Part shown: positions 1 through 64,000 of the stretch, piece after piece | Layout of the letters: each line of letters begins with the position of its first letter | Numbering within the stretch: the stretch's first letter is position 1 | Assembly (NCBI RefSeq): GCF_018402285.1 | Contig: NZ_JAGYJH010000002.1 | Span: 62,001 to 126,000 of the forward strand | Direction of reading: 5' to 3' | DNA length: 64,000 bases | DNA from: Hyphomonas sp. | GTDB lineage: Bacteria > Pseudomonadota > Alphaproteobacteria > Caulobacterales > Hyphomonadaceae | Translations under genes and position numbers: made by a program | Notes under the pieces: generated by a model | The model's database searches: none | The model's input: only the letters and a program-made list of their open reading frames with translations | Told to the model about the DNA's origin: nothing

Positions 1-1515
1 GCGAGCCCGAAGCCGTTTCCGCGCAAAACTCAAGGCAGTCTGCTCGATCCCGTCCGGGCGTCCATGAACTGTCCAAAGCAGAATATGGGCGGACGCATAA
101 GTGAGCATGCCGCAGGCCGAGAGGACACCGACTGTCAGGATATTGCCAGGGACTGTATCCGGGAAATTTATCATCTGGCGGACGGCGAGGACAACACCTA
201 CCATCAGAAGGGTCGAGAGGATGGAGCGGCCAAAGCTGCTCACCTGATCGAGTATGCTGATCTGGATCAGCCTTTTGAGGAAAATCAGGTTGATCACTGT
301 GGCGATCAGTGTCGAGACGGCGTAGCTGCCCAGCAGGCCGATGAAGCCGAAGAGCAAGGTTCCGGTAATCAGACAGGATACCCGGATCACGAAGTTCAGG
401 ATGTCGCGGCCCAGCATCAGCTTTGTCCGGCTGAGTGACATGGCCACAGAGCGGATGGGGCCAGCAGCCAGTAGCAGTCCCGTGCAGGGCGCATAGAACT
501 GAACGATGGTGACAGCCTCCTTCCAGTTGGGCCCAAGCATGAGGGGGATCAAGGGGTCTGCGACGAGTGCAAGCCCGGCGCCCAGCGGCAGCGACAGCGC
601 CATCGTGGCGGACTGTGCCTTCAGATAGGCCGCGCGAAATCTGTGCATGTCATCGGCGAGCCGGCTGAACGCGGAGAAGAGCGAGCGGATGATGGGCGTG
701 AGAATCAGGTGGGAGATCTCCGAGGAGAGCTTGTTCCCGACATGCAGCTGGCCGAGGATCGCCTGTCCGAAAAGGCGGCCAGAAATGAGATAGGCAGCAT
801 CCTGGTTTAGCCGGTTGACGATCATGCTGAGCCCCAGCCAGACTGAATAGCCAAACAGCCTCCTAGGCGAACGCAGCGAAAGCTTCGGCATCCGGCGCGC
901 AGCTATGTAAGTGACGATCATGCTGACAAGGGCCCCGGCCAGCATCCCAGCCACGAATGCCCAATAGGACTTCCAGATCAGGGCCGCACTGATACTGACA
1001 ATGACCTGTACGACCTTGGCGGAAACTTCGGCCAGGACATCCCAGGAGAAATTCAGAGAGCGGGCGAAATTTTCAAAATAGGGGTTCCTCAGACCAAAGA
1101 TCATGGTTTGGCCGGTCAATGCCATCACAACGGGCGCGATTTCCGGCATGTTGAAGACCATGGCCAGAGGGTGGGCCGCAGCGAGGATTATGACCGAGAC
1201 AAGGATCGACCGGAGGATGGAAATGGTCCAGGCAGTGTTAAATTCATCTTCTGTCGGGGAATCCAGCGCAATCAGGGCGGACGTGACAGGAAGATCCAAG
1301 AGCCCGGCTGCTATGCCGACAATCGCCATTGAGATAGCGATGACGCCGAAATCTGACGGCACGAGAATGCGGGCGAGGATGATGGTACTCAGGAATGCAG
1401 CCGCATAGCTGGCGATCTTGGCCAGGCTAAGCCAGGCGGCCGCGCGCATAACCTGCGCGGAAGATACCTCCCGCCTGTTTTCCGGCCCGAAGCCATCATT
1501 ATTCTGGTCGCTCAT
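1..1515 (-). CDS. Polysaccharide flippase (Wzx/oligosaccharide flippase family), partial, continues past the window start
   Basis: Reverse-complement reading from ATG at ~1515 gives MSDQNNDGFGPENRREVSSAQVMRAAAWLSLAKIASYAAAFLSTIILARILVPSDFGVIAISMAIVGIAAGLLDLPVTSALIAL..., typical of flippases; frame open to the window edge, so absent from the ORF track. Confidence 0.85.
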   Translation of the reverse strand, partial: MSDQNNDGFGPENRREVSSAQVMRAAAWLSLAKIASYAAAFLSTIILARILVPSDFGVIAISMAIVGIAAGLLDLPVTSALIALDSPTEDEFNTAWTISILRSILVSVIILAAAHPLAMVFNMPEIAPVVMALTGQTMIFGLRNPYFENFARSLNFSWDVLAEVSAKVVQVIVSISAALIWKSYWAFVAGMLAGALVSMIVTYIAARRMPKLSLRSPRRLFGYSVWLGLSMIVNRLNQDAAYLISGRLFGQAILGQLHVGNKLSSEISHLILTPIIRSLFSAFSRLADDMHRFRAAYLKAQSATMALSLPLGAGLALVADPLIPLMLGPNWKEAVTIVQFYAPCTGLLLAAGPIRSVAMSLSRTKLMLGRDILNFVIRVSCLITGTLLFGFIGLLGSYAVSTLIATVINLIFLKRLIQISILDQVSSFGRSILSTLLMVGVVLAVRQMINFPDTVPGNILTVGVLSACGMLTYASAHILLWTVHGRPDGIEQTALSFARKRLRAR

Positions 1516-1832
1516 GGGCACATCAGTTTGTGTTTCAGTTCGAAACGAATTCCGGGGATCAGCTTTGATAAGAGATTATCGTGCCACGCAATTCGCACGC
1601 TACGACACTCTCTTATAGCCAGTCCAACCATTTAGGGAGTGTGAAAAATCTGGTCTCTGGGCAGTGACAGGAGGGGCGGCAGGCTAGCTTTCCGCCAGCT
1701 GGTTCATTTCCTGCATATCCCTCGTGGGCCTTCAGGAAGGCAGGTGCAGATCACCGTCTGCTAACGGGGGGAAACAGAATAGAAATGGAAAACTCCGACA
1801 TGAATTGCACATGTATTGATAGAAAATCGGAC

Positions 1833-1858
1833 GGTAATTGAATGAAATTCGAATTACC
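1833..1858. promoter_or_regulatory. Imperfect inverted repeat in the AT-rich region upstream of the NRPS gene
   Basis: GGTAATTGAAT-gaa-ATTCGAATTACC; 7-bp perfect outer arms plus inner complementarity with a one-base bulge. Confidence 0.35.
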
Positions 1859-1985
1859 ATTTTTACCACATCTGATTGAGTATCGCGTAGGAAAAACGGG
1901 TCAACGCTTGATCAAATAAAAAAATAAACGTTACTTCAAGGGTGGGACAGATGTTTGTAGTGAAGTTGCATAGGGTGGGTGGCTC

Positions 1986-4900
1986 GTGAGCAGTATTCGT
2001 GCGCTATTTGTGGGCGATGGTCCACTATTGGAGCAATGCCTCGAGGCTTTTGTTCATTCAGGGGGGCAGGTTGCGGCCATTTTAACCCAGGATGCAGGTA
2101 TTGCCCGGCGGGGCGAGGCAGCCGGCATGCGCGTCCTGGGCAAGAGCCCGGCGAGCCTTGCGGCACTTGAAGCGCTGGAGTTCGACTATCTCCTGAGCAT
2201 CGCCAACCTCGACATGCTGCCGGAGACGCTGCTGAAGCGTGCCCGCAAGATGGCGATCAATTTTCACGATGGTCCACTGCCGCGCTATGCCGGTCTCAAT
2301 GCGACGTCATGGGCGATCCTGCAGCGGGAAACCTCGCATGGCGTGACCTGGCACGAGATGACAGCAAAGGCCGATATGGGCGCAATTGTCGAGGCGGCAG
2401 CCGTGACAGTTGACCAGCATGATACCGCCTTCAGTCTCAACGCCAAGTGTTTCGAGGCGGGCTTTGCTGCGTTCAAGGCGATGATCCCCGGGCTGATGTC
2501 GGCCAATGTTGCCCTTCGCGCGCAGGAAGGCGAGCGCACCTACTTTGGCCGGTTCAAGCGGCCAGACGCGGCGGCGACCCTGCGGTTTGACCTGCCGGTG
2601 GCGCAGACACTGGCACTTGCGCGGGCGATGTCGTTTGGTCCTTACACCAACACATTATCACATCTCAAGGTTTGGACCGGGCAGCGCGTGCTGCTGGTGG
2701 ACGAAGTGACTGAGGCGGGCGACGCGGCCTCCCCGCTGCCGCCGGGAACCATCGTTGCGCTCGAAGATGAGGGCCTTCGGGTTGTGGCAGAAGGCGGAAA
2801 GCTGCTGCGAATTTCCGGCCTGACGGATACCTCGGGCGCGGCGGTGAACCCCGCCTCGATCGGCGAGTTGCAGGCTGGCGCGTGTCTGCCGGTTCTGTCA
2901 GCGGAGGATGTTTCCGGGATTGATCAGCATACAGCTGCCAGTGCCAGGGCAGAGAGCTTCTGGATGGCGCATAGCGCGCGCGTGATTGCCAGCGAGGCAG
3001 CGCCCTATCCGCGCGCCATGAAGCCCGCATCGGGCGACCACAGGTTTGATCTTGATGCCGGGGCTGATGCGGCGCTGGGCGTCGCCGCACTGGCGGCGTG
3101 GGCGACCCATGTTGGGGCCGGGTCTTCGGCAGCCATTGCGCTTCATGATGGCGCGCAATGGGCGGGGCTTGGACGGTATGCGTCCTGGTTTGCGCCGTGG
3201 CAGCCTCTGGTTCTGGATGTTGCACCGGATGCGCCGGGCGGCGAGCTGCTCGCCAAAGCGCGGGCAATTCTCGACGCGGCAGCAGGCAAAGCGGCGCTGG
3301 CATGCGACGCCTACATGCGGCGCCCGCGGGCTGAACGCCTGCAGGGCCGGGCTGATGATTTTATTCTCGGCGTCGTAATGGGTGATGAAGCACCAGAACA
3401 TCCCAACGCAGATGTTGTATTGCAGGTTACAGAGTCCGGGCTGGCTCTTCGCGTCTCGGCGGGCGCCTATGACGCCGATGTGGCTGGCGTGATCGCTGGG
3501 CATGTCAAGGCGACATTGGCCGCGCTGAAGGATGCGCCTCATGCGGCGCTGTCCGCACTGGATTTGCGACCAGCGGATGAGCGCGCGACACTGGCCAGAT
3601 TTGAGGCCGGGACCGACGTGGCTGTTGCGTTCGTGTCGATGCATCAGGGCGTAAGCGTACAGGCCGCGAAAACGCCGGGCCGTGTTGCACTGCGCACCCG
3701 CGATGGCGCGATGACGTATGCAGAGCTTGATGCTGTGTCGAGCCGTGTGGCCGAGCAGTTGATGGCGCGCGGCGTTGAGGCGGGCGAAACCGTCGGCGTG
3801 TGCATGAACCGCTCCATCGCAATGGTGGTCGCGCTTCTGGCGGTGCTGAAAACCGGATGTGCCTATGTGCCGCTGGATCCGGCCTATCCGGCCGACCGCG
3901 TCGATTTTATGCTGGAGGACAGCCAGTCCCGGTTCGTCATCGTCGACGCAGCTGGCGGGCAGGACGGCTCCGGCGCCCAATGCCTGGCGTTCAGTGAACT
4001 GACCAGCGGCGTTGCGGGGAACTGGCAGCCAGTGGACGTGACGCCGCAGGATCTTGCCTATCTGATCTATACATCTGGCTCTACCGGGCGCCCCAAGGGC
4101 GTGAAGGTGCAGCATGGCGCGCTGGCAAACTTCTTCGCTGCTATGGATGTCCGCCTGCCTTACAAGGACGGCGACACCTGGCTGGCGGTGACGAGCCCGA
4201 ACTTTGATATTTCCGTGCTCGAACTGTTCTGGACGCTGTCGCGCGGCCTGACCGTGGCGTTGCATGGCGCCGAGGCGCAGAAAGCCAAGCCCTTCAGCCT
4301 GTTCTATTTTGCTGCGTCCTCATCGGCGAATGCCGATCAGTACAAGCTCCTGTTTGCAGGCGCCCGCTTTGCCGACGAAAATGGCTTTGAGGCCATCTGG
4401 ACGCCCGAGCGGCACTTCCACGATTTCGGCGGGTCGTTCCCCAATCCGGCTGTGACAAGCGCCGCGCTCGCCGCGATCACCAAGAATGTCCATATCCGGG
4501 CGGGCAGCTGCGTACTGCCGCTGCACCATCCCATCCGCGTGGCGGAAGACTGGGCGGTGATCGATAATATCTCGGGGGGCCGGGTTGGGCTCGCAATTGC
4601 GACGGGCTGGCAGCCGAACGATTTTGTTCTGGCACCGGACAATTTTGCCGGACGCAAGGATACGCTGCCGCAGCGGATTGATACGCTCAAGCGCCTGTGG
4701 CGCGGCGAGGCTGTGCCTTTCGTCAACCCCAATGGTGTTGAGATCGCGACGCGGACCCAGCCGCGCCCCGTTCAGAAAGAACTGCCGATCTGGCTGACCA
4801 TTGCCAAGGCGCCCGAGGCGTTTGAAAGCGCAGGCCGCCAGGGCTTCAACGTGCTCACCCACCTGCTGGGCATGTCTGTGGCCGAGCTGGGCGGCAATAT

Positions 4901-6533
4901 CGCAAAGTATCGCGAAGCGTGGAAGAAAGCCGGGCATCCGGGCGAGGGCCGCGTGACGCTGATGCTTCACTCCTTTGTGGGCGATACGGATGAATATGTC
5001 CGCGAAGTCGTCCGCCAGCCGATGAAGAATTACCTGCGCACGGCAGTAGACCTTGTGCGCGACGCGGCATGGACCTTTCCGACGCTGGTGCAACGCGGAG
5101 AGGCGAGCGGCCGGACGGCGCAGGAGGTGATGGACGCAGAGCCCCTGACCGCCGAAGAGATGGACGCGCTGCTGGATCATGCATTCGAGCGTTACTTCCA
5201 GACGAGTGGCCTCTTCGGATCGGTGGAAACCTGCGCAGAGATGACGCGCCGGGTGCATGCCATCGGGGTGGATGAGGTCGGTTGTCTGGTCGACTTTGGC
5301 GTGGACCAGGACCTCGCCATTGAGCACCTGCCTTACCTGCGCCGCGTGATGGATCGGGCGGGCGCCTCTTCCCATGAGGGTCGTCATACGGTTGCCGATG
5401 ATCTGGAATTCTTCGGCGTCTCCCACCTTCAGTGTACGCCCTCCATGGCTATGATGCTGGGCGGGGAGAGCGACAAGCTGACCGGGCTCCAGGTGATCTG
5501 TGTTGGCGGGGAAGCCCTTCCGATGGAGCTGGCGCGATCTTTGCGGGCCAATGCGCCGCAGGCAAAACTGTTCAACATGTATGGCCCGACAGAGACAACC
5601 ATCTGGTCGACCATGTGTGACCTCACCGAGATCGGGGCTTATATTCCGCTGGGCGAAGCGCTGCTGAATACGACCCTGCGGATCGACTCCGCTTCGGGGC
5701 GCCCGCAACCGGCGCTGGCTGCGGGCGAATTGCTGATCGGCGGGGACGGGGTGACGCTCGGTTACTGGAACCGGCCGGAGCTGACGGCAGAGCGTTTTGT
5801 GACGCTGGCGGATCGTCCGGGTGAGCTGATGTACCGGACGGGTGACCTTGTGCGCCGACACCGCGATGGCAAGCTGGAATTCCTCGGGCGAATTGATCAT
5901 CAGGTCAAACTTCGCGGCCACCGGATCGAGCTAGGCGAGATCGAGGCCGCGCTTGTGGCCCGGGACGAGATTGCCCAGGCAGTTGTTGCCGCACTCGGCG
6001 AAAGTAATGAGAACAAGCGTCTTGTGGCGTATTGTGTCGTGAAGCCGGGAACAGACCTCGATGCGAAGGCACTTCGGGCCGAGCTCTCGCAGAGCCTGCC
6101 GGAAATCATGGTGCCAGCGCAGATCGTGGCACTGCCGGCGCTGCCCCTGACGCCCAACGGCAAGATCGACCGCAAGGCGCTGCCTGCGCCAGAGGCTGTG
6201 GTTCAGGGCTCTGTCGAAACACCGAGCGACGAGACAGAGCAGAAGCTCGCCGCGCTCTGGCAGGAGCTGCTTGGGCTGCCGGCGATCGACGTCAACGCGA
6301 ACTTCTTCGACCTTGGCGGTCACTCGCTTCTGGCTTTCCAGATGCTGCGCCGGGTACAGAGCGAATTTTCCAGAGAGGTCACCATTACCGACGTCTTCCG
6401 GTTCCCGACCGTGCGGACGCTGGCCGACCGTATACGGAAGGGTGCCGGAGATGACAAGGACAAGCCGAATGCCGCTCTGGGCCGGGCCCAGGCACGCCTT
6501 GGGGCGCGCCGCCGTGATCCTGCGAGGACCTGA
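1986..6533 (+). CDS. NRPS: N-terminal formyltransferase - degenerate condensation-like region - adenylation domain interrupted by a luciferase-like monooxygenase (MupA/Atu3671-type) - PCP
   Basis: FMT-type motif INFHDGPLPRYAGLNATSW...ADMGAIV; A3 YIYTSGSTGRPKGV (LIYTSGSTG); A4 NFDISVLELFW; LLM block KPFSLFYFAASSS...LPYLRRVMD; A5 NMYGPTETTIW; A7/A8 YRTGDLVRR, GRIDHQVKLRGHRIELGEIE; A10 LTPNGKIDRKAL; PCP NFFDLGGHSLLAF. GTG start at 1986. Confidence 0.92.
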   Translation: MSSIRALFVGDGPLLEQCLEAFVHSGGQVAAILTQDAGIARRGEAAGMRVLGKSPASLAALEALEFDYLLSIANLDMLPETLLKRARKMAINFHDGPLPRYAGLNATSWAILQRETSHGVTWHEMTAKADMGAIVEAAAVTVDQHDTAFSLNAKCFEAGFAAFKAMIPGLMSANVALRAQEGERTYFGRFKRPDAAATLRFDLPVAQTLALARAMSFGPYTNTLSHLKVWTGQRVLLVDEVTEAGDAASPLPPGTIVALEDEGLRVVAEGGKLLRISGLTDTSGAAVNPASIGELQAGACLPVLSAEDVSGIDQHTAASARAESFWMAHSARVIASEAAPYPRAMKPASGDHRFDLDAGADAALGVAALAAWATHVGAGSSAAIALHDGAQWAGLGRYASWFAPWQPLVLDVAPDAPGGELLAKARAILDAAAGKAALACDAYMRRPRAERLQGRADDFILGVVMGDEAPEHPNADVVLQVTESGLALRVSAGAYDADVAGVIAGHVKATLAALKDAPHAALSALDLRPADERATLARFEAGTDVAVAFVSMHQGVSVQAAKTPGRVALRTRDGAMTYAELDAVSSRVAEQLMARGVEAGETVGVCMNRSIAMVVALLAVLKTGCAYVPLDPAYPADRVDFMLEDSQSRFVIVDAAGGQDGSGAQCLAFSELTSGVAGNWQPVDVTPQDLAYLIYTSGSTGRPKGVKVQHGALANFFAAMDVRLPYKDGDTWLAVTSPNFDISVLELFWTLSRGLTVALHGAEAQKAKPFSLFYFAASSSANADQYKLLFAGARFADENGFEAIWTPERHFHDFGGSFPNPAVTSAALAAITKNVHIRAGSCVLPLHHPIRVAEDWAVIDNISGGRVGLAIATGWQPNDFVLAPDNFAGRKDTLPQRIDTLKRLWRGEAVPFVNPNGVEIATRTQPRPVQKELPIWLTIAKAPEAFESAGRQGFNVLTHLLGMSVAELGGNIAKYREAWKKAGHPGEGRVTLMLHSFVGDTDEYVREVVRQPMKNYLRTAVDLVRDAAWTFPTLVQRGEASGRTAQEVMDAEPLTAEEMDALLDHAFERYFQTSGLFGSVETCAEMTRRVHAIGVDEVGCLVDFGVDQDLAIEHLPYLRRVMDRAGASSHEGRHTVADDLEFFGVSHLQCTPSMAMMLGGESDKLTGLQVICVGGEALPMELARSLRANAPQAKLFNMYGPTETTIWSTMCDLTEIGAYIPLGEALLNTTLRIDSASGRPQPALAAGELLIGGDGVTLGYWNRPELTAERFVTLADRPGELMYRTGDLVRRHRDGKLEFLGRIDHQVKLRGHRIELGEIEAALVARDEIAQAVVAALGESNENKRLVAYCVVKPGTDLDAKALRAELSQSLPEIMVPAQIVALPALPLTPNGKIDRKALPAPEAVVQGSVETPSDETEQKLAALWQELLGLPAIDVNANFFDLGGHSLLAFQMLRRVQSEFSREVTITDVFRFPTVRTLADRIRKGAGDDKDKPNAALGRAQARLGARRRDPART

Positions 6534-6538
6534 TTGCA

Positions 6539-9500
6539 ATGGCCGATGAGAACAGCATCGCTATCGTTGGCATGGCCGGGCATTTTCCCGGCGCGCGGTC
6601 CGTGCGCGAATACTGGTCGATGCTGGAAGCCGGGCGGGACGCGACCCGCTGGCTGACGCCGGAAGAGCTGGTGGCGGCCGGGGAGTCCTTCTCGGCCATT
6701 CAGGACCCGCGATACATCCGCGCGACGATGGCCCTGCCGGACATGGAAATGTTCGATGCAGGCTTCTTCGGCTTCAGTCCGCGCGAGGCGGCGATCCTTG
6801 ATCCCCAGCACCGGCACTTTCTCGAGTGCTGCTGGGAAGCACTGGAAGACGCCGGTCACATGCCTGCGGATGAATTTGAGGGCGCGGTTGGTGTGTTCGG
6901 CGGCTGCGGGATGCAGGCCTATCTGGCGTTCAACCTGCTGAGTAATCCGGAACTTGTCGAGAGCGAGGGCATGTTCCTCCTGCGCCATACCGGCAATGAC
7001 AAGGACTTCCTGACGACACGTGTATCCTACCTCCTGAACCTGCATGGCCCCAGCATCGGCATCCAGACGGCATGCTCTACTTCGCTGGTGGCCATTCATA
7101 TGGCGGTACAGAGCCTGCTGGCGCGAGAATGCGACATGGCGCTGGCGGGCGGGGCAAGTATCGACCTGCCTCATGGCCGGGGTTATCGGCATGCGGAAGG
7201 CGAGATACTCTCCTCGACCGGACGGTGCCGCGCGTTTGACGACGCCGCCGATGGCACGCTGTTTGGCAGCGGCGCCGCCGTGGTTGCGCTGCGACGGCTG
7301 GACGACGCGCTGCGTGACGGGGACAATATTCATGCCGTCATCCTCGGTTCTGCCATCAACAATGACGGGGCCCGCAAGGCCGGATACCTGGCGCCCAGCA
7401 TTGACGGCCAGGCGATGGCGGCGGCTGAGGCCCTGGCGATCGCCGGGGTTGATCCGGCGAGTGTCGACTATATAGAAGCTCACGGCACCGGCACTCTGGT
7501 CGGTGATCCGATCGAGTTGTCGGCTCTGCAACAGGTCTATGGCGAAGCGCCGGCCGGGTCGATCGGCATCGGCTCGGTGAAAACCAATATCGGTCACCTT
7601 GATACGGCGGCGGGGATTGCTTCCCTAATCAAGGTCGTGATGGCGATGCGCGGAGAGAAGCTTCCTGCGACGCTGAATTTCTCTAAGCCCAACAGCCGTT
7701 TTGACTTTGCCCGCAGCCCGTTCAAGGTCGTCGGTGAACAGAAGGACTGGCCCCGGACGGGCCGTCCGCGCCGGGCGAGCGTCAACTCTTTGGGGGTTGG
7801 CGGAACAAATGCGCATGTGGTGATCGAAGAGCCGCCCATTCTGCCGCCTGCGATGGCGTCTGGGCCGCAGATCATTGCGCTTTCTGCCAAGACGAAGACA
7901 TCGCTGGAAGGCCTCGTTGCCAAATGGCGCGACTTTGCAACAGATCCCGGGCCGGGCTTCTGCATCGCCAACTCCGCCTTCACGACGCAGACGGGGCGCA
8001 AGCATTTTGCCCATCGCGCGACTGTGGTGGCTTCCGATGCGGCCGAACTGGCCGATCAACTCTCGCCCAATGGCACCTGGCGGCGGACGGCGGCCACGGC
8101 GAAGGACGTCAAGCCGCGCATCGTGTTCATGTTCCCGGGTGGCGGGGCGCAATATCCCAATGCGGCGCGGTCGCTCTATGAGAACAATCCGGTCTTCCGG
8201 AATGCCGTGGAGGCCTGCTTCAAGGTGCTTGAAGCGGGGCTGGCTACCGACCTGCGTAGGCTGATGTTCGACGCAGCGAACTTTCAGGAAGGGTCTGCCG
8301 CGCTGGAGCGGCCGACCTATTCGCTGCTTGCCGTGTTCATTGTAGAGTACGCACTTTCCAAACTATGGGAAAGCTGGGGCGTGGTGCCCGATGCCGTGAT
8401 TGGCCACAGCGCTGGTGAATATGCTGCCGCTGTGCTTGCCGGGATCATGTCGCTTGAAGACGCGATCGGGGTCGTTCTCGAGCGGGGCGAGATTTTTGAG
8501 AACGCGCCTGCTGGCGGGATGGTCAGCGTTCAGGACGAAGAGGCGCGGGTGCGCGCGCTTGTCGGCGACGATCTCGACATTGCCGTTCTCAATTCGCCTC
8601 AGGTGACTGTTGTTTCTGGCGCGCTGGAGCCTTTGGCGGCGTTTTCAAAACGTCTTGAGGCGGAGGGCATCAAGCATGCGCCGGTGCGCATCAAGGTGGC
8701 GGCCCATTCCCGCATGCTTGACAGCGGGCTGGCGCGGTTCCGGGCCCGCCTCGACCGAGTGAAGCTGACAGCGCCAAAGATCGAGTTCATCAACAATCTC
8801 GTGGGCGCAGCGGCAAATCCGCAGGAACTGGCGACGTCAGACTATTGGGTCAGCCATTTGCGCGGCGCTGTGCGCTTTGCAGATGGTCTTTCCGCTGTGC
8901 TTGCAAAGCCTGATACCATTCTCCTGGAAGTGGGCCCGGGGCAGGCGCTTTGCGCTCTGGCTGGCCTTGCGCAGGCCGAGCATGCGCCGCGAGGCGTTGT
9001 GGCGAGCCTGCCAACCGCCGTCGAGCATCATGACGCTGCAAGCTATGCCCTGTCGGCGTTTGGTCATTTGTGGGCGCTTGGCGCGCCGGTAGATTTTTCC
9101 CGCATACGGACGGGAGAAGGGCTGCGGCGTGTTTCTGTTCCCTCATACGCATTTGAGCGCCAACGTCATTGGATCGAGCCTGGCAAGGGCAAGGCGGCGG
9201 CTGAAACGGACATGCCGCAGATTTTCCGCAGCGCGGATGTGAAGGACTGGTTCGAGACACGCGTCTTTGAGCCCGCACCCCTGTCGGCCGCGCCGCAGGC
9301 GGCGCGCGCGCATGTCGTGTTCAGTGATGGCAGCGAGTTGGCCTCCGAGGTGATCAACCGGCTGCGCGCCCGGGGGGACACCTGCTTCGTCGTCTCCCAT
9401 GATGCTGCGGCGGAGACGGTTCAGAGCGGCGATGGCGCGTATTCCTTCAATGCAGCAGCAGCAGACTATGCGCCGCTGATCGATGCGCTGTCGAAGGATT

Positions 9501-12500
9501 GCGGGGAGCCCGATACGCTCGTTTTCCTGTGGCCTGCGTTGTTTGCGAGGACAGAAAAAACGAACGGCCCGTTTGATGCTGCGTTTACCCTGACCAAGGG
9601 TCTGCAGCTTTCCGGCTGGGCGGAGAAGGCCCTGTTCCTGGCGGTGACGCAGAACGCTTTTGCCGCGCAGAACGGCGAGACCTGTGACATTCCGCAGGCC
9701 GGTGTTCTCGGCCCCTGGCGGATGCTCAGCGCCGAACAGCCCGGAGTTCGGTCGCGCCTCGTAGACTTTGATGCCAAGGATGATGCAACAGGCCGGGCCC
9801 TGGGGATCGTTAGTGAACTGGATGCGTTGGGTGATGCGCCGGTCATAGCATGGCGGAACGGGCAGCGGTTGGCGCCGGTTCTCAAGCGCGAGCCGACAGA
9901 TGCGCAGGCCTCGGTCCTGCGCGACCGCGGCGTTTATCTCATCACGGGCGGCCTGGGCGGGATTGGTCTGGAACTTGCGCGTTATCTGGCCGGTTCGGTC
10001 AAAGCGCGGCTTGTCCTGACGGGGCGCACACCGGCGCCGCCGCGCGAAAACTGGGAACGTCTTGCGGCGGGCTGGGGCGCATCGGCAGAGGTGGCACGGG
10101 CCCGCGAACTGATCGCGCTGGAGGAAATGGGCGCCGAAGTGCTCGTCCTGGCGGCCGACGTGGCCAAAAAGGCAGCCATGGAGGCGGTCGTCGCGGAGGC
10201 TACTGCGCGCTTCGGCGCAATCAACGGCGTATTTCATGCTGCCGGCATGATTGATGATGCGCCGATGGCAATGAAATCTCTGGAGGAAGCCCACCGCGTG
10301 CTCGCTGCCAAGGCCGATGGCGCGCGCGTGTTGGACGCGCTGCTTCCGGATGGATCCCTTGATCTGTTCACTGTATTTTCGTCAACCAGCGTCCTCATCA
10401 CCCCGCCGGGGCAGAGCGACTATGTGGCCGGCAATGCGATTGCAGAGGCCGTTGCGATGTCCCGGCGCGATGGCAGGGTCATCACCTGGGGTGTCTGGTC
10501 CGACATTGGCATGGCCAAGCGGGCAGCCGATGCCGGCGCAGTGGGCACTGGCGGGGTGATGCATCCGCTGCTTGGCGCGCGGCAGGAGACAAAGAACGGA
10601 ACGCTGCAATTTGCCGAAACTTTCTCGGAGGCTTCGCTGTGGGCTCTGGCCGAACACCGGATTGGTGACATCGCCGTGTTGCCCGGCTCGGCCTATGTTG
10701 AAATCGCCAGCGCCGCAGCTCTCAGCGCAGGGCTTGGGGATGCCATCGAGATCAGCCAGCTGAGCTATGTGGCGCCGTTGGCGATCCATCCGCGCCAGTC
10801 CCGGCAAGTCCGCACGACGCTGACGCCGCTCGAGGATGATGGCTTCCGGATCGAAGTGGAAAGCCGCGCCCATGCTGGCGAAGTCTGGCTCCTTCATTTC
10901 GAGGCGCGCCTCTCTGCGCGCTCTCTGGGAGCGGAGCCTGTGGCTTCTGTGCCTTGCCCGGCAATGCTTGGAGCAGAGCGATTGACACTGACCGAACGCG
11001 GTGTCGCATTTGGTCCGCGCTGGAACAATGTGATCCGCGCAGCAATGGGCGACGGCGCTGTCAGCGCGCAGTTCGCTCTGCCCGGGGAGTTTGCAGCCGA
11101 CCTCGGTACATACAGGATCCATCCGGCACTGTTTGATACAAGCTTTGCGGCGGGTCTTTTCCTGCTGGAGAATGATGCCGAGCGGGGCGTCTTCGCGCCG
11201 GTCTCCATAGATGCGGTTAGGGTCCATGGCGCGCTCACCGGTGCGTTCACGGCTGAAAGCCGGCTGATATCGCGCAGCGAAGACGCCGCTTCGTTTGATG
11301 TGGATATCCAGGATGCGTCCGGCGCGCCCCTGCTGGAAATCCGGGGGGCGTCGTTCCGGTTGGTCTCGTTCAGCGGCGATATTCCGGCCGTTCCCGATAT
11401 GTCGGCCACTGTCCGGGACCGTCTGCTTGCCGAAGGCATCCGGGCTTCTGAAGCGCGCGGGATGTTTGAGCATCTGTTTGCCCAAGGGGCGCAGGCCTTT
11501 GTTGTTTCGCCCGTGTCGGTCTCGCAGGCGCTGCTCGTGACGAATGGCCCGGCAACTGCGACGCAGGGCCCTTCCGGCGCGAGCGCAGACCGGCAAGCTG
11601 TCATCGGCAGAGACCCGGTCGAGCAGCGCCTGGCGCAGATGTGTTCGGAGATCCTTGGCGTCGAAGCCCTGGGGCTGGACGAGGAATTCCTCTCCTATGG
11701 GGGCGGTTCTCTTACCGGTGTGCGTCTGTTTGCGCGTATACGGCGGGAAATGGGGGTGGAACTCGCCCTTAGCGCGCTGCTGCAGGCGCCGACGATCCGG
11801 ACACTGGCGGTGCTGGTGCGGGAGGGCCTGCCCGAGCCGCTGGAAGAGACGCCGGCTGCTTCGGAAACGTCGGTTGCAGTCGCAGAAACGACCCGGCCGG
11901 CGACCGTGCCGCAGAAACCTGCGATCCGGTCAGTTCCTGCCAAGAGCCGGTGGACGCCGATTGTCCGTATGGTTCAGGGAAAGTCCGGCGTCAAACCTGT
12001 CTTTCTTGTGCATGGAGCGGGTGGCACGGCGCTGGTGTTCAAACCGCTTGCCGACAGCCTTAAGAACGGATCAACGATCTACGGGATCGAGGCGCAGGGC
12101 GTAGATGGTACCCTGCCGGTGCATGAAACCATCGAGGAGATGGCCGAACTCTATGTGCGGCACGTGCTAACGGTGGATCCAGCCGGGCCTTACCGGTTCA
12201 TCGGCTATTCCGGCGGGGGCGTGATTGCCGTCGAAATGGCGCACCGGCTGCGTCAGAGTGGCCGTCAGGTCGAGTTCCTCTGTATGCTAGATACGCTTGC
12301 GCCGCAGGAAATGTACCGGCCTGTGCAGCTCAATCATGAACTGAAGCGGCTCAGCCGCAAGGTGCGCGGCTGGATGGAACTCGGGCCAGGTGAAATCAGA
12401 GCGCGGTTTGCAAAGCGCGCACGCAAGGTTGTCGGCACGATCAAGCCCCCTGTCGAGCCCAAGGGTCAGTCACAGCCCAGATCGCATATTGAAGTCTTTT

Positions 12501-12790
12501 CCCGCAACTGCATCGACGCCTATAAGCGCGCGCAAGAGCGCTACCATCCGCCGGAGTATCCCGGTGATGTGCTGCTCTTCCGGGCCAAGAATGCAGAGCT
12601 GCCCTTTGAGCGGGCGGGAGACCGGCTTGGCTGGGACGGCATCATCACTGGAGCCATGGAAGTGATTGTAATGAATGCCGATCACTACAACATCCTCAGA
12701 ATACCGAATATTGACAATGTGGCTAAAGAGATTTCGCGAAGGCTGAAGGCTCTCGATAGCGCGCGCAGTAAAGCCGAAGAGGTCGCGTAG
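6539..12790 (+). CDS. Type I polyketide synthase, KS-AT-KR-DH-ACP-TE
   Basis: KS TACSTSLVAIH, EAHGTGT, KTNIGHLD; AT VFMFPGGGAQYP and GHSAGEYAAA; KR GVYLITGGLGGIGLE, SSTSV...SDYVAGNA; DH HRIGDIAVLPGSAYVE and HPALFDTS; carrier EFLSYGGGSLTGVRLF; TE VFLVHGAGG, GYSGGGVIAVEMA, C-terminal ADHYNIL. Confidence 0.93.
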   Translation: MADENSIAIVGMAGHFPGARSVREYWSMLEAGRDATRWLTPEELVAAGESFSAIQDPRYIRATMALPDMEMFDAGFFGFSPREAAILDPQHRHFLECCWEALEDAGHMPADEFEGAVGVFGGCGMQAYLAFNLLSNPELVESEGMFLLRHTGNDKDFLTTRVSYLLNLHGPSIGIQTACSTSLVAIHMAVQSLLARECDMALAGGASIDLPHGRGYRHAEGEILSSTGRCRAFDDAADGTLFGSGAAVVALRRLDDALRDGDNIHAVILGSAINNDGARKAGYLAPSIDGQAMAAAEALAIAGVDPASVDYIEAHGTGTLVGDPIELSALQQVYGEAPAGSIGIGSVKTNIGHLDTAAGIASLIKVVMAMRGEKLPATLNFSKPNSRFDFARSPFKVVGEQKDWPRTGRPRRASVNSLGVGGTNAHVVIEEPPILPPAMASGPQIIALSAKTKTSLEGLVAKWRDFATDPGPGFCIANSAFTTQTGRKHFAHRATVVASDAAELADQLSPNGTWRRTAATAKDVKPRIVFMFPGGGAQYPNAARSLYENNPVFRNAVEACFKVLEAGLATDLRRLMFDAANFQEGSAALERPTYSLLAVFIVEYALSKLWESWGVVPDAVIGHSAGEYAAAVLAGIMSLEDAIGVVLERGEIFENAPAGGMVSVQDEEARVRALVGDDLDIAVLNSPQVTVVSGALEPLAAFSKRLEAEGIKHAPVRIKVAAHSRMLDSGLARFRARLDRVKLTAPKIEFINNLVGAAANPQELATSDYWVSHLRGAVRFADGLSAVLAKPDTILLEVGPGQALCALAGLAQAEHAPRGVVASLPTAVEHHDAASYALSAFGHLWALGAPVDFSRIRTGEGLRRVSVPSYAFERQRHWIEPGKGKAAAETDMPQIFRSADVKDWFETRVFEPAPLSAAPQAARAHVVFSDGSELASEVINRLRARGDTCFVVSHDAAAETVQSGDGAYSFNAAAADYAPLIDALSKDCGEPDTLVFLWPALFARTEKTNGPFDAAFTLTKGLQLSGWAEKALFLAVTQNAFAAQNGETCDIPQAGVLGPWRMLSAEQPGVRSRLVDFDAKDDATGRALGIVSELDALGDAPVIAWRNGQRLAPVLKREPTDAQASVLRDRGVYLITGGLGGIGLELARYLAGSVKARLVLTGRTPAPPRENWERLAAGWGASAEVARARELIALEEMGAEVLVLAADVAKKAAMEAVVAEATARFGAINGVFHAAGMIDDAPMAMKSLEEAHRVLAAKADGARVLDALLPDGSLDLFTVFSSTSVLITPPGQSDYVAGNAIAEAVAMSRRDGRVITWGVWSDIGMAKRAADAGAVGTGGVMHPLLGARQETKNGTLQFAETFSEASLWALAEHRIGDIAVLPGSAYVEIASAAALSAGLGDAIEISQLSYVAPLAIHPRQSRQVRTTLTPLEDDGFRIEVESRAHAGEVWLLHFEARLSARSLGAEPVASVPCPAMLGAERLTLTERGVAFGPRWNNVIRAAMGDGAVSAQFALPGEFAADLGTYRIHPALFDTSFAAGLFLLENDAERGVFAPVSIDAVRVHGALTGAFTAESRLISRSEDAASFDVDIQDASGAPLLEIRGASFRLVSFSGDIPAVPDMSATVRDRLLAEGIRASEARGMFEHLFAQGAQAFVVSPVSVSQALLVTNGPATATQGPSGASADRQAVIGRDPVEQRLAQMCSEILGVEALGLDEEFLSYGGGSLTGVRLFARIRREMGVELALSALLQAPTIRTLAVLVREGLPEPLEETPAASETSVAVAETTRPATVPQKPAIRSVPAKSRWTPIVRMVQGKSGVKPVFLVHGAGGTALVFKPLADSLKNGSTIYGIEAQGVDGTLPVHETIEEMAELYVRHVLTVDPAGPYRFIGYSGGGVIAVEMAHRLRQSGRQVEFLCMLDTLAPQEMYRPVQLNHELKRLSRKVRGWMELGPGEIRARFAKRARKVVGTIKPPVEPKGQSQPRSHIEVFSRNCIDAYKRAQERYHPPEYPGDVLLFRAKNAELPFERAGDRLGWDGIITGAMEVIVMNADHYNILRIPNIDNVAKEISRRLKALDSARSKAEEVA

Positions 12791-12792
12791 CA

Positions 12793-13770
12793 ATGCGGGT
12801 GATCACGTTAACCTTGGGCGCCGCAGGATTGGTTGCCATTGCGTTGGTCTTGCTGCTTGCCGCCTGGCGGGAATCTAAGGGGCTGACCAGTCCGCCGAGC
12901 TACAGCCAGCCGGACCCCGAGACATTTGTGTTTCCAGAAACGCCCCAGTCCCGTTCCGGTCTTCCCTATGAGGATGTCAGCTTTGCCGTTGCTCCAGGCC
13001 AGACCCTGCGGGGCTGGCTTGTGCCGTCGGCAGATGAGAGCGACCTGGTGGTCGTCACCCTACACGGCCGCAGTGGCGATCGGCGGACACATCTCAAGCA
13101 TCTGCCTATGCTGCATGACCTGGGCGCGGCCGTCCTGCTTTTTGACATGCGCGAGAATGGGCTGAGCGACGGCCAGGGCCGTGGCACAGGCTTGGCGGTT
13201 CGCGAGGCCAGGGATGCCGTTGCGGCAGCGCGCGAGATGCACGAGCGCGGATACGGCCGCATTGTCGTCATGGGCTGTTCGCTTGGCGGTTCAGCGGCTA
13301 TCCTTGCTGCCGCGCAGGAACCGCTGATCGACGGTGTGATTGCAGAAGCCTCGATTGCGCGGTTTGAAGACTTCGTCGGTGATTATACGCGCCAGCGCCT
13401 GAGGGGCCGGGCGGATTGGGCGGGCCGGATGTGGGGGCGTTTCGTAGTTGGCCTGACGCGACTACGCATCGGTCTGGATGAGTATGCTGCCCCTGCAGAT
13501 ATGATTGCGGATATTTCGCCGCGGCCGGTTTTTCTGATCCATGGCGGGCAGGACAGCGTCGTAAAAAGGTCACACGCGGACTTGTTGCACCAGAAGACCG
13601 GTGGGCAGGCGGAGTTCTGGCTGATTGAGGACGCTGGGCACTGCAACGGCTTTGAGACGGCCGGTGAGATTTACCAGGGTCGTGTTGCTGCCTTTTTGGG
13701 CCAGTTTCGCACGCGCGACGACGCAACAGGCAGCCCTTCGCCTGAAACCCAGCCTGAACAGCATCAATGA
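12793..13770 (+). CDS. Alpha/beta-fold hydrolase with N-terminal membrane anchor/signal
   Basis: VVTLHGRSGDRRTHLKHLP, nucleophile elbow GCSLGGSAA, VFLIHGGQDSVV, DAGHCNGFE; starts 2 nt after the PKS stop. Confidence 0.8.
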   Translation: MRVITLTLGAAGLVAIALVLLLAAWRESKGLTSPPSYSQPDPETFVFPETPQSRSGLPYEDVSFAVAPGQTLRGWLVPSADESDLVVVTLHGRSGDRRTHLKHLPMLHDLGAAVLLFDMRENGLSDGQGRGTGLAVREARDAVAAAREMHERGYGRIVVMGCSLGGSAAILAAAQEPLIDGVIAEASIARFEDFVGDYTRQRLRGRADWAGRMWGRFVVGLTRLRIGLDEYAAPADMIADISPRPVFLIHGGQDSVVKRSHADLLHQKTGGQAEFWLIEDAGHCNGFETAGEIYQGRVAAFLGQFRTRDDATGSPSPETQPEQHQ

Positions 13771-13794
13771 CTTGCCCCGGTCCAATCTGGTCTG

Positions 13795-13817
13795 AGAACT
13801 GCATATATGGCGGTTCT
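13795..13817. terminator. Candidate stem-loop downstream of the NRPS-PKS-hydrolase unit
   Basis: AGAACTGC-atatatg-GCGGTTCT (8-bp stem with one wobble), no strong T-tract. Confidence 0.3.
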
Positions 13818-13903
13818 TAAAGCGTGCAGAAGTAATGCTGGCTCGAATTTGAGGGTTTAGACTTTATGTGCAGGCTGGAGTTAACCGCTCAAGGGAGCAT
13901 CGC

Positions 13904-15046
13904 ATGACATCTCAAGTAAGTGTCATTCTGCCCACATTTAACCGAGCCGATCTGATCGCAGAGACGCTGGATTCTCTTCTGGTACAAACGCGACCGGTGA
14001 ACCAGATCCTTGTCGTCGATGACGGATCAACCGATGGCGTCAAGGATGTGGTTCTGCGGTATGCGGACAAGGTGACCTATGTGCGCCAGGAGAATGGCGG
14101 CAAATCCCGCGCTCTGAATTTTGGCATGACGCTGGCGACCGGGGACTATATCTGGATCTGCGATGATGACGACTTGCTGGAACCTGATGCTTGCGAGCGC
14201 TTAGCCGGAGCGCTGGATGAAGATCCCCTGATCGGGTTCTGTGCCGGGCGGCATGATGATTTCACAGTCGATCCCTTGACGGGGGAGCAGAGGATTAAGG
14301 CACCAGGTTACTGGCTGGCGTCAAAGCCGGAGGAGATATTTCCCGACCTGCTCGATGGTTGCCATATCTTTCAGCCTGGCATGATCGTGCGTCGCTCCGT
14401 CTACGCTGCCGTGGGCGAATTCAATCCTGACTTCATCCGGTCTCAAGATTATGAGATGCTGCTGCGGATAGCACGGAATTCGCGCGGCCGACTTTGCCCG
14501 GAACGCGTATGCCTGCACCGCGAGCACAGCGGTGCCCGCGGCTCGGCCAAGATGCGGTTCACGCCAGAGCAGAACAATGAAAAGTGGATGAAGTTCCACC
14601 GGATGATCTTTGATCCGCTGATGGCTGATCTTTCCGACGATGAGTTGTTGGCGCCTGCAGTCTGGCTGATGCCGGAAGTGGCTCGCGTCAGGGCCCGTGT
14701 TGCCCTGCTCAAGCGGGGACGTGTCTTTGCCCGGCATATGATGTGGCCCGAAGCACTGGCCACCTTTACCGAGGCCGCCCGGCTTCACGTGGATGTACCG
14801 CTGAGCGAGGTCGAGAAGACCCTCATTGCCGGCGCTACCACCTACAGTTTCGGTTGCGCGCCCCTGTACGAGGTTCCTGCCCACAGGGCCGCTATCATGG
14901 CGCTGAAGACTGTATCGCCTGTCGGCCGCAGCCTGGCTGTGTTGATCAGTAGGTCATTGCACTGGCGTATCCGGAATGCGGCTGGGCGGGGACAGTTTGG
15001 ACTTGCCATGAAGCTGACCGCCTTTGCCGTCTCCAGCCGGGTTTGA
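13904..15046 (+). CDS. Glycosyltransferase family 2
   Basis: MTSQVSVILPTFNRADLIAETLDSLLVQTRPVNQILVVDDGSTDGVKDVV...WICDDDDLLEPDA; ORF track start 13868, likely ATG at 13904. Confidence 0.88.
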   Translation: MTSQVSVILPTFNRADLIAETLDSLLVQTRPVNQILVVDDGSTDGVKDVVLRYADKVTYVRQENGGKSRALNFGMTLATGDYIWICDDDDLLEPDACERLAGALDEDPLIGFCAGRHDDFTVDPLTGEQRIKAPGYWLASKPEEIFPDLLDGCHIFQPGMIVRRSVYAAVGEFNPDFIRSQDYEMLLRIARNSRGRLCPERVCLHREHSGARGSAKMRFTPEQNNEKWMKFHRMIFDPLMADLSDDELLAPAVWLMPEVARVRARVALLKRGRVFARHMMWPEALATFTEAARLHVDVPLSEVEKTLIAGATTYSFGCAPLYEVPAHRAAIMALKTVSPVGRSLAVLISRSLHWRIRNAAGRGQFGLAMKLTAFAVSSRV

Positions 15047-15230
15047 AGCCTGACGCCTGGCTCAGGAATGGAATTCCAGCACATTCTATCTGCGGAAATT
15101 TTCATGTAGCCCGATTGATCGCTGCGTCATACCAGTTCGACCTGGGGCGGGCTTTGACAACAGGCTAGGCGTGTTGAGACAGGATCGCGGCGGAACTTCG
15201 TGAATGGGAAGGCCTTCTGCAGGCAATCGA

Positions 15231-15677
15231 TCACAGGAATTCGACGGCGTAAAACTCCCAGCCAGCGTTGGAGTCGTATCGCAGGTAATTACCCGAAACC
15301 ATAATCGCGGGCGTTGTCAGAGTAGTGCAGACCACCCGTGCGGGCCACAACATGCTCAGTTGACGGAGGGTAAAGTAGAACAGGCTGGTGGAGTTTCGCA
15401 GCAGCGCCGCTGTGACAAAGCCTGAGATGAAAAAGAAGTGCTTCACGCCACAGGCCAGAACCGGCGGGCCAGGTCTGAGCCAATCGGACAAGATGTCGCC
15501 ATAAGCACAGATAGACTGACCCTTATACTCTTGGGTCCAGCCGATCGTGTAATGCGCAAGAAGGCCCCAGATGGCCGCAAGGCCGCGCATACCACCCAAG
15601 GCCGGAAGATGTCCCGTGCCCGAGGGGGGAAGCGGGGAGGGTGATCCTTCGAGTGAAAATCCAGTTGCCCGGGCCAC
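15231..15677 (-). pseudogene. Truncated acyltransferase-3 family remnant
   Basis: ALGGMRGLAAIWGLLAHYTIGW...FFFISGFVTAALL...RQLSMLWPARV matches the N-terminal third of Acyltransf_3 proteins (LDGLRGLAAL...FFLISGFV...RLWPA), then stops. Confidence 0.6.
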
Positions 15678-15819
15678 ACTCTCTTGGGTTTATGCCAATG
15701 TACGGGAAGGATAACTGGTAAGCCTTAGGCTGTTTTTTCTTCCGCCGTCCTGGTTTGGCAGGTTTTTGCACGCCTCATGCTTTGGAAAGCCCGCTCTGCC
15801 AGGGGCTTTGGCCGGGACG

Positions 15820-16977
15820 TCAGGACAGGAGACTGGGTGAGGCGGCGGTCACGCGGGTGATGCCGGTCAGCGCCATGGAAACGGAAAGCTCTCCTTGCAT
15901 GGCCGCCAGCAAGTGGGCGAGGCCATTTACGCCGCTGCCGGCCAGGGCATAGACCCAGGGGCGGCCAATCATGACAAGGTCTGCGCCGCTGGCGAGGGCC
16001 TTGAGGATGTCCTGACCGGAGCGGACGCCGCCATCCATCAGGACCAGCGTCTTGCCGGCCACGGCCTCTGCGATCGGCGGCAAGGCGCGGATCGTGGAGG
16101 AAACCCCGTCGAGTTGTCGTCCGCCATGGTTTGACACGATGATGCCGTCGGCGCCGCAATTGACTGCTTCCAGCGCGTCTTCACGGTCGAGGATCCCCTT
16201 GATGAACAGGGGGCCACCCCATTGGGATTTGACCCATTCGATGTCTTTCCAGCTAACCGAGGGGTCGAGCGAGGCATTTGCCCAGGCCGAGAAGTCCGCC
16301 GGCGTGGCGGCGTTGGCGACATAAGGAGCAACATTGGCGAGGATGTGCGGCCTGCCGCGTAAACCGACATCCACGCTCCAGCCAGGGTGCATCATGTAGG
16401 ACAGCAGGCCGCGTCGCAGGCGCGCCCAGGCGCCGCCGCCGCCACTCATGGTATTGCGGACGTCGCGATAGCGGGTGCCGACCACCGGCAGGTCAACTGT
16501 AAGGACCAGAGCGGATGCCCCGGCAGCCTTTGCCCGGGCGATCAGATCGGCCACTGAGCCGCGATCCCGGATCATGTAAAGCTGGAACCAGAGAGGCCCG
16601 CTGGTGGCCGCGGCCACCTCTTCGACCGAGCAGATCGACAAGGTGGAGAGGCAATAGGGAATGCCAAAGTCGCCAGCCACTTTTGCGGCCAGAGCCTCCC
16701 CCCGGCGCGCCATCATGCCCGAAAGGCCGATGGGGGAGAGGGCAAGGGGCATCGTTAAGCGATTGCCGAGAAAGGATTTTTCAGTCGAGAGGTCGGAAAC
16801 ATCCCGCAGGATGCGTTGGCGCAGTTCGATGGCCTCGAAGTCTGCCCAGTTCCGTCGCAATGTCAGCTCGGCATAGGCCCCCCCGTCCAGATAATCGAAC
16901 AGGAAGCGCGGAAGGCGCTTTTCCGCCTTCAGACGATAATCGGCTGCGCAGGCTGCAGCGAGGGAGAGTGTTGGCAT
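15820..16977 (-). CDS. FMN-dependent alpha-hydroxy-acid oxidizing protein (L-lactate dehydrogenase LldD-like)
   Basis: RFLFDYLDGGAYAELTLRRNWADF, LALSPIGLSGM, LWFQLYMIRDRG, LTVDLPVVGTRYRDVRN, DGIIVSNHGGRQLDG, LMDGGVRSGQDILKALASGADLVMIGRPWVYALA. Confidence 0.9.
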   Translation of the reverse strand: MPTLSLAAACAADYRLKAEKRLPRFLFDYLDGGAYAELTLRRNWADFEAIELRQRILRDVSDLSTEKSFLGNRLTMPLALSPIGLSGMMARRGEALAAKVAGDFGIPYCLSTLSICSVEEVAAATSGPLWFQLYMIRDRGSVADLIARAKAAGASALVLTVDLPVVGTRYRDVRNTMSGGGGAWARLRRGLLSYMMHPGWSVDVGLRGRPHILANVAPYVANAATPADFSAWANASLDPSVSWKDIEWVKSQWGGPLFIKGILDREDALEAVNCGADGIIVSNHGGRQLDGVSSTIRALPPIAEAVAGKTLVLMDGGVRSGQDILKALASGADLVMIGRPWVYALAGSGVNGLAHLLAAMQGELSVSMALTGITRVTAASPSLLS

Positions 16978-17346
16978 TGATCAGGTATAAGAGCGCGATA
17001 CAGGACTTGGCAAAGATATTCTCAAACGGAATTGTGTGCCTTTGCGGGGCGCTTCTCTTTGTTTTGTTCCAGATTAAATCAAATTCAAACACAGCCGTTT
17101 AGACCCTGTTAAGTCTAGACTTGCGCGCCCGCAAGGCGATCACTTCAGATGAAGCGCGCCTTCAGAGGCGAAATCTACGAGATCGTGATATTCAATTGTA
17201 ATCCATTTCCGCGTAGAAAGATTTTCTAATTCGTCGATCTGAACGCGTTCAAAGCCTACCGGGCGGGGTGGCGCTGAACTTGCAGGGGACCGCCAACAGT
17301 TCGGGCCTGAAAGGCCACGCACACCAAAGTGAGAATGGTATTTCGC

Positions 17347-18636
17347 ATGACTGATCTGAAACGCATGACCCTAACCAGCGTTGCCTTGTGCGCGATTGTT
17401 GCCTCAGTGGCCAATGCGCAGGGCAATGATTTCTACAGCCGGGACAAGTACACTGCGGTTCAGGACCGCGCGCAGCCTGAATTCGACCCCGAGCCGGTGC
17501 GGCTTGGTGCGTTCATGGTGCGCCCGGTAGCCGAACTGGGTGTTGCATATTCAGACAACATTTTCGTTTCGTCCCAGGATGAGCAATCTGGGGCCATTGG
17601 CAACGCCGGCGTCGCGGCGACCGGGGCAACGACCTGGAGTGTTCATCAGGTCGGCTTTGATGTTTCAGCGCGCCGCAACGAGTATTTTGACCAGGGCAAC
17701 GAGTCCAATAATGACCTGCGCGCTCGCGTGAACGGAAGGCTGGATGTAACCCGGAACTTTTCCCTCGGCGGTGGCATCTATGCCGAAGAGCGGATTGAGC
17801 CCCGCACCGACATCACCAACGATTTCAGCCCGGATGAGCCGATCAGCGTTTCGGTGCAAGGCGCCGATGTGAGCCTGATCTATCAGAGCGACCGCGTCCG
17901 CTGGACAAATGGTCTGGGCATTCGCGAGGAAGACTATGGTAACAGCCGCCAGACTGGCACCGGCGCGCTGATCGACCAGACTTACCGTGACCGGACAGTC
18001 GTCGACGGGCGCACGCGCCTGTCCTATGCTGTCTCCCCCAACTTCGCTGTGTTTGGCCAGGCCACCTATGAGCAGCGCGAGCATGATGCGTTGCAGGATT
18101 TCGGTGGTATTCCCCGCTCACGCGACTCTGAAGGCTATACGGTTGCTGCCGGTGTCGATTTCGAGTTGGCTGCGCTGGTTCGCGGCGATGTCGCGGTGGG
18201 CTATCTGAAGGAAACCAGGAGCGATACTTTCTTCGAAGATGTTTCCGGTCTGTCTTTCGATGGCCGTCTGCAATGGTTCCCTACTGAACTCACCACCTTC
18301 ACTTTCACCGGCACCCGCCGCGTGACGGATACAGGCTTCTTCTCCTCTCCGACAGCGGTTCAGACCCGCGGCGGTTTCCGCGTCGATCATGAGCTTCGTC
18401 GCAACATCGTACTGCGGGGGGATGCCATCTACCGCGTCACTGATTTTGAAGGCATCGACCGGGAAGATGAAGCAACAGAGTTTGGCGTCTCAGCCATCTA
18501 CAAGGTCAACCGCCGTGTGCACTTTGATGTCTTCCTCAATCGGCTTGATCGTGATGTGACCGGTGTCGATGTGTTCGGAGATCCTTCTTTTGGCGTGACC
18601 CGGGCGGGCGTCGGCGTTCGTCTGTTCCCGTACTGA
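17347..18636 (+). CDS. Outer-membrane beta-barrel protein (BBP2-like, exopolysaccharide-associated)
   Basis: Signal peptide MTDLKRMTLTSVALCAIVASVANAQ; alternating beta-barrel strands, C-terminal GVTRAGVGVRLFPY; immediately upstream of a Wzc-like kinase. ORF track start 17329 (GTG). Confidence 0.8.
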   Translation: MTDLKRMTLTSVALCAIVASVANAQGNDFYSRDKYTAVQDRAQPEFDPEPVRLGAFMVRPVAELGVAYSDNIFVSSQDEQSGAIGNAGVAATGATTWSVHQVGFDVSARRNEYFDQGNESNNDLRARVNGRLDVTRNFSLGGGIYAEERIEPRTDITNDFSPDEPISVSVQGADVSLIYQSDRVRWTNGLGIREEDYGNSRQTGTGALIDQTYRDRTVVDGRTRLSYAVSPNFAVFGQATYEQREHDALQDFGGIPRSRDSEGYTVAAGVDFELAALVRGDVAVGYLKETRSDTFFEDVSGLSFDGRLQWFPTELTTFTFTGTRRVTDTGFFSSPTAVQTRGGFRVDHELRRNIVLRGDAIYRVTDFEGIDREDEATEFGVSAIYKVNRRVHFDVFLNRLDRDVTGVDVFGDPSFGVTRAGVGVRLFPY

Positions 18637-18646
18637 TACTTCCCTG

Positions 18647-18671
18647 GGAAGCCCGCATCCTGGGGGCTTCC
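18647..18671. promoter_or_regulatory. Intercistronic hairpin between the OMP and tyrosine-kinase genes
   Basis: GGAAGCCC-gcatcctgg-GGGCTTCC, perfect 8-bp stem in the 58-nt gap. Confidence 0.5.
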
Positions 18672-18694
18672 AGAACCTTTCCAGAGACCCAGCC

Positions 18695-21100
18695 TTGACC
18701 AAGTCATACACTATCGAGCTTCCCTCCAGCGTCGGTTCCGGCGGAAACTCGGGCGCGCAGGACATCAACCTCTTCGACATCAAGTCGCTTATGGGGATGA
18801 TCTACCGGCGCTTCTGGCTGATCTTTGCCGGGTTCATAACCGTGTTCGGCCTGGTGGCGTACATGACCTTCACGCAGACGCCGACCTACCGGGCGCAGGC
18901 GGTGATCCAGCTTGATACCAACCAGATCAATGTCATCGACCTTGGGGAGCTGTTTTCCGGAGTCGGCGGGGCAACAACTTCTGTCATTGATACCGAAGTA
19001 CGGATCATAGGGTCCAGGACCCTTTTGTCCCGCGTGGCGCAAGAGCAGAACCTGATACAGGATCCGGAGTTCAACTGGACGCTTCAGCCCAGGAAGGAGA
19101 GCTTTGTCTCGTCGGCTCGGAAAACGGTCGTTGGGCTGCTGGGCGGAGACACTTCTGAAAAAGATCCTTTCGCAGGAATGACACCTGCGCAGAAGGAGAA
19201 CGCCCTGTTCGAAGGTGCCGTCGGAACACTGATGAACAAGGTACGCGTTGGCCGCATCGGCACGACCTATCTGCTCACCGTGGAGGTGACCAGCACATCG
19301 CCGGAGACCGCCGCGCGCCTCGCCAATGAGGTTGCCGAACAATACAGGGTCCAGCAGCTTGAAAAGAAATACGAAGCCACCCGGAAAGCCACTGAATGGC
19401 TTCTGGAGCGTGTGACGGGCCTGCGCGACGAGGTTGAGGAGAAAGAGCAGAATGTAGAACGCTTTCGCTCTGAAACCGGCCTGCTTGAGGCTCAGGGCAC
19501 AACCCTGACAGAACAGCAGATCGCCTTCCTGACCGGCCAGCGCGGACAGGCCCAGATCGAAGTGGACCGGGCCAGGGCGAGATATGAAAGCATGCGCCGC
19601 CAGATCGACAGCGGCGCTGGCGTCGAGGGTGTCTCGGAAGTCATCAACTCCGACCTCATCAACAGCCTCAAGACCCAGCGGTCCGAAATCCTGCGCCGCG
19701 TCGCCGAGTTGGAAACGCGCGTCGGAGACCGCCACCCCGACCTCATCAGTGCGCGCAATGAAGTGACTGACATCGAGCGGCAGATGAATGCCGAGATGAA
19801 CCGCATCGCGGCCAACCTTGAAAGTGACCTGCAGGTGGCGCAGGCTCAGCTCAACTCAATTCAGGGTGAGATCGGCCGCTCGACATCCCAGCTTCGAGGC
19901 AACAATGTCAGCCTTGTCCGCCTGCGCGAGCTTGAGCGTGATGCCGAGACCAGCCGTGTAATGCTTGAAGAGTTTCTGGCCCGCTCCAAGCAGACGCGGG
20001 AACAGGACGCTCTGATTACTGCCGATTCCAGCATCCTCTCCACGGCATCTGTTCCGCGCGCGCCTGCTTCCCCGCGCGTCTTCTTCAACTTGCTTTTGGG
20101 CTGCATTCTGGGCGTGGTCATCGGGGCCGCTCTGGCGGTTGTCACGGAACTGTTCGATGCAAATATCAGCACGGCAGAAGATGTCGAGATCAAGCTCGGG
20201 GCCAATCCGATCGGGTCTGTGCCGCTGATCCGCACGGCAGGTTTTCTCGGGCTTGGTCAGACGAGTCCGGCAGACGTCCTTGTCGAGAATCCGCTGTCGG
20301 CTTATGCGGAAAGCATCCGCTATCTCCGTGCGGCGATTGCCTTCTCCGACCTCGACAGTGAAACCAAGACGGTGGCGATTACTTCGTCGCTGCCCGATGA
20401 AGGTAAAACCAGCCTGGCGCTGAGCCTCGGCCGGATGTCTGCGATGTCCGGGTCTCGCACCCTGGTGATCGATGGCGACTTCCGCCGTCGCCAACTTACC
20501 GAAATGGCTGGGCTGAAACCCGAAACAGGCCTTGTGGAACATCTCTTCGGGGCGTGCCAACTGTCCGACGCCATCGTTAAGGATCGCAAGACGATGCTGG
20601 ACATCCTGCCCCTCTCGCTGGACGGGCATACGCCCCACGATGTTTTCGGCACGCGCGCCTTTGACGAGCTGCTCGAACGCCTGAGGTCGATGTATGACAT
20701 CATCCTGATTGATACGGGGCCGCTCTTGCTGATGGCTGAGGCGCGTGTCGTCGCAGGCAAGGTCGACAAGGCGATCCTTGTTGTGCGCTGGCGCCAGACC
20801 ACGCGGTCGGCCGCCCGTCAGTCGCTCACCCTGCTGCGCAATTTCAATGCCGACCTTCTGGGCGTGACCCTCAACATGGTAGACCTCGATCGCCGCCGAC
20901 ATCATCGCGATCCGGGGGCCACGTATAAGGCCTATCGCAAATACTACCAGATGGAAGCCAAGCCGGGCCTTTTCGGCTGGTCGAAACCCAAGTCGCCGAA
21001 GCCCAACACCAAAGGCCCCAAATCCTCCGTCGCAGTCCAGGTGCCGCCGTCCAAGGCCAGTAAGCTCACTGACCCGGCCGACCGGATTTCGGCCGAATAG
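18695..21100 (+). CDS. Polysaccharide chain-length/tyrosine autokinase (Wzz domain plus BY-kinase)
   Basis: Wzz-type N-terminus with TM, coiled coil, second TM, then Walker A SSLPDEGKTSLALSL, Walker A' LVIDGDFRR, Walker B IILIDTGPLLLMAEARVV; TTG start. Confidence 0.92.
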   Translation: MTKSYTIELPSSVGSGGNSGAQDINLFDIKSLMGMIYRRFWLIFAGFITVFGLVAYMTFTQTPTYRAQAVIQLDTNQINVIDLGELFSGVGGATTSVIDTEVRIIGSRTLLSRVAQEQNLIQDPEFNWTLQPRKESFVSSARKTVVGLLGGDTSEKDPFAGMTPAQKENALFEGAVGTLMNKVRVGRIGTTYLLTVEVTSTSPETAARLANEVAEQYRVQQLEKKYEATRKATEWLLERVTGLRDEVEEKEQNVERFRSETGLLEAQGTTLTEQQIAFLTGQRGQAQIEVDRARARYESMRRQIDSGAGVEGVSEVINSDLINSLKTQRSEILRRVAELETRVGDRHPDLISARNEVTDIERQMNAEMNRIAANLESDLQVAQAQLNSIQGEIGRSTSQLRGNNVSLVRLRELERDAETSRVMLEEFLARSKQTREQDALITADSSILSTASVPRAPASPRVFFNLLLGCILGVVIGAALAVVTELFDANISTAEDVEIKLGANPIGSVPLIRTAGFLGLGQTSPADVLVENPLSAYAESIRYLRAAIAFSDLDSETKTVAITSSLPDEGKTSLALSLGRMSAMSGSRTLVIDGDFRRRQLTEMAGLKPETGLVEHLFGACQLSDAIVKDRKTMLDILPLSLDGHTPHDVFGTRAFDELLERLRSMYDIILIDTGPLLLMAEARVVAGKVDKAILVVRWRQTTRSAARQSLTLLRNFNADLLGVTLNMVDLDRRRHHRDPGATYKAYRKYYQMEAKPGLFGWSKPKSPKPNTKGPKSSVAVQVPPSKASKLTDPADRISAE

Positions 21101-21175
21101 GCAGCGCAGGTTCGGGAACAGGTGACAAGTCGTGGGGCGCGTATGCTTTACCGGCCCGCATCACGGGGACCAAGT

Positions 21176-22315
21176 ATGACGAGGATCGCCTTCTTCGGCC
21201 ATGATGCTGCAGATGCAGCGATCCGCCGGCGTGTGCGGGCGTTTCAGGATGATGGCTTTGAAGTCACCGGCTTCATGATGCGCCGGCGTGAGCCGCTGGA
21301 TCTTGAGTGGGAAAATATTGACCTCGGGGAGACACGCGACGCAGCCTTCCTGCAGCGGATCTGCCAGGTTTTCCGGGGTGCACGGATTGCGGCGGATGCA
21401 GGCAGCCCGCTTCACTCAGCCAATGTGATCTATGCGCGCAATCTTGATATGCTGGCCTGCGCCTTTCTGGCCAAACGCCATGCCCGGCTGAAGACGCCCG
21501 TTATCTATGAATGCCTCGACATCCACCGACTGCTGTGCCGGAAGGATTTGATCGGGATAGGCCTGCGAGCCATAGAGGGCTGGCTGCTTCGGCGTTCGCA
21601 GGCGCTGGTGGTCTCTTCGCCCGCCTATCTGAAACAGCATTTCGAGCGCTACTATCCCGGCACGGCCCGGAGCCATCTATTGGAGAACCGCCTTTCCGGC
21701 CACGCTGGCTACGGCGCGCGCGCTGCAGGCCGCCAGAGCGGCATACCGGGGCGCCTTCGCCTTGGCTGGGTCGGAAATCTCCGCTGTCAGAGGTCACTTG
21801 ATCTGCTTTGCCAGCTGGCCGACCAGTTCGGCCCACAGGTCGAAATCCGTTTGCACGGCGTGCCCGCACTGACCGAAATCCCTGATTTCGAGACTATGAT
21901 CAGTTCACGGAAGAACATCGCCTTTTTTGGACGGTACAGGTCTCCGGAAGATCTTCCCGGCATCTATGCCGGCCTCGATGCGGTCTGGTCGGGCGACTTC
22001 ATGGAGGCGGGGCTCAATTCTACCTGGCTGCTGCCAAACCGTATTTATGAAGGGGGCTATTATTGTGTGCCGCCTATCGCGTCGGCTGGCACCGAGACGG
22101 CCCTGTGGATTGCCCGCCATAACTGTGGTTTTGTGCTGGAGGAGCCTCTGAGCCAGACCCTGCCGGCGCTGGCGGCGGACCTGCTGCAAGATGCCTCCCG
22201 CCTGTCCGAGTATTCCGGCGCTCTGGAAGCCCTGCCCGAAGAGACCTTCATCCAGCCCCCGGGCTTCCTGTCCCAGATCATCGATCCGGTGGTGAACGAG
22301 AAGCAGGCTTCATGA
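21176..22315 (+). CDS. Glycosyltransferase (GT4-like)
   Basis: MTRIAFFGHDAADAAIRRRVRAFQDDGFEVTGFMMRR; RLGWVGNLRCQRSLDLLCQLADQFG; DLPGIYAGLDAVWSGDFMEAG; ORF track start 21122. Confidence 0.8.
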   Translation: MTRIAFFGHDAADAAIRRRVRAFQDDGFEVTGFMMRRREPLDLEWENIDLGETRDAAFLQRICQVFRGARIAADAGSPLHSANVIYARNLDMLACAFLAKRHARLKTPVIYECLDIHRLLCRKDLIGIGLRAIEGWLLRRSQALVVSSPAYLKQHFERYYPGTARSHLLENRLSGHAGYGARAAGRQSGIPGRLRLGWVGNLRCQRSLDLLCQLADQFGPQVEIRLHGVPALTEIPDFETMISSRKNIAFFGRYRSPEDLPGIYAGLDAVWSGDFMEAGLNSTWLLPNRIYEGGYYCVPPIASAGTETALWIARHNCGFVLEEPLSQTLPALAADLLQDASRLSEYSGALEALPEETFIQPPGFLSQIIDPVVNEKQAS

Positions 22316-22318
22316 TCT

Positions 22319-23668
22319 TTGCAGCTTTCTGCCGTATGGTCTCCCGATATGGCCGCACAGATGGCCAGGTTTCGGAGGTTTCTTGTGTCTGATTCCGCAT
22401 ACGCCCGCAAAAGCGCGACTGTCGAGCCAGCCTATGTGAACCTCTACTCTGTCCAGAAGGGCGCTGGGTGGCCTGAGCAGGCGTTCGTCACCCTGTGGAT
22501 GTTCATCATCTATCTGCCGCTCGACCAGTTCTCGCCGCTTCGTTATCTTTGCATCCTCGGATTTCTGGCGATCATGGTCCATGACTACAAGCGCCTGATG
22601 CCCCTTCTTCTGAAGTGCTGGCCGCTTTATATCTTAGCCATCTTGGGCCTTATCTCCATGGGGTGGTCGCCTTATCCGTCACAGGCTATGCGTCAGGGCG
22701 TACTCTTGTTCCTGTCAGCGTTCGTCATAGTCGTGATCGCGGGCCGTCTTACAACACGCCAGACCCTCAGGGCGGTAATGTTTGCGGGCATGCTGACCAC
22801 GATCATTGTGGCCCCCAACTGGGCGACGTTCCAGTATGGTGGGGAGTATTACGGCAGCAAGAACTATTTTGCCCTCCATATGCTATTCTGCATGCTCCTT
22901 AGCCTGATTGCCGCGCTGGACGATAAGGAGGCCGCCCCCATCCGGCTTCTGGCCTTGCCGTTCATTCCGGTTTGTTTCCTCTTTATCGTGCTGGCAGAGT
23001 CGGCGACAGCGCTGGTGTTTGCTGTATTGGGAGGCGCCGGGTTAGTCGCAATCAAGCTGTTTTGGTCACCGGCTTCCAAGGTGCAGGGTTTGCCCTTCTT
23101 GGTGATTTTGCTTGGGCTGATAGCCGCTCTTATTGGGGCCATTGTCGTCCTGAACCTGCCGCAGAACAGCTTCGTAGAGTGGTTCCTTGACCTTGTTGGA
23201 AAGGATCCGACGCTGACCGGTCGGACAGCCCTCTGGGAAGGCGCGCGCCTGGCCGCCCAGGAGCGGCCCTGGCTCGGCGTCGGGTTGGAGGGCTTCTGGC
23301 AATACGATACCGGCGCAGCGCAGACGCTGAACATAAATGACTTTAAACCCGTCGGTACAAAGCTGACTTTCCACAGTGCCTATTGGGAAGTCCGCGTGCA
23401 TCTCGGCTATATCGGATTGGCGCTGTTTGTGACTTATCTGACTTGGACGTCTCTCAGAATGCTATTGCTCTGGCTCCGGGACGGCTCCTTGCTGAACTCT
23501 GCGCTGCTGGTTTTGCTGGCCGTCAATCTGACCATGAGTTTCACCGAATCTTCCCTTTGGCAGACATTCACAACCCCGGTGTTTATGCAGGGGCTCGCCG
23601 GGATCGCGGCTTTCAGACTTTACGATCCCAAACTGGAAGGCCGCGCACGCATTGTCTCGAGATCGTAA
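22319..23668 (+). CDS. O-antigen ligase/Wzy-type polymerase family membrane protein
   Basis: Multi-TM; GRTALWEGARLAAQERPWLGVGLEGFW...HSAYWEVRVHLGYIGLALFV typical of the O-antigen ligase family. Confidence 0.82.
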   Translation: MQLSAVWSPDMAAQMARFRRFLVSDSAYARKSATVEPAYVNLYSVQKGAGWPEQAFVTLWMFIIYLPLDQFSPLRYLCILGFLAIMVHDYKRLMPLLLKCWPLYILAILGLISMGWSPYPSQAMRQGVLLFLSAFVIVVIAGRLTTRQTLRAVMFAGMLTTIIVAPNWATFQYGGEYYGSKNYFALHMLFCMLLSLIAALDDKEAAPIRLLALPFIPVCFLFIVLAESATALVFAVLGGAGLVAIKLFWSPASKVQGLPFLVILLGLIAALIGAIVVLNLPQNSFVEWFLDLVGKDPTLTGRTALWEGARLAAQERPWLGVGLEGFWQYDTGAAQTLNINDFKPVGTKLTFHSAYWEVRVHLGYIGLALFVTYLTWTSLRMLLLWLRDGSLLNSALLVLLAVNLTMSFTESSLWQTFTTPVFMQGLAGIAAFRLYDPKLEGRARIVSRS

Positions 23669-23689
23669 CGGTAGTTCTCCCATTTTTAT

Positions 23690-24570
23690 GCGGCTGAATT
23701 GCGGGACTTCACGCGGCAAGTGCCAGCTTGGCTGCGCCAGTGTTCGGCTCATGGCGGGGATCATGCCACCGATGCCCATCTTCGGGCGCTCATTGTTGTA
23801 AGTCCATAGCCAGCTGGTGGCGTCTTCCTTGACCTCCTCGATCGTGTTGAAGATGAACTGGCTGAGCCATTCCTGGCGGACCGTCCGACTGGGGCGCTCG
23901 ACATAGGCATTCTGCTGCAGCTTGCCGGGCTGGATGTAGAAGATCCCGAGGCCATGCTTTGCCGCCCAGCTTTGTAGCGCGGCGCTGACATTTTTCGGGG
24001 CCAGTGTCGACGCGAGGGCACATCGGTGTCCCGCGCCACCCGATGATCTGGTTGAGCGTGCGCACCACGCGGGCTGCCAGTAGGGAGAGGTCGAGTTCAA
24101 TGGCAAGGCTCTCGCGATTGACGTCATCAAGCACGTTCAGTGTCCGGAAGGATCGCCCATCACTGAGTTGGTCAGCCATGCGCCGAAGGCAGGCGAAGCC
24201 AACTCCATCGACCACATTGCGTTCGGCCGCTCTGGAACCGCCAGCGCTGCAGGCACGCCCTTCTTCGGCCCGTTCAGCGAAAAATCGCGGTGCGATTTCC
24301 ATTCCGCCCCACCTTCCGCCAACGATTTGACGACGCCTGCCTGCGGCTCATATCTGACATTAGCGACGCGTCCCTGCCGTCATGCTTGCTGCGCCAGTTG
24401 TTACAGGTCGCTTTTCTGATCCCATGCCCGCGGCACAGATCAGGCGCAGGCACGCCGTACGCGCCCAGCTTCAGGATCGCCAGGTTCGGCGGCTCGGTAA
24501 ATCCCGATCTGTCGGTAGCGCCTGCCTTCGGTTCATTCTCCTCTTCGTCGATGACCAACGCCGGAGACGC
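23690..24570 (-). mobile_element. Decayed IS3-family (IS407/IS911-like) insertion sequence relic, orfA plus frameshifted orfB
   Basis: orfA-like RSGFTEPPNLAILKLGAYGVPAPDLCRGHGIRKATCNNWRSKHDG (24274..24558, -); orfB pieces in two frames: [39 protein letters not shown] (23790..24302, -) and [64 protein letters not shown] (23462..24130, -). Confidence 0.85.
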
Positions 24571-24663
24571 TTAGTTTTCAAGCCGTTTGATTTCAGGGAG
24601 GATTACCGCCAGGCCCGTTACAACGGTTTCATAGAGGGTTGGTTTTACAGTCTGAAGCCAGAG

Positions 24664-26277
24664 TTAACGGGCGTAGAGGGTGATGCGGGTGGAGGGTGCT
24701 TCCAGGATAACGAAGTCCGCCGCGTTGCCCTGGATGTTGGCCTCGCTCGAGTTACGAAAGCCAAGCGCGGCTAGCCTTGCTTCAATCTTTTCTTCGTAGC
24801 CGTCGGGGCAGAAGGCGCGGATGAACATGACCTGATCGTCGTTCGACAGAGCAGCCTCCAGGCCACCTTCGATGAGCCATCCACCCCCGAGGGCGGCGTC
24901 GATCTCTCTGGCATTCGCAGCTCGCAGCCAGCTCATGCCCATGCGGGCCGCCTGCCAGTATTCGGGGCCTTTGTAATGGAGCACCTCGCTGCCCCGGGCA
25001 TAGAGTATGCGTCCCTGCCTGCGGGCTTCCCAGGCGGCGGCCGTCTGGAAATGCACGCAGGTTAGCGTAGGGGCGGCGTCAAAGCCGTTCTGCTCGGCAA
25101 AGGCGTAGGCGCCGGGAAAGTCTTCAAGTTTGACACGGTGCGCCAGTTCGTAGGCTGATGAGATGAAGGCAGCGACGGCCAGCAGCGCGCCCGTGACGGT
25201 CATTGCGCGAATGGGCTTAAGACGAGATAGCGCGTAACCGGCTCCCAGCGTTACACCAATTATGCTGGGCAGGAAAATGCGGTTGCCAAAGATCGGCTGG
25301 CGCAGATGCATTGCCATGATAACCAACGGGTAGGCGATTATGAGCCCAGCGAGAAGCAGGGCAAGGCCCTTGCGGCCGCTAAGCCAGGCAATGGGAATGG
25401 ATAGAGTGGCAAGGGCGTAGAGAATAGCCTCGAAGGGCAGGGACAGATTGGCAAGGCCAGGGAAGCCGGTGACATTGCGGTAGTACCAGTGAACAAGGCT
25501 GAGTGGGATGCCATCGGCGAGACCGGGAAACGTGCCCGAGGCACCGGAGATGGCGATCAGCCAGGGCAGGGTGAGCACGAAAAGGATAACATTGCGAAGT
25601 AACCAGGCGCGCATAAAGCGCAGCCGGGCGGCTTCATCCTGTCCGCTCAGCAGGCCGCCGGCGAGACTTGAAAAGCCGATGAGTGCCATGGCAATCAGGC
25701 CAATGATGTGGCTGTAGATCGCAAATCCGCCGCCAATGATGTAAAGCGCGGCATAGATGGCCGGTCGACGCGCGTCGTGAACGACATGGCCAAGGGCGCC
25801 CCATACGGCGAGGATCAGCCCGAACACCACATATGGATACATCCGGGCGTCCTGGCTGAAATAAATATGGCCCGTAGAGAACGCGAACAGCAAACCGACA
25901 AAGATAGCTGCCCGGGCCGACAGTATGTCCCGTGTGGCCAGCATCAGGGCTGCCACCGATAGCGAACCGAAGAAGGCAACAGGCACGCGCGCAGCCGAGG
26001 TGTCGGGATTGATGAGGTACCAGACTCGCTGGATCACCCAGGTAAGGCTCGGATGGTTATCGATGTCTTCCCACAGGATGGCACCAAAATCCAGCCGGGC
26101 GAAAGCGAGCGTAACGGCTTCATCCATCCAGATGGGCGCGCCGCCCAGATTCCAGAAGCGCAGGACCGTCCCCGCGCCGACAATAGCGAAAAACCATAGC
26201 CACCAGCGGGCCACGGGCGCCTCTTCAGCCGCGACGAAAGCCTGCGCGCGCGTTTTCGCGTTGGTGATCCAGCCCAT
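24664..26277 (-). CDS. GT39-family glycosyltransferase (dolichyl-phosphate-mannose-protein mannosyltransferase-like)
   Basis: Multi-TM; LGGAPIWMDEAVTLAFARLDFGAILWEDIDNHPSLTWVIQRVW; ARMYPYVVFG. Confidence 0.85.
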   Translation of the reverse strand: MGWITNAKTRAQAFVAAEEAPVARWWLWFFAIVGAGTVLRFWNLGGAPIWMDEAVTLAFARLDFGAILWEDIDNHPSLTWVIQRVWYLINPDTSAARVPVAFFGSLSVAALMLATRDILSARAAIFVGLLFAFSTGHIYFSQDARMYPYVVFGLILAVWGALGHVVHDARRPAIYAALYIIGGGFAIYSHIIGLIAMALIGFSSLAGGLLSGQDEAARLRFMRAWLLRNVILFVLTLPWLIAISGASGTFPGLADGIPLSLVHWYYRNVTGFPGLANLSLPFEAILYALATLSIPIAWLSGRKGLALLLAGLIIAYPLVIMAMHLRQPIFGNRIFLPSIIGVTLGAGYALSRLKPIRAMTVTGALLAVAAFISSAYELAHRVKLEDFPGAYAFAEQNGFDAAPTLTCVHFQTAAAWEARRQGRILYARGSEVLHYKGPEYWQAARMGMSWLRAANAREIDAALGGGWLIEGGLEAALSNDDQVMFIRAFCPDGYEEKIEARLAALGFRNSSEANIQGNAADFVILEAPSTRITLYAR

Positions 26278-26301
26278 GATGCCCTCCCGGAAAGAGCCTG
26301 A

Positions 26302-27165
26302 TCAATGCCTTTCCTGCCTATGGGGGGCAGAGGCGTAACCAAGCCTTTCCATCATTTCATAGAAGCCGGATGGAAGGTCTGCAAGCTGCTCCGCGGTTAG
26401 ACTGGCGCGGCCACGGCCGATAGAATCCGGCGTGATGGGGCGCGTGACGGCTGCGTGATGGGCATGGCGCTCGACATCTGCAAGCCGCTCGGGCACGCGG
26501 ATCAGATGGCCGGGTTCGAAACTCAGGCCGGCCCAGGCGAAGATGCGACGGAAGACATCTTCCGGTTCAGTCACCAGGTCTTCGTAGGAAATAGTGAGGG
26601 GGGGGCGGTCTGTATTCTTGAGGTGCTGCAGGCAGGCAGTGTTTGCATCGACCCAGCGTTGGGCAGAGCTGCGGATGTCGCGCATGTCGGCCTTTACCTG
26701 CGAAGCGACAACATCAAGGCCATCGCGCTTGAGGTAAAGATACCATGCATCGGGATAAGCTTTGACGATGTCTTTCAGATGGTAGGTGTTCCAGGGTGTC
26801 TTGTCGCCCCAGCGGTCAGATGTGAAGCCGTGTTCCTTTGCCATGAAGGCGTAGAGCGCATTGTAGAAGTGACGCAGTGTGCGCTGGTCCTTCGGTGCAT
26901 CTTCCAACGCTTTGGTTAGCGGGGTGAAGCTGTCGATCTCGAAATCAGCGCGGTGGGGATGGCGGTCGAAGAAGGCACAGGCGAGCCAAATCTTTTCGCG
27001 CCAGGTGAGGCGGTGCCATTTGGACCAGCGCGAAATTATTTCGCCGAAAACATAGGTTTCCGGCGGGATGTAGATCTGGCCAGAGGCCATCAGTACACGG
27101 CGGGTTAGTGTATTGCCGGAACGGGGGGCGCCGATGATGAAAAGAGGCGGGGTCTGAGAGGTCAT
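26302..27165 (-). CDS. Sulfotransferase family protein
   Basis: PPLFIIGAPRSGNTLTRRVLMAS (5'-PSB-like), WGDKTPWNTYHLKDIVKAYPDAWYLYLKRDGLDVVAS (3'-PB region), ISYEDLVTEPEDVFRRIFAWAGL; start reassigned from 27729 to MTSQTPP. Confidence 0.85.
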   Translation of the reverse strand: MTSQTPPLFIIGAPRSGNTLTRRVLMASGQIYIPPETYVFGEIISRWSKWHRLTWREKIWLACAFFDRHPHRADFEIDSFTPLTKALEDAPKDQRTLRHFYNALYAFMAKEHGFTSDRWGDKTPWNTYHLKDIVKAYPDAWYLYLKRDGLDVVASQVKADMRDIRSSAQRWVDANTACLQHLKNTDRPPLTISYEDLVTEPEDVFRRIFAWAGLSFEPGHLIRVPERLADVERHAHHAAVTRPITPDSIGRGRASLTAEQLADLPSGFYEMMERLGYASAPHRQERH

Positions 27166-27175
27166 GAAGGGGTGC

Positions 27176-28330
27176 CTATGCCTTGCTGCGCAGGCGGCGG
27201 CGGTGGAAACCGGCCCACCGGCGCGCTGCTGTAAGAGGGGAAGCGGCGATGCGGCCCTGCCGGGAGAGGGTACCGCGGTCGCGCGCGAGACTTTCGAACC
27301 GGGCAGGAACCGCGTCTGCCGCAAAAGAAGTGATGCACCATTCGCGGGCAGCCATGGCTGCTGCGCGGGCCCCGGGCAGATCTGCGCGCAGGGTATCAAG
27401 CGCGGCGGAGACCTCTTGCGGCGCGCAATAGATCGCATGCCGGCCAAAGGTCGCCTCAAGACCAGGCTGGAGGATGCACCGCGCGCCCATGAGCATGGCC
27501 TCGGCCACGGTGCGCCCGAAGGTTTCTGTCCAGCGGGAATGGTGGAAGTAGGAGAAGACGTCAAGGCTGCCCAGGAAGGCCGGAACAGGTTCTGCATTGA
27601 AGGGCAGTATATCCCAGGCCGCAGTGTCGAGGCCCATCGAGGTGAAGAACGCCCGGTCTGTGCCCATCGTGCGGATACGGGTCTGCGCGTCGGCGGGAAG
27701 GCTGGCAGCAATTCCCGCAGGGGTGTCACCCCACTTATCCGGATGCGGACGGCCGTGGCGGCCGACCGTGAGCACCTGGCTGGTAAACTTTGTGCGGCCT
27801 GGCTGCCACTCGCCGGTGTGGAAGCTGTTGGGCCAGTCCTGCTCGGTCAGGCGAAGCAGCGGCGCGAAGCTGCTTAGCTGAGCGCGGCAGATGCCGGAGA
27901 TCGGTGCCCAGAAGGGGTTGGTGCGGAACTGGCGGGCGATGCGGCGCTGAATGGTGAAAGGATCATAACCGAGCGCCCCGTCGCCCTTGAACGGCGCCTG
28001 GTGGCATATGACGACGCTGGCAGCCGCCTCGACAATGATAGGGTTTGTAATGCGTGTCTGGAAGGGTTCGGGATGGTGGAAGAAGGCCGCGCGGGCGCGC
28101 GCCGGTCGGTCGTCGGCAACAGGCTCCACGCCTGGAAGATCGAGCAGGGCGGAGAGTTTCGGGTTGGGTGTCTCGTGCGGCTGGAAAAAACCGGTGCTGT
28201 TGACGAAATGCAGCCCAACCTTGAGCCCGCCTGACTGGAGGGCGCGCACATCAGTTTCCACGGCCATGGCCGTTCCGCCCATGAAGCGGGGATCAACGAG
28301 AATGAGGGCGTCATAAGCTGGCGTCGTCAC
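27176..28330 (-). CDS. Glycosyltransferase (GT1/GT4-like)
   Basis: DALILVDPRFMGGTAMAVETDVRALQSGGLKVGLH; TFGRTVAEAMLMGARCILQPGLEATFG. Confidence 0.75.
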   Translation of the reverse strand: MTTPAYDALILVDPRFMGGTAMAVETDVRALQSGGLKVGLHFVNSTGFFQPHETPNPKLSALLDLPGVEPVADDRPARARAAFFHHPEPFQTRITNPIIVEAAASVVICHQAPFKGDGALGYDPFTIQRRIARQFRTNPFWAPISGICRAQLSSFAPLLRLTEQDWPNSFHTGEWQPGRTKFTSQVLTVGRHGRPHPDKWGDTPAGIAASLPADAQTRIRTMGTDRAFFTSMGLDTAAWDILPFNAEPVPAFLGSLDVFSYFHHSRWTETFGRTVAEAMLMGARCILQPGLEATFGRHAIYCAPQEVSAALDTLRADLPGARAAAMAAREWCITSFAADAVPARFESLARDRGTLSRQGRIAASPLTAARRWAGFHRRRLRSKA

Positions 28331-28402
28331 GGGCGCGGGTCCGGTTAATTAACAAGGAGGAGGCGAACCCCCAACGCCTAGCAAAAGCCGTGCCTTGCGC
28401 AA

Positions 28403-29644
28403 TCAGTTTCCCTGCGCGGGCGGGGGCTTCAGCCGGTGCCCGGGCATGCGCAGCAGGCCAAAACGAGCCTGCAGCCGACCAGCGCCGCTGAGGAAGCGTG
28501 CCAGAATGAAGCGCTGCGCAGGCATTTCCACAAGCTTGTGGATAAGCAGGGCCGTGGCAATCAACAGGGCAAAGACGATGATGAGGGCAACCCAGGGGGG
28601 GATGTTGGCGGAGTTCAGCCAGTGCAGGTAAATCATACCGGGGCGCTCATGGAAGAGATAGAGCGGATAAGAGGCGAGGCCGATCGCGATGACCGGTTTC
28701 CAGGTGAGGGGCTTCAGGAGTGGGCTGCCTGTGAGGAACATGATGAAGGGCAATCCGGCCATGGCAAGCATGACGGCATTGCGGGGGGCAAAACTGGCAA
28801 ATTCTACCCCGCCCGGGCCAATAATGAGGATCGTGCCAAAGAGAATGGCCATGGACGCCATGATCGCGAGCAGGCTGAGCACAAGGCGCTGGCCGGGCTC
28901 CCGCCATTTCCAGCTAACGAGGCCGAGAGTGAACCAGCCGAGCATTTCCGGTTGGACGATGAGGCCGAGAGACCAGAGACCGCTCGACAGCGGCATGGCG
29001 GCTTCGATCATTATGTCCAGCCCGAGAGAAAGCGCCTGCAACCCCGCCCATACCCAGAGGAAAAGCGCACGCGGACTGATCCAGTAGGCGAGCGCCACCA
29101 GTGCGTAGAAACGCACTTCACACCAGAGCGTCCAGTAGACCCCTTCCACCCAGCGGGGCCTGTCGGCCTGCTCTATGCCGAAGATGGCGGCGGTGAGATC
29201 AGGGGGTACAAAGACGATCGAGGAGAAGTACTCCACCGGCGTGACCTGCCAGCGGGCGACATTTTCATACACATAGGCGATGCCGGAGGCATTGATCAGT
29301 ATCGCGGACAGGCTGGCGCAGAAGATCATGGCAGGCCAGAGGCGCGCCGCGCGCCGGATGGTAAAGTCGGCAAGACCGGTCGTTTTCTCCAGCGTCATCA
29401 TGATGACGAAACCGGAGATCAGGAAGAAGAGACTAACCCCGACTTGCCCGGCGACCTGTAAAGGCAGGAAGGTGGCGAGGGCATCTCCGTGCGGATAGAT
29501 CGTGGGGTAGAACATCGGCTCGGCCCAGCGGGCGAGGAGATGGAAGGCGACGACCATCAGCGCCGCCAGGCCCCGCAGCCCGTCCAGGACTTCCAGGCGC
29601 TGACCGGATGCGGCAGTGATACTGGTTACCGGCGTGGCGGTCAT
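28403..29644 (-). CDS. Acyltransferase-3 family protein (O-acyltransferase)
   Basis: EVLDGLRGLAALMVVAFHLLARW, LFFLISGFVIMMTLEKT, FTIRRAARLWPAMIFC, multi-TM. Confidence 0.9.
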   Translation of the reverse strand: MTATPVTSITAASGQRLEVLDGLRGLAALMVVAFHLLARWAEPMFYPTIYPHGDALATFLPLQVAGQVGVSLFFLISGFVIMMTLEKTTGLADFTIRRAARLWPAMIFCASLSAILINASGIAYVYENVARWQVTPVEYFSSIVFVPPDLTAAIFGIEQADRPRWVEGVYWTLWCEVRFYALVALAYWISPRALFLWVWAGLQALSLGLDIMIEAAMPLSSGLWSLGLIVQPEMLGWFTLGLVSWKWREPGQRLVLSLLAIMASMAILFGTILIIGPGGVEFASFAPRNAVMLAMAGLPFIMFLTGSPLLKPLTWKPVIAIGLASYPLYLFHERPGMIYLHWLNSANIPPWVALIIVFALLIATALLIHKLVEMPAQRFILARFLSGAGRLQARFGLLRMPGHRLKPPPAQGN

Positions 29645-30063
29645 GATGCTCTCTACTTGGTCATCGCGGACTGCGCGGAAGATTTGTGCTGCCCCAGGTG
29701 GCGCCGGGGAAAGTTTTGGGCAATCAGCGTACGTCCGTCAACTGAAAGGCGTCGTTCCAATGCGGTCGTTTGCCGGGCAAACAGAACAACTTCATCTACG
29801 CATCCTCAAACACAGGCTGGATCAGGCCTTGTCCGGGAAGAATGGTCTCGATAGGCGGCCTCCGGCGCGGGGACAGAAAGATAGGGAACGCCGGGTAAAA
29901 GCGGCAGGATGATCATGTCGAAACCGCTGGTAGCCAGCTATCGGGTGACCTGAGAAGCTCGCATCCCTGATTTATTTCGACAGTCAGGCCCTTTCTGAAC
30001 CGCTCCCCAAAGTACGCGCATCACCACCTGCCAGGGCAGTATGGAGGCGTTGTTCCCACCCGA

Positions 30064-31824
30064 TCAGAACTGCCTGTCGAGGTATTCCAGATAGTCTATC
30101 AGAGCCTCAGTGACGCGGGGGTCATTGATGCCGGAAGCGGGCATGTAGCTGTCAGCAAAGGCATCGGGATTGTCGAGGAAGGCCGTGAGGCTTTCCCGGT
30201 CCCAGTTGCCCTTCCTGGATTTCAGGCCGTCGGAGTATCCGGCAAAGGCGGTTTCCCCGATGGGGTCATTGAAGATCTTGGCGAGGCTGGGGGCTTTATC
30301 ATCGTCACCAATCTGGAAGGAATGGCATTCGACGCAGCGGCCCATAGCCGTGTCGACACCGGACTTTACGCCGCGGGGCAGGTCTGCAGTTGCCAGCCAG
30401 TTCTGGAAGCGTTGTCCCTCATCAACCCGTTGGAGCGGGGAGAGGAATATCAGTTCTGAATTATCCGTCCACAGCACGATGCGGCCGTCGGTGTGCTGGT
30501 GAACATAGCGCACGCGCGAGCCAATCTCTATGCGCTCCGAATAGACGGGTATCTGTCCTTCCATCCGTATCCGGAATAGAGAGAGGTCAGACAAGGCCGA
30601 GACGAGGAGGTCTCCCTCCCAGCTTTCATCGAAGCCGTTGATAAGCGCCATGCCGGAGACGGCAACGGAAGGCATCCAGGCAAAGACTGGCCTGGCGAAG
30701 CTGTCATGCCGGCCAAAAGAGATCGCGCCCGGGATAGGGGTGCCACTATAGGTGGTGCCGTAGCTTTCCAGCGGCCAGCCATAATTGAGACCGTCTTCTA
30801 TGATGTTGAGTTCGTCCCCCCCTCGCGGGCCGTGCTCGGCGACGAGAACGGTCCCATCCTTTAGGGCGGCGATGCCCTGCATGTTGCGGTGGCCCATGCT
30901 AAGGATGCGGCCTTCTCCGGTTTCCACATCGACCAGCAGCGTCTTGCCATACATCGCATCAGGATCCTGCGCGATGCCAGGACCGGCCGAGCGCATGCCG
31001 TCAAGATGGAAATCCCCGCTGGTGAGGATGATGGAGGAAGGCGCCTGGAACACCATGCGGCCACCGGCCATGTGGCCTTCCATCGCCAAGTGTTCCTTCT
31101 TGAACTCCAGGCAGGGAGTGGTGCGGAAGATGACTTCCCAATCCTGCGGGGAAGCAGAGACCTCATCTATACTCGTGGCGCCGACGGGCAGGGGAAGTTT
31201 TGCAAGGGCATTGGCGTAGCAGCTGCCTTCGGGATTGAACTCTGTGTAGGATGCAACCAGCAGCGGGCCGGAGGGAGCCTCAACATACATCAGGTCATTG
31301 TAACGCAGGTATCCACGATGGAAAGAATAGTCCGCATAGTCCGGATTGTCCGGCAGGGCCTGGTAGGCGGTCTGGTTGTTGTCCGGGCCCATGACGGCGG
31401 TCTCGCGGACGTCGCCGGGGCCGGAGGACGCGTAGATTTTGCCATTATAGGCGAGGAGCAGCACATTTTCGCCAAATGAAGTGAGCCCCCCGCCATTGCG
31501 GCTGAGCATGTTGGTATCGTTTGGGTCGCGTCCCGTATCAACGAGCGCGACTTTTGCCTCAAGGCGCAAAAGCGCAGAATTGTAAACGGTCGACTCCAGC
31601 TGGGGTGGAAGCTTACGGCCGAAGAACACGTTTTCGAGTTTGTTTGTGACCTTGGCAAAGAAGGGATAGGCAGGGCCCACCGCGCGCTCGCCCGAAACGA
31701 AGCCGAGGAAGAAGATGAAGGCGAGGAAGCCTGCCACTATGGCGCCAAAGCCGGAAAGCTGGAGCCAAAGCGGAAGACCGCGCAGCCTTGCCCATGCTGC
31801 TTGAAGCCGGCCTGAGAGGGTCAT
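30064..31824 (-). CDS. Membrane-anchored sugar dehydrogenase-like beta-propeller (GSDH family) with C-terminal c-type heme motif
   Basis: GHRNMQGIAALKDGTVLVAEHGPRGGDELNIIEDGLNYGWPLESYGTTYSG; N-terminal TM; C-terminal CVECHSF. Confidence 0.8.
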   Translation of the reverse strand: MTLSGRLQAAWARLRGLPLWLQLSGFGAIVAGFLAFIFFLGFVSGERAVGPAYPFFAKVTNKLENVFFGRKLPPQLESTVYNSALLRLEAKVALVDTGRDPNDTNMLSRNGGGLTSFGENVLLLAYNGKIYASSGPGDVRETAVMGPDNNQTAYQALPDNPDYADYSFHRGYLRYNDLMYVEAPSGPLLVASYTEFNPEGSCYANALAKLPLPVGATSIDEVSASPQDWEVIFRTTPCLEFKKEHLAMEGHMAGGRMVFQAPSSIILTSGDFHLDGMRSAGPGIAQDPDAMYGKTLLVDVETGEGRILSMGHRNMQGIAALKDGTVLVAEHGPRGGDELNIIEDGLNYGWPLESYGTTYSGTPIPGAISFGRHDSFARPVFAWMPSVAVSGMALINGFDESWEGDLLVSALSDLSLFRIRMEGQIPVYSERIEIGSRVRYVHQHTDGRIVLWTDNSELIFLSPLQRVDEGQRFQNWLATADLPRGVKSGVDTAMGRCVECHSFQIGDDDKAPSLAKIFNDPIGETAFAGYSDGLKSRKGNWDRESLTAFLDNPDAFADSYMPASGINDPRVTEALIDYLEYLDRQF

Positions 31825-31860
31825 CTGTTATCCTGACTTTGAGGTTTTCTGGAAGGCTGC

Positions 31861-33294
31861 CTATTTGGCCGCTGTGGCGAGGGTGTGGCTGGCCTCCGTC
31901 TTGCGGCTGGAGGCGGGCATGGTGAGCGGCGGGTTGGTGGGCGAGGTTACATCGGTGGTGCCTGAAGCCAGGGTGTCCATCAGCAACCGGGCCATGCGGT
32001 TGCCATCGCGGACAGCATAATTGGTCCCCCGGTCCATCGGATAGATTTGGCTGAAATTGCACATCAGGACACCGGGGCAGGGTGTTTCATGCGGCACCAG
32101 CTTGTTTTCCTCAAAGCCAATGTCAACGATGTGCTGCGCATTCCGCATACGGAAAAGGCCATCATCGATAATCTGGCTGGGATCGAAATCCGGGAACATC
32201 TTCTTCAACTCTGCATACCAGAGGGCTTTGAGTTCCTCGGCTGGCATCGACATGTATTTGTGTTCGGGCGGAATGTAATCACCAATGTAATATATGTTGT
32301 TGCCGTCAAAGGACTCGGTGCCGATCAATGCGGAGAAAGACAGGAACACCACAAAAGGCGAATTGGGGGTGTTTATGTTGTGCCAGTAGAAGTCGGTGAT
32401 CTTCTGCGGCGTGCAGAAAGAGAGGACGGCGGCATCAAGATACTCTACCGAGCGGATCTTGTCGAAATAGGTAGAATTGATGGATTCGTAGTCGGCAATC
32501 ATCTTTGCCAGGACATTTGACGGGACGGTGGCGAGCACCCGGTCAAACCGCTGTTCTTCCCCGCCTCTCAACGTGACGACGACTTCACCTGTAGCCGGAT
32601 CGTGCCAGAGCTTTTCGACAAAGGTGTTGAAGCGCACATCATAGCCTGCTGCGCGAACCGGAGCCTCCAGCGCTTCAATCACGGTCTTGAAACCACCATC
32701 AAAATAGCCGAGCGCTTCGCCGCCGAGCTTGGCATCGCGCGAATCCACGCGCTGAAGCACGCGCCCCCAGAGCCAGGACATTGTAACCTTATCATAGTAG
32801 CGGTCGAACTTGCCACGCAGGAGCGGTTCCCAGATCACGTCTGTCACGGCGCGCCCGGCAAATTTGCGGAGCCATTCCAGCGCAGTGATCTCCGAGAGCT
32901 TTCGCCAGTTGCGTTCGCGCTGCAGCCAGAGAACAGTGACACCTGCGCGGATGCGGTCAAAGAAGCTGATGGGAGTGAACCGGAGCAGGTCGATCGGGCT
33001 TTCCATCGGATAGAGCTTTCCATCGTAATAGGTGGAAACCGAAGATTTGTGAAAGCTGAGTTTGTCCGTCAGGCCCAATTCCTTGACGAGGGCGAGTATG
33101 TATTCATCCGTTTTATACAGGAAATGGTAGGCTTGTTCCATTCTGTAGCCGGCAAGGTCGTAGCCTGCGGCAAGGCCGCCGAGACAGTCACCGGCCTCGA
33201 AAATGGTAACGGCAACATCTTCCTTGGTGAGCCGGTAAGCGGTCGTCAGACCGGTCAGGCCGCCACCAATGATCCCGATACGTGGCTTTGTCAT
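31861..33294 (-). CDS. NAD(P)/FAD-dependent oxidoreductase (amine oxidase/UDP-galactopyranose mutase-like)
   Basis: RIGIIGGGLTGLTTAYRLTKEDVAVTIFEAGDCLGGLAAGYDLAGYRMEQAYHFLYKTDEY. Confidence 0.88.
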   Translation of the reverse strand: MTKPRIGIIGGGLTGLTTAYRLTKEDVAVTIFEAGDCLGGLAAGYDLAGYRMEQAYHFLYKTDEYILALVKELGLTDKLSFHKSSVSTYYDGKLYPMESPIDLLRFTPISFFDRIRAGVTVLWLQRERNWRKLSEITALEWLRKFAGRAVTDVIWEPLLRGKFDRYYDKVTMSWLWGRVLQRVDSRDAKLGGEALGYFDGGFKTVIEALEAPVRAAGYDVRFNTFVEKLWHDPATGEVVVTLRGGEEQRFDRVLATVPSNVLAKMIADYESINSTYFDKIRSVEYLDAAVLSFCTPQKITDFYWHNINTPNSPFVVFLSFSALIGTESFDGNNIYYIGDYIPPEHKYMSMPAEELKALWYAELKKMFPDFDPSQIIDDGLFRMRNAQHIVDIGFEENKLVPHETPCPGVLMCNFSQIYPMDRGTNYAVRDGNRMARLLMDTLASGTTDVTSPTNPPLTMPASSRKTEASHTLATAAK

Positions 33295-33320
33295 GATTCA
33301 ATAATCCTTGAACTTTGATG

Positions 33321-33791
33321 TTACGGGCTGACGGCACCACCGGTTTTGCGGAAAGTGATCTTGGAGTTGAGGAGGTACTGGACGATGAATACAGCCGGCA
33401 GGGATAAAACCTTGCCAATATTTGCCCCGACTACTGCATCCGTGAATACTTGCTGGACAGAGATGATTATGGCGTAACCGACCGCATAACCGATTGCGCA
33501 GACCACGCAGAAACTGAAGAAGCGTAGCCAGGCATGATTGGTGGTCTTGAAATTGTGTCGCGCGTTGATCACGAAGCTGAAAACGACCGCCGTCGGCACT
33601 GAGACCGAATGGGCCATCAGTTCGGATGTGTTCACCAGATTGAACAGGATGAAGAACAGGGCGAGGTCGATCGCGCTCGCCATTCCGCCGATGAGCAGGT
33701 ATTTAAGGATCTGCTGATGTTGCGCATACAGGGCCTGAAGCTTTGTGATGAGGCCGGTGCTTTTGGCTGGATGCAGGTTTTGGCTGGTCAT
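33321..33791 (-). CDS. GtrA family membrane protein
   Basis: QILKYLLIGGMASAIDLALFFILFNLVNTSELMAHSVSVPTAVVFSFVINARHNFKTT; four TMs; ORF track start 33839. Confidence 0.88.
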   Translation of the reverse strand: MTSQNLHPAKSTGLITKLQALYAQHQQILKYLLIGGMASAIDLALFFILFNLVNTSELMAHSVSVPTAVVFSFVINARHNFKTTNHAWLRFFSFCVVCAIGYAVGYAIIISVQQVFTDAVVGANIGKVLSLPAVFIVQYLLNSKITFRKTGGAVSP

Positions 33792-33977
33792 GGTGTCAAA
33801 CTCTCTTGCCGGACCTTGCCGGTTTCCTATTTCATGCAAGTTTTGGTCCGGGGGTGTTCTTCATCGCGGGCACACTTGTCAGCCAGGGCGTTTAGGGGGC
33901 GTGCCTCTTATTTCGCAAGGAAGCTGAAGCATGCCCTCCATTTGGCTCAAGCCCCAGCCCCTTGCGCGAACCCTCGC

Positions 33978-35228
33978 CTACGCTGCCTGTTGATCGCCAG
34001 CATGCTTCAACGATGCCCGTCGTCTAACCATGATGCTGGGATATTTCGCGCGGCCCCAGACGAAGGCGTTTGTGGCAACATAGTTCCACACGACCGTTAT
34101 CAGTGCGCCAGCCACTGCCGGTATGAAGACCGAGAGCGTGGGGTAATCTTCATGCAACACGCTGGCGACGCCGACATTACCAAGGATGCCGACAGAGCAG
34201 AGCGTCGCGAAGACAAGGAACCCGAAGTAGAACTTTGCCCCCCTCAGCTGGCGGTCAGAATAGGTGACGAGGTTGTTGACGGTGTAGTTAAAGCCCATTG
34301 CAACGAAGGTCGCCACCAGCTGGGCGCTTACGAAGCCGTCTCCTGCCCCGCGATTTCCCAGAAGCAATAGCGCCGGAAAGAGGACCGCCAGATGCACCAG
34401 AATGCCGATGGAGTTGATGAAGGCGAACGAGATGAAGCGCGCCGGTAGCGGCAGGATCGAGCTGATCCTCTTCTCGATGAAGAAGAGGAAGAACTCGTAC
34501 ATGACCCGGTTGTCGAGCTTGGAGGCGCCGTGCTTGCGTTCACGGAAGCGGAAGGGCACCTCGACCACACGCGGGCGCGGGCGGGCTGAGACGATCAAAT
34601 CCATCAGAACCTTGAAACCAAGCTCTGACAGATCGGGCAGCGCGCGGCGCACGACATCCCGGCGCACAACGAAGAAGCCGGTCAGCGGGTCTGTCATGTC
34701 GAGCTTGAAGATGAGGTTGGACAGCTTGATGCCATTGTTCGAGATTGCCGCGCGCTTGGCAGAGGAAAGCCCCTTTGCGCCATCGGCCAGCAGGAAGCGG
34801 CTGGCCGAGACGAGGTCAGCCTCTCCATCGCGAACCTGGCGGTACATGTCTGGCAGCACGCTTTCATCATGCTGCAGGTCCCCGTCCATAACGGCGACGA
34901 TATCAGCCGACGCCGCAAGTGCCCCTTCAATTACCGCTGAGGCGAGGCCGCGGCGGTTATGGCGTGAGATAAGGCGGACGCGACGATCTTCGCGAGCGAT
35001 TGCGCGCACGATGTCTGCTGTCCCATCAGGGGAGCCATCGTCTACAAAGATCAGCTCCCAAAGAATACCCTTCAGGGCTGCATCCAGCCGGTTGACCATC
35101 TCATGGATGTTCTTGCTTTCATTGTAAGTGGGTACGACCACTGAAAGCATTGTTTCTGCATGAATTGTAGTATCCTCAGAATGCCTGGCTGCCATTCCGT
35201 CTTCGCCCAGTGCCATTTTCGTCCCCAC
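33978..35228 (-). CDS. Polyprenol-phosphate glycosyltransferase (DPM1-like GT2) fused to C-terminal GtrA domain
   Basis: LSVVVPTYNESKNIHEMVNRLD...LIFVDDGSPDGTADIVRAIAREDRRVRLISRHNRRGLASAVIEG...AVMDGDLQHDE; C-terminal FNYTVNNLVTYSDRQLRG. Confidence 0.9.
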   Translation of the reverse strand: MGTKMALGEDGMAARHSEDTTIHAETMLSVVVPTYNESKNIHEMVNRLDAALKGILWELIFVDDGSPDGTADIVRAIAREDRRVRLISRHNRRGLASAVIEGALAASADIVAVMDGDLQHDESVLPDMYRQVRDGEADLVSASRFLLADGAKGLSSAKRAAISNNGIKLSNLIFKLDMTDPLTGFFVVRRDVVRRALPDLSELGFKVLMDLIVSARPRPRVVEVPFRFRERKHGASKLDNRVMYEFFLFFIEKRISSILPLPARFISFAFINSIGILVHLAVLFPALLLLGNRGAGDGFVSAQLVATFVAMGFNYTVNNLVTYSDRQLRGAKFYFGFLVFATLCSVGILGNVGVASVLHEDYPTLSVFIPAVAGALITVVWNYVATNAFVWGRAKYPSIMVRRRASLKHAGDQQAA

Positions 35229-35469
35229 GAAGCATTACACCCACATGCGCGCACTACGGCGCGTCATTCTACCAAAAGTTAAAAACTCAGCGCTTCAGTG
35301 TCCAAAAAAATGCGCTTAAGTCTTTCAATAGTAACTGTAAATCTAGGCGTTGGAAATACTGGCGCCGTGCGGCGTGATGGAAAGTTTGACTTTTTTGTGT
35401 TCAGAAGTGCTTGCGCGTTTCGTTTGAACAGATTCCGGTCACTTTCTATGTGGCTTGCTGCCCTTTGCG

Positions 35470-36150
35470 TTACGCCGCGACCCGGAATAGTTGCAGCGTA
35501 TTGAAGTGGGCCTGGTCTGGCGTTCTCCGGTCAGGCGATGGGTGCGGTCTCTTCCCGTTATAAAAGGAAAGGTACCGGCCGATCCCGGCGCGGGCGTCCG
35601 GAACGCTGGCACAGGCCCGGAGGCAGATCGCCTCGTATTTGATGGAGCGCCAGAGCCGCTCGACAAAGACATCATCCTCCCAGGCACCGCGGCCGTACAT
35701 GCTGATCCAGATGCCGCGGCCTTTCAGGGCCCTGGTGAACAGGGCTGAGACAGACGCCCACCTCCATCGGGATCGACAGCCGCCAGGCAGGCACGCTCAG
35801 GCTTAACCCGTCGACGACGGCGAGGAGATACACAACGCCCCCGCCATCGGCACCTGGGTGATGTCAATCGCCCAGACATGGTTCGGCCGGGGCACCGACA
35901 GCTTGCCCAGGAGGTAAGGGTAGACCTTGGTGGCCGGGCCCGGGTTTCGACGTGTTCGGCTTTCGGTCGAGCGCTTCGATGCTCATCGGCTTCATCATTC
36001 TGGAGACATCCAGCCGGCCTATCTGCTGGCGTTGGCTGGCTCACTTCTGTGTGCCCGGCAACATGGCCGATCTGCAGGCAGAAATCTCACCTGACCTGGC
36101 TGTTCAGATTTCCCAGGCCAACTCTGGCAGCCCTGGCATTTCAGCTCGAT
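35470..36150 (-). mobile_element. Decayed IS3-family transposase (orfB) relic, frameshifted
   Basis: YGRGAWEDDVFVERLWRSIKYEAICLRACASVPDARAGIGRYLSFYNGKRPHPSPDRRTPDQAHFN (35470..35700, -); other frames upstream read MSIEALDRKPNTSKPGPG and DGGGVVYLLAVVDGLSLSVPAWRLSIPMEVGVCLSPV. Confidence 0.85.
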
Positions 36151-36274
36151 TGCGAACGGCCGGGCGAGGAAACGCCTCATTAATGACAGAATTTGAACCG
36201 TATTTCTCATAATAATACGACTTAGCAACTGTGCTTTAAATCGCTGTTAAGGCTTCGCTGTTGTAGATCAGGTT

Positions 36275-36478
36275 ATGTCGCGTTTTAGCCAAATGATGCC
36301 AATGAAAACAGGCGCCTTCACAGACCCCGTTTCGGGAGTACGCGAGAATGATAGTGCAATTTTGAACGAATTCAGCGGACAAAAACTGCCTGTCTGGCTG
36401 CGGCTTCTGACTATTGTTGGTCTGAGCGCCGGGCTTTGGGGCGCCATCATCTGGGCGTTCATTTCGATCTTTGGCTGA
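36275..36478 (+). CDS. Small single-TM hypothetical protein (67 aa)
   Basis: MSRFSQMMPMKTGAF...LPVWLRLLTIVGLSAGLWGAIIWAFISIFG; convincing C-terminal TM; isolated ORF. Confidence 0.45.
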   Translation: MSRFSQMMPMKTGAFTDPVSGVRENDSAILNEFSGQKLPVWLRLLTIVGLSAGLWGAIIWAFISIFG

Positions 36479-36586
36479 GACAGCGCCCATCTGGTGCGCG
36501 ATAACGGTTGGATTCTTGCACATCCTGGTATGAATGGATCCCGGTGTTGCGCCAGGAGACAGTCTAACTTCATGAGGGGGTGAGGA

Positions 36587-37594
36587 ATGCCGGGAAAAGT
36601 GCTTGTTTTAGGTGGGGCGGGCTATGTCGGTAGCCATTGTTGCCGCGCATTCTCGGACGCAGGCTGGGAAGTCACGGTTTTCGACAATCTCTCGACCGGC
36701 TGGCGCGACCTGGTGCGCTGGGGCGATCTGATCGAAGGCGATCTGAACAATACGAGGGACATTGAAGCAGCCTTCAGCGCCGTGAAGCCGGGCGCGGTTG
36801 CCCACTTTGCCGCGTCCACGCTGGTGGGCGAGTCCGTTACCGAGCCTGGCAAATACTACCGCAACAACACCTTTGCAACGCTCAACCTCCTGGACGCCAT
36901 GCGCCGCCACGGAACGAACTCGATTATCTTTTCATCGACATGCGCGATCTTTGGTCATGCGCAGACCGACCTGCTGGCCGAAGACCATCCCTGCAACCCG
37001 ATTAACCCCTATGGCATGTCGAAGCTGATGGTCGAGCAGATGCTTGCCGGCTTTGATCATGCACATGGTATCCGCTCCGCCTGTCTGAGATACTTCAATG
37101 CCGCCGGCGCTGACCGGGACGGGCTGATCGGAGAGCGCCATGCCTGCGAGACGCATCTGATCCCGCTGGCGCTCAAAGGCGCCTATGATCCCGGCTACGC
37201 CTTCACGATCAACGGGACGGATTTTGATACGCCCGATGGCACCGCGCTGCGTGACTATATCCATGTTGAAGACCTCGCTGAAGCCCATCTCCTGGCCCTC
37301 AACGCCCTTGAAAGCGGCGCGCCGTCCAACGCCTTCAATCTGGGCACCGGCCGGGGCACGAGCGTTGCCGAAATTGTAGATGCTGTGGAACGGGCAACCG
37401 GCCGCCGCCTGCCGCGCAAGACAGGTCCCCGCCGCCCGGGCGATCCTGCCCGCCTGATTGCCGCTCCGGACAAGGCAAAGGAAATCCTCGGCTGGACGGC
37501 AACCCGTTCAGACGTCGACAACATCATTACATCTGCGCTCGCCTGGCATCAGAAAGACTGGGCGGTAAACCAGGAAGCCAGCTTGCAGGGTTAG
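36587..37594 (+). CDS. galE: UDP-glucose 4-epimerase
   Basis: KVLVLGGAGYVGSHCCRAFSDAGWEVTVFDNLSTG; SSTCAIFG; YGMSKLMVEQML; LRYFNAAGAD; RDYIHVEDLAEAH. Confidence 0.92.
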   Translation: MPGKVLVLGGAGYVGSHCCRAFSDAGWEVTVFDNLSTGWRDLVRWGDLIEGDLNNTRDIEAAFSAVKPGAVAHFAASTLVGESVTEPGKYYRNNTFATLNLLDAMRRHGTNSIIFSSTCAIFGHAQTDLLAEDHPCNPINPYGMSKLMVEQMLAGFDHAHGIRSACLRYFNAAGADRDGLIGERHACETHLIPLALKGAYDPGYAFTINGTDFDTPDGTALRDYIHVEDLAEAHLLALNALESGAPSNAFNLGTGRGTSVAEIVDAVERATGRRLPRKTGPRRPGDPARLIAAPDKAKEILGWTATRSDVDNIITSALAWHQKDWAVNQEASLQG

Positions 37595-37636
37595 TCCGCC
37601 GGCTCGCAACAAATTCGTGGACTGAGGACCTTTCGG

Positions 37637-38635
37637 GTGGAACAAGTTACTGTCATCATTCCCTGCTACAATGCGGAAGCCTTTATCAGGATCGCCATCG
37701 ACAGCGCGTTGAACCAGACCGTTCCGGTGAAAGTTGTTGTCGTTGACGATTGTTCGACGGATGCAAGCTTCGCGCTGCTCCAGTCCATGGCGGAAGCTGA
37801 GCCTCGCCTGACCGCAGTTCGCCAGCCAAGGAATGGCGGCCCGTCCGCCGCGCGCAACGCAGCGCTGCGCCTCGTGACAACGCCGTGGGTCGTCAACCTG
37901 GATGCCGATGATTACATGCTGCCGGACCGCCTTCGCAGGCTGGTGGCGCATGGCGAGGCGCAGAAGCTCGATTTTGTGGCTGACGACGTTATCCGCGTGG
38001 AGCCCGGACAATCTCCCGGCAATGGTATTCGCGTCTGGAAGGATGAACTGATTGGATCGGTGCCCATGGGGCTCGCCCGTTTCGTTCGGGAAAACCTCGC
38101 GAAATATTGCGGCCCGCGCCGGGAGATCGGCTACCTCAAGCCATTGATGCGGATGGAGTTCCTCCGCCAGAACACTCTCTTCTTCCGGGAAGACATGCGC
38201 CTGGCAGAAGATTTCGAGTTCTACGCCCGTTCGCTTGCCCTGGGCGCGCGTTGGGAGGTTATCGATCCGTGTGGATACATTGCTGTCAGCATGCCGGAAT
38301 CCCTTTCCAAGGCCTATCCAACCTCCGCGATCGGAAAAATGGTGGAAGGGGATGAAGCCTTGCTGAAAACGCCTGGTCTTTCATCTGATGACCGCGCGGC
38401 CCTGAAGGAGCACCTGCACTATACCCGGACCGACTATGCCTGGCGCACGATGATCGATGGCGTACGGGCGAAAAGCCCGGGCCTTGTGTTGCGCGCCCTG
38501 ATGCAGCCTCCGGCTGTCGCGGGCAAGGTCGTGTTCCGGATGGTAAAACATCTTCTACGCTTGCCCATCCTGCCGCCCCTGCCGGACGAGCCTCGCAAGA
38601 CGGCGCGCGAGTCGGCTGGTCTCGCCCTTACCTGA
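37637..38635 (+). CDS. Glycosyltransferase family 2
   Basis: VTVIIPCYNAEAFIRIAIDSALNQTVPVKVVVVDDCSTDASFALL...VVNLDADDYMLPDRL. Confidence 0.9.
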   Translation: MEQVTVIIPCYNAEAFIRIAIDSALNQTVPVKVVVVDDCSTDASFALLQSMAEAEPRLTAVRQPRNGGPSAARNAALRLVTTPWVVNLDADDYMLPDRLRRLVAHGEAQKLDFVADDVIRVEPGQSPGNGIRVWKDELIGSVPMGLARFVRENLAKYCGPRREIGYLKPLMRMEFLRQNTLFFREDMRLAEDFEFYARSLALGARWEVIDPCGYIAVSMPESLSKAYPTSAIGKMVEGDEALLKTPGLSSDDRAALKEHLHYTRTDYAWRTMIDGVRAKSPGLVLRALMQPPAVAGKVVFRMVKHLLRLPILPPLPDEPRKTARESAGLALT

Positions 38636-39581
38636 CATCAAATTTGTCAGCCTTCCGTTCACCCAGCAGCATGCGCTGCTCCAGGCGCCGGCGCAGCGAG
38701 CCATAATAAGCTTCCAGGAACGCAAGATCTGTTTCCCCAGGCTGCTGCGCCCATCCGATCTTTGTGCGGATGCGCGCGGCTACCTGCCGCTTGACCTCAA
38801 CCGTGGACTGGCGAAGCACGTCCTCCAGAACATGCAGCTCATGGATGCCGTAGGCTTCTGCTTGCGCGGTTGTGAAATTGAAGCGGGACCCGGAGTCCGG
38901 GACGCTATTTGCTGACGTAATGTCGTGCATCAGCTTTGTTTTCGGAGAGCGGATGACCCAGGTGCCCGCGATAAGGTCGCCCACGCGCATCTTGTCCTTG
39001 TTGAAGATCGGGAACAGCAGGAATACCCCCGACCAGAGCAGGCCGAACAGCGCCATCCAGCCGCTCGCCTCGTCCCCGCCCATCAGCGCAAACTGGAAAG
39101 GCAGGCCGATCTCGATCTCGCGGATGAAGTTACGCGCCAGAACGGAGTTGGCAGTCAATCGGCCGCCATTGCGCGCCGCTACCCGCAGGCCAAGCGCCCG
39201 CTTGCCAGGCGTTGCGGCCCGCTGCCCGATCTCGAAGAAGATGTAGTAGAAATTCCGGACAAAGAAGAAGAACACCAGCCAGAAGGCGAAAGCGATATTT
39301 GAGCTGCCCTCGCCCAATCCGGCCATCAGGAATGAAAGGCCAAACAGCGTGGCAATCACGATGGCCCACTGGATGGCAATGTCGATCAGGAAGGCGCCTG
39401 CGCGCTCGGCCGCGGTCGCAAGCTTCAGGCGGATGGCGGCGCCCTCCGGCGTCACCAGCCGGCGGATGAGCTTGGACTGGCGCATTTCCTCGGCCATGCG
39501 CGCGCGGCGCTGTGTAGCAGCCTCAATGCTGACCCCTGGACGCTGCCGCTTGTTCGGCGAAGGGGTGGCCGTGTTCGTCAT
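38628..39581 (-). CDS. RDD family membrane protein
   Basis: TPEGAAIRLKLATAAERAGAFLIDIAIQW...ATPGKRALGLRVAARNGGRLTANSVLARNFIR; ORF track start 39623. Confidence 0.88.
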   Translation of the reverse strand: MTNTATPSPNKRQRPGVSIEAATQRRARMAEEMRQSKLIRRLVTPEGAAIRLKLATAAERAGAFLIDIAIQWAIVIATLFGLSFLMAGLGEGSSNIAFAFWLVFFFFVRNFYYIFFEIGQRAATPGKRALGLRVAARNGGRLTANSVLARNFIREIEIGLPFQFALMGGDEASGWMALFGLLWSGVFLLFPIFNKDKMRVGDLIAGTWVIRSPKTKLMHDITSANSVPDSGSRFNFTTAQAEAYGIHELHVLEDVLRQSTVEVKRQVAARIRTKIGWAQQPGETDLAFLEAYYGSLRRRLEQRMLLGERKADKFDVR

Positions 39582-40576
39582 CCGCGCCGCTCCTCGCGCC
39601 GCATGTAGAAGTAGAGCATCCACCAGACGCCCGTTGCAGCTGCGATCGTATAGCGTGCAACATCGGAATTGATGAGCTGCCGGCCAAAGCCCTCAAGCAG
39701 GGCCGCAATGATCAGCATCACCACGCAGCCCATGGCAATGGTCGCGGCTTTCTGGCCGGCCGATCGTGCTGACGCGAGCCGGGTCTGTGCCCCCGGAAAA
39801 GCAACCGCCCCGCCGATGATAAAGCCTGCTGCGCCCGCCAGGATGATAGCGAAAATCTCGGTCACGCCATGGATCATCAGCCAGCCGGTGAACTCGAAGC
39901 CGAGCCCCTTGTCCCAGAACACGGCATACATCGATCCGATCATCACACCGTTATAGACAAGCAGCCACGCGGTCGGGATGCCGAACGCAAAGCCCAGCGC
40001 AAAGGCAAACAATGCAATCTGCGCGTTGTTATTGAAGAGGTAACTGGAAAAGGCGGTCAGCTGCCCGTCGCCATGACCGTCCGTATAGATCGTGCTGCGC
40101 AGGTACTCGACTGTCGCGTCGGGATTACGGCCTTCGAAAAAGCTGTGCCCGTGAAAGGTCCAGTACCATTCCATGTCCTGAAGGCAGAGGAAGAAAGCCA
40201 GGCCCCAGCCGCCGAAAAAGAAGAGGGCCGACAGCAGCGTCGGCCACACGGCCCCGCGCACGGCCGCCGGCCAGTCGCTGCGCAGGAACACCATCATGCG
40301 TTCGCCAATGGTTGTGCGCGCGCCGTAGACGAAGAAATAAGCCCGCGTGCACAGGCTCTCCAGATAAGCGATCACATTCTGGTCGAGGGAGATGGAGCGG
40401 GCGACCGACAGCGAGGATACCGCCTGCCGGTATAGTCGGGGCAATGCCAGCATCTGCTCGTCGGTCAGGCTTTTCACCCCGCCATTCTCCGCCCGTGTCA
40501 GGATCAGGTCGAGCTTCTGCCAGTCGGCCTGGCGTTCTTCACGGAAACGGTAGGATTTGAGAAGGTCGCCGCTCAC
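39578..40576 (-). CDS. Stage II sporulation protein M (SpoIIM/DUF95) family protein
   Basis: N-terminal WQKLDLILTRAENGGVKSLTDEQMLALPRLYRQAVSSLSVAR; multi-TM with IALFAFALGFAFGIPTAWLLVYNGVMIG and HGVTEIFAIILAGAAGFIIG. Confidence 0.88.
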   Translation of the reverse strand: MSGDLLKSYRFREERQADWQKLDLILTRAENGGVKSLTDEQMLALPRLYRQAVSSLSVARSISLDQNVIAYLESLCTRAYFFVYGARTTIGERMMVFLRSDWPAAVRGAVWPTLLSALFFFGGWGLAFFLCLQDMEWYWTFHGHSFFEGRNPDATVEYLRSTIYTDGHGDGQLTAFSSYLFNNNAQIALFAFALGFAFGIPTAWLLVYNGVMIGSMYAVFWDKGLGFEFTGWLMIHGVTEIFAIILAGAAGFIIGGAVAFPGAQTRLASARSAGQKAATIAMGCVVMLIIAALLEGFGRQLINSDVARYTIAAATGVWWMLYFYMRREERRG

Positions 40577-41886
40577 AGCATGTCCCTCTGCTTGATCTGA
40601 AGGTAGCGCGAAACCAGTTCTGCCCCGAAATGCTCCGGCCGGGTCTCAATGATCTGCACGCCCATCCGCTGCAGCCGCCGGAAAACGACGTCGCGCTCTG
40701 ACAGCAACGTGTCGGCAATTACGGCCCGGGCGACATCCTCGCTCTTCTCCGGCAGCGCGTCCGCCATGGTGGCGAGGGCCTCATCCTCGAAGGTCGCAAA
40801 CAGGACAAGATGCCGGTCGGTCAGCCGTTTCACATTCTCCAGCATCAGTTCGGCCGAGATGGTGTCCACGAAATCGGAGAAGATGATGATCAGGCTGCGC
40901 CGCTCAAGCCGCGCTGCCAGGTGTGTCAGGGCGAGTGTAAAGTTTGCCTCTTCGTCTGAATAGTCCATCTCCGCAACGGTTGCCTGCGCCTTTGGAAAGC
41001 TGCTTGTTCCGGTGAGAAAGCCGCTGGTTACGCCGGGCCTTGAGGAAAATCCGTAGAACATCGTCCGGTCACCCGAGCGCAGGGAGACATAGGCGAGCAG
41101 CAGGCCGGCCGTTACCGCGCGGTCGATCTTCGCCACCCCGCCCAGAGGCTCGCTCATAAGCCGGCCGGTGTCGAAGGCAAAGACGATGTTGTGGTTGCGC
41201 TCGGTCTTGAATTCCTTGGCCAGCAGGTGGCGGTGGCGGGCGGAGTGTTTCCAGTCAATCGCGCGCCGGTCCATGCCGGCGGTAAATTCGCGCAGCGCGT
41301 CAAACTCGCTGCCATCGCCGCGCTCGATCTGTGTCTTGATGCCGAACTCCGCGTCCCGCGAGAACAGGCGGATCGCCTCGTCGCGCACCCAGCGGACATT
41401 GGGGGTCACGGGAATGTCCACGCCGATCTCGTGGACATGCCGCTTCTGGACAAGCCCCATCGGTCCGCGCCACCGGCTCCACAGACAAACGACTCGCGCC
41501 ATCCCCCGGCGACCTGGCGATAAGTCCATCTCGTAGTGCCGCTCCCGCGCGTCCCATCCGCGCAGGCCCTGCGGGTCAGGCTGGGGAATGAACTCGTTGG
41601 TCTCCAGCTGGATTTCAATTCGCTCCGGCAACGGACCAGTAGCAAAGCGCAGCTTGAGCGAAGCGGTATCCCTCTCCCCGACATAGAGCAGCGGCGGGAG
41701 CCCCGCTTTAACCTCATACGCCCTCAGACGCGCGCCCAGCAGCCCGTCCATCAGCACGATCCCGCTGACGCCCGCAATCCATCCTGCCGACAGTATCCAG
41801 AGACCCGGCGCAAGCAGGGCAATGGCAAGGAGCAGGGGCATGCCCATCAGCATCAGGAAAACGGCGCGGGGGGTAGGTGAAATCAC
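40573..41886 (-). CDS. DUF58 domain-containing protein
   Basis: [55 protein letters not shown]. Confidence 0.92.
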
Positions 41887-42839
41887 CGTGGCGCCGCCGT
41901 CTGCTCGATGATCCCGGACAGGGTTTCGTCGGTGGTCCGCCCCTCGATGTCGGCCGCTGGTGACAGGATAACACGGTGGCGCAAGGCGGGCAGGGCGAGT
42001 GTCTTGACGTCATCGGGGATCACGAAATCACGCCCGTCCAGCGCCGCGCGGGCGCGCGATCCCATGGCCAGCGCCGCGGCCGCGCGCGGGCTGGCCCCGG
42101 TTTCCAGCGCGGGCGTTTCACGCGTCGTGCGGACGATGTCGACGATATAGGAAATTATCTCGTCATTGAGGCGCACCTGCGACACCGCGTTGACCGCCGC
42201 GTCGAGGTCTGCTGCGCTCAGCACGGGCTGCACGCCGAAGGCTTCCGGCGTCTTCATCCCGGTGCGTGTTCCGTGCTGGGCCACGATGCGGATTTCTTCC
42301 TCGCGCGTGGGGTATTCCAGATTGTGCTTGAACAGGAAGCGGTCGAGCTGCGCCTCGGGCAGGGGATAGGTTCCCTGTTGCTCGATCGGGTTCTGCGTCG
42401 CGATCACGGTGAAGCGCGGGTTCAGCCCATAGCTTTCCCCGTCAATCGTCACCTTGCGCTCCTGCATCGCTTCAAGCAGCGCCGCCTGCGTCTTGGGCGG
42501 GGTACGGTTGATCTCGTCGGCCAGCAGGATGTCGGTAAAGATCGGGCCCTTGGTGAGGCTGAACTGGTTGGTCTGGAAATTGAAGAGGTTCGTGCCCAGA
42601 ACATCCCCGGGCATCAGATCCGGCGTAAACTGGATGCGGCCGAACTGAAGCGAGATCGCGCGGGAGAAGCATTGCGCCAGAAGTGTCTTGGCTGTCCCAG
42701 GCGGCCCCTCCAGCAGTACGTGTCCGGATGAAAAGAGGGCGACAAGAAGCAGGTCAACGCTCCCGTCCTGGCCGATGATGGCCTTGCGCACTTCGGTGCG
42801 GATACGATCCGCCAGGTTCCGGATTTCAGCCACGCTCAT
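41883..42839 (-). CDS. MoxR-family AAA ATPase
   Basis: [84 protein letters not shown]. Confidence 0.95.
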
Positions 42840-44046
42840 GCATAGTTCTCCTGATGATTTCCCTGCGCCAATGGTGCAGCTCCCGTGCGCTTTGCAAGAG
42901 ATCCTCCCGGTTGGCGGCGAGTTCCTTGATGGCTATTTCGAGTTCAGAGAAGGACCGGCCATACGCTTCAGCGGGACCCATCCTGTCATAAAGTTCCGTC
43001 AGCTGACTTTCAGTCAATGATTTCGGCAGGCCCAGCGCCCGCGCCAGGCGGCGGCGAATGAGGCTCACATAGCCTGGCGCCATCCGGGTTTCCCGGCGCG
43101 CCATGGTCACGAGGCCGGCTGAGTTGTCTGCCAGTGCCTGCTTGCCCAGCGCAATGGCGCGGGCCTCCCGGGCCGGCGGCCCGAAGCGCACGGTCGCCGC
43201 CCAGCCCAGAAGCAGCGCGCTCGCCAACGCAATCAGCGTCGCGCCGATATAGGGAACGCTGAACAACATCTTGAGCAGGTTTTCAGAGCGGGAGAACCCG
43301 TGCAGCGTCGCGTCCATCAGGATCGGTTCGCCATCCGAGCTGCGCAGATAATTTACCAGGTTCGTCGCAAAGATCGCGTTCTCGACCCTTGCCAGCCCGA
43401 ACGTATTGATCATGTCCGGATCGCTGAGGATGTAGACGCCCGTATCAGGGTCGTATGCGACCAGCGCGCCGTCATCGCTTCCGATAACGGTCTCCAGCGC
43501 GTCTGACCGTATCAGCTGCAGGCGCACATCCGGCTTCACGGCCCCGGCATCGAAGTCGCCGTTCAGTTCGTCAGGTTTGCTCACCCGCAAGACTTCGGCG
43601 TCTGGATAGATACGCCGTATCCGGTCGTTGAGTTCGCGCGCGTCGATAAAGCGCGTGTCGGCCTGGCGGCTGGGATTAAGCGGGTCGGGCCGGCCATACC
43701 ATTTGGGAAGCACGGCGAGCGCGGGTAGCTGGAACGCCGTATCCTCCAAAGCATCGAAATCTCCGAAGGCAGGCAGGGTCAGTATCATCAGGCCCCAGTC
43801 GCGTGTCTCCAGATTGCGCTCCAGACGGGACACGCTGACAGGATATCCCTGCGCCTCCATCAGGCGCACGAAGCCGTTATACCCGAGTGCCGAAGTGGAG
43901 TAAGGATGATCGCCCGCCTGATCGCGCTGGCGCAGTTCCGGCGCCCAGCCGGCCAGCACAAGCACGCCGCCGAAAGAGATCACGGCAATCGCCACCATAA
44001 TCGCCACTGTGCGGGCAGAAAAAGGAGACTCGCTCACGCCGTTCAT
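42826..44046 (-). CDS. DUF4350 domain-containing membrane protein
   Basis: Two TMs; [22 protein letters not shown]; position beside MoxR. Confidence 0.75.
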
Positions 44047-44930
44047 GCCCAGCCGTCCCCGAAAGCAAAGTCCTCATAGCTGCGCCGGGCGCTCTGCCAG
44101 CCTGCAGCATCCACATCCCGCCCGCCGAAGAAACTGTTCTCGACGATCTGGATGATCGGCCTCAGCGCGCGCCGCGCCCGTTCCGGCAAGCTGCCGAGAC
44201 CAGCAATTTCGCGCGCGGTCATCGAGGTTGGCACACCGCCTTCAAGGCGCTCCTGGACATCCTCGATGGACCGGAAGAGCAGCAGGTGAACCGCCTCGGC
44301 AAACTTGCCCTCCCGCGCCAGCGCGTCGGCTTCTTCCAGCAGTGATCGCGCGCGGTCCCCATCAGGCCGGATGTCGGTCAGCACGTCATCGGCCGGCTTG
44401 TCCGTTTTCTTTCGGCCCAATCCGAGACGCATCCGGATGGCTTCGCCAAACAGGAAATAGAGAATGCCGGCAATAACCAGGCCTGCCGCAATCCAGAAAA
44501 TGACCCTGAACAATGGTGCCAGCGATTCGATGAACCGGCCAAAAGCTGCGAGCCAGCCAGGCGGTTCGGCCGGCTCGACATCAACATCTTCCAGTTCCGG
44601 CCGGGTCAGCTGGAGGTCGCTGTCACGCAGAAACCGGGTGTGTGCATCCCGGACAGCCTTCTGGTCGGTTTGCGGCGCAGTGTCCCCAAACTCGTCGAGA
44701 TACTCGACATCCTCATAGGCCTCAGGGTCCGGCTCCAAGGAATAGACGGGCGGCGTGACCTCGATCGGCGCGGGGTTTTGTGCCAGCGCCGGTGCTCCTG
44801 CTGCCAGGAACGTCCATGCGGCCAGTGCAACTGCGCTGGACCTGACGCGTGGCACCACTCGGAAATCCTCCTGCCGGCATTCCGCTGATGCCTCTCTGGA
44901 AACTATTTCAGAGCTTGCAGGCGGCTTCAA
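44043..44930 (-). CDS. DUF4129 domain-containing membrane protein
   Basis: TM plus C-terminal EADALAREGKFAEAVHLLLFRSIEDVQERLEGGVPTSMTAREIA. Confidence 0.75.
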   Translation of the reverse strand: MKPPASSEIVSREASAECRQEDFRVVPRVRSSAVALAAWTFLAAGAPALAQNPAPIEVTPPVYSLEPDPEAYEDVEYLDEFGDTAPQTDQKAVRDAHTRFLRDSDLQLTRPELEDVDVEPAEPPGWLAAFGRFIESLAPLFRVIFWIAAGLVIAGILYFLFGEAIRMRLGLGRKKTDKPADDVLTDIRPDGDRARSLLEEADALAREGKFAEAVHLLLFRSIEDVQERLEGGVPTSMTAREIAGLGSLPERARRALRPIIQIVENSFFGGRDVDAAGWQSARRSYEDFAFGDGWA

Positions 44931-45098
44931 CGTCTCATTCCATCCTGGCTGGAAGTTGAAGGCCTACGCGCCGGGACCGGCGGCATGTGGGCAGCAGCAA
45001 GGCGGTTTTCGGTCCAGGGGGCCCGTATCGACCGCGCGCAGAGGTCGGGCCATCCCCGGTTCAGGGGGGAACAGGAAATGGCTGGGTGTTGCTGGCGC

Positions 45099-46640
45099 CT
45101 AGCGTACGGCGTGCGCGCAGGCCCGCGCGGTCAGCGCCATGATGGTCAGCGTCGGGTTCTGGATGCCCTGCGAGGGAAGTGCGGCGCCATCTGTTACGTA
45201 GAGCCCCGGCATCGCCCAGCACTGATTGTCCGGATCAAGCACGGAGGTCTGCGCATCTGCGCCCAGCCTTGCCCCACCACACTCATGCACCGAAGTTCCC
45301 GGATTGGCCGGGCCCGCAGGCCGCACCAGCACTTTTGCACCGATCGCCTCGAAAAGCTCGTCCAGCGCGCGCCCCATGATAGCCGCCAGCGTCATCTCCG
45401 GCTCGCGCCATTTCATGTCGATGTGCAGCAGCGGGGTGCCCCACTTGCCGGTCTTGCCCTTGGCGAGGGTCACACGGTTTTCCGGCGATGGCGCCATCTC
45501 GCCAAAAGCAACCGCCGTCGTCCAGGCGCCAGCCGGGTTCACCGTCGCATAAAGCTGCACGCCATAGCCCCGGCTCTCCCGATTGCCGCCCTCGCGCAAA
45601 TCAAACCGGGGCAGGTACACACACCGTCCGGGCTCAGATGCATCGGTCATCGGCAGAGGCGGGCTGATGCCTTCTGCTTTGAGCATAACATGATCGGTGA
45701 GGTAACGGCCCAGCGCGGGCAACTGGTCTGACAGCCCGCCGGAGGCATTTCCCGAATTGAGCAGGATGCGCGTCGATTCCAGCGCCGACGCACAGAGGAA
45801 CACCAGCGGCGCCTGCGCTGACCCCCGCTGCCCCGTCATCGGGTCCAGCCACTCCACACCGCTTGCCTTGCCGTCAGGGCCAGCCAGAATGCGTTGCGCA
45901 TTTGCCCGCACGCGCAGGGTCAGCCGCCCCGTTGCATCCGCCATGCCGACAAAGTCCACAGGCGGGGCATACCGGCTGAGCATTTTCTCGGCGCCGGGCC
46001 ATTTCCGGCCGATCGTTTCCAGCACGACTTCTTCAGACGCATTGGGCGAAACTGGCCGCGCAATCAGGCTGTCGGGAATGAAGTCCGAGGCGTCCTGCCC
46101 TCCGGCCAGGCCAAGATGGCGCTCAACCTTCTGATACCAGGGCTCGAGCGCCTCAATGCCGAATGGCCAGGGGCTCGGCATGTCGGTTTTGGGGCCCAGA
46201 TCGGTGGCGCCAAACCGGTAATACTGGCGCCCATGCCCCGGTACCATCATTCGTCCGCCCAGCCCATGCGACCGGATCCAGGTAAACGGCGCGCCATCGG
46301 GCGTCTCGTAGGGATGGTCCTTGTCATCAACAAAGGCGTCGGGCTTCTGGACCCAGGCGAAGCATTCGGTCTGCACAGGCTGGCGGATCCGCCCTGCGCC
46401 GCGCAACACCCTGGTGCCCGCATTGATCAGCCTCGGGTGCAGGATATTGGCCAGCCTCGGATCTGAAACCGCCCCTATGGTTGCCGCAACGGTCTTGCTC
46501 AGCGGCTTGCGCCAGAACGGATACTCGGTGCCCGCATCCAGCAGCAGAACCGACAATCCCTGCTCGCAAAGCAGCGCCGCAGCGAGCCCGCCCGAAGCGC
46601 CCGCGCCCACCACGATTGCGTCATGTCTGGCTGCCATCAA
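45099..46640 (-). CDS. GMC family oxidoreductase
   Basis: DAIVVGAGASGGLAAALLCEQGLSVLLLDAGTEYP; C-terminal SVHECGGARLGADAQTSVLDPDNQCWAMPGLYVTDGAALPSQGIQNPTLTIMALTARAC. Confidence 0.92.
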   Translation of the reverse strand: MMAARHDAIVVGAGASGGLAAALLCEQGLSVLLLDAGTEYPFWRKPLSKTVAATIGAVSDPRLANILHPRLINAGTRVLRGAGRIRQPVQTECFAWVQKPDAFVDDKDHPYETPDGAPFTWIRSHGLGGRMMVPGHGRQYYRFGATDLGPKTDMPSPWPFGIEALEPWYQKVERHLGLAGGQDASDFIPDSLIARPVSPNASEEVVLETIGRKWPGAEKMLSRYAPPVDFVGMADATGRLTLRVRANAQRILAGPDGKASGVEWLDPMTGQRGSAQAPLVFLCASALESTRILLNSGNASGGLSDQLPALGRYLTDHVMLKAEGISPPLPMTDASEPGRCVYLPRFDLREGGNRESRGYGVQLYATVNPAGAWTTAVAFGEMAPSPENRVTLAKGKTGKWGTPLLHIDMKWREPEMTLAAIMGRALDELFEAIGAKVLVRPAGPANPGTSVHECGGARLGADAQTSVLDPDNQCWAMPGLYVTDGAALPSQGIQNPTLTIMALTARACAHAVR

Positions 46641-46775
46641 AGTCCCCGGTCTTCGCGCCCGTCATATCTTTGCACGAATAATGCATAAAGGGTGCCGGAG
46701 GTGCAGCTTGACCTGCCAACTGCATGCAGAAACTGATTTGTTGACATTCACATTAACTCTAAGTCACCTGCCGCG

Positions 46776-47741
46776 ATGACCAGTAATCCCACCGTAGACG
46801 CAGTCTCCCGGCTGCTCTCCCGGCCGTCCGGCCCGCTCGGGTTTGGCACAGGACTGCTGCATTTCGTTAAGGAACCCCGCTCCGCCATTGAGTTGCTCCG
46901 CAAGGCGCATGAAGAGGGCGTGACATATTTCGACACAGCGCGCCTCTATGGCGAAGGACGCTGCGAAGCGATGGTCGGCGAAGCCTTCGCCCACATGCGG
47001 GATGACGTGCTGATTGCCACCAAGGTCGGCATCCTGCCGTCTGCGTCCGACTTCTATACCCGCGCCCGGGGCAAAGCCCGGGCTCTCCTGCGCCGCATTC
47101 CCCCCCTGCGCGCGATCGTCCCGCCGCCAACCGTGCGCTTCCCGGAGTTTTTTGTCTTCGACCGCCAGCGGATGCAGCAGAGCCTCGAGACGAGCCTCAG
47201 AGAGCTGCGCACCGATCATGTCGATGTCCTCCTCCTGCACGAATGCAAGCCGGAACATGTGCAGAGCGAAGAGGTCTGCGATTTCCTCGATCAGATGGTG
47301 CGTGAGGGCAAGACCCGCACTTACGGCATTGCGCCGGAAGCCGGTGCCATGAAGGCGATCGCGGCCAGCGGCGCCGCCTATGGCGAGGTGGCCCAGTTTG
47401 ATGCAAGCCTGCGCCCGGGCATGCCTCCGCCTGCCGCCTCCGGACCCGCGCTCGTCGTCACCCATTCCTGTCTTGGTCAGCGCTTCCAGGACCAGCTCGC
47501 CCGCCTCAAGGCGGATGCCACCCTGAAAGAGCGCTGGTCCTGCGCTCTCGGCATCGATGCGGCCGATCCCTCTGCCCTCGCGCAGGCCTATCTCGCCCAC
47601 GCGATCCAGCAGAATGCAGGCGGCCTCGTCCTTTTCTCGACAACCCGGCCCGAGCGCCTGAAGACCAATCTCGACGCCCCGGCCTGGCTCAACTCCCCTG
47701 AACGCGCCGCAGCCCTTTCCCGCCTGATGGCAGACGGGTGA
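46776..47741 (+). CDS. Aldo/keto reductase
   Basis: LGFGTGLLHF, EGVTYFDTARLYGEGRCEAMVGEAFAHMRDDVLIATKVG, LRELRTDHVDVLLLHECKP. Confidence 0.9.
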   Translation: MTSNPTVDAVSRLLSRPSGPLGFGTGLLHFVKEPRSAIELLRKAHEEGVTYFDTARLYGEGRCEAMVGEAFAHMRDDVLIATKVGILPSASDFYTRARGKARALLRRIPPLRAIVPPPTVRFPEFFVFDRQRMQQSLETSLRELRTDHVDVLLLHECKPEHVQSEEVCDFLDQMVREGKTRTYGIAPEAGAMKAIAASGAAYGEVAQFDASLRPGMPPPAASGPALVVTHSCLGQRFQDQLARLKADATLKERWSCALGIDAADPSALAQAYLAHAIQQNAGGLVLFSTTRPERLKTNLDAPAWLNSPERAAALSRLMADG

Positions 47742-47792
47742 ATGGACAAGCGTGCGCGAGCACATATCTAGGGCGTTTCAATCCATCACAAG

Positions 47793-48269
47793 GTGCGCCC
47801 CATGGACAAGGCTGAAGCCTACCGCCAGCTCAAGGAAGAAATCGACAGCGTCGTAGCCGGGGAAACCTCCGACACCGCCCGCTATGCCTCGGCGGCCTGC
47901 CTGCTCACCCAGGCGTTCAAGCCGCGCTTCTTCTGGACCGGCTTCTACCTGGTCGATCCGCTGAAAACAGATGAGCTGGTTGTCGGCCCCTATCAGGGCA
48001 CGCTCGGCTGCCTGCGCATTCCCTTCGGCAAAGGCGTCTGCGGCCATGTCGCCGCTACGAAAGAGCCTATAATCGTGCCGGACGTGCACGAGTTTCCCGG
48101 CCATATCGCCTGCGATTCAGCCTCCAATTCGGAAATCGTCGTGCCGGTCTTCCGCGCCGATGGCAGCCTCGCGGCCGTCCTCGATGTCGACTCCTCCGAC
48201 TATGACGCCTTCGACGAGGTTGATCAGACAGGGCTCGTGGCGATCTGCGAAAGCCTACTGACCGTCTGA
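47793..48269 (+). CDS. msrC: Free methionine-(R)-sulfoxide reductase (GAF domain)
   Basis: GAF fold with the three fRMsr cysteines: GCLRIPFGKGVCG...PDVHEFPGHIACDSASNSEIVVPV. Confidence 0.9.
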   Translation: MRPMDKAEAYRQLKEEIDSVVAGETSDTARYASAACLLTQAFKPRFFWTGFYLVDPLKTDELVVGPYQGTLGCLRIPFGKGVCGHVAATKEPIIVPDVHEFPGHIACDSASNSEIVVPVFRADGSLAAVLDVDSSDYDAFDEVDQTGLVAICESLLTV

Positions 48270-50270
48270 TGCCGGCTCTGATGCGGGGACAGCCTCGGCA
48301 AGAGGCTGGGGCTCCGGCGCAGGGGTTGGTAGAGACGCGGGGGCCGCAGCACTGGCATCGTCCTCAGCGGGCACTTCGGCAGGCGGGGTCAGCGGCCGCA
48401 ATACCGGTTCGGGCAGCACCTCCTTCCGCGGCGCAGCGGCAGGCGGACGCGCGGTCGCCGGTTCCCGCCGTATGACCGGCGCCGCTTCTGCGCCCGCCTC
48501 GACCGCTGGCAGGTCATCGGGCGCGACCGGTTCGGGCAGATCAGGCATAGGCGGCGGGCCTGCCATCTTCTCGATCCGCTGCAGCAGCGTCTCTTCCAGA
48601 ATGTCGAGCCGGCGCGCGCGCAGCCCCTCGATCACTCGGATGGAATGGTTGAGGTCCAGCCACACATCCCGGTCCAGGGAATAGGCGGGCCATTCAGGCA
48701 CCCCGGTTCCGTTCGGATCACCCGTGCGGGCAAAGTTCGTCCAGTAAGTCATCATCGCTTCGGTCAGCGCCATGTCTGCGTCCGTGACCTTCAGTCCGGG
48801 CAGGTGGCTGTTGAAGACGAAGGAGATTTCCGCCGCGTGGAAGGCGCCGATCGTCTGGCGCGGCGAAGGCGGCACGCGCGTGAAATGATAGAGATAGGTC
48901 GGCGCCCCGTCCTCGGCATTGCGCCGGCCGGCAAAGCGCATGTGGACCCCGAACATGTCGTCGCCCAGCATGTCGGTCGCGCCCTTGTCCCAGCTCTCCA
49001 GCGTGTTCATCCCGTAAAGCGCCTGCAGGGCCTTGGCCGGGTTCAGTCCGAACACGGAGGCAAGCGCCGCTTCGCGCTCCTCAAGGGTCCCGGTCATCTG
49101 CGGCTTCAGGACTGTCGGCGAATTGATCGCGTCATAGAACAGCGTGCCCTCGTCGGCATTGAACCCCGCAATCATCGGCAATCGTGGCACTCCGCCATCG
49201 CGGAAGGCAGCGCCAATCGGCCGGGGCAGCACCTTGCCATCCACAACCGGCAGGAAATAGGGGCTGAGGTCGGGGCGTGCTTCCGCCTGCGCGATGATTG
49301 CTGCCGCCGGAATGCTGCGCAGGTCAGCTGCGCGCGCCGCAGGCGCCACAAGCGAAGACAGGAACTCCGTGCCTGCTTCTTCGGCGCTCTTTACGCCGGG
49401 GATCACCGAGCGCTTCAGGTGCAGCGCGTTGTAAGTGCTCGCTCCGCTCTGCAGGATCACCTTGTTGAACAGGCCCTCCGAGAGAGGGCTCGCCATCAGT
49501 TCCGTGACCGACTGGGCGCCTGCGCTTTCGCCAAACACGGTCACATTGTTCGGGTCGCCCCCAAAAACGGCGATGTTCTCGCGCACCCAGTTGAGCGCCG
49601 ACACCTGGTCGAGCAGGCCGTAATTGCCCGAGGTTCCCGCGTCTGCGGTGAGGGCCGGATGGGCGAGATAGCCAAACGCACCAAGGCGGTAATTTATCGT
49701 GACGAGCACGACGCCATTTTCGACAAGGCCGTTTGCCTGATAGATGGACTGCGATCCTGAGCCGAACTGGTGTGAGCCGCCATGGATCCACACCATCACC
49801 GGCTGCAGGTCGCGGCCGCCCAGATTGGCTGTGCGGATATTGAGCGACAGGCAGTCTTCGGACTCAGGCGGCGTCTTCTGCAGTGACAGAACCACGCGCG
49901 CCATCATTCGCTCGAAGCCGGACAGGCCTACGCCTTCCAGGATGGAGTCCACAAAGCTGCCGGAGCGTTGACGGCTCTGGATGCATTCCGGGCCGTACTC
50001 CCGGGTATCGCGCGAGATTGCGCCCCATTGCGGCGGCGAGGCCGGCGGGCTCCAGCGCCTGGCCGTGGCATAGGGAATGCCGTTGAACACGATCATGTCG
50101 GGGTTGTCCCGGTCCACGCCCCCGATCACGACACCCTGATGGATGCGGACAGGCTCGGACATTTCCATCGGCTTGGGCGGCTTGCGCAGCGCGTACCAGC
50201 CATAGGCTGCGCCCGCCAGCAGGATGAACAGCACGATTAAACCAAAACGGCGCATCGCCGGACCCCGCAA
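48255..50270 (-). CDS. Type-B carboxylesterase family protein with N-terminal anchor and Pro/Ala-rich C-terminal tail
   Basis: EDCLSLNIRTANLGGRDLQPVMVWIHGGSHQFGSG, VTVFGESAGAQSV, FHAAEISFVF; tail APVIRREPATARPPAAAPRKEVLPEPVLRPLTPPAEVPAED. Confidence 0.9.
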   Translation of the reverse strand: MRGPAMRRFGLIVLFILLAGAAYGWYALRKPPKPMEMSEPVRIHQGVVIGGVDRDNPDMIVFNGIPYATARRWSPPASPPQWGAISRDTREYGPECIQSRQRSGSFVDSILEGVGLSGFERMMARVVLSLQKTPPESEDCLSLNIRTANLGGRDLQPVMVWIHGGSHQFGSGSQSIYQANGLVENGVVLVTINYRLGAFGYLAHPALTADAGTSGNYGLLDQVSALNWVRENIAVFGGDPNNVTVFGESAGAQSVTELMASPLSEGLFNKVILQSGASTYNALHLKRSVIPGVKSAEEAGTEFLSSLVAPAARAADLRSIPAAAIIAQAEARPDLSPYFLPVVDGKVLPRPIGAAFRDGGVPRLPMIAGFNADEGTLFYDAINSPTVLKPQMTGTLEEREAALASVFGLNPAKALQALYGMNTLESWDKGATDMLGDDMFGVHMRFAGRRNAEDGAPTYLYHFTRVPPSPRQTIGAFHAAEISFVFNSHLPGLKVTDADMALTEAMMTYWTNFARTGDPNGTGVPEWPAYSLDRDVWLDLNHSIRVIEGLRARRLDILEETLLQRIEKMAGPPPMPDLPEPVAPDDLPAVEAGAEAAPVIRREPATARPPAAAPRKEVLPEPVLRPLTPPAEVPAEDDASAAAPASLPTPAPEPQPLAEAVPASEPASDGQ

Positions 50271-50320
50271 AACTCGAATCTGTTGCCATCATAGCGGCCC
50301 GGCCGGGCGATGGCTAACCC

Positions 50321-51529
50321 CTAACAACCGCGCAGGTTCAGCGTGTCCAGCGTCCGCACGGTTGCCCCGGTCAGGTCGGCAACCGGCTCGATGCCGCAGG
50401 CCATCCGGATAAAGCCTTCGGGCACCTTGTCGCCCCAGCGCACGCGGCATTCAGCGGCCGAATGCACGCCGCCAAAACTTGTTGCCGGCGTAATCAGGGG
50501 ATGGCGCTCAATGAACTGTTCGGCGAGGAGCCGGCTCGGCAGGCAGAAGCTGACAATCGGTCCGTACCCGCTCATCTGCTTGCGCGCGACGCCGTGCGCA
50601 GGGTCGGTCGCCAGCCCCGGATAGCGCAGCCCCGTCACGCCTTCGATGCCCGAAAGCGCATTCGCAACGGCCAGCGCATTGGCGTTCGCCCGCGCCACGC
50701 GCAGCTCCAGCGTGGCAAGGCCCCGGTGCAGAAGGTAGGCATCAAACGGGCTGCAGATCGCCCCGCCCAGCCGCCGCCAGGTCTTCAGCGGCGCCATCAG
50801 CGAAGGGTCGCGGCTCGCCACATGCCCGGCCAGAATGTCCGAATGCCCCGCCATCGCCTTGGTGTCGGCCATGATCGTAAAGTCCGCGCCGAGATCCAGC
50901 GGCCGCTGGCAGAGCGGCGTTGCGGTCGTGTTGTCCACCGCCAGCAGCGCACCCGCCGCCTTGGCATTGCGTGCCAGCTTGGCGAGGTCGCACACTTCAA
51001 GCCCCGGATTGGACGGGGTTTCGGCCAGCACCAGCTTCACGCCGGTCAGGTCGGCCTGCGCCATCTCCGCCGTGGGGCAGGTAGCCATCTCGATGCCCAG
51101 CGGCGCAAAGTACGTCTCCAGCAACGCGCGGGCATTGTAATAGCCGTCCGCATGCACCAGCACCCGGTCGCCTGGCTTCAGCTGGGCGTAGAACACCGCC
51201 GCAATCGCGGCCATCCCAGACGGGAAAAGCACGGCCTCGGCGTCTTCCAGCAGGCCAATCTCGGCCTCCACTTCCTCAACGGTCGGGTTGCCATAGCGGC
51301 CATACACATGGCTCGCCAGCGGGTCGCCCGGCAGATGGAAGGTGGTCGAGGCCACAATGGGCAGGGCGACAGGATCGCCCTTCTGCAGGCTTTCGCCCCG
51401 CCGGTGAAGCAGGCGCGAAATGGGGGAGAGGTCTTCAGCCAAGTATGTCTGCTCCAGGTCCGATAAGCCGCGCCAGCCCGGCGCGCGTGTCAGCGTCCAG
51501 CCGCTGCCACTCCTCGCGCAGGCTCGCAA
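50321..51529 (-). CDS. Trans-sulfuration PLP enzyme (cystathionine beta/gamma-lyase family)
   Basis: HVYGRYGNPTVEEVEAEIGLLEDAEAVLFPSGMAAIAAVF, VDNTTATPLCQRPLDLGADFTIMADTKAMAGHSDILAGHV; ORF-track start overlaps the GST gene, true start probably a non-ATG codon near 51442-51457. Confidence 0.88.
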   Translation of the reverse strand: MRACARSGSGWTLTRAPGWRGLSDLEQTYLAEDLSPISRLLHRRGESLQKGDPVALPIVASTTFHLPGDPLASHVYGRYGNPTVEEVEAEIGLLEDAEAVLFPSGMAAIAAVFYAQLKPGDRVLVHADGYYNARALLETYFAPLGIEMATCPTAEMAQADLTGVKLVLAETPSNPGLEVCDLAKLARNAKAAGALLAVDNTTATPLCQRPLDLGADFTIMADTKAMAGHSDILAGHVASRDPSLMAPLKTWRRLGGAICSPFDAYLLHRGLATLELRVARANANALAVANALSGIEGVTGLRYPGLATDPAHGVARKQMSGYGPIVSFCLPSRLLAEQFIERHPLITPATSFGGVHSAAECRVRWGDKVPEGFIRMACGIEPVADLTGATVRTLDTLNLRGC

Positions 51530-52430
51530 GACACTTCACCTGATATTTGAACACGCCCTGCTCATACCAGCCCCCTTCGATCATCAGCGAAAAGGTCTCC
51601 GCCCCCGCCTCAATGGCTTTGGTATTCGCCAGAAGGAAGGGCAGGTAGGTGTCCCCCGCCTGCGCCAGCAGCCTGGTGATGGCCGGGCTCGCCAGCGCCG
51701 CTTCGGCGCCGGCCCAGTCCCCGCCAATCCCGCTGGCATCATCGGCATGGTCCAGCCAGCGATAGAGGTAAGGCACAGCCTCCCGCATCCATGCCATCGG
51801 CGTCGGGTCATAGCTCATCACCTTGAGCTGGCCATAAAAGGCAAGATCGGCGAGCGAGATCCGGTCCCCGAACAGGAAACGCCCTGGCCCGAGCGCCATC
51901 TCCTGCAGCGCCGCGCAGCTGCGCTTCCAGCTCGCTTCGATCACCGGCGCCGTCTCCGGCGTACACCCCACCAGCGCCATCCGCGAAATCTGCCGCGCAC
52001 GGATCACGGCGGCCGTATTCTCCACCGTTTCCAGCCCGGCATTCGGCATCGAATCATACATCAGCCAGTTGGCGCACCATTCCTGATCGGCCTCATAGAA
52101 CCACCGATAATGGAACATCGCCTTCATGAACCATTCGTCGGCCATGTCCTCCAGCAGCAGGCACACAAAGCGCGATGCCGCGTCCTCCGGCACCAGCGCG
52201 CGCCCTTCCCCCTCAATGGAGAGGAGGAAGGGCGTTGAATCGTTCGTCCAGCTGCCATCAGGTTTGCAGACTACGGGGATCACCTGCGCCTTGACATTCG
52301 GCATGATCACGCCGCGCTCCTCGCCCGTCATCCCGGTCCAGCTGTGCGGCAAACGCTTCGCCCGGAGCGCCGCGCGCACTTTCAGGGAGTATGGAGACCC
52401 CAGCGCGCCATAGACTTCATACCCGCTCAT
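51435..52430 (-). CDS. Glutathione S-transferase family protein
   Basis: YEVYGALGSPYSLKVRAALRAKRLPHSWTGMT...VIPVVCKPDGSWTNDSTPFLLSIE; FLFGDRISLADLAFYGQL. Confidence 0.85.
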   Translation of the reverse strand: MSGYEVYGALGSPYSLKVRAALRAKRLPHSWTGMTGEERGVIMPNVKAQVIPVVCKPDGSWTNDSTPFLLSIEGEGRALVPEDAASRFVCLLLEDMADEWFMKAMFHYRWFYEADQEWCANWLMYDSMPNAGLETVENTAAVIRARQISRMALVGCTPETAPVIEASWKRSCAALQEMALGPGRFLFGDRISLADLAFYGQLKVMSYDPTPMAWMREAVPYLYRWLDHADDASGIGGDWAGAEAALASPAITRLLAQAGDTYLPFLLANTKAIEAGAETFSLMIEGGWYEQGVFKYQVKCLASLREEWQRLDADTRAGLARLIGPGADILG

Positions 52431-52849
52431 TGCTTCTCCCCATTCACCCATGTCGGCCGCGTCACGATCAGCTCCTGGCAGAGCAGCCCCGCCTCGCGGT
52501 GACGCGCCATGTCCTTGTAGTCCTTGTGGTTCAGCGTTGCGATGAAAGCCTGCCGGCTCGGAAAGTGGTTCACCAGAACCGCGTCCCAGTCCCCGTTGCC
52601 AATGAAAAACCGCTCCGTATCCCCCAGCAGCAGCGTCGTCCCGCCCACTTCGGCGGCTGCCACCGTAAAGGCTTCCGAATAACGCATATACGCATCCCGC
52701 CCGCTGATCTTCTCGCCATATTCCGGGTCTTCGGGGCGATACTCCGCCTTCACCTTGAACTTCAGGATGTTCACCTGCGCAACCGGCCCGTCATACGGGT
52801 CATCCCGGAACGCGCGGAACTGGTCGGCCGTCGGCTGAAAGGCGGGCAT
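52427..52849 (-). CDS. DUF1330 domain-containing protein
   Basis: PVAQVNILKFKVKAEYRPED...GGTTLLLGDTERFFIGNGDWDAVLVNHFPSRQAFIATLNHKDYKDMARHREAGL. Confidence 0.75.
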   Translation of the reverse strand: MPAFQPTADQFRAFRDDPYDGPVAQVNILKFKVKAEYRPEDPEYGEKISGRDAYMRYSEAFTVAAAEVGGTTLLLGDTERFFIGNGDWDAVLVNHFPSRQAFIATLNHKDYKDMARHREAGLLCQELIVTRPTWVNGEKQ

Positions 52850-52852
52850 GGC

Positions 52853-53422
52853 TTACTCCTTGGGGCGATGGTGGGGGTGTTTGGAAAAATACCGCTCGGC
52901 ATAGAAAAGCGCCGCCGCATGCAGCGCGTGCTGCACAGGCTGGTTACCGTATTCCAGGAACTCCGTATACGGCATTTCAAGAACCTCGATCTCCTCGTTG
53001 GGGTCAAGATCCCGGCTCGCGCCGGGCGTGCTGCCAAGGGCAAGGTAATAGTGCAACATATTGTCCTGCGTGGCCGGGTTGGGATGGCACGCGCCCACCC
53101 ACACCATCTCGCGGGCAACATAACCGGTTTCCTCACGCAGCTCCCGGGCGCCGACAGCTGCCCAGTCCGTCTCGCCCGGATCAGACGCTCCGCCCGGCAG
53201 CCCCACCATCACCGCCCGCGCCGCATGCCGGTACTCGCGCACCAGCACGACATTGCCCGCATCCGTCACCGGGATCACCGTCACCCATTCTGCCAGTTCA
53301 ATGACATGATAGCTCTCGACAATATGCCCGTCCTCCCGGGCGCAGCGGTCGGTGCGCAGGCCCATGAAGCGATCCTTCATCACCTGCTGTGAGGACAGGA
53401 TTTTCCACGGTTTGATGCTCAT
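52853..53422 (-). CDS. NUDIX hydrolase (ADP-ribose pyrophosphatase-like)
   Basis: Nudix box GGASDPGETDWAAVGARELREETGY. Confidence 0.9.
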   Translation of the reverse strand: MSIKPWKILSSQQVMKDRFMGLRTDRCAREDGHIVESYHVIELAEWVTVIPVTDAGNVVLVREYRHAARAVMVGLPGGASDPGETDWAAVGARELREETGYVAREMVWVGACHPNPATQDNMLHYYLALGSTPGASRDLDPNEEIEVLEMPYTEFLEYGNQPVQHALHAAALFYAERYFSKHPHHRPKE

Positions 53423-55788
53423 TCGGCCGGGATCTTCAGGTGCCGCTCCAGGAAATCCAGCCGCGTGCGCATCAGGTGAACCTGCAACGCTTCGCCCTGG
53501 ATGCCATGGCGCTGGCCCGGATAAGTCATCAACTCGAAAGGCTGGCTGCGCGCCTGCAGCTCCGCCATCAGGCGGGTCGTGTTGTCAAACGTCACATTAT
53601 CGTCTGCCATCCCGTGGATCAGCAGCAGGGGCCCGGTCAGCCCGTCAAGGTGCGCAAACACGCTGGAGGCGTGATAGCCGTCAGGGTTGAGCTGCGGCGT
53701 GCTCATGTATCGCTCCGTATAGAACGTATCATAGAGCGACCAGTCGGTGACCGACGCGCCCGCAATCGCAGCCGCAAACGTGCCTTCTGGCGCCTGCGCC
53801 GCCGTCATCAGCGTCATGTACCCGCCATAGCTCCAGCCCTGGATGGCGATGCGGCCTGCGTCCACGAAGGGCTGCTCTTTCAGCCACGCCACGCCCGCCA
53901 GCTGGTCGCGCACTTCCGGTCCGCCCGTCAGAAGATGGATGACATCCTCAAACCGCTTGCCCCGGTTCCAGCTGCCGCGATTGTCAAGGCGGAACACGAT
54001 ATAGCCAGCATGGGTATAGAACTGGTCGCCCAGCGGCCGCCAGTCATTGGACACACGCTGCACATGCGGCCCGCCATACACTTCTACGATCACAGGATAC
54101 TTCTTCGCAGGGTCAAATCCCGGCGGCTTCTGGATCGAATAGTAAAGCGTTTGCCCATCTTCTGCCTTCAACGTTCCGAATTCCGGCACGGTGTGGGAGG
54201 AAAGGAAAGGCGCATACGGATGGCTTGCATTCAGTGCGTTCTCGTTGATCCACGCCACGCGCGTGCCGTCTGCCTTGTAGAGCGCCGTCTGCGGCGGCTG
54301 CGTGGGGGAGGAGAAAGTGCCGACATAACTCTTGGCGCCCGCGCCCATGGCAATGCTCCAGCTGCCCCCTTCCGGCGTAATCCGCCGCACTTCCGGGCAT
54401 TCCTGCATCATGCGCGCCGACCCGGGCGCCGTGTCGATACAGGCAGTGTCCGGCACCCGCGCCGCGCCCCTGGCCGCAACCTCGCGGTCGCTCCAGCCCA
54501 GCGGCACGGCATAAAGATGCCGCTCCAGAGGGGTATCCCTGAAGCCGGTGAAATAGATCGTCTGTGTCTCAGGATCAAACCCGGAAATATCGTTCACCAC
54601 CCAGTTCCCGAAAGTCACCTGCCGCATTTCGCCATTCGAGGCATTTCGCCAGTAGATGTGGCGATACCCGTCCAGCTCATGGGTCACCAGAATGCCGCCA
54701 TCGGGCAGGGCCAGGAAATCATTTGTCAGGTTCACCCACCGCGCCTGTTCCTCCGTAAACGGAGACCAGATGCGCCAGGGCAGGCCATCGGTGCGGTTGA
54801 AGCGGATTTCCGTCTGCGCCCGGTTCACGGTCTGGAACCACAGGCTTCCATGCGCCCAGTTCACGCGCGCCAGATAGGTGTCGGGCCCCACAGAACTGAT
54901 CTTGCGCGTAGTGTCCTCTTTCAGGTCAGCCACCCAGAGCCCCACCTTCGCATTTGGCCGCCCCGCGCGCGGATAGCGCTGGTTGATCACGGTTACTTCC
55001 TCGGCCGCAATGTCAAAGCGCGGAATGATGTCCACCCCGCTCTCGTCCACTTCGGTAAAGGCGATGTAGCGCTCGTCCGCGCTCCACCAGTAGCCCGTGT
55101 AGCGGTTCATCTCTTCCTGCGCGACAAACTCGGCCACGCCATAGCCGATGGCCTTGTCGGGCTGCGCCTCGGGCGAAATCCGCGTTTCTGTGCCGCTCGC
55201 CAGATCGATGGAATAAAGTGCCCCGTCCCGGATGAAGCTCACATGATTGCCGCGAGGCGACACCTTGGCGTCATACTCAAACCCGTCTGTCCGGGTCAGG
55301 CGCCGGGTTTCCGGCCCGTCATTCTTGAGCGTCACAAGATGAATGTCCCCGCCCGCCGGCACGATGATCGTGTCCGCCGTGCCCCAGGCATAATCGGCAA
55401 TGCCGCGCACGCCCGCGATCCGCTTTCGCTCGCGCAGGGCCTTTTCTTCTTCGGAGAGTTCCGCCTCTGCCGGGTCCACCGCCGTGGAGTCCACCAGCAT
55501 CGACTGCGCACCGCTCGCCACGTCGAACTGCCAGAGATCGTAGCGTGCGCTTTCTTCCGCCCTGGGTTTCAGGAAGGTCACGCGGCGCCCATCGGGCGAG
55601 AATTTCACCGCCCGCGGCGCGCTGCCGGCAAGGGAGGGGGAGGCAAAGAGGCGTTCCGGCGTCAGCCGGGGAGCGTCAGTCATGGAAACGGGGTCCTTGG
55701 CCGGTTGGGGCGCCTCGTCTGCATGGGTAATGCAGGCGGCAAGCGATAAAGAGGCGGCAAAGGCCGCAAGAAAGAAGAGGCGTCTCAT
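53419..55788 (-). CDS. S9 family peptidase (DPP IV/prolyl oligopeptidase-like), lipoprotein signal
   Basis: LSLAACITH lipobox; beta-propeller repeats; YPVIVEVYGGPHVQRV, IQGWSYGGYMTLM, LLIHGMADDNVTFDNT, YPGQRHGI; ORF track start 55884. Confidence 0.92.
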   Translation of the reverse strand: MRRLFFLAAFAASLSLAACITHADEAPQPAKDPVSMTDAPRLTPERLFASPSLAGSAPRAVKFSPDGRRVTFLKPRAEESARYDLWQFDVASGAQSMLVDSTAVDPAEAELSEEEKALRERKRIAGVRGIADYAWGTADTIIVPAGGDIHLVTLKNDGPETRRLTRTDGFEYDAKVSPRGNHVSFIRDGALYSIDLASGTETRISPEAQPDKAIGYGVAEFVAQEEMNRYTGYWWSADERYIAFTEVDESGVDIIPRFDIAAEEVTVINQRYPRAGRPNAKVGLWVADLKEDTTRKISSVGPDTYLARVNWAHGSLWFQTVNRAQTEIRFNRTDGLPWRIWSPFTEEQARWVNLTNDFLALPDGGILVTHELDGYRHIYWRNASNGEMRQVTFGNWVVNDISGFDPETQTIYFTGFRDTPLERHLYAVPLGWSDREVAARGAARVPDTACIDTAPGSARMMQECPEVRRITPEGGSWSIAMGAGAKSYVGTFSSPTQPPQTALYKADGTRVAWINENALNASHPYAPFLSSHTVPEFGTLKAEDGQTLYYSIQKPPGFDPAKKYPVIVEVYGGPHVQRVSNDWRPLGDQFYTHAGYIVFRLDNRGSWNRGKRFEDVIHLLTGGPEVRDQLAGVAWLKEQPFVDAGRIAIQGWSYGGYMTLMTAAQAPEGTFAAAIAGASVTDWSLYDTFYTERYMSTPQLNPDGYHASSVFAHLDGLTGPLLLIHGMADDNVTFDNTTRLMAELQARSQPFELMTYPGQRHGIQGEALQVHLMRTRLDFLERHLKIPAE

Positions 55789-55819
55789 GGCGCCGACACT
55801 AGCCCGGATTCCGGGCTTG

Positions 55820-56578
55820 TCACCCGCCGGGAGGGGTCCCCAGCACATAGATATGCGCGGCCAGCAGACCGATGAATTCGGCAATCGCCGTCACGGCAAT
55901 CATCAGCAACCCCATCACCCCCGCCCTCCAGAGGCGGCCCCCCACGGAAATCCTGGGCGCCAGGCCACGAAAGATCGTGCCCGCATAGGCGAGTATGATC
56001 AGGGCCATAAAAATCAGCGACGATGTCTGGTTTATCTCGGTCGAGATCGTGTTCTGGCCAATCACCAGCGCAAGGCCGATCAGCGTGCCCGGCACGAGGG
56101 TCGCAAAATAAAGCCGGCTGCGCACCGGCATGGACACGCCCTTGCCCCAGGTGCCGACAAACAGGCTCATTGGAATATGCAGCACGAAAAACGCGATTGA
56201 ATACAGGGCCGAATAGGCCAGCAGCACTTCCCGGGCGACGGCGTCGACCTCGCGGCCGTAAAGGTCCCCCTCGAATGAGCTGACCGTTTCAACGACGGTC
56301 TGCCAGATCGGCGTCCCCTCTCCGCTGAGGAGAAACTGCAGGAATTCGGTGAGGGCAAAGATCACGAACACAAGGCGGATCGCCGGTGTGTACCGGTCCT
56401 GCCAGCCCGGATCGCGCGCCGCCTCGAACACCCTGGCCGGGTTGAACAGCGAGGCCCACATCGTCCGGAAACCGCGCACATTCAGTCCGAAGACATCATC
56501 CAGCAGCGCGTCCCACCCCGACGCCCGCGTCAGGTCATCCTCGCCAAAACCGGCAGATTTCGCTTCTGGCTTCGCCAT
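55820..56578 (-). CDS. Hypothetical multi-TM protein (Yip1/DUF3667-like)
   Basis: GLNVRGFRTMWASLFNPARVFEAARDPGWQDRYTPAIRLVFVIFALTEFLQFLL; several TM helices; start set at MAKPEAKSAGF. Confidence 0.6.
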   Translation of the reverse strand: MAKPEAKSAGFGEDDLTRASGWDALLDDVFGLNVRGFRTMWASLFNPARVFEAARDPGWQDRYTPAIRLVFVIFALTEFLQFLLSGEGTPIWQTVVETVSSFEGDLYGREVDAVAREVLLAYSALYSIAFFVLHIPMSLFVGTWGKGVSMPVRSRLYFATLVPGTLIGLALVIGQNTISTEINQTSSLIFMALIILAYAGTIFRGLAPRISVGGRLWRAGVMGLLMIAVTAIAEFIGLLAAHIYVLGTPPGG

Positions 56579-56757
56579 CTTCGTCCCCTCATAAGCTCCA
56601 AGTGATGCCGGGGGGCAAGGGGCACGGCAAGCGGAAAAGTGGCCTTGCGCGGCCGTCTGGCTGCCCACCGGCTCGGTGTTGCGCTTGATCTTCTGCGCGC
56701 GGCAGGCCACATCGCGCCCAGACAACCATTTCCAGCTTCGCAAAGGAACCACAGCCC

Positions 56758-58422
56758 ATGGCCGGTCCCCAGATCGTTTTCCACATGCAGGGCCTTACCA
56801 AGGCCTATCCCGGCGGCAAGAAGGTGTTTGAAAACATCCACCTGAACTTCCTCCCGGACGCCAAGATCGGTGTGGTCGGCGTCAACGGCTCGGGTAAATC
56901 GACCCTGCTGCGCATCATGGCCGGCGTCGACAAGGACTATACCGGCGAAGCCTGGGCCGCAGACGGCATCAAGGTCGGCTACCTCCCGCAGGAGCCAAAG
57001 CTCGATCCCAAACTCACAGCCTTCGAGAACGTTGCCGCCTCCTGCCCGGAAAAGCAGATGGTCGACAAGTTCAACGAGATTTCGATGAAGCTCGGCGAGG
57101 ACTATTCCGACGAGCTGATGGAAGAGATGACCAAGCTCCAGGAGCAGATCGACGCGGCCGATGCCTGGGACATCGACTCCAAGATCGAAATGGCCATGAA
57201 CGCCCTGCGCTGTCCGGACAATGATGCTGACGTCACCACCCTCTCGGGCGGTGAAGTGCGCCGCGTCGCCATCTGCCAGCTCCTCCTGTCAAAGCCTGAC
57301 ATGATCCTGATGGACGAACCGACCAACCACCTCGACGCCGAAACCGTCGCCTGGCTGCAGAACTACCTGATCAACTTCCCCGGCTGCGTCATCCTTGTGA
57401 CCCACGACCGTTACTTCCTCGACGACATCACCAGCTGGATCCTCGAGCTCGACCGTGGCCGCGGCGTGCCCTTCCAGGGCAACTATTCGGGCTGGGTCGA
57501 ACAGAAGGCCAAGCGGATGGAGCAGGAAGCGCGCGACGATGTCGGCCGCAAGCGCACCCTCGCCAAGGAACTCGAATGGGTCCGCTCCGGCCAGAAGGCC
57601 CGCCAGGCCAAGTCCAAGGCTCGTATCACGGCCTATGAGAAGATGGCGTCGGAGGCAGAGCGCGAGAAGGTGATGACCGCGCAGATCCGCATTCCCCCTG
57701 GCCCGCGCCTTGGCGGCGTCGTGCTCGAGGCCGAAGGCCTCAGCAAGGCATTCGGCGACAATGTCCTGATCGAGAACCTCAACTTCAAACTCCCCCCCGG
57801 CGGTATCGTCGGCGTCATCGGCCCCAACGGTGCGGGTAAATCCACGCTGTTCAAGATGATCCTCGGCCAGGAAAAGCCCGACGCTGGCGCCATGCGTGTC
57901 GGCGAGACGGTCAAGATCGGCTATGTCGACCAGAGCCGCGACAAGCTCGACCCGAACAAGAACGTCTGGGAAGAAATCTCCGGTGGCACCGATGTCATCG
58001 ACCTCGGCGGCGTCTCGGTCATGTCCCGCGCCTATGTCGGCGCCTTCAACTTCAAGGGCACCGACCAGCAGAAGAAAGTCGGCATCCTCTCGGGTGGTGA
58101 GCGCAACCGCGTCCACCTCGCCAAGATGCTCCGCGGCAGCCACAACCTGCTCCTCCTTGACGAACCGACCAACGACCTCGACGTGGAAACCCTGCAGGCG
58201 CTGGAAGAAGGCCTCGACAACTTCCCCGGCTGCGCCGTCATCATCTCGCACGATCGCTGGTTCCTCGACCGTATGGCCACCCACATCCTCGCCTTCGAGG
58301 GCGACAGCCATGTCGAATGGTTCGAGGGCGATTTCTCCTCCTACCTCGAAGACAAGAAACGCCGGCTCGGCGAAGACGCGGTGAACCCCAAGCGCCTGAA
58401 GTTCAAGAAGTTCTCGCGCTAG
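56758..58422 (+). CDS. ettA: Energy-dependent translational throttle protein EttA (ABC-F ATPase)
   Basis: Two ABC cassettes: GVNGSGKSTLLRIMAGVDKDYTGEAW, LSGGEVRRVAICQLLLSKPDMILMDEPTNHLDAE, GPNGAGKSTLFKMILG, LSGGERNRVHLAKMLRGSHNLLLLDEPTNDLDVE. Confidence 0.95.
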   Translation: MAGPQIVFHMQGLTKAYPGGKKVFENIHLNFLPDAKIGVVGVNGSGKSTLLRIMAGVDKDYTGEAWAADGIKVGYLPQEPKLDPKLTAFENVAASCPEKQMVDKFNEISMKLGEDYSDELMEEMTKLQEQIDAADAWDIDSKIEMAMNALRCPDNDADVTTLSGGEVRRVAICQLLLSKPDMILMDEPTNHLDAETVAWLQNYLINFPGCVILVTHDRYFLDDITSWILELDRGRGVPFQGNYSGWVEQKAKRMEQEARDDVGRKRTLAKELEWVRSGQKARQAKSKARITAYEKMASEAEREKVMTAQIRIPPGPRLGGVVLEAEGLSKAFGDNVLIENLNFKLPPGGIVGVIGPNGAGKSTLFKMILGQEKPDAGAMRVGETVKIGYVDQSRDKLDPNKNVWEEISGGTDVIDLGGVSVMSRAYVGAFNFKGTDQQKKVGILSGGERNRVHLAKMLRGSHNLLLLDEPTNDLDVETLQALEEGLDNFPGCAVIISHDRWFLDRMATHILAFEGDSHVEWFEGDFSSYLEDKKRRLGEDAVNPKRLKFKKFSR

Positions 58423-58439
58423 GTCCGTTAAAACTGTCA

Positions 58440-58478
58440 TCCCGGGCAAAGGCTGCGCAGCAGCCGATTGACCCGGGA
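58440..58478. repeat. Nested palindromic element between ettA and the amidase gene
   Basis: TCCCGGG caaa GGCTGC gca GCAGCC gattga CCCGGGA: perfect 6-bp inner and 7-bp outer stems. Confidence 0.55.
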
Positions 58479-58529
58479 CCAAGCCCCGCTACTCTCCCGT
58501 CTCTGATCAGGGACCGGGAGAGGGCATCC

Positions 58530-60149
58530 ATGAACCACACCATCACCGCCGCGCTCGGCGCGCTCATGCTCGCCGCCTGCGCCACGCCTGCGCCCGAAAG
58601 CCTCGCCCCGCCTGAGGCCGTCGCCGACGCCCCGGTCGCCCCCGGCTATGAAGCCACCGGCCTCCTGGCGCGGACACTCCCGGAACTCTCCGCCGCCCTC
58701 GCCAGCGGCGAGACGACCTCGGTGGTGCTCACCACCGCCTACATCGCCCGCATCGACGCGATCGACCGCGCCGGCCCGCGCCTGCAGTCGATCATCGCCC
58801 TCAACCCCGACGCCCTCGCCCAGGCCGCCGCTTCCGATGCCCGCCGGGCGGCAGGCGCGCCCCTCGGGCCCCTGGACGGCCTGCCCATCCTCCTGAAGGA
58901 CAATATCGAGTCCCTCGACCCCATGGCGACCACCGCCGGCTCGATTGCCCTGAAGGACAACGTCACCGGCCGCGACAGCCCCCTCGTTGCGGGCCTGCGC
59001 GCTGAAGGCGCTGTCATCCTCGGCAAGACCAATCTCAGCCAGTGGGCAAACTTCCGATCAAACGACTCAATCAGCGGCTGGTCCTCCGTGGGCGGACAGG
59101 TCCGCAACCCCCATATGCTAGACCGCTCCCCCTGCGGCTCAAGCTCGGGCACCGGCGCGGCCATCGCTGCTTCCCTCGCTGCCGGCGGTGTTGGCACGGA
59201 AACCAACGGCTCGATCATCTGCCCGTCCAATGTGAACGGCCTCGTCGGCTTCAAGCCCACCGTCGGCATCCTCCCGCAGGACGCCATCGTGCCGATTTCG
59301 CCCAGCCAGGACACCGCTGGCCCGATGACCAAGACCGTCAAAGGCGCGGCCCTGATGATGAACGCGATGGACGCAGGCGAGACCGACTTCACCAGTGCCC
59401 TCTCGGCCGATGCGCTGAAAGGCAAACGCCTCGGTGTCCTGCGCGCCTCGGTAGGCTCCAACCCGGACATCAACGCCCGATTCGAGGCGAGCCTTGAGGC
59501 CATGCGCGCAATCGGCGCCGAGATTGTCGAGATCGAGGAAAGCAATGTTCCCGGAGATTTCTGGGCCGCCTCGCTCCTCCTCCTGCAGTATGAGTTCAAG
59601 GACAGCCTCAACGCCTATCTCGCCGCCGCCCCGTCCGGTGTTGTGACCCGTACCCTCAGCGATGTCATCACCTTCAACCTTGCCAACGCAGACACCGAAC
59701 TCGCCCTCTTCAACCAGGACCTCTTCGATGCGTCCGATGCCCTTGGTCCGCTTACGGATCAGGCCTATCTCGACGCCAGGGCGCTTGTTCAGTCCGCCAC
59801 GCGCGAAAACGGCATCGACCGGCTCCTCGCCGAACACGGCGTGGACGCGCTCGTCTCGCCGTCTGGCCCGCTTTCCCCGCGCGTCGATCCGGTCAATGGC
59901 GATGTCTGGCCCGCCTGGGCCGGAGCAGGCTATCTCGCTGCCGTCGCAGGCTATCCCCATCTCACCGTGCCGATGGGGGAGGTCCACGGCGTCCCGCTGG
60001 GCGTCTCCTTCATGGGCGCCAGGGACGCGGACGCGGCGATCCTTGCCTATGGCTATGCCTATGAGCAGGCCACCGGCCTGCGCTCCGATCCCAGATACCT
60101 GGAAACCGCCGAAGACCGCCCGGAAATCGCCGCCGCCATGCAGCGTTAA
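58530..60149 (+). CDS. Amidase (amidase signature family), exported lipoprotein
   Basis: Lipobox LMLAACATP; GLPILLKDNIES, GKTNLSQWANFRS, DRSPCGSSSGTGAAIAASLAAGGVGTETNGSIICPSNVNGLVGFKPTVG. Confidence 0.93.
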   Translation: MNHTITAALGALMLAACATPAPESLAPPEAVADAPVAPGYEATGLLARTLPELSAALASGETTSVVLTTAYIARIDAIDRAGPRLQSIIALNPDALAQAAASDARRAAGAPLGPLDGLPILLKDNIESLDPMATTAGSIALKDNVTGRDSPLVAGLRAEGAVILGKTNLSQWANFRSNDSISGWSSVGGQVRNPHMLDRSPCGSSSGTGAAIAASLAAGGVGTETNGSIICPSNVNGLVGFKPTVGILPQDAIVPISPSQDTAGPMTKTVKGAALMMNAMDAGETDFTSALSADALKGKRLGVLRASVGSNPDINARFEASLEAMRAIGAEIVEIEESNVPGDFWAASLLLLQYEFKDSLNAYLAAAPSGVVTRTLSDVITFNLANADTELALFNQDLFDASDALGPLTDQAYLDARALVQSATRENGIDRLLAEHGVDALVSPSGPLSPRVDPVNGDVWPAWAGAGYLAAVAGYPHLTVPMGEVHGVPLGVSFMGARDADAAILAYGYAYEQATGLRSDPRYLETAEDRPEIAAAMQR

Positions 60150-60181
60150 CCTCTCCTGGCAAAAGCCGGTAAATCTGCGCG

Positions 60182-60349
60182 CTACTCGGACTTGCGTTCC
60201 GGCAGCGGCTCATCCGGCGAAATCAGGATGCGTGCCGCCGCGCCATCGGGATCATCAAACTGCTCCGACCGCACGGCCCACAGGAACCCGACGAGCCCCA
60301 TTGCGCCCATCACAAGGGCGATCGGTATGAGGAAAATGAGACCACTCAT
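60182..60349 (-). CDS. ccoS: cbb3-type cytochrome oxidase assembly protein CcoS
   Basis: MSGLIFLIPIALVMGAMGLVGFLWAVRSEQFDDPDGAAARIL. Confidence 0.9.
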   Translation of the reverse strand: MSGLIFLIPIALVMGAMGLVGFLWAVRSEQFDDPDGAAARILISPDEPLPERKSE

Positions 60350-62565
60350 CCTGTCTTCTCCGTGTTCAGATTGATCCTCAGGGCATTGAGGCAAACAATG
60401 ATCGACGACCCCGACATCGCAATCGCTGCCACCAGCGGCGTTGCATGCCCCAGGACCGCAATCGGCACCGCGACAAGATTATACGCCGCCGCAAACCCGA
60501 AATTCTGCAGCATCACCGCCTTGGCCAGCCGCGCCGTCTTCACGAGGCCCGGCAAAGGCGCGAGCCCCCCGGAATAAACCGCATCGGCTGCCGACTGGCT
60601 CACATCCAGCGCCCCCCCCGGCGCGGCCGACGCATGCGCCAGGGCGAGCGCCCCCGCATCGTTCAGCCCATCGCCCACCATCAGGACCTTGCGCCCGGCT
60701 GCCTGCAGCGCTTCCAGCCGCGCCACCTTCGCCTGCGGGCTCGCAGCCGCCGTCCACTGATCAATTCCCAGCGTCCGGGCGACTTCTGCAACGGCTTCGG
60801 TCCGGTCCCCGGAGACGATCTCCATCGTCATGCCCATCGCCGAAAGTTGCGCCAGCATCCCGGCTGCCCCGCTCTGGATGTCATCCTCAAAACGCAGCTC
60901 TACAGGCGCCTCATTGCCGCGCGCAAAGAAAAGGGTCGCGCCCACATGCCCTGCCGCTTTCGCGCCCGTCCACTCAGCCGATCCGAGCCGGCAGGGGGCG
61001 CCGTTCACCTCGCCCTCGAGCCCGAGGCCCGGCCGCTCCTTCACGTCCTTTGCCAGCGGGCCGGGGCCAGCGGCCACCGTCAGCGCCCGCGAAAGCGGAT
61101 GCCGGCTCGCCCGCGCCAGCTGTGCCGCTTCAGCCAGCAGGCTTGCCGGAACATCTGCCGAAATCAGACGCGGCGTGCCCAGGGTCAATGTGCCGGTCTT
61201 GTCGAAGATCACATGATCGCACGCCGCAATCCGCTCCAGCGCGTCGCCCGATTTGAGATACGCTCCGCCCTTGAAGAGGCGCCCTGCCGCCACAACCTGA
61301 ACCACCGGCGCGGCCAGCGCCAGCGCGCAGGGGCAGGTGATGATGAGTGTCGAGACGGCAATCAGGATCGCCTCGCGCAGGCCCATCCCGCCCACCAGCC
61401 ACCAGCCGAGGAATGTCAGCAGCGCCGTGGAATGCACCAGCGGCACATAGAGGGAAACTGCCTTGTCGGCGATCTGGCGATAGGTAGACCGCTTCTGCTC
61501 GCCCGCCGTCAGCATCTGGCTGATTTCGGCGAGCAGGGAGTCTGCCGCCGCGGCCGTCGCCTGTCCGGTCAGGGGCTGGGAAAGGTTGATCGAGCCCGCC
61601 ATGAGCTTCATGCCCGCCCCGGTCCATCGCGGCAGGCTCTCGCCGGTGACCAGGCTCTCGTCCACTTCCGATTCCCCCCCCTCGATCACCATGTCGACCA
61701 CGGCGCGCTCGCCGGGCGCCAGAAGGATGCGGTCGCCGGGACGGATCTCTTCAGCCCGCACGGACCGCGGCGATCCATCTGCGCCAATTCGCGTCACCGT
61801 GCGGCTCGCCAGCGCGGCGAGATCGCGCGCGGCTGACCAGGCCCGCCGCCGCACGCGCGCATCCAGGAACCGTCCGATCAGCAGGAAGAACAACAACATG
61901 CACGCGGCATCGAAATACGCATGCTCCCCTCCGCGCAGCGTTTCGGTCACACTCACCGAGAAAGCCAGGATCAGCGCCAGCGAAATCGGCACATCCATAT
62001 TGGTGCGCCGTTTCTTCAGCACATTCCAGGCCGACTTGAAGAAAGGCCGCCCCGAATAGATCAGCGTCGGCAACGCGATGACGCCGGACAGCGCATGCAG
62101 GCCTTGCCGGGTCGCCTCGCCCATCTCGCCATGCCCGCCCCAAACAGAGACCGACAGCAGCATGATGTTGGCGGTCGCAAATCCGGCCACGCCCATGGCG
62201 AGGAGCAGCGACTGCTCCTCCTTCTTGTGCCCGTCATCTTCGGTCGCCGTATCAAGCGGCGCCACGCCGTATCCAAGCCCGCTGACCGCTTCGCTTATCC
62301 GCCGGGGTTCCAGATTGCCCGACCATGCAATGTCGAGCTTTCCGTTCGAAAGGTTCAGCCTTGCGCTCTCCACTCCCGGCAACGCTGCAACAACCCCCTC
62401 GATGCGGGAGAGACACCCGCCGCATTTCGCTCCGCGCACGGTCAGCGACAGGCGGCTCTGCTTGCCCACCTTGCGCACGAAGGCGCCAGGATCAGAGGCA
62501 TCTGATCCGCCGGGCGGGGCAAGCCCGCTCGGGCACCCGTTGGCATCGAGGGAAAGGTCCGTCAT
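60346..62565 (-). CDS. ccoI: Cation-translocating P-type ATPase CcoI/FixI
   Basis: HMA CGGCLSRIEG, ITCPCALALAAPVV, DKTGTLTLG, VGDGLNDAGALALAHAS; adjacent to ccoS/fixH/ccoG. Confidence 0.93.
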   Translation of the reverse strand: MTDLSLDANGCPSGLAPPGGSDASDPGAFVRKVGKQSRLSLTVRGAKCGGCLSRIEGVVAALPGVESARLNLSNGKLDIAWSGNLEPRRISEAVSGLGYGVAPLDTATEDDGHKKEEQSLLLAMGVAGFATANIMLLSVSVWGGHGEMGEATRQGLHALSGVIALPTLIYSGRPFFKSAWNVLKKRRTNMDVPISLALILAFSVSVTETLRGGEHAYFDAACMLLFFLLIGRFLDARVRRRAWSAARDLAALASRTVTRIGADGSPRSVRAEEIRPGDRILLAPGERAVVDMVIEGGESEVDESLVTGESLPRWTGAGMKLMAGSINLSQPLTGQATAAAADSLLAEISQMLTAGEQKRSTYRQIADKAVSLYVPLVHSTALLTFLGWWLVGGMGLREAILIAVSTLIITCPCALALAAPVVQVVAAGRLFKGGAYLKSGDALERIAACDHVIFDKTGTLTLGTPRLISADVPASLLAEAAQLARASRHPLSRALTVAAGPGPLAKDVKERPGLGLEGEVNGAPCRLGSAEWTGAKAAGHVGATLFFARGNEAPVELRFEDDIQSGAAGMLAQLSAMGMTMEIVSGDRTEAVAEVARTLGIDQWTAAASPQAKVARLEALQAAGRKVLMVGDGLNDAGALALAHASAAPGGALDVSQSAADAVYSGGLAPLPGLVKTARLAKAVMLQNFGFAAAYNLVAVPIAVLGHATPLVAAIAMSGSSIIVCLNALRINLNTEKTG

Positions 62566-63080
62566 TTCACCACGATCTCCCGATGGGCAGAAAATTCGTG
62601 GCCCTCAGCCTGGGGATCAACATCTGCGGTGATGATCACAGTCCAGAGACCAGGCGCCAGCGCGCTGGCAGAGGCGCGGTATTCGCCGCCTCCGGCCGGC
62701 GCCAGATCAAGAACGCGGTCGAGCCCCCGGTCGCTGGGATGGCGCAGCAGGGCAGTGGTTGCGAAAACGGGCAGGGCAGAGCCATCCGCCTTGAGCAGGC
62801 GCGTATTGAGCTCAAGACCGTCTGGCGCGGGGGTGAACCCGATCTCGGCGGTCCAGCCGGCCTCTTGCTGATGCGCGCGCCGGGCCAGCTCCTGATTGTA
62901 CTCCAGGCCCGTCAGATAGGATTTCTCCACATCTTCGCCTGGAAAGCTGGTGATCGCCGCCCAGAGGAAAATGCCGTTCACGATAAACATGCACCCGAAG
63001 AAGCCGAGGAACCAGAGCAGGGCATGCCAGCCCTTGAGCTGGCCCTTCGGGGGAGGGGTAAGGGAAAGGGACGTCGCCAT
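62562..63080 (-). CDS. FixH family protein
   Basis: WHALLWFLGFFGCMFIVNGIFLWAAITSFPGEDVEKSYLTGLEYNQEL; start set at MATSLSLTPPPKG. Confidence 0.9.
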   Translation of the reverse strand: MATSLSLTPPPKGQLKGWHALLWFLGFFGCMFIVNGIFLWAAITSFPGEDVEKSYLTGLEYNQELARRAHQQEAGWTAEIGFTPAPDGLELNTRLLKADGSALPVFATTALLRHPSDRGLDRVLDLAPAGGGEYRASASALAPGLWTVIITADVDPQAEGHEFSAHREIVVK

Positions 63081-63081
63081 G

Positions 63082-64000
63082 TTACTGGTCTCCTGTGGTG
63101 AAGGGGGCATCGGCTTCAGCAATCTCGCCGGTGGCCGTGTCCCTGATCTGTACCCTGAGGGTCGTGCGCGATGGCAGATCTTCCGGCCGCGCGGTAACGA
63201 GCAGGCGGTAGCGGTCAACGCCGTGCGCCTGTGTCGTCAGCTGAAGCGTTCCATTGTCCGGCGCCGTCCCCAGGCCGATGATCTCGAAGCTCGCCTCCGG
63301 CAGGCCTTCCACCGAAATGTCGACTGTCCGCAAGTTGGTGGCCTTGTTGACGAGCTTGAGCGTGTAGCCATTGCGGACGCTGCCATCCGAAAGCCGGATG
63401 AAGGGCGGCGAGCGGTCTTTCAATACGTTGAATTCGTACGTGGACTTGGTGGTGTAGCCCCACAGCATCAGCAGGCTGATGGCCGCAATCAGGATGGCAT
63501 AGAGCGCCGTGCGAACGCGAAACAGCTTGTAGCGGGGCTTCTCCCCGCAGGCACGTGCGGCAACGGCAACATCGGTATCATAGGCGATCAGCCCCGTGGG
63601 CCGGTCCACCTTCTTCATGATGTCATCACACGCATCAATGCACAGCGCGCAATGGATGCATTCCAGCTGCGCCCCGTCGCGGATGTCGATGCCCATCGGG
63701 CAGACCTGAACGCACTGTTTGCAATCGATACAGTCGCCCCGGCCGTCCCAGCTTTCGCCTTTCCGGTGCGGCGCGCGCGGCTCTCCCCGGTCATAGCGGT
63801 AGGTGACGTTGAGGGCATGTTCATCGGTGAGCGCCCCCTGGATGCGCGGCCAGGGGCAGAGATAGGTGCAGACCTGCTCGCGCATGGTGCCGGCCAGCGC
63901 ATAGGTCGTGAAGGTCAGGACGCCGGCAAAGAAATACGCTGTCAGCGGCGCCTCGCCGGTAAAGAAGGTGCGGGCGATTGTCGGGGCGTCATGCCAGTAC
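63082..64000 (-). CDS. ccoG: Cytochrome c oxidase accessory protein CcoG (FixG/RdxA), partial at window end
   Basis: MREQVCTYLCPWPRIQGALTDEHALNVTYRYDRGEPR; ferredoxin motifs CIDCKQCVQVCPMGIDIRDGAQLECIHCALCIDACD; frame open to the window edge. Confidence 0.93.
   Translation of the reverse strand, partial: YWHDAPTIARTFFTGEAPLTAYFFAGVLTFTTYALAGTMREQVCTYLCPWPRIQGALTDEHALNVTYRYDRGEPRAPHRKGESWDGRGDCIDCKQCVQVCPMGIDIRDGAQLECIHCALCIDACDDIMKKVDRPTGLIAYDTDVAVAARACGEKPRYKLFRVRTALYAILIAAISLLMLWGYTTKSTYEFNVLKDRSPPFIRLSDGSVRNGYTLKLVNKATNLRTVDISVEGLPEASFEIIGLGTAPDNGTLQLTTQAHGVDRYRLLVTARPEDLPSRTTLRVQIRDTATGEIAEADAPFTTGDQ

Follow-up and report, generated by a model that had tools for sequence, protein, structure and literature searches.

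The gene pair and its domains

The window (the 64,000-nt stretch of Hyphomonas sp. DNA analysed here) contains two adjacent genes, A and B, which together span less than 11 kb. As originally predicted, both open reading frames lie on the same strand, and gene B starts 5 nt downstream of gene A (Table 1). Pfam and NCBIfam profiles identify a formyltransferase (FT), a split AMP-binding domain, a luciferase-like monooxygenase (LLM) and a PP-binding domain in gene A, and ketosynthase (KS), acyltransferase (AT), ketoreductase (KR), dehydratase (DH), PP-binding and thioesterase (TE) domains in gene B. The pair combines the adenylation and carrier domains of an NRPS with the KS, AT and carrier domains of a type I PKS, all with intact active residues, which defines a hybrid NRPS-type I PKS line. 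The catalytic residues are near-invariant in alignments of 84 homologues of A and 79 of B: the N-H-D residues of the FT are invariant and the serine of the peptidyl carrier protein (PCP) is conserved in 84/84 A homologues, and the DH histidine and aspartate occur in 79/79 and 78/79 B homologues, respectively. The original prediction had read catalytic motifs in the KS, AT, KR, DH and TE, which the Pfam domains and the alignments bear out, and had regarded inactivating substitutions in the KS or TE as evidence against a functional line; the catalytic residues of both are conserved among the 79 B homologues. A pseudogene or artefact is ruled out by the open frames and the invariant catalytic residues.

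Table 1. Features of the gene pair and of the surrounding polysaccharide locus, in window coordinates.
Feature	Position	Strand	Residues, profiles or other basis
Wzx-type flippase, extends past window start	1..1521	-	PF13440
Gene A: FT, half C domain, A(LLM), PCP	1986-6533	+	1515 aa, GTG start
A: formyltransferase, N-terminal catalytic and Formyl_trans_C-like domains, ArnA/Fmt type	1986..2885	+	PF00551; N92, H94, D130
A: C-terminal lobe of NRPS condensation domain, catalytic lobe absent	2898..3629	+	hhalign
A: adenylation domain, N-terminal part to motif A4 (FDISVLELFW)	3657..4277	+	PF00501
A: LLM, inserted in adenylation domain between A4 and A5	4293..5348	+	TIGR04020
A: adenylation domain, C-terminal part	5409..6185	+	PF00501/PF13193/TIGR01733; pocket DILSIVMIWK
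A: peptidyl carrier protein	6240..6434	+	PF00550; Ser1447
Gene B: KS-AT-KR-DH-ACP-TE	6539-12790	+	2083 aa
B: ketosynthase	6551..7681	+	PF00109/PF02801; C179, H315, H353
B: acyltransferase	8123..8956	+	PF00698; S624
B: ketoreductase	9929..10501	+	PF08659; S1282, Y1295, N1299
B: dehydratase, after KR	10562..11365	+	PF21089, PF14765; H1373, D1533
B: acyl carrier protein	11624..11809	+	PF00550; Ser1724
B: thioesterase	11996..12739	+	PF00975; S1891, D1918, H2049
Gene C: alpha/beta-hydrolase with N-terminal membrane anchor	12793..13770	+	Abhydrolase families; anchor read from sequence
EpsL-like outer-membrane beta-barrel protein	17329..18636	+	PF10082; weak TIGR03014
Wzz/Wzc chain-length determinant and tyrosine autokinase	18695..21100	+	PF02706, TIGR01005, TIGR01007
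Probable GT-B glycosyltransferase, kept in Hyphomonas	21122..22315	+	no Pfam match; read from sequence; synteny
Wzy-type polymerase / O-antigen ligase family	22319..23668	+	PF04932
galE-like epimerase and GT2, end of polysaccharide locus, kept in other Hyphomonas loci	36587..38635	+	

The FT of gene A finds its best profile match in the PDB in ArnA (116 bits for ArnA/Fmt versus 56 bits for LgrA), and its AlphaFold model resembles Fmt/ArnA, which rules out an LgrA-type FT. Like gene A, LgrA (linear gramicidin synthetase, F-A-PCP) carries an N-terminal FT on an NRPS initiation module. In LgrA-type initiation, however, an FT of the LgrA lineage is fused directly to A-PCP, whereas in gene A half a condensation (C) domain intervenes, an LLM interrupts the adenylation domain and one PKS module follows. 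The half domain (residues ~305-548) aligns by hhalign to C-domain columns 191-463 with a probability of 98.9 and an E value of 1.4e-17, and is modelled at high confidence by AlphaFold. The original prediction had placed an atypical C domain after the FT; the remnant is there, but narrows to the C-terminal lobe. Since the match covers this lobe only, a complete but degenerate C domain, with both lobes and the HHxxxDG motif, is ruled out; an HHxxxDG pattern occurs somewhere along the sequence in 2 of the 84 family proteins. Judged from these alignments, the catalytic lobe is gone from gene A and an ArnA/Fmt-type FT stands in its place.

The LLM scores 506 bits against a TIGR04020 cut-off of 244 and, by alignment, is inserted between A4 and A5, which assigns the adenylation domain to the LLM-interrupted type (TIGR04020, MupA/Atu3671 family). 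The binding pocket is near the glycine code and differs from it at several positions, and unrelated C-A(LLM)-PCP modules share its pattern, D-[IM]-[LV]-S-x-x-M-[IV]-W. The pocket may therefore be a mark of the LLM insertion no less than of the substrate, and naming the substrate from the pocket alone was rejected. SolF of solanimycin, MtaG of myxothiazol and MelG of melithiazol likewise carry an LLM within the adenylation domain, with a predicted alpha-hydroxylation of glycine. These modules elongate a chain, whereas the gene A module starts one; and the unrelated LLM modules that were read keep a whole C domain, whereas in gene A its catalytic lobe is replaced by the FT. In gene B, the specificity motif of the AT is AAHS, neither HAFH nor YASH.

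A polysaccharide locus in Hyphomonas and in distant relatives

The pair lies between Wzx on one side and Wzc-Wzy on the other, in agreement with its predicted position between a flippase and glycan genes. The flippase, polymerase, co-polymerase and glycosyltransferases of a Wzx/Wzy-dependent locus are all present in the window. The block shares Wzx, Wzc, Wzy, an outer-membrane protein, glycosyltransferases and an epimerase with Wzx/Wzy-type loci that have EpsL/EpsF-like genes, but, unlike ordinary loci of this kind, it also holds a hybrid NRPS-PKS line. The order Wzx-A-B-C-Wzc-Wzy is conserved in four other Hyphomonas species, and Wzx adjoins gene A in four other Hyphomonas loci. Gene C, which begins 2 nt past gene B, adjoins B in all five other Hyphomonas loci with the downstream side read, one of which has B at just 41% identity. 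The GT2 gene at 13868-15046 has a close copy in only one other Hyphomonas genome and was rejected as an obligate partner. The locus contains neither a priming sugar transferase (the sole PF02397 protein of the genome is on another contig) nor a PPTase, which is encoded elsewhere in the genome. The earlier interpretation of the pair as a whole is partly supported: a functional-looking formylating loading module and one terminating PKS module reside in a Wzx/Wzy-type locus.

The search for the same two-gene architecture, proposed with the original prediction, returned a large family. About 2% of the alphaproteobacterial species sampled carry the pair. It is also found in Burkholderiales, Myxococcota, Acidobacteriota, Chloroflexota, Acidimicrobiales and Deinococcus, with an architecture unvarying among distant phyla. 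A and B form an evolutionary unit (Mantel r = 0.962); their adjacency and co-evolution support the view that the two proteins work together. One relative (L040, Paracoccus marcusii CP157) is located on plasmid pCP157_02, which carries a hybrid HSR-NRPS-PKS cluster (PMC8273931); excerpts of that paper give an antiSMASH class for the cluster and no product or polysaccharide link.

At least two hallmark polysaccharide genes flank the pair in 36/57 family loci, whereas 2/30 control windows have as many (Fisher p 2e-7); five of the six complete pairs from an independent genome draw show the same association. Among the 127 nearest neighbours, the top Pfam families are glycosyltransferases, epimerases, PPTase and polysaccharide genes; the neighbours of other NRPS/PKS loci show no such enrichment at the top. 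A large clade has a tight operon in which a GT2 gene lies between B and A, followed by a PPTase and often by a protein that a fold search places, with modest scores, in the GDSL/SGNH group; a PDB sequence search with this protein gave no match. The association is not absolute. The hallmark count is zero in the visible flank of 14/57 loci, and a minority of pairs lies outside polysaccharide loci, including two from Ramlibacter and a sub-clade (L029/L068/L101/L115) with an extra C-A-PCP module, whose flanks, where read, hold thiamine/TRAP transport, autotransporter and sulfotransferase genes. The link of the pair to polysaccharide genes recurs over several phyla and in the independent draw, but the Ramlibacter loci and this sub-clade, which share the window's half of the tree, speak against a universal glycan role.

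Proposed product and competing readings

The recurrence of this unusually designed line, almost unchanged, in several phyla and usually beside polysaccharide genes suggests that A and B make a molecule that is incorporated into the outer coat of the cell or shed along with it. Our preferred reading, to which we give a probability of roughly 45%, is an amino-acyl ketide destined for a surface glycan, short, N-formylated, glycine-like and probably hydroxylated at the alpha-carbon. We infer each catalytic step from the protein families; the substrate, the product and its attachment to glycan are purely conjectural. The two proteins would form one short assembly line, in which the adenylation domain charges the PCP with a small amino acid (most probably glycine), whose amine is then a substrate for formylation by the ArnA-like domain. 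The LLM is predicted to hydroxylate the alpha-carbon of PCP-bound glycine, by precedent with solanimycin, myxothiazol and melithiazol, where adenylation domains interrupted by a flavin monooxygenase act on glycine in this way (PMC10204066). The KS-AT module would then extend the chain by one C2 unit (a few, should it act iteratively), before reduction by the KR, dehydration by the DH and release by the TE. A strictly colinear single round would yield 4-formamido-4-hydroxy-but-2-enoate or its lactone, and carbinolamide breakdown would give a 4-oxo compound instead. Here and in most relatives, the product may be used for a surface polysaccharide of the Wzx/Wzy type, either as a substituent of the acyl kind or as a building block that is not a sugar, on which the membrane-anchored hydrolase (alpha/beta here, GDSL/SGNH-fold elsewhere) could act outside the cytoplasm. 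Points against the glycan reading are the type of release by the TE (normally as a free acid or lactone, whereas glycan acyltransferases usually take thioesters as substrates), the lack of a PPTase and a priming transferase in the locus, the relatives outside polysaccharide loci and the loci with no hallmark gene in the visible flank.

Alternatively, the product could be a diffusible small metabolite, such as a signal, an antibiotic or a protective compound, encoded in polysaccharide loci because these are variable, often plasmid-borne islands, or are co-regulated for surface life. A TE, which usually gives a free acid or lactone, would suit this possibility, as would the sub-clade with the added module and the two Ramlibacter loci, one of which has an FtsX-type permease gene directly past B. 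However, the association with polysaccharide genes extends over phyla and the independent draw, many loci include GT2, PPTase and often GDSL/SGNH genes in the operon of the pair itself, and the window locus has no obvious exporter or resistance gene; we regard a diffusible metabolite as somewhat less likely than the glycan reading.

A lipid-like chain from an iterative PKS, which would anchor the polysaccharide or act as a specialised carrier, is unlikely. In rhizobial K-antigen loci, RkpA is a comparable large FAS/PKS-like synthase inside a polysaccharide locus; these loci are not known to have an NRPS loading module, FT or LLM. KR precedes DH in gene B throughout the family, contrary to the textbook order, as in iterative enediyne and PUFA synthases, and a polyene is possible since there is no enoyl reductase. 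Nevertheless, a lipid anchor is hard to square with a formylating, LLM-bearing module dedicated to loading an amino acid, and the nearest solved KS-AT to gene B (8xju/8xjy/8xjz) was imaged with a peptide synthetase chain. It is very improbable that the pair represents the first modules of a siderophore line such as fabrubactin (Agrobacterium) or anachelin: the LLM family is named for Agrobacterium Atu3671, part of a siderophore locus, and one sub-clade has an added NRPS module, but the line has a single PKS module and then terminates in a TE, neither siderophore uptake nor further NRPS is among the 25 commonest neighbour families, the flanks read for that sub-clade hold other genes, and the window lacks a TonB receptor, an ABC importer for siderophores and any additional NRPS, which rules out a siderophore cluster at this locus.

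Searches of the open-access literature on Atu3671, on the name of the LLM family and on NRPS-PKS lines located among polysaccharide genes found no description of the system. Returning to the ketide destined for a glycan, we tentatively envisage a class of surface polysaccharides, spread over several phyla, in which the repeat unit bears a non-sugar group from a dedicated NRPS-PKS line, and an enzyme of the hydrolase type in the periplasm attaches or trims this group. With two genes in so short a stretch, the system is easy to test. Gene A would exemplify how half of a C domain is naturally swapped for an FT, so that a module for chain elongation becomes one for chain initiation. Hybrid NRPS-PKS lines are usually mined as makers of secreted metabolites; if our reading is true, this near-invariant line of Alphaproteobacteria and other phyla would represent a common, unread chemistry of surfaces and biofilms, and assembly-line chemistry would be a routine system of glycan modification.

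Architecture and catalytic residues of the two-gene line

ORF reading recovered the two long same-strand ORFs of the original prediction at exactly the predicted coordinates, in a host genome of 3.0 Mb. Pfam and NCBIfam assign to gene A a formyltransferase (FT), an adenylation (A) domain split by an inserted luciferase-like monooxygenase (LLM; a TIGR04020 match of 506 bits against a cut-off of 244) and a carrier, and to gene B a KS, AT, KR, DH, carrier and TE, with the KR upstream of the DH. FT residues N92, H94 and D130 do not vary among 84 A proteins, nor does the carrier serine; the A-domain pocket follows the pattern D-I-L-S-x-x-M-[IV]-W-K, from which few of the proteins depart. The KS, AT, KR, DH and TE motifs predicted for gene B are present and kept among 79 B proteins: KS C179/H315/H353, AT S624, KR Y1295/N1299, DH H1373/D1533 and ACP S1724 show little or no variation, and most of the proteins retain the TE triad. 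This conservation in both proteins argues for a working assembly line.

Coordinates of the gene pair, its neighbours and two other versions
Feature	Location	Position	Strand	Description
Gene A	window	1986-6533	+	ORF, 1515 aa
Gene B	window	6539-12790	+	ORF, 2083 aa; 5 nt after A
Gene C	window	12793-13770	+	alpha/beta-hydrolase ORF, 2 nt after B; N-terminal stretch membrane-anchor-like
FMN enzyme	window	15820-16977	-	lactate-dehydrogenase-like, PF01070
Wzy-galE block	window	24664-35228	-	sulfotransferase, acyltransferase 3, GSDH, amine oxidase, GT2-GtrA genes
Compact operon	window	38628-44930	-	RDD, SpoIIM, DUF58, MoxR ATPase, DUF4350, DUF4129; adjoins the polysaccharide locus
L034 pair	Deinococcus plasmid	14785-20108		FT and A-LLM-PCP as separate genes, PKS adjoining, amid capsule genes
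L050 pair	Hyphomonas genome G014	6363-19547		distant version, 40%; A protein 1962 aa

A half condensation domain in the starter module

The stretch between FT and A in gene A, which had been labeled C*, is without a Pfam match. Its profile from 52 relatives matches columns 191-463 of the NRPS condensation (C) domain (hhalign probability 98.9, E 1.4e-17); by this alignment the predicted homology holds, but for the C-terminal lobe only rather than a whole domain. In contrast, ordinary C-A(LLM)-PCP modules from Streptomyces, Nostoc and Burkholderia, which share the pocket pattern of the gene A family, carry a whole C domain with HHxxxDG (HHxxxDA in one). The FT is nearest to ArnA and Fmt by sequence profile and more distant from LgrA (56 bits) than from ArnA (116 bits), and in the AlphaFold model of gene A (mean pLDDT 94.4) its fold matches Fmt/ArnA (Foldseek, E about 4e-21). 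Given the half C domain, the whole C domain of ordinary LLM modules and the ArnA/Fmt-like FT, gene A looks like an elongation module whose catalytic C half was swapped for a formyltransferase, a reading drawn by comparison and not a traced event.

Distribution and polysaccharide neighbourhood

The FT domain, used as query against a genome collection of 84,980 species, gave at least 575 relatives. The search for the same architecture, proposed with the original prediction, revealed that A and B recur across phyla: among the best 79 loci, nearly all with enough DNA hold both, in Alphaproteobacteria, Burkholderiales, Myxococcota, Acidobacteriota, Chloroflexota and Acidimicrobiales. Copies from Rhizobiales, Rhodobacterales and one Deinococcus are also present among annotated plasmid records. 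Of 385 alphaproteobacterial genomes drawn evenly, eight, the window's own included, encode the FT in an ORF of gene A length (about 1500-1630 aa). Within Hyphomonas the pair is patchy, with B in 7/42 genomes. The gene order is A then B (26), B-(GT2)-A (34) or divergent (12). Distances of A and B correlate (r = 0.962, 70 loci; 0/499 permutations), which indicates that the two genes are passed on or transferred together. In L050, the A domain has an additional insert in its C-terminal part, and B is followed by an alpha/beta-hydrolase of the gene C type. A Terricaulis MAG (L074) has the pair split over frames FT, LNK-An-LLM, Ac-PCP, KS-AT-KR, DH and ACP-TE, through sequencing error or decay. Four other Hyphomonas genomes (G002:C28, G009:C12, G017:C14, G029:C47) hold a far bigger modular PKS/NRPS cluster of tens of kb.

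The Pfam families met most often among 127 nearest neighbours, taken from 30 diverse loci, are glycosyltransferases, epimerases, PPTase, polysaccharide synthesis/export and WecG/CpsF. This pattern is not seen around ten other NRPS/PKS loci from the same order. At least two polysaccharide hallmarks, counted with reference proteins from polysaccharide loci, occur at 36/57 family loci versus 0/20 random windows and 2/10 other NRPS/PKS flanks; the Fisher p of 2e-7 is indicative, as the references come from A-B loci, the controls from few genomes, and the family loci are not independent. In an independent class draw, made without selection by similarity, five of six complete pairs lie inside polysaccharide loci.

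The large-clade operon, whose genes overlap by a few bases in its Ruegeria version, runs PKS-GT2-NRPS-PPTase and often adds a protein with an N-terminal anchor. This protein lacks a Pfam match; its model (pLDDT 85) hits GDSL/SGNH esterases, a CE3 carbohydrate esterase and an LPS acetyltransferase's periplasmic domain (E 1e-4 to 4e-4), modest scores that agree with the invariant GHSL and DxxH.

Hyphomonas copies share the block Wzx-A-B-C-lldD-like-EpsL-like-Wzc-GT-B-Wzy-galE-GT2. The FMN enzyme also accompanies the pair in four other Hyphomonas loci, at 88-90% identity, and may act in the pathway. Where read, galE in other Hyphomonas loci follows within about 2.3 kb of Wzy, with a single extra ORF in one. 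The block between them in the window resembles a variable insert for glycan modification, and G+C falls to 0.56 at 32-36 kb.

Predicted chemistry and role of the product

From family knowledge, the A domain would activate and load an amino acid, which the FT would formylate and the LLM would hydroxylate, as with glycine in solanimycin, myxothiazol and melithiazol (PMC10204066). KS-AT would then extend the chain, KR and DH process the extended unit, and the TE release the product. The best-matching solved structures for KS-AT (8xju, 8xjy, 8xjz) are of a PKS imaged with a peptide synthetase chain, as expected for an NRPS-fed KS. Every part of the line is of a known kind. No description of the FT-half C-A(LLM) starter design or its polysaccharide-locus tie was found in the open-access papers searched; such clusters are counted in antiSMASH surveys, for instance in that on Paracoccus marcusii CP157 (PMC8273931).

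We tentatively favor a product that serves the surface glycan (probability about 0.45). A free metabolite is a possible though doubtful alternative, a lipid-like anchor or carrier is improbable, and a siderophore is very improbable. Polysaccharide neighbours recur, as the original prediction of a possible surface-glycan link would have it, but the tie is not universal. Two Ramlibacter loci place the pair amid housekeeping genes, one with an FtsX-type permease gene directly after B; in L029, L068, L101 and L115, B gains a C-A-PCP module ahead of the TE, and polysaccharide genes are not nearby. These copies share a tree half with the window and with the copies from Methylobacterium, of which one is followed by Wza, Wzc and sugar transferase genes. 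The link between the pair and glycans is therefore frequent, not obligatory.
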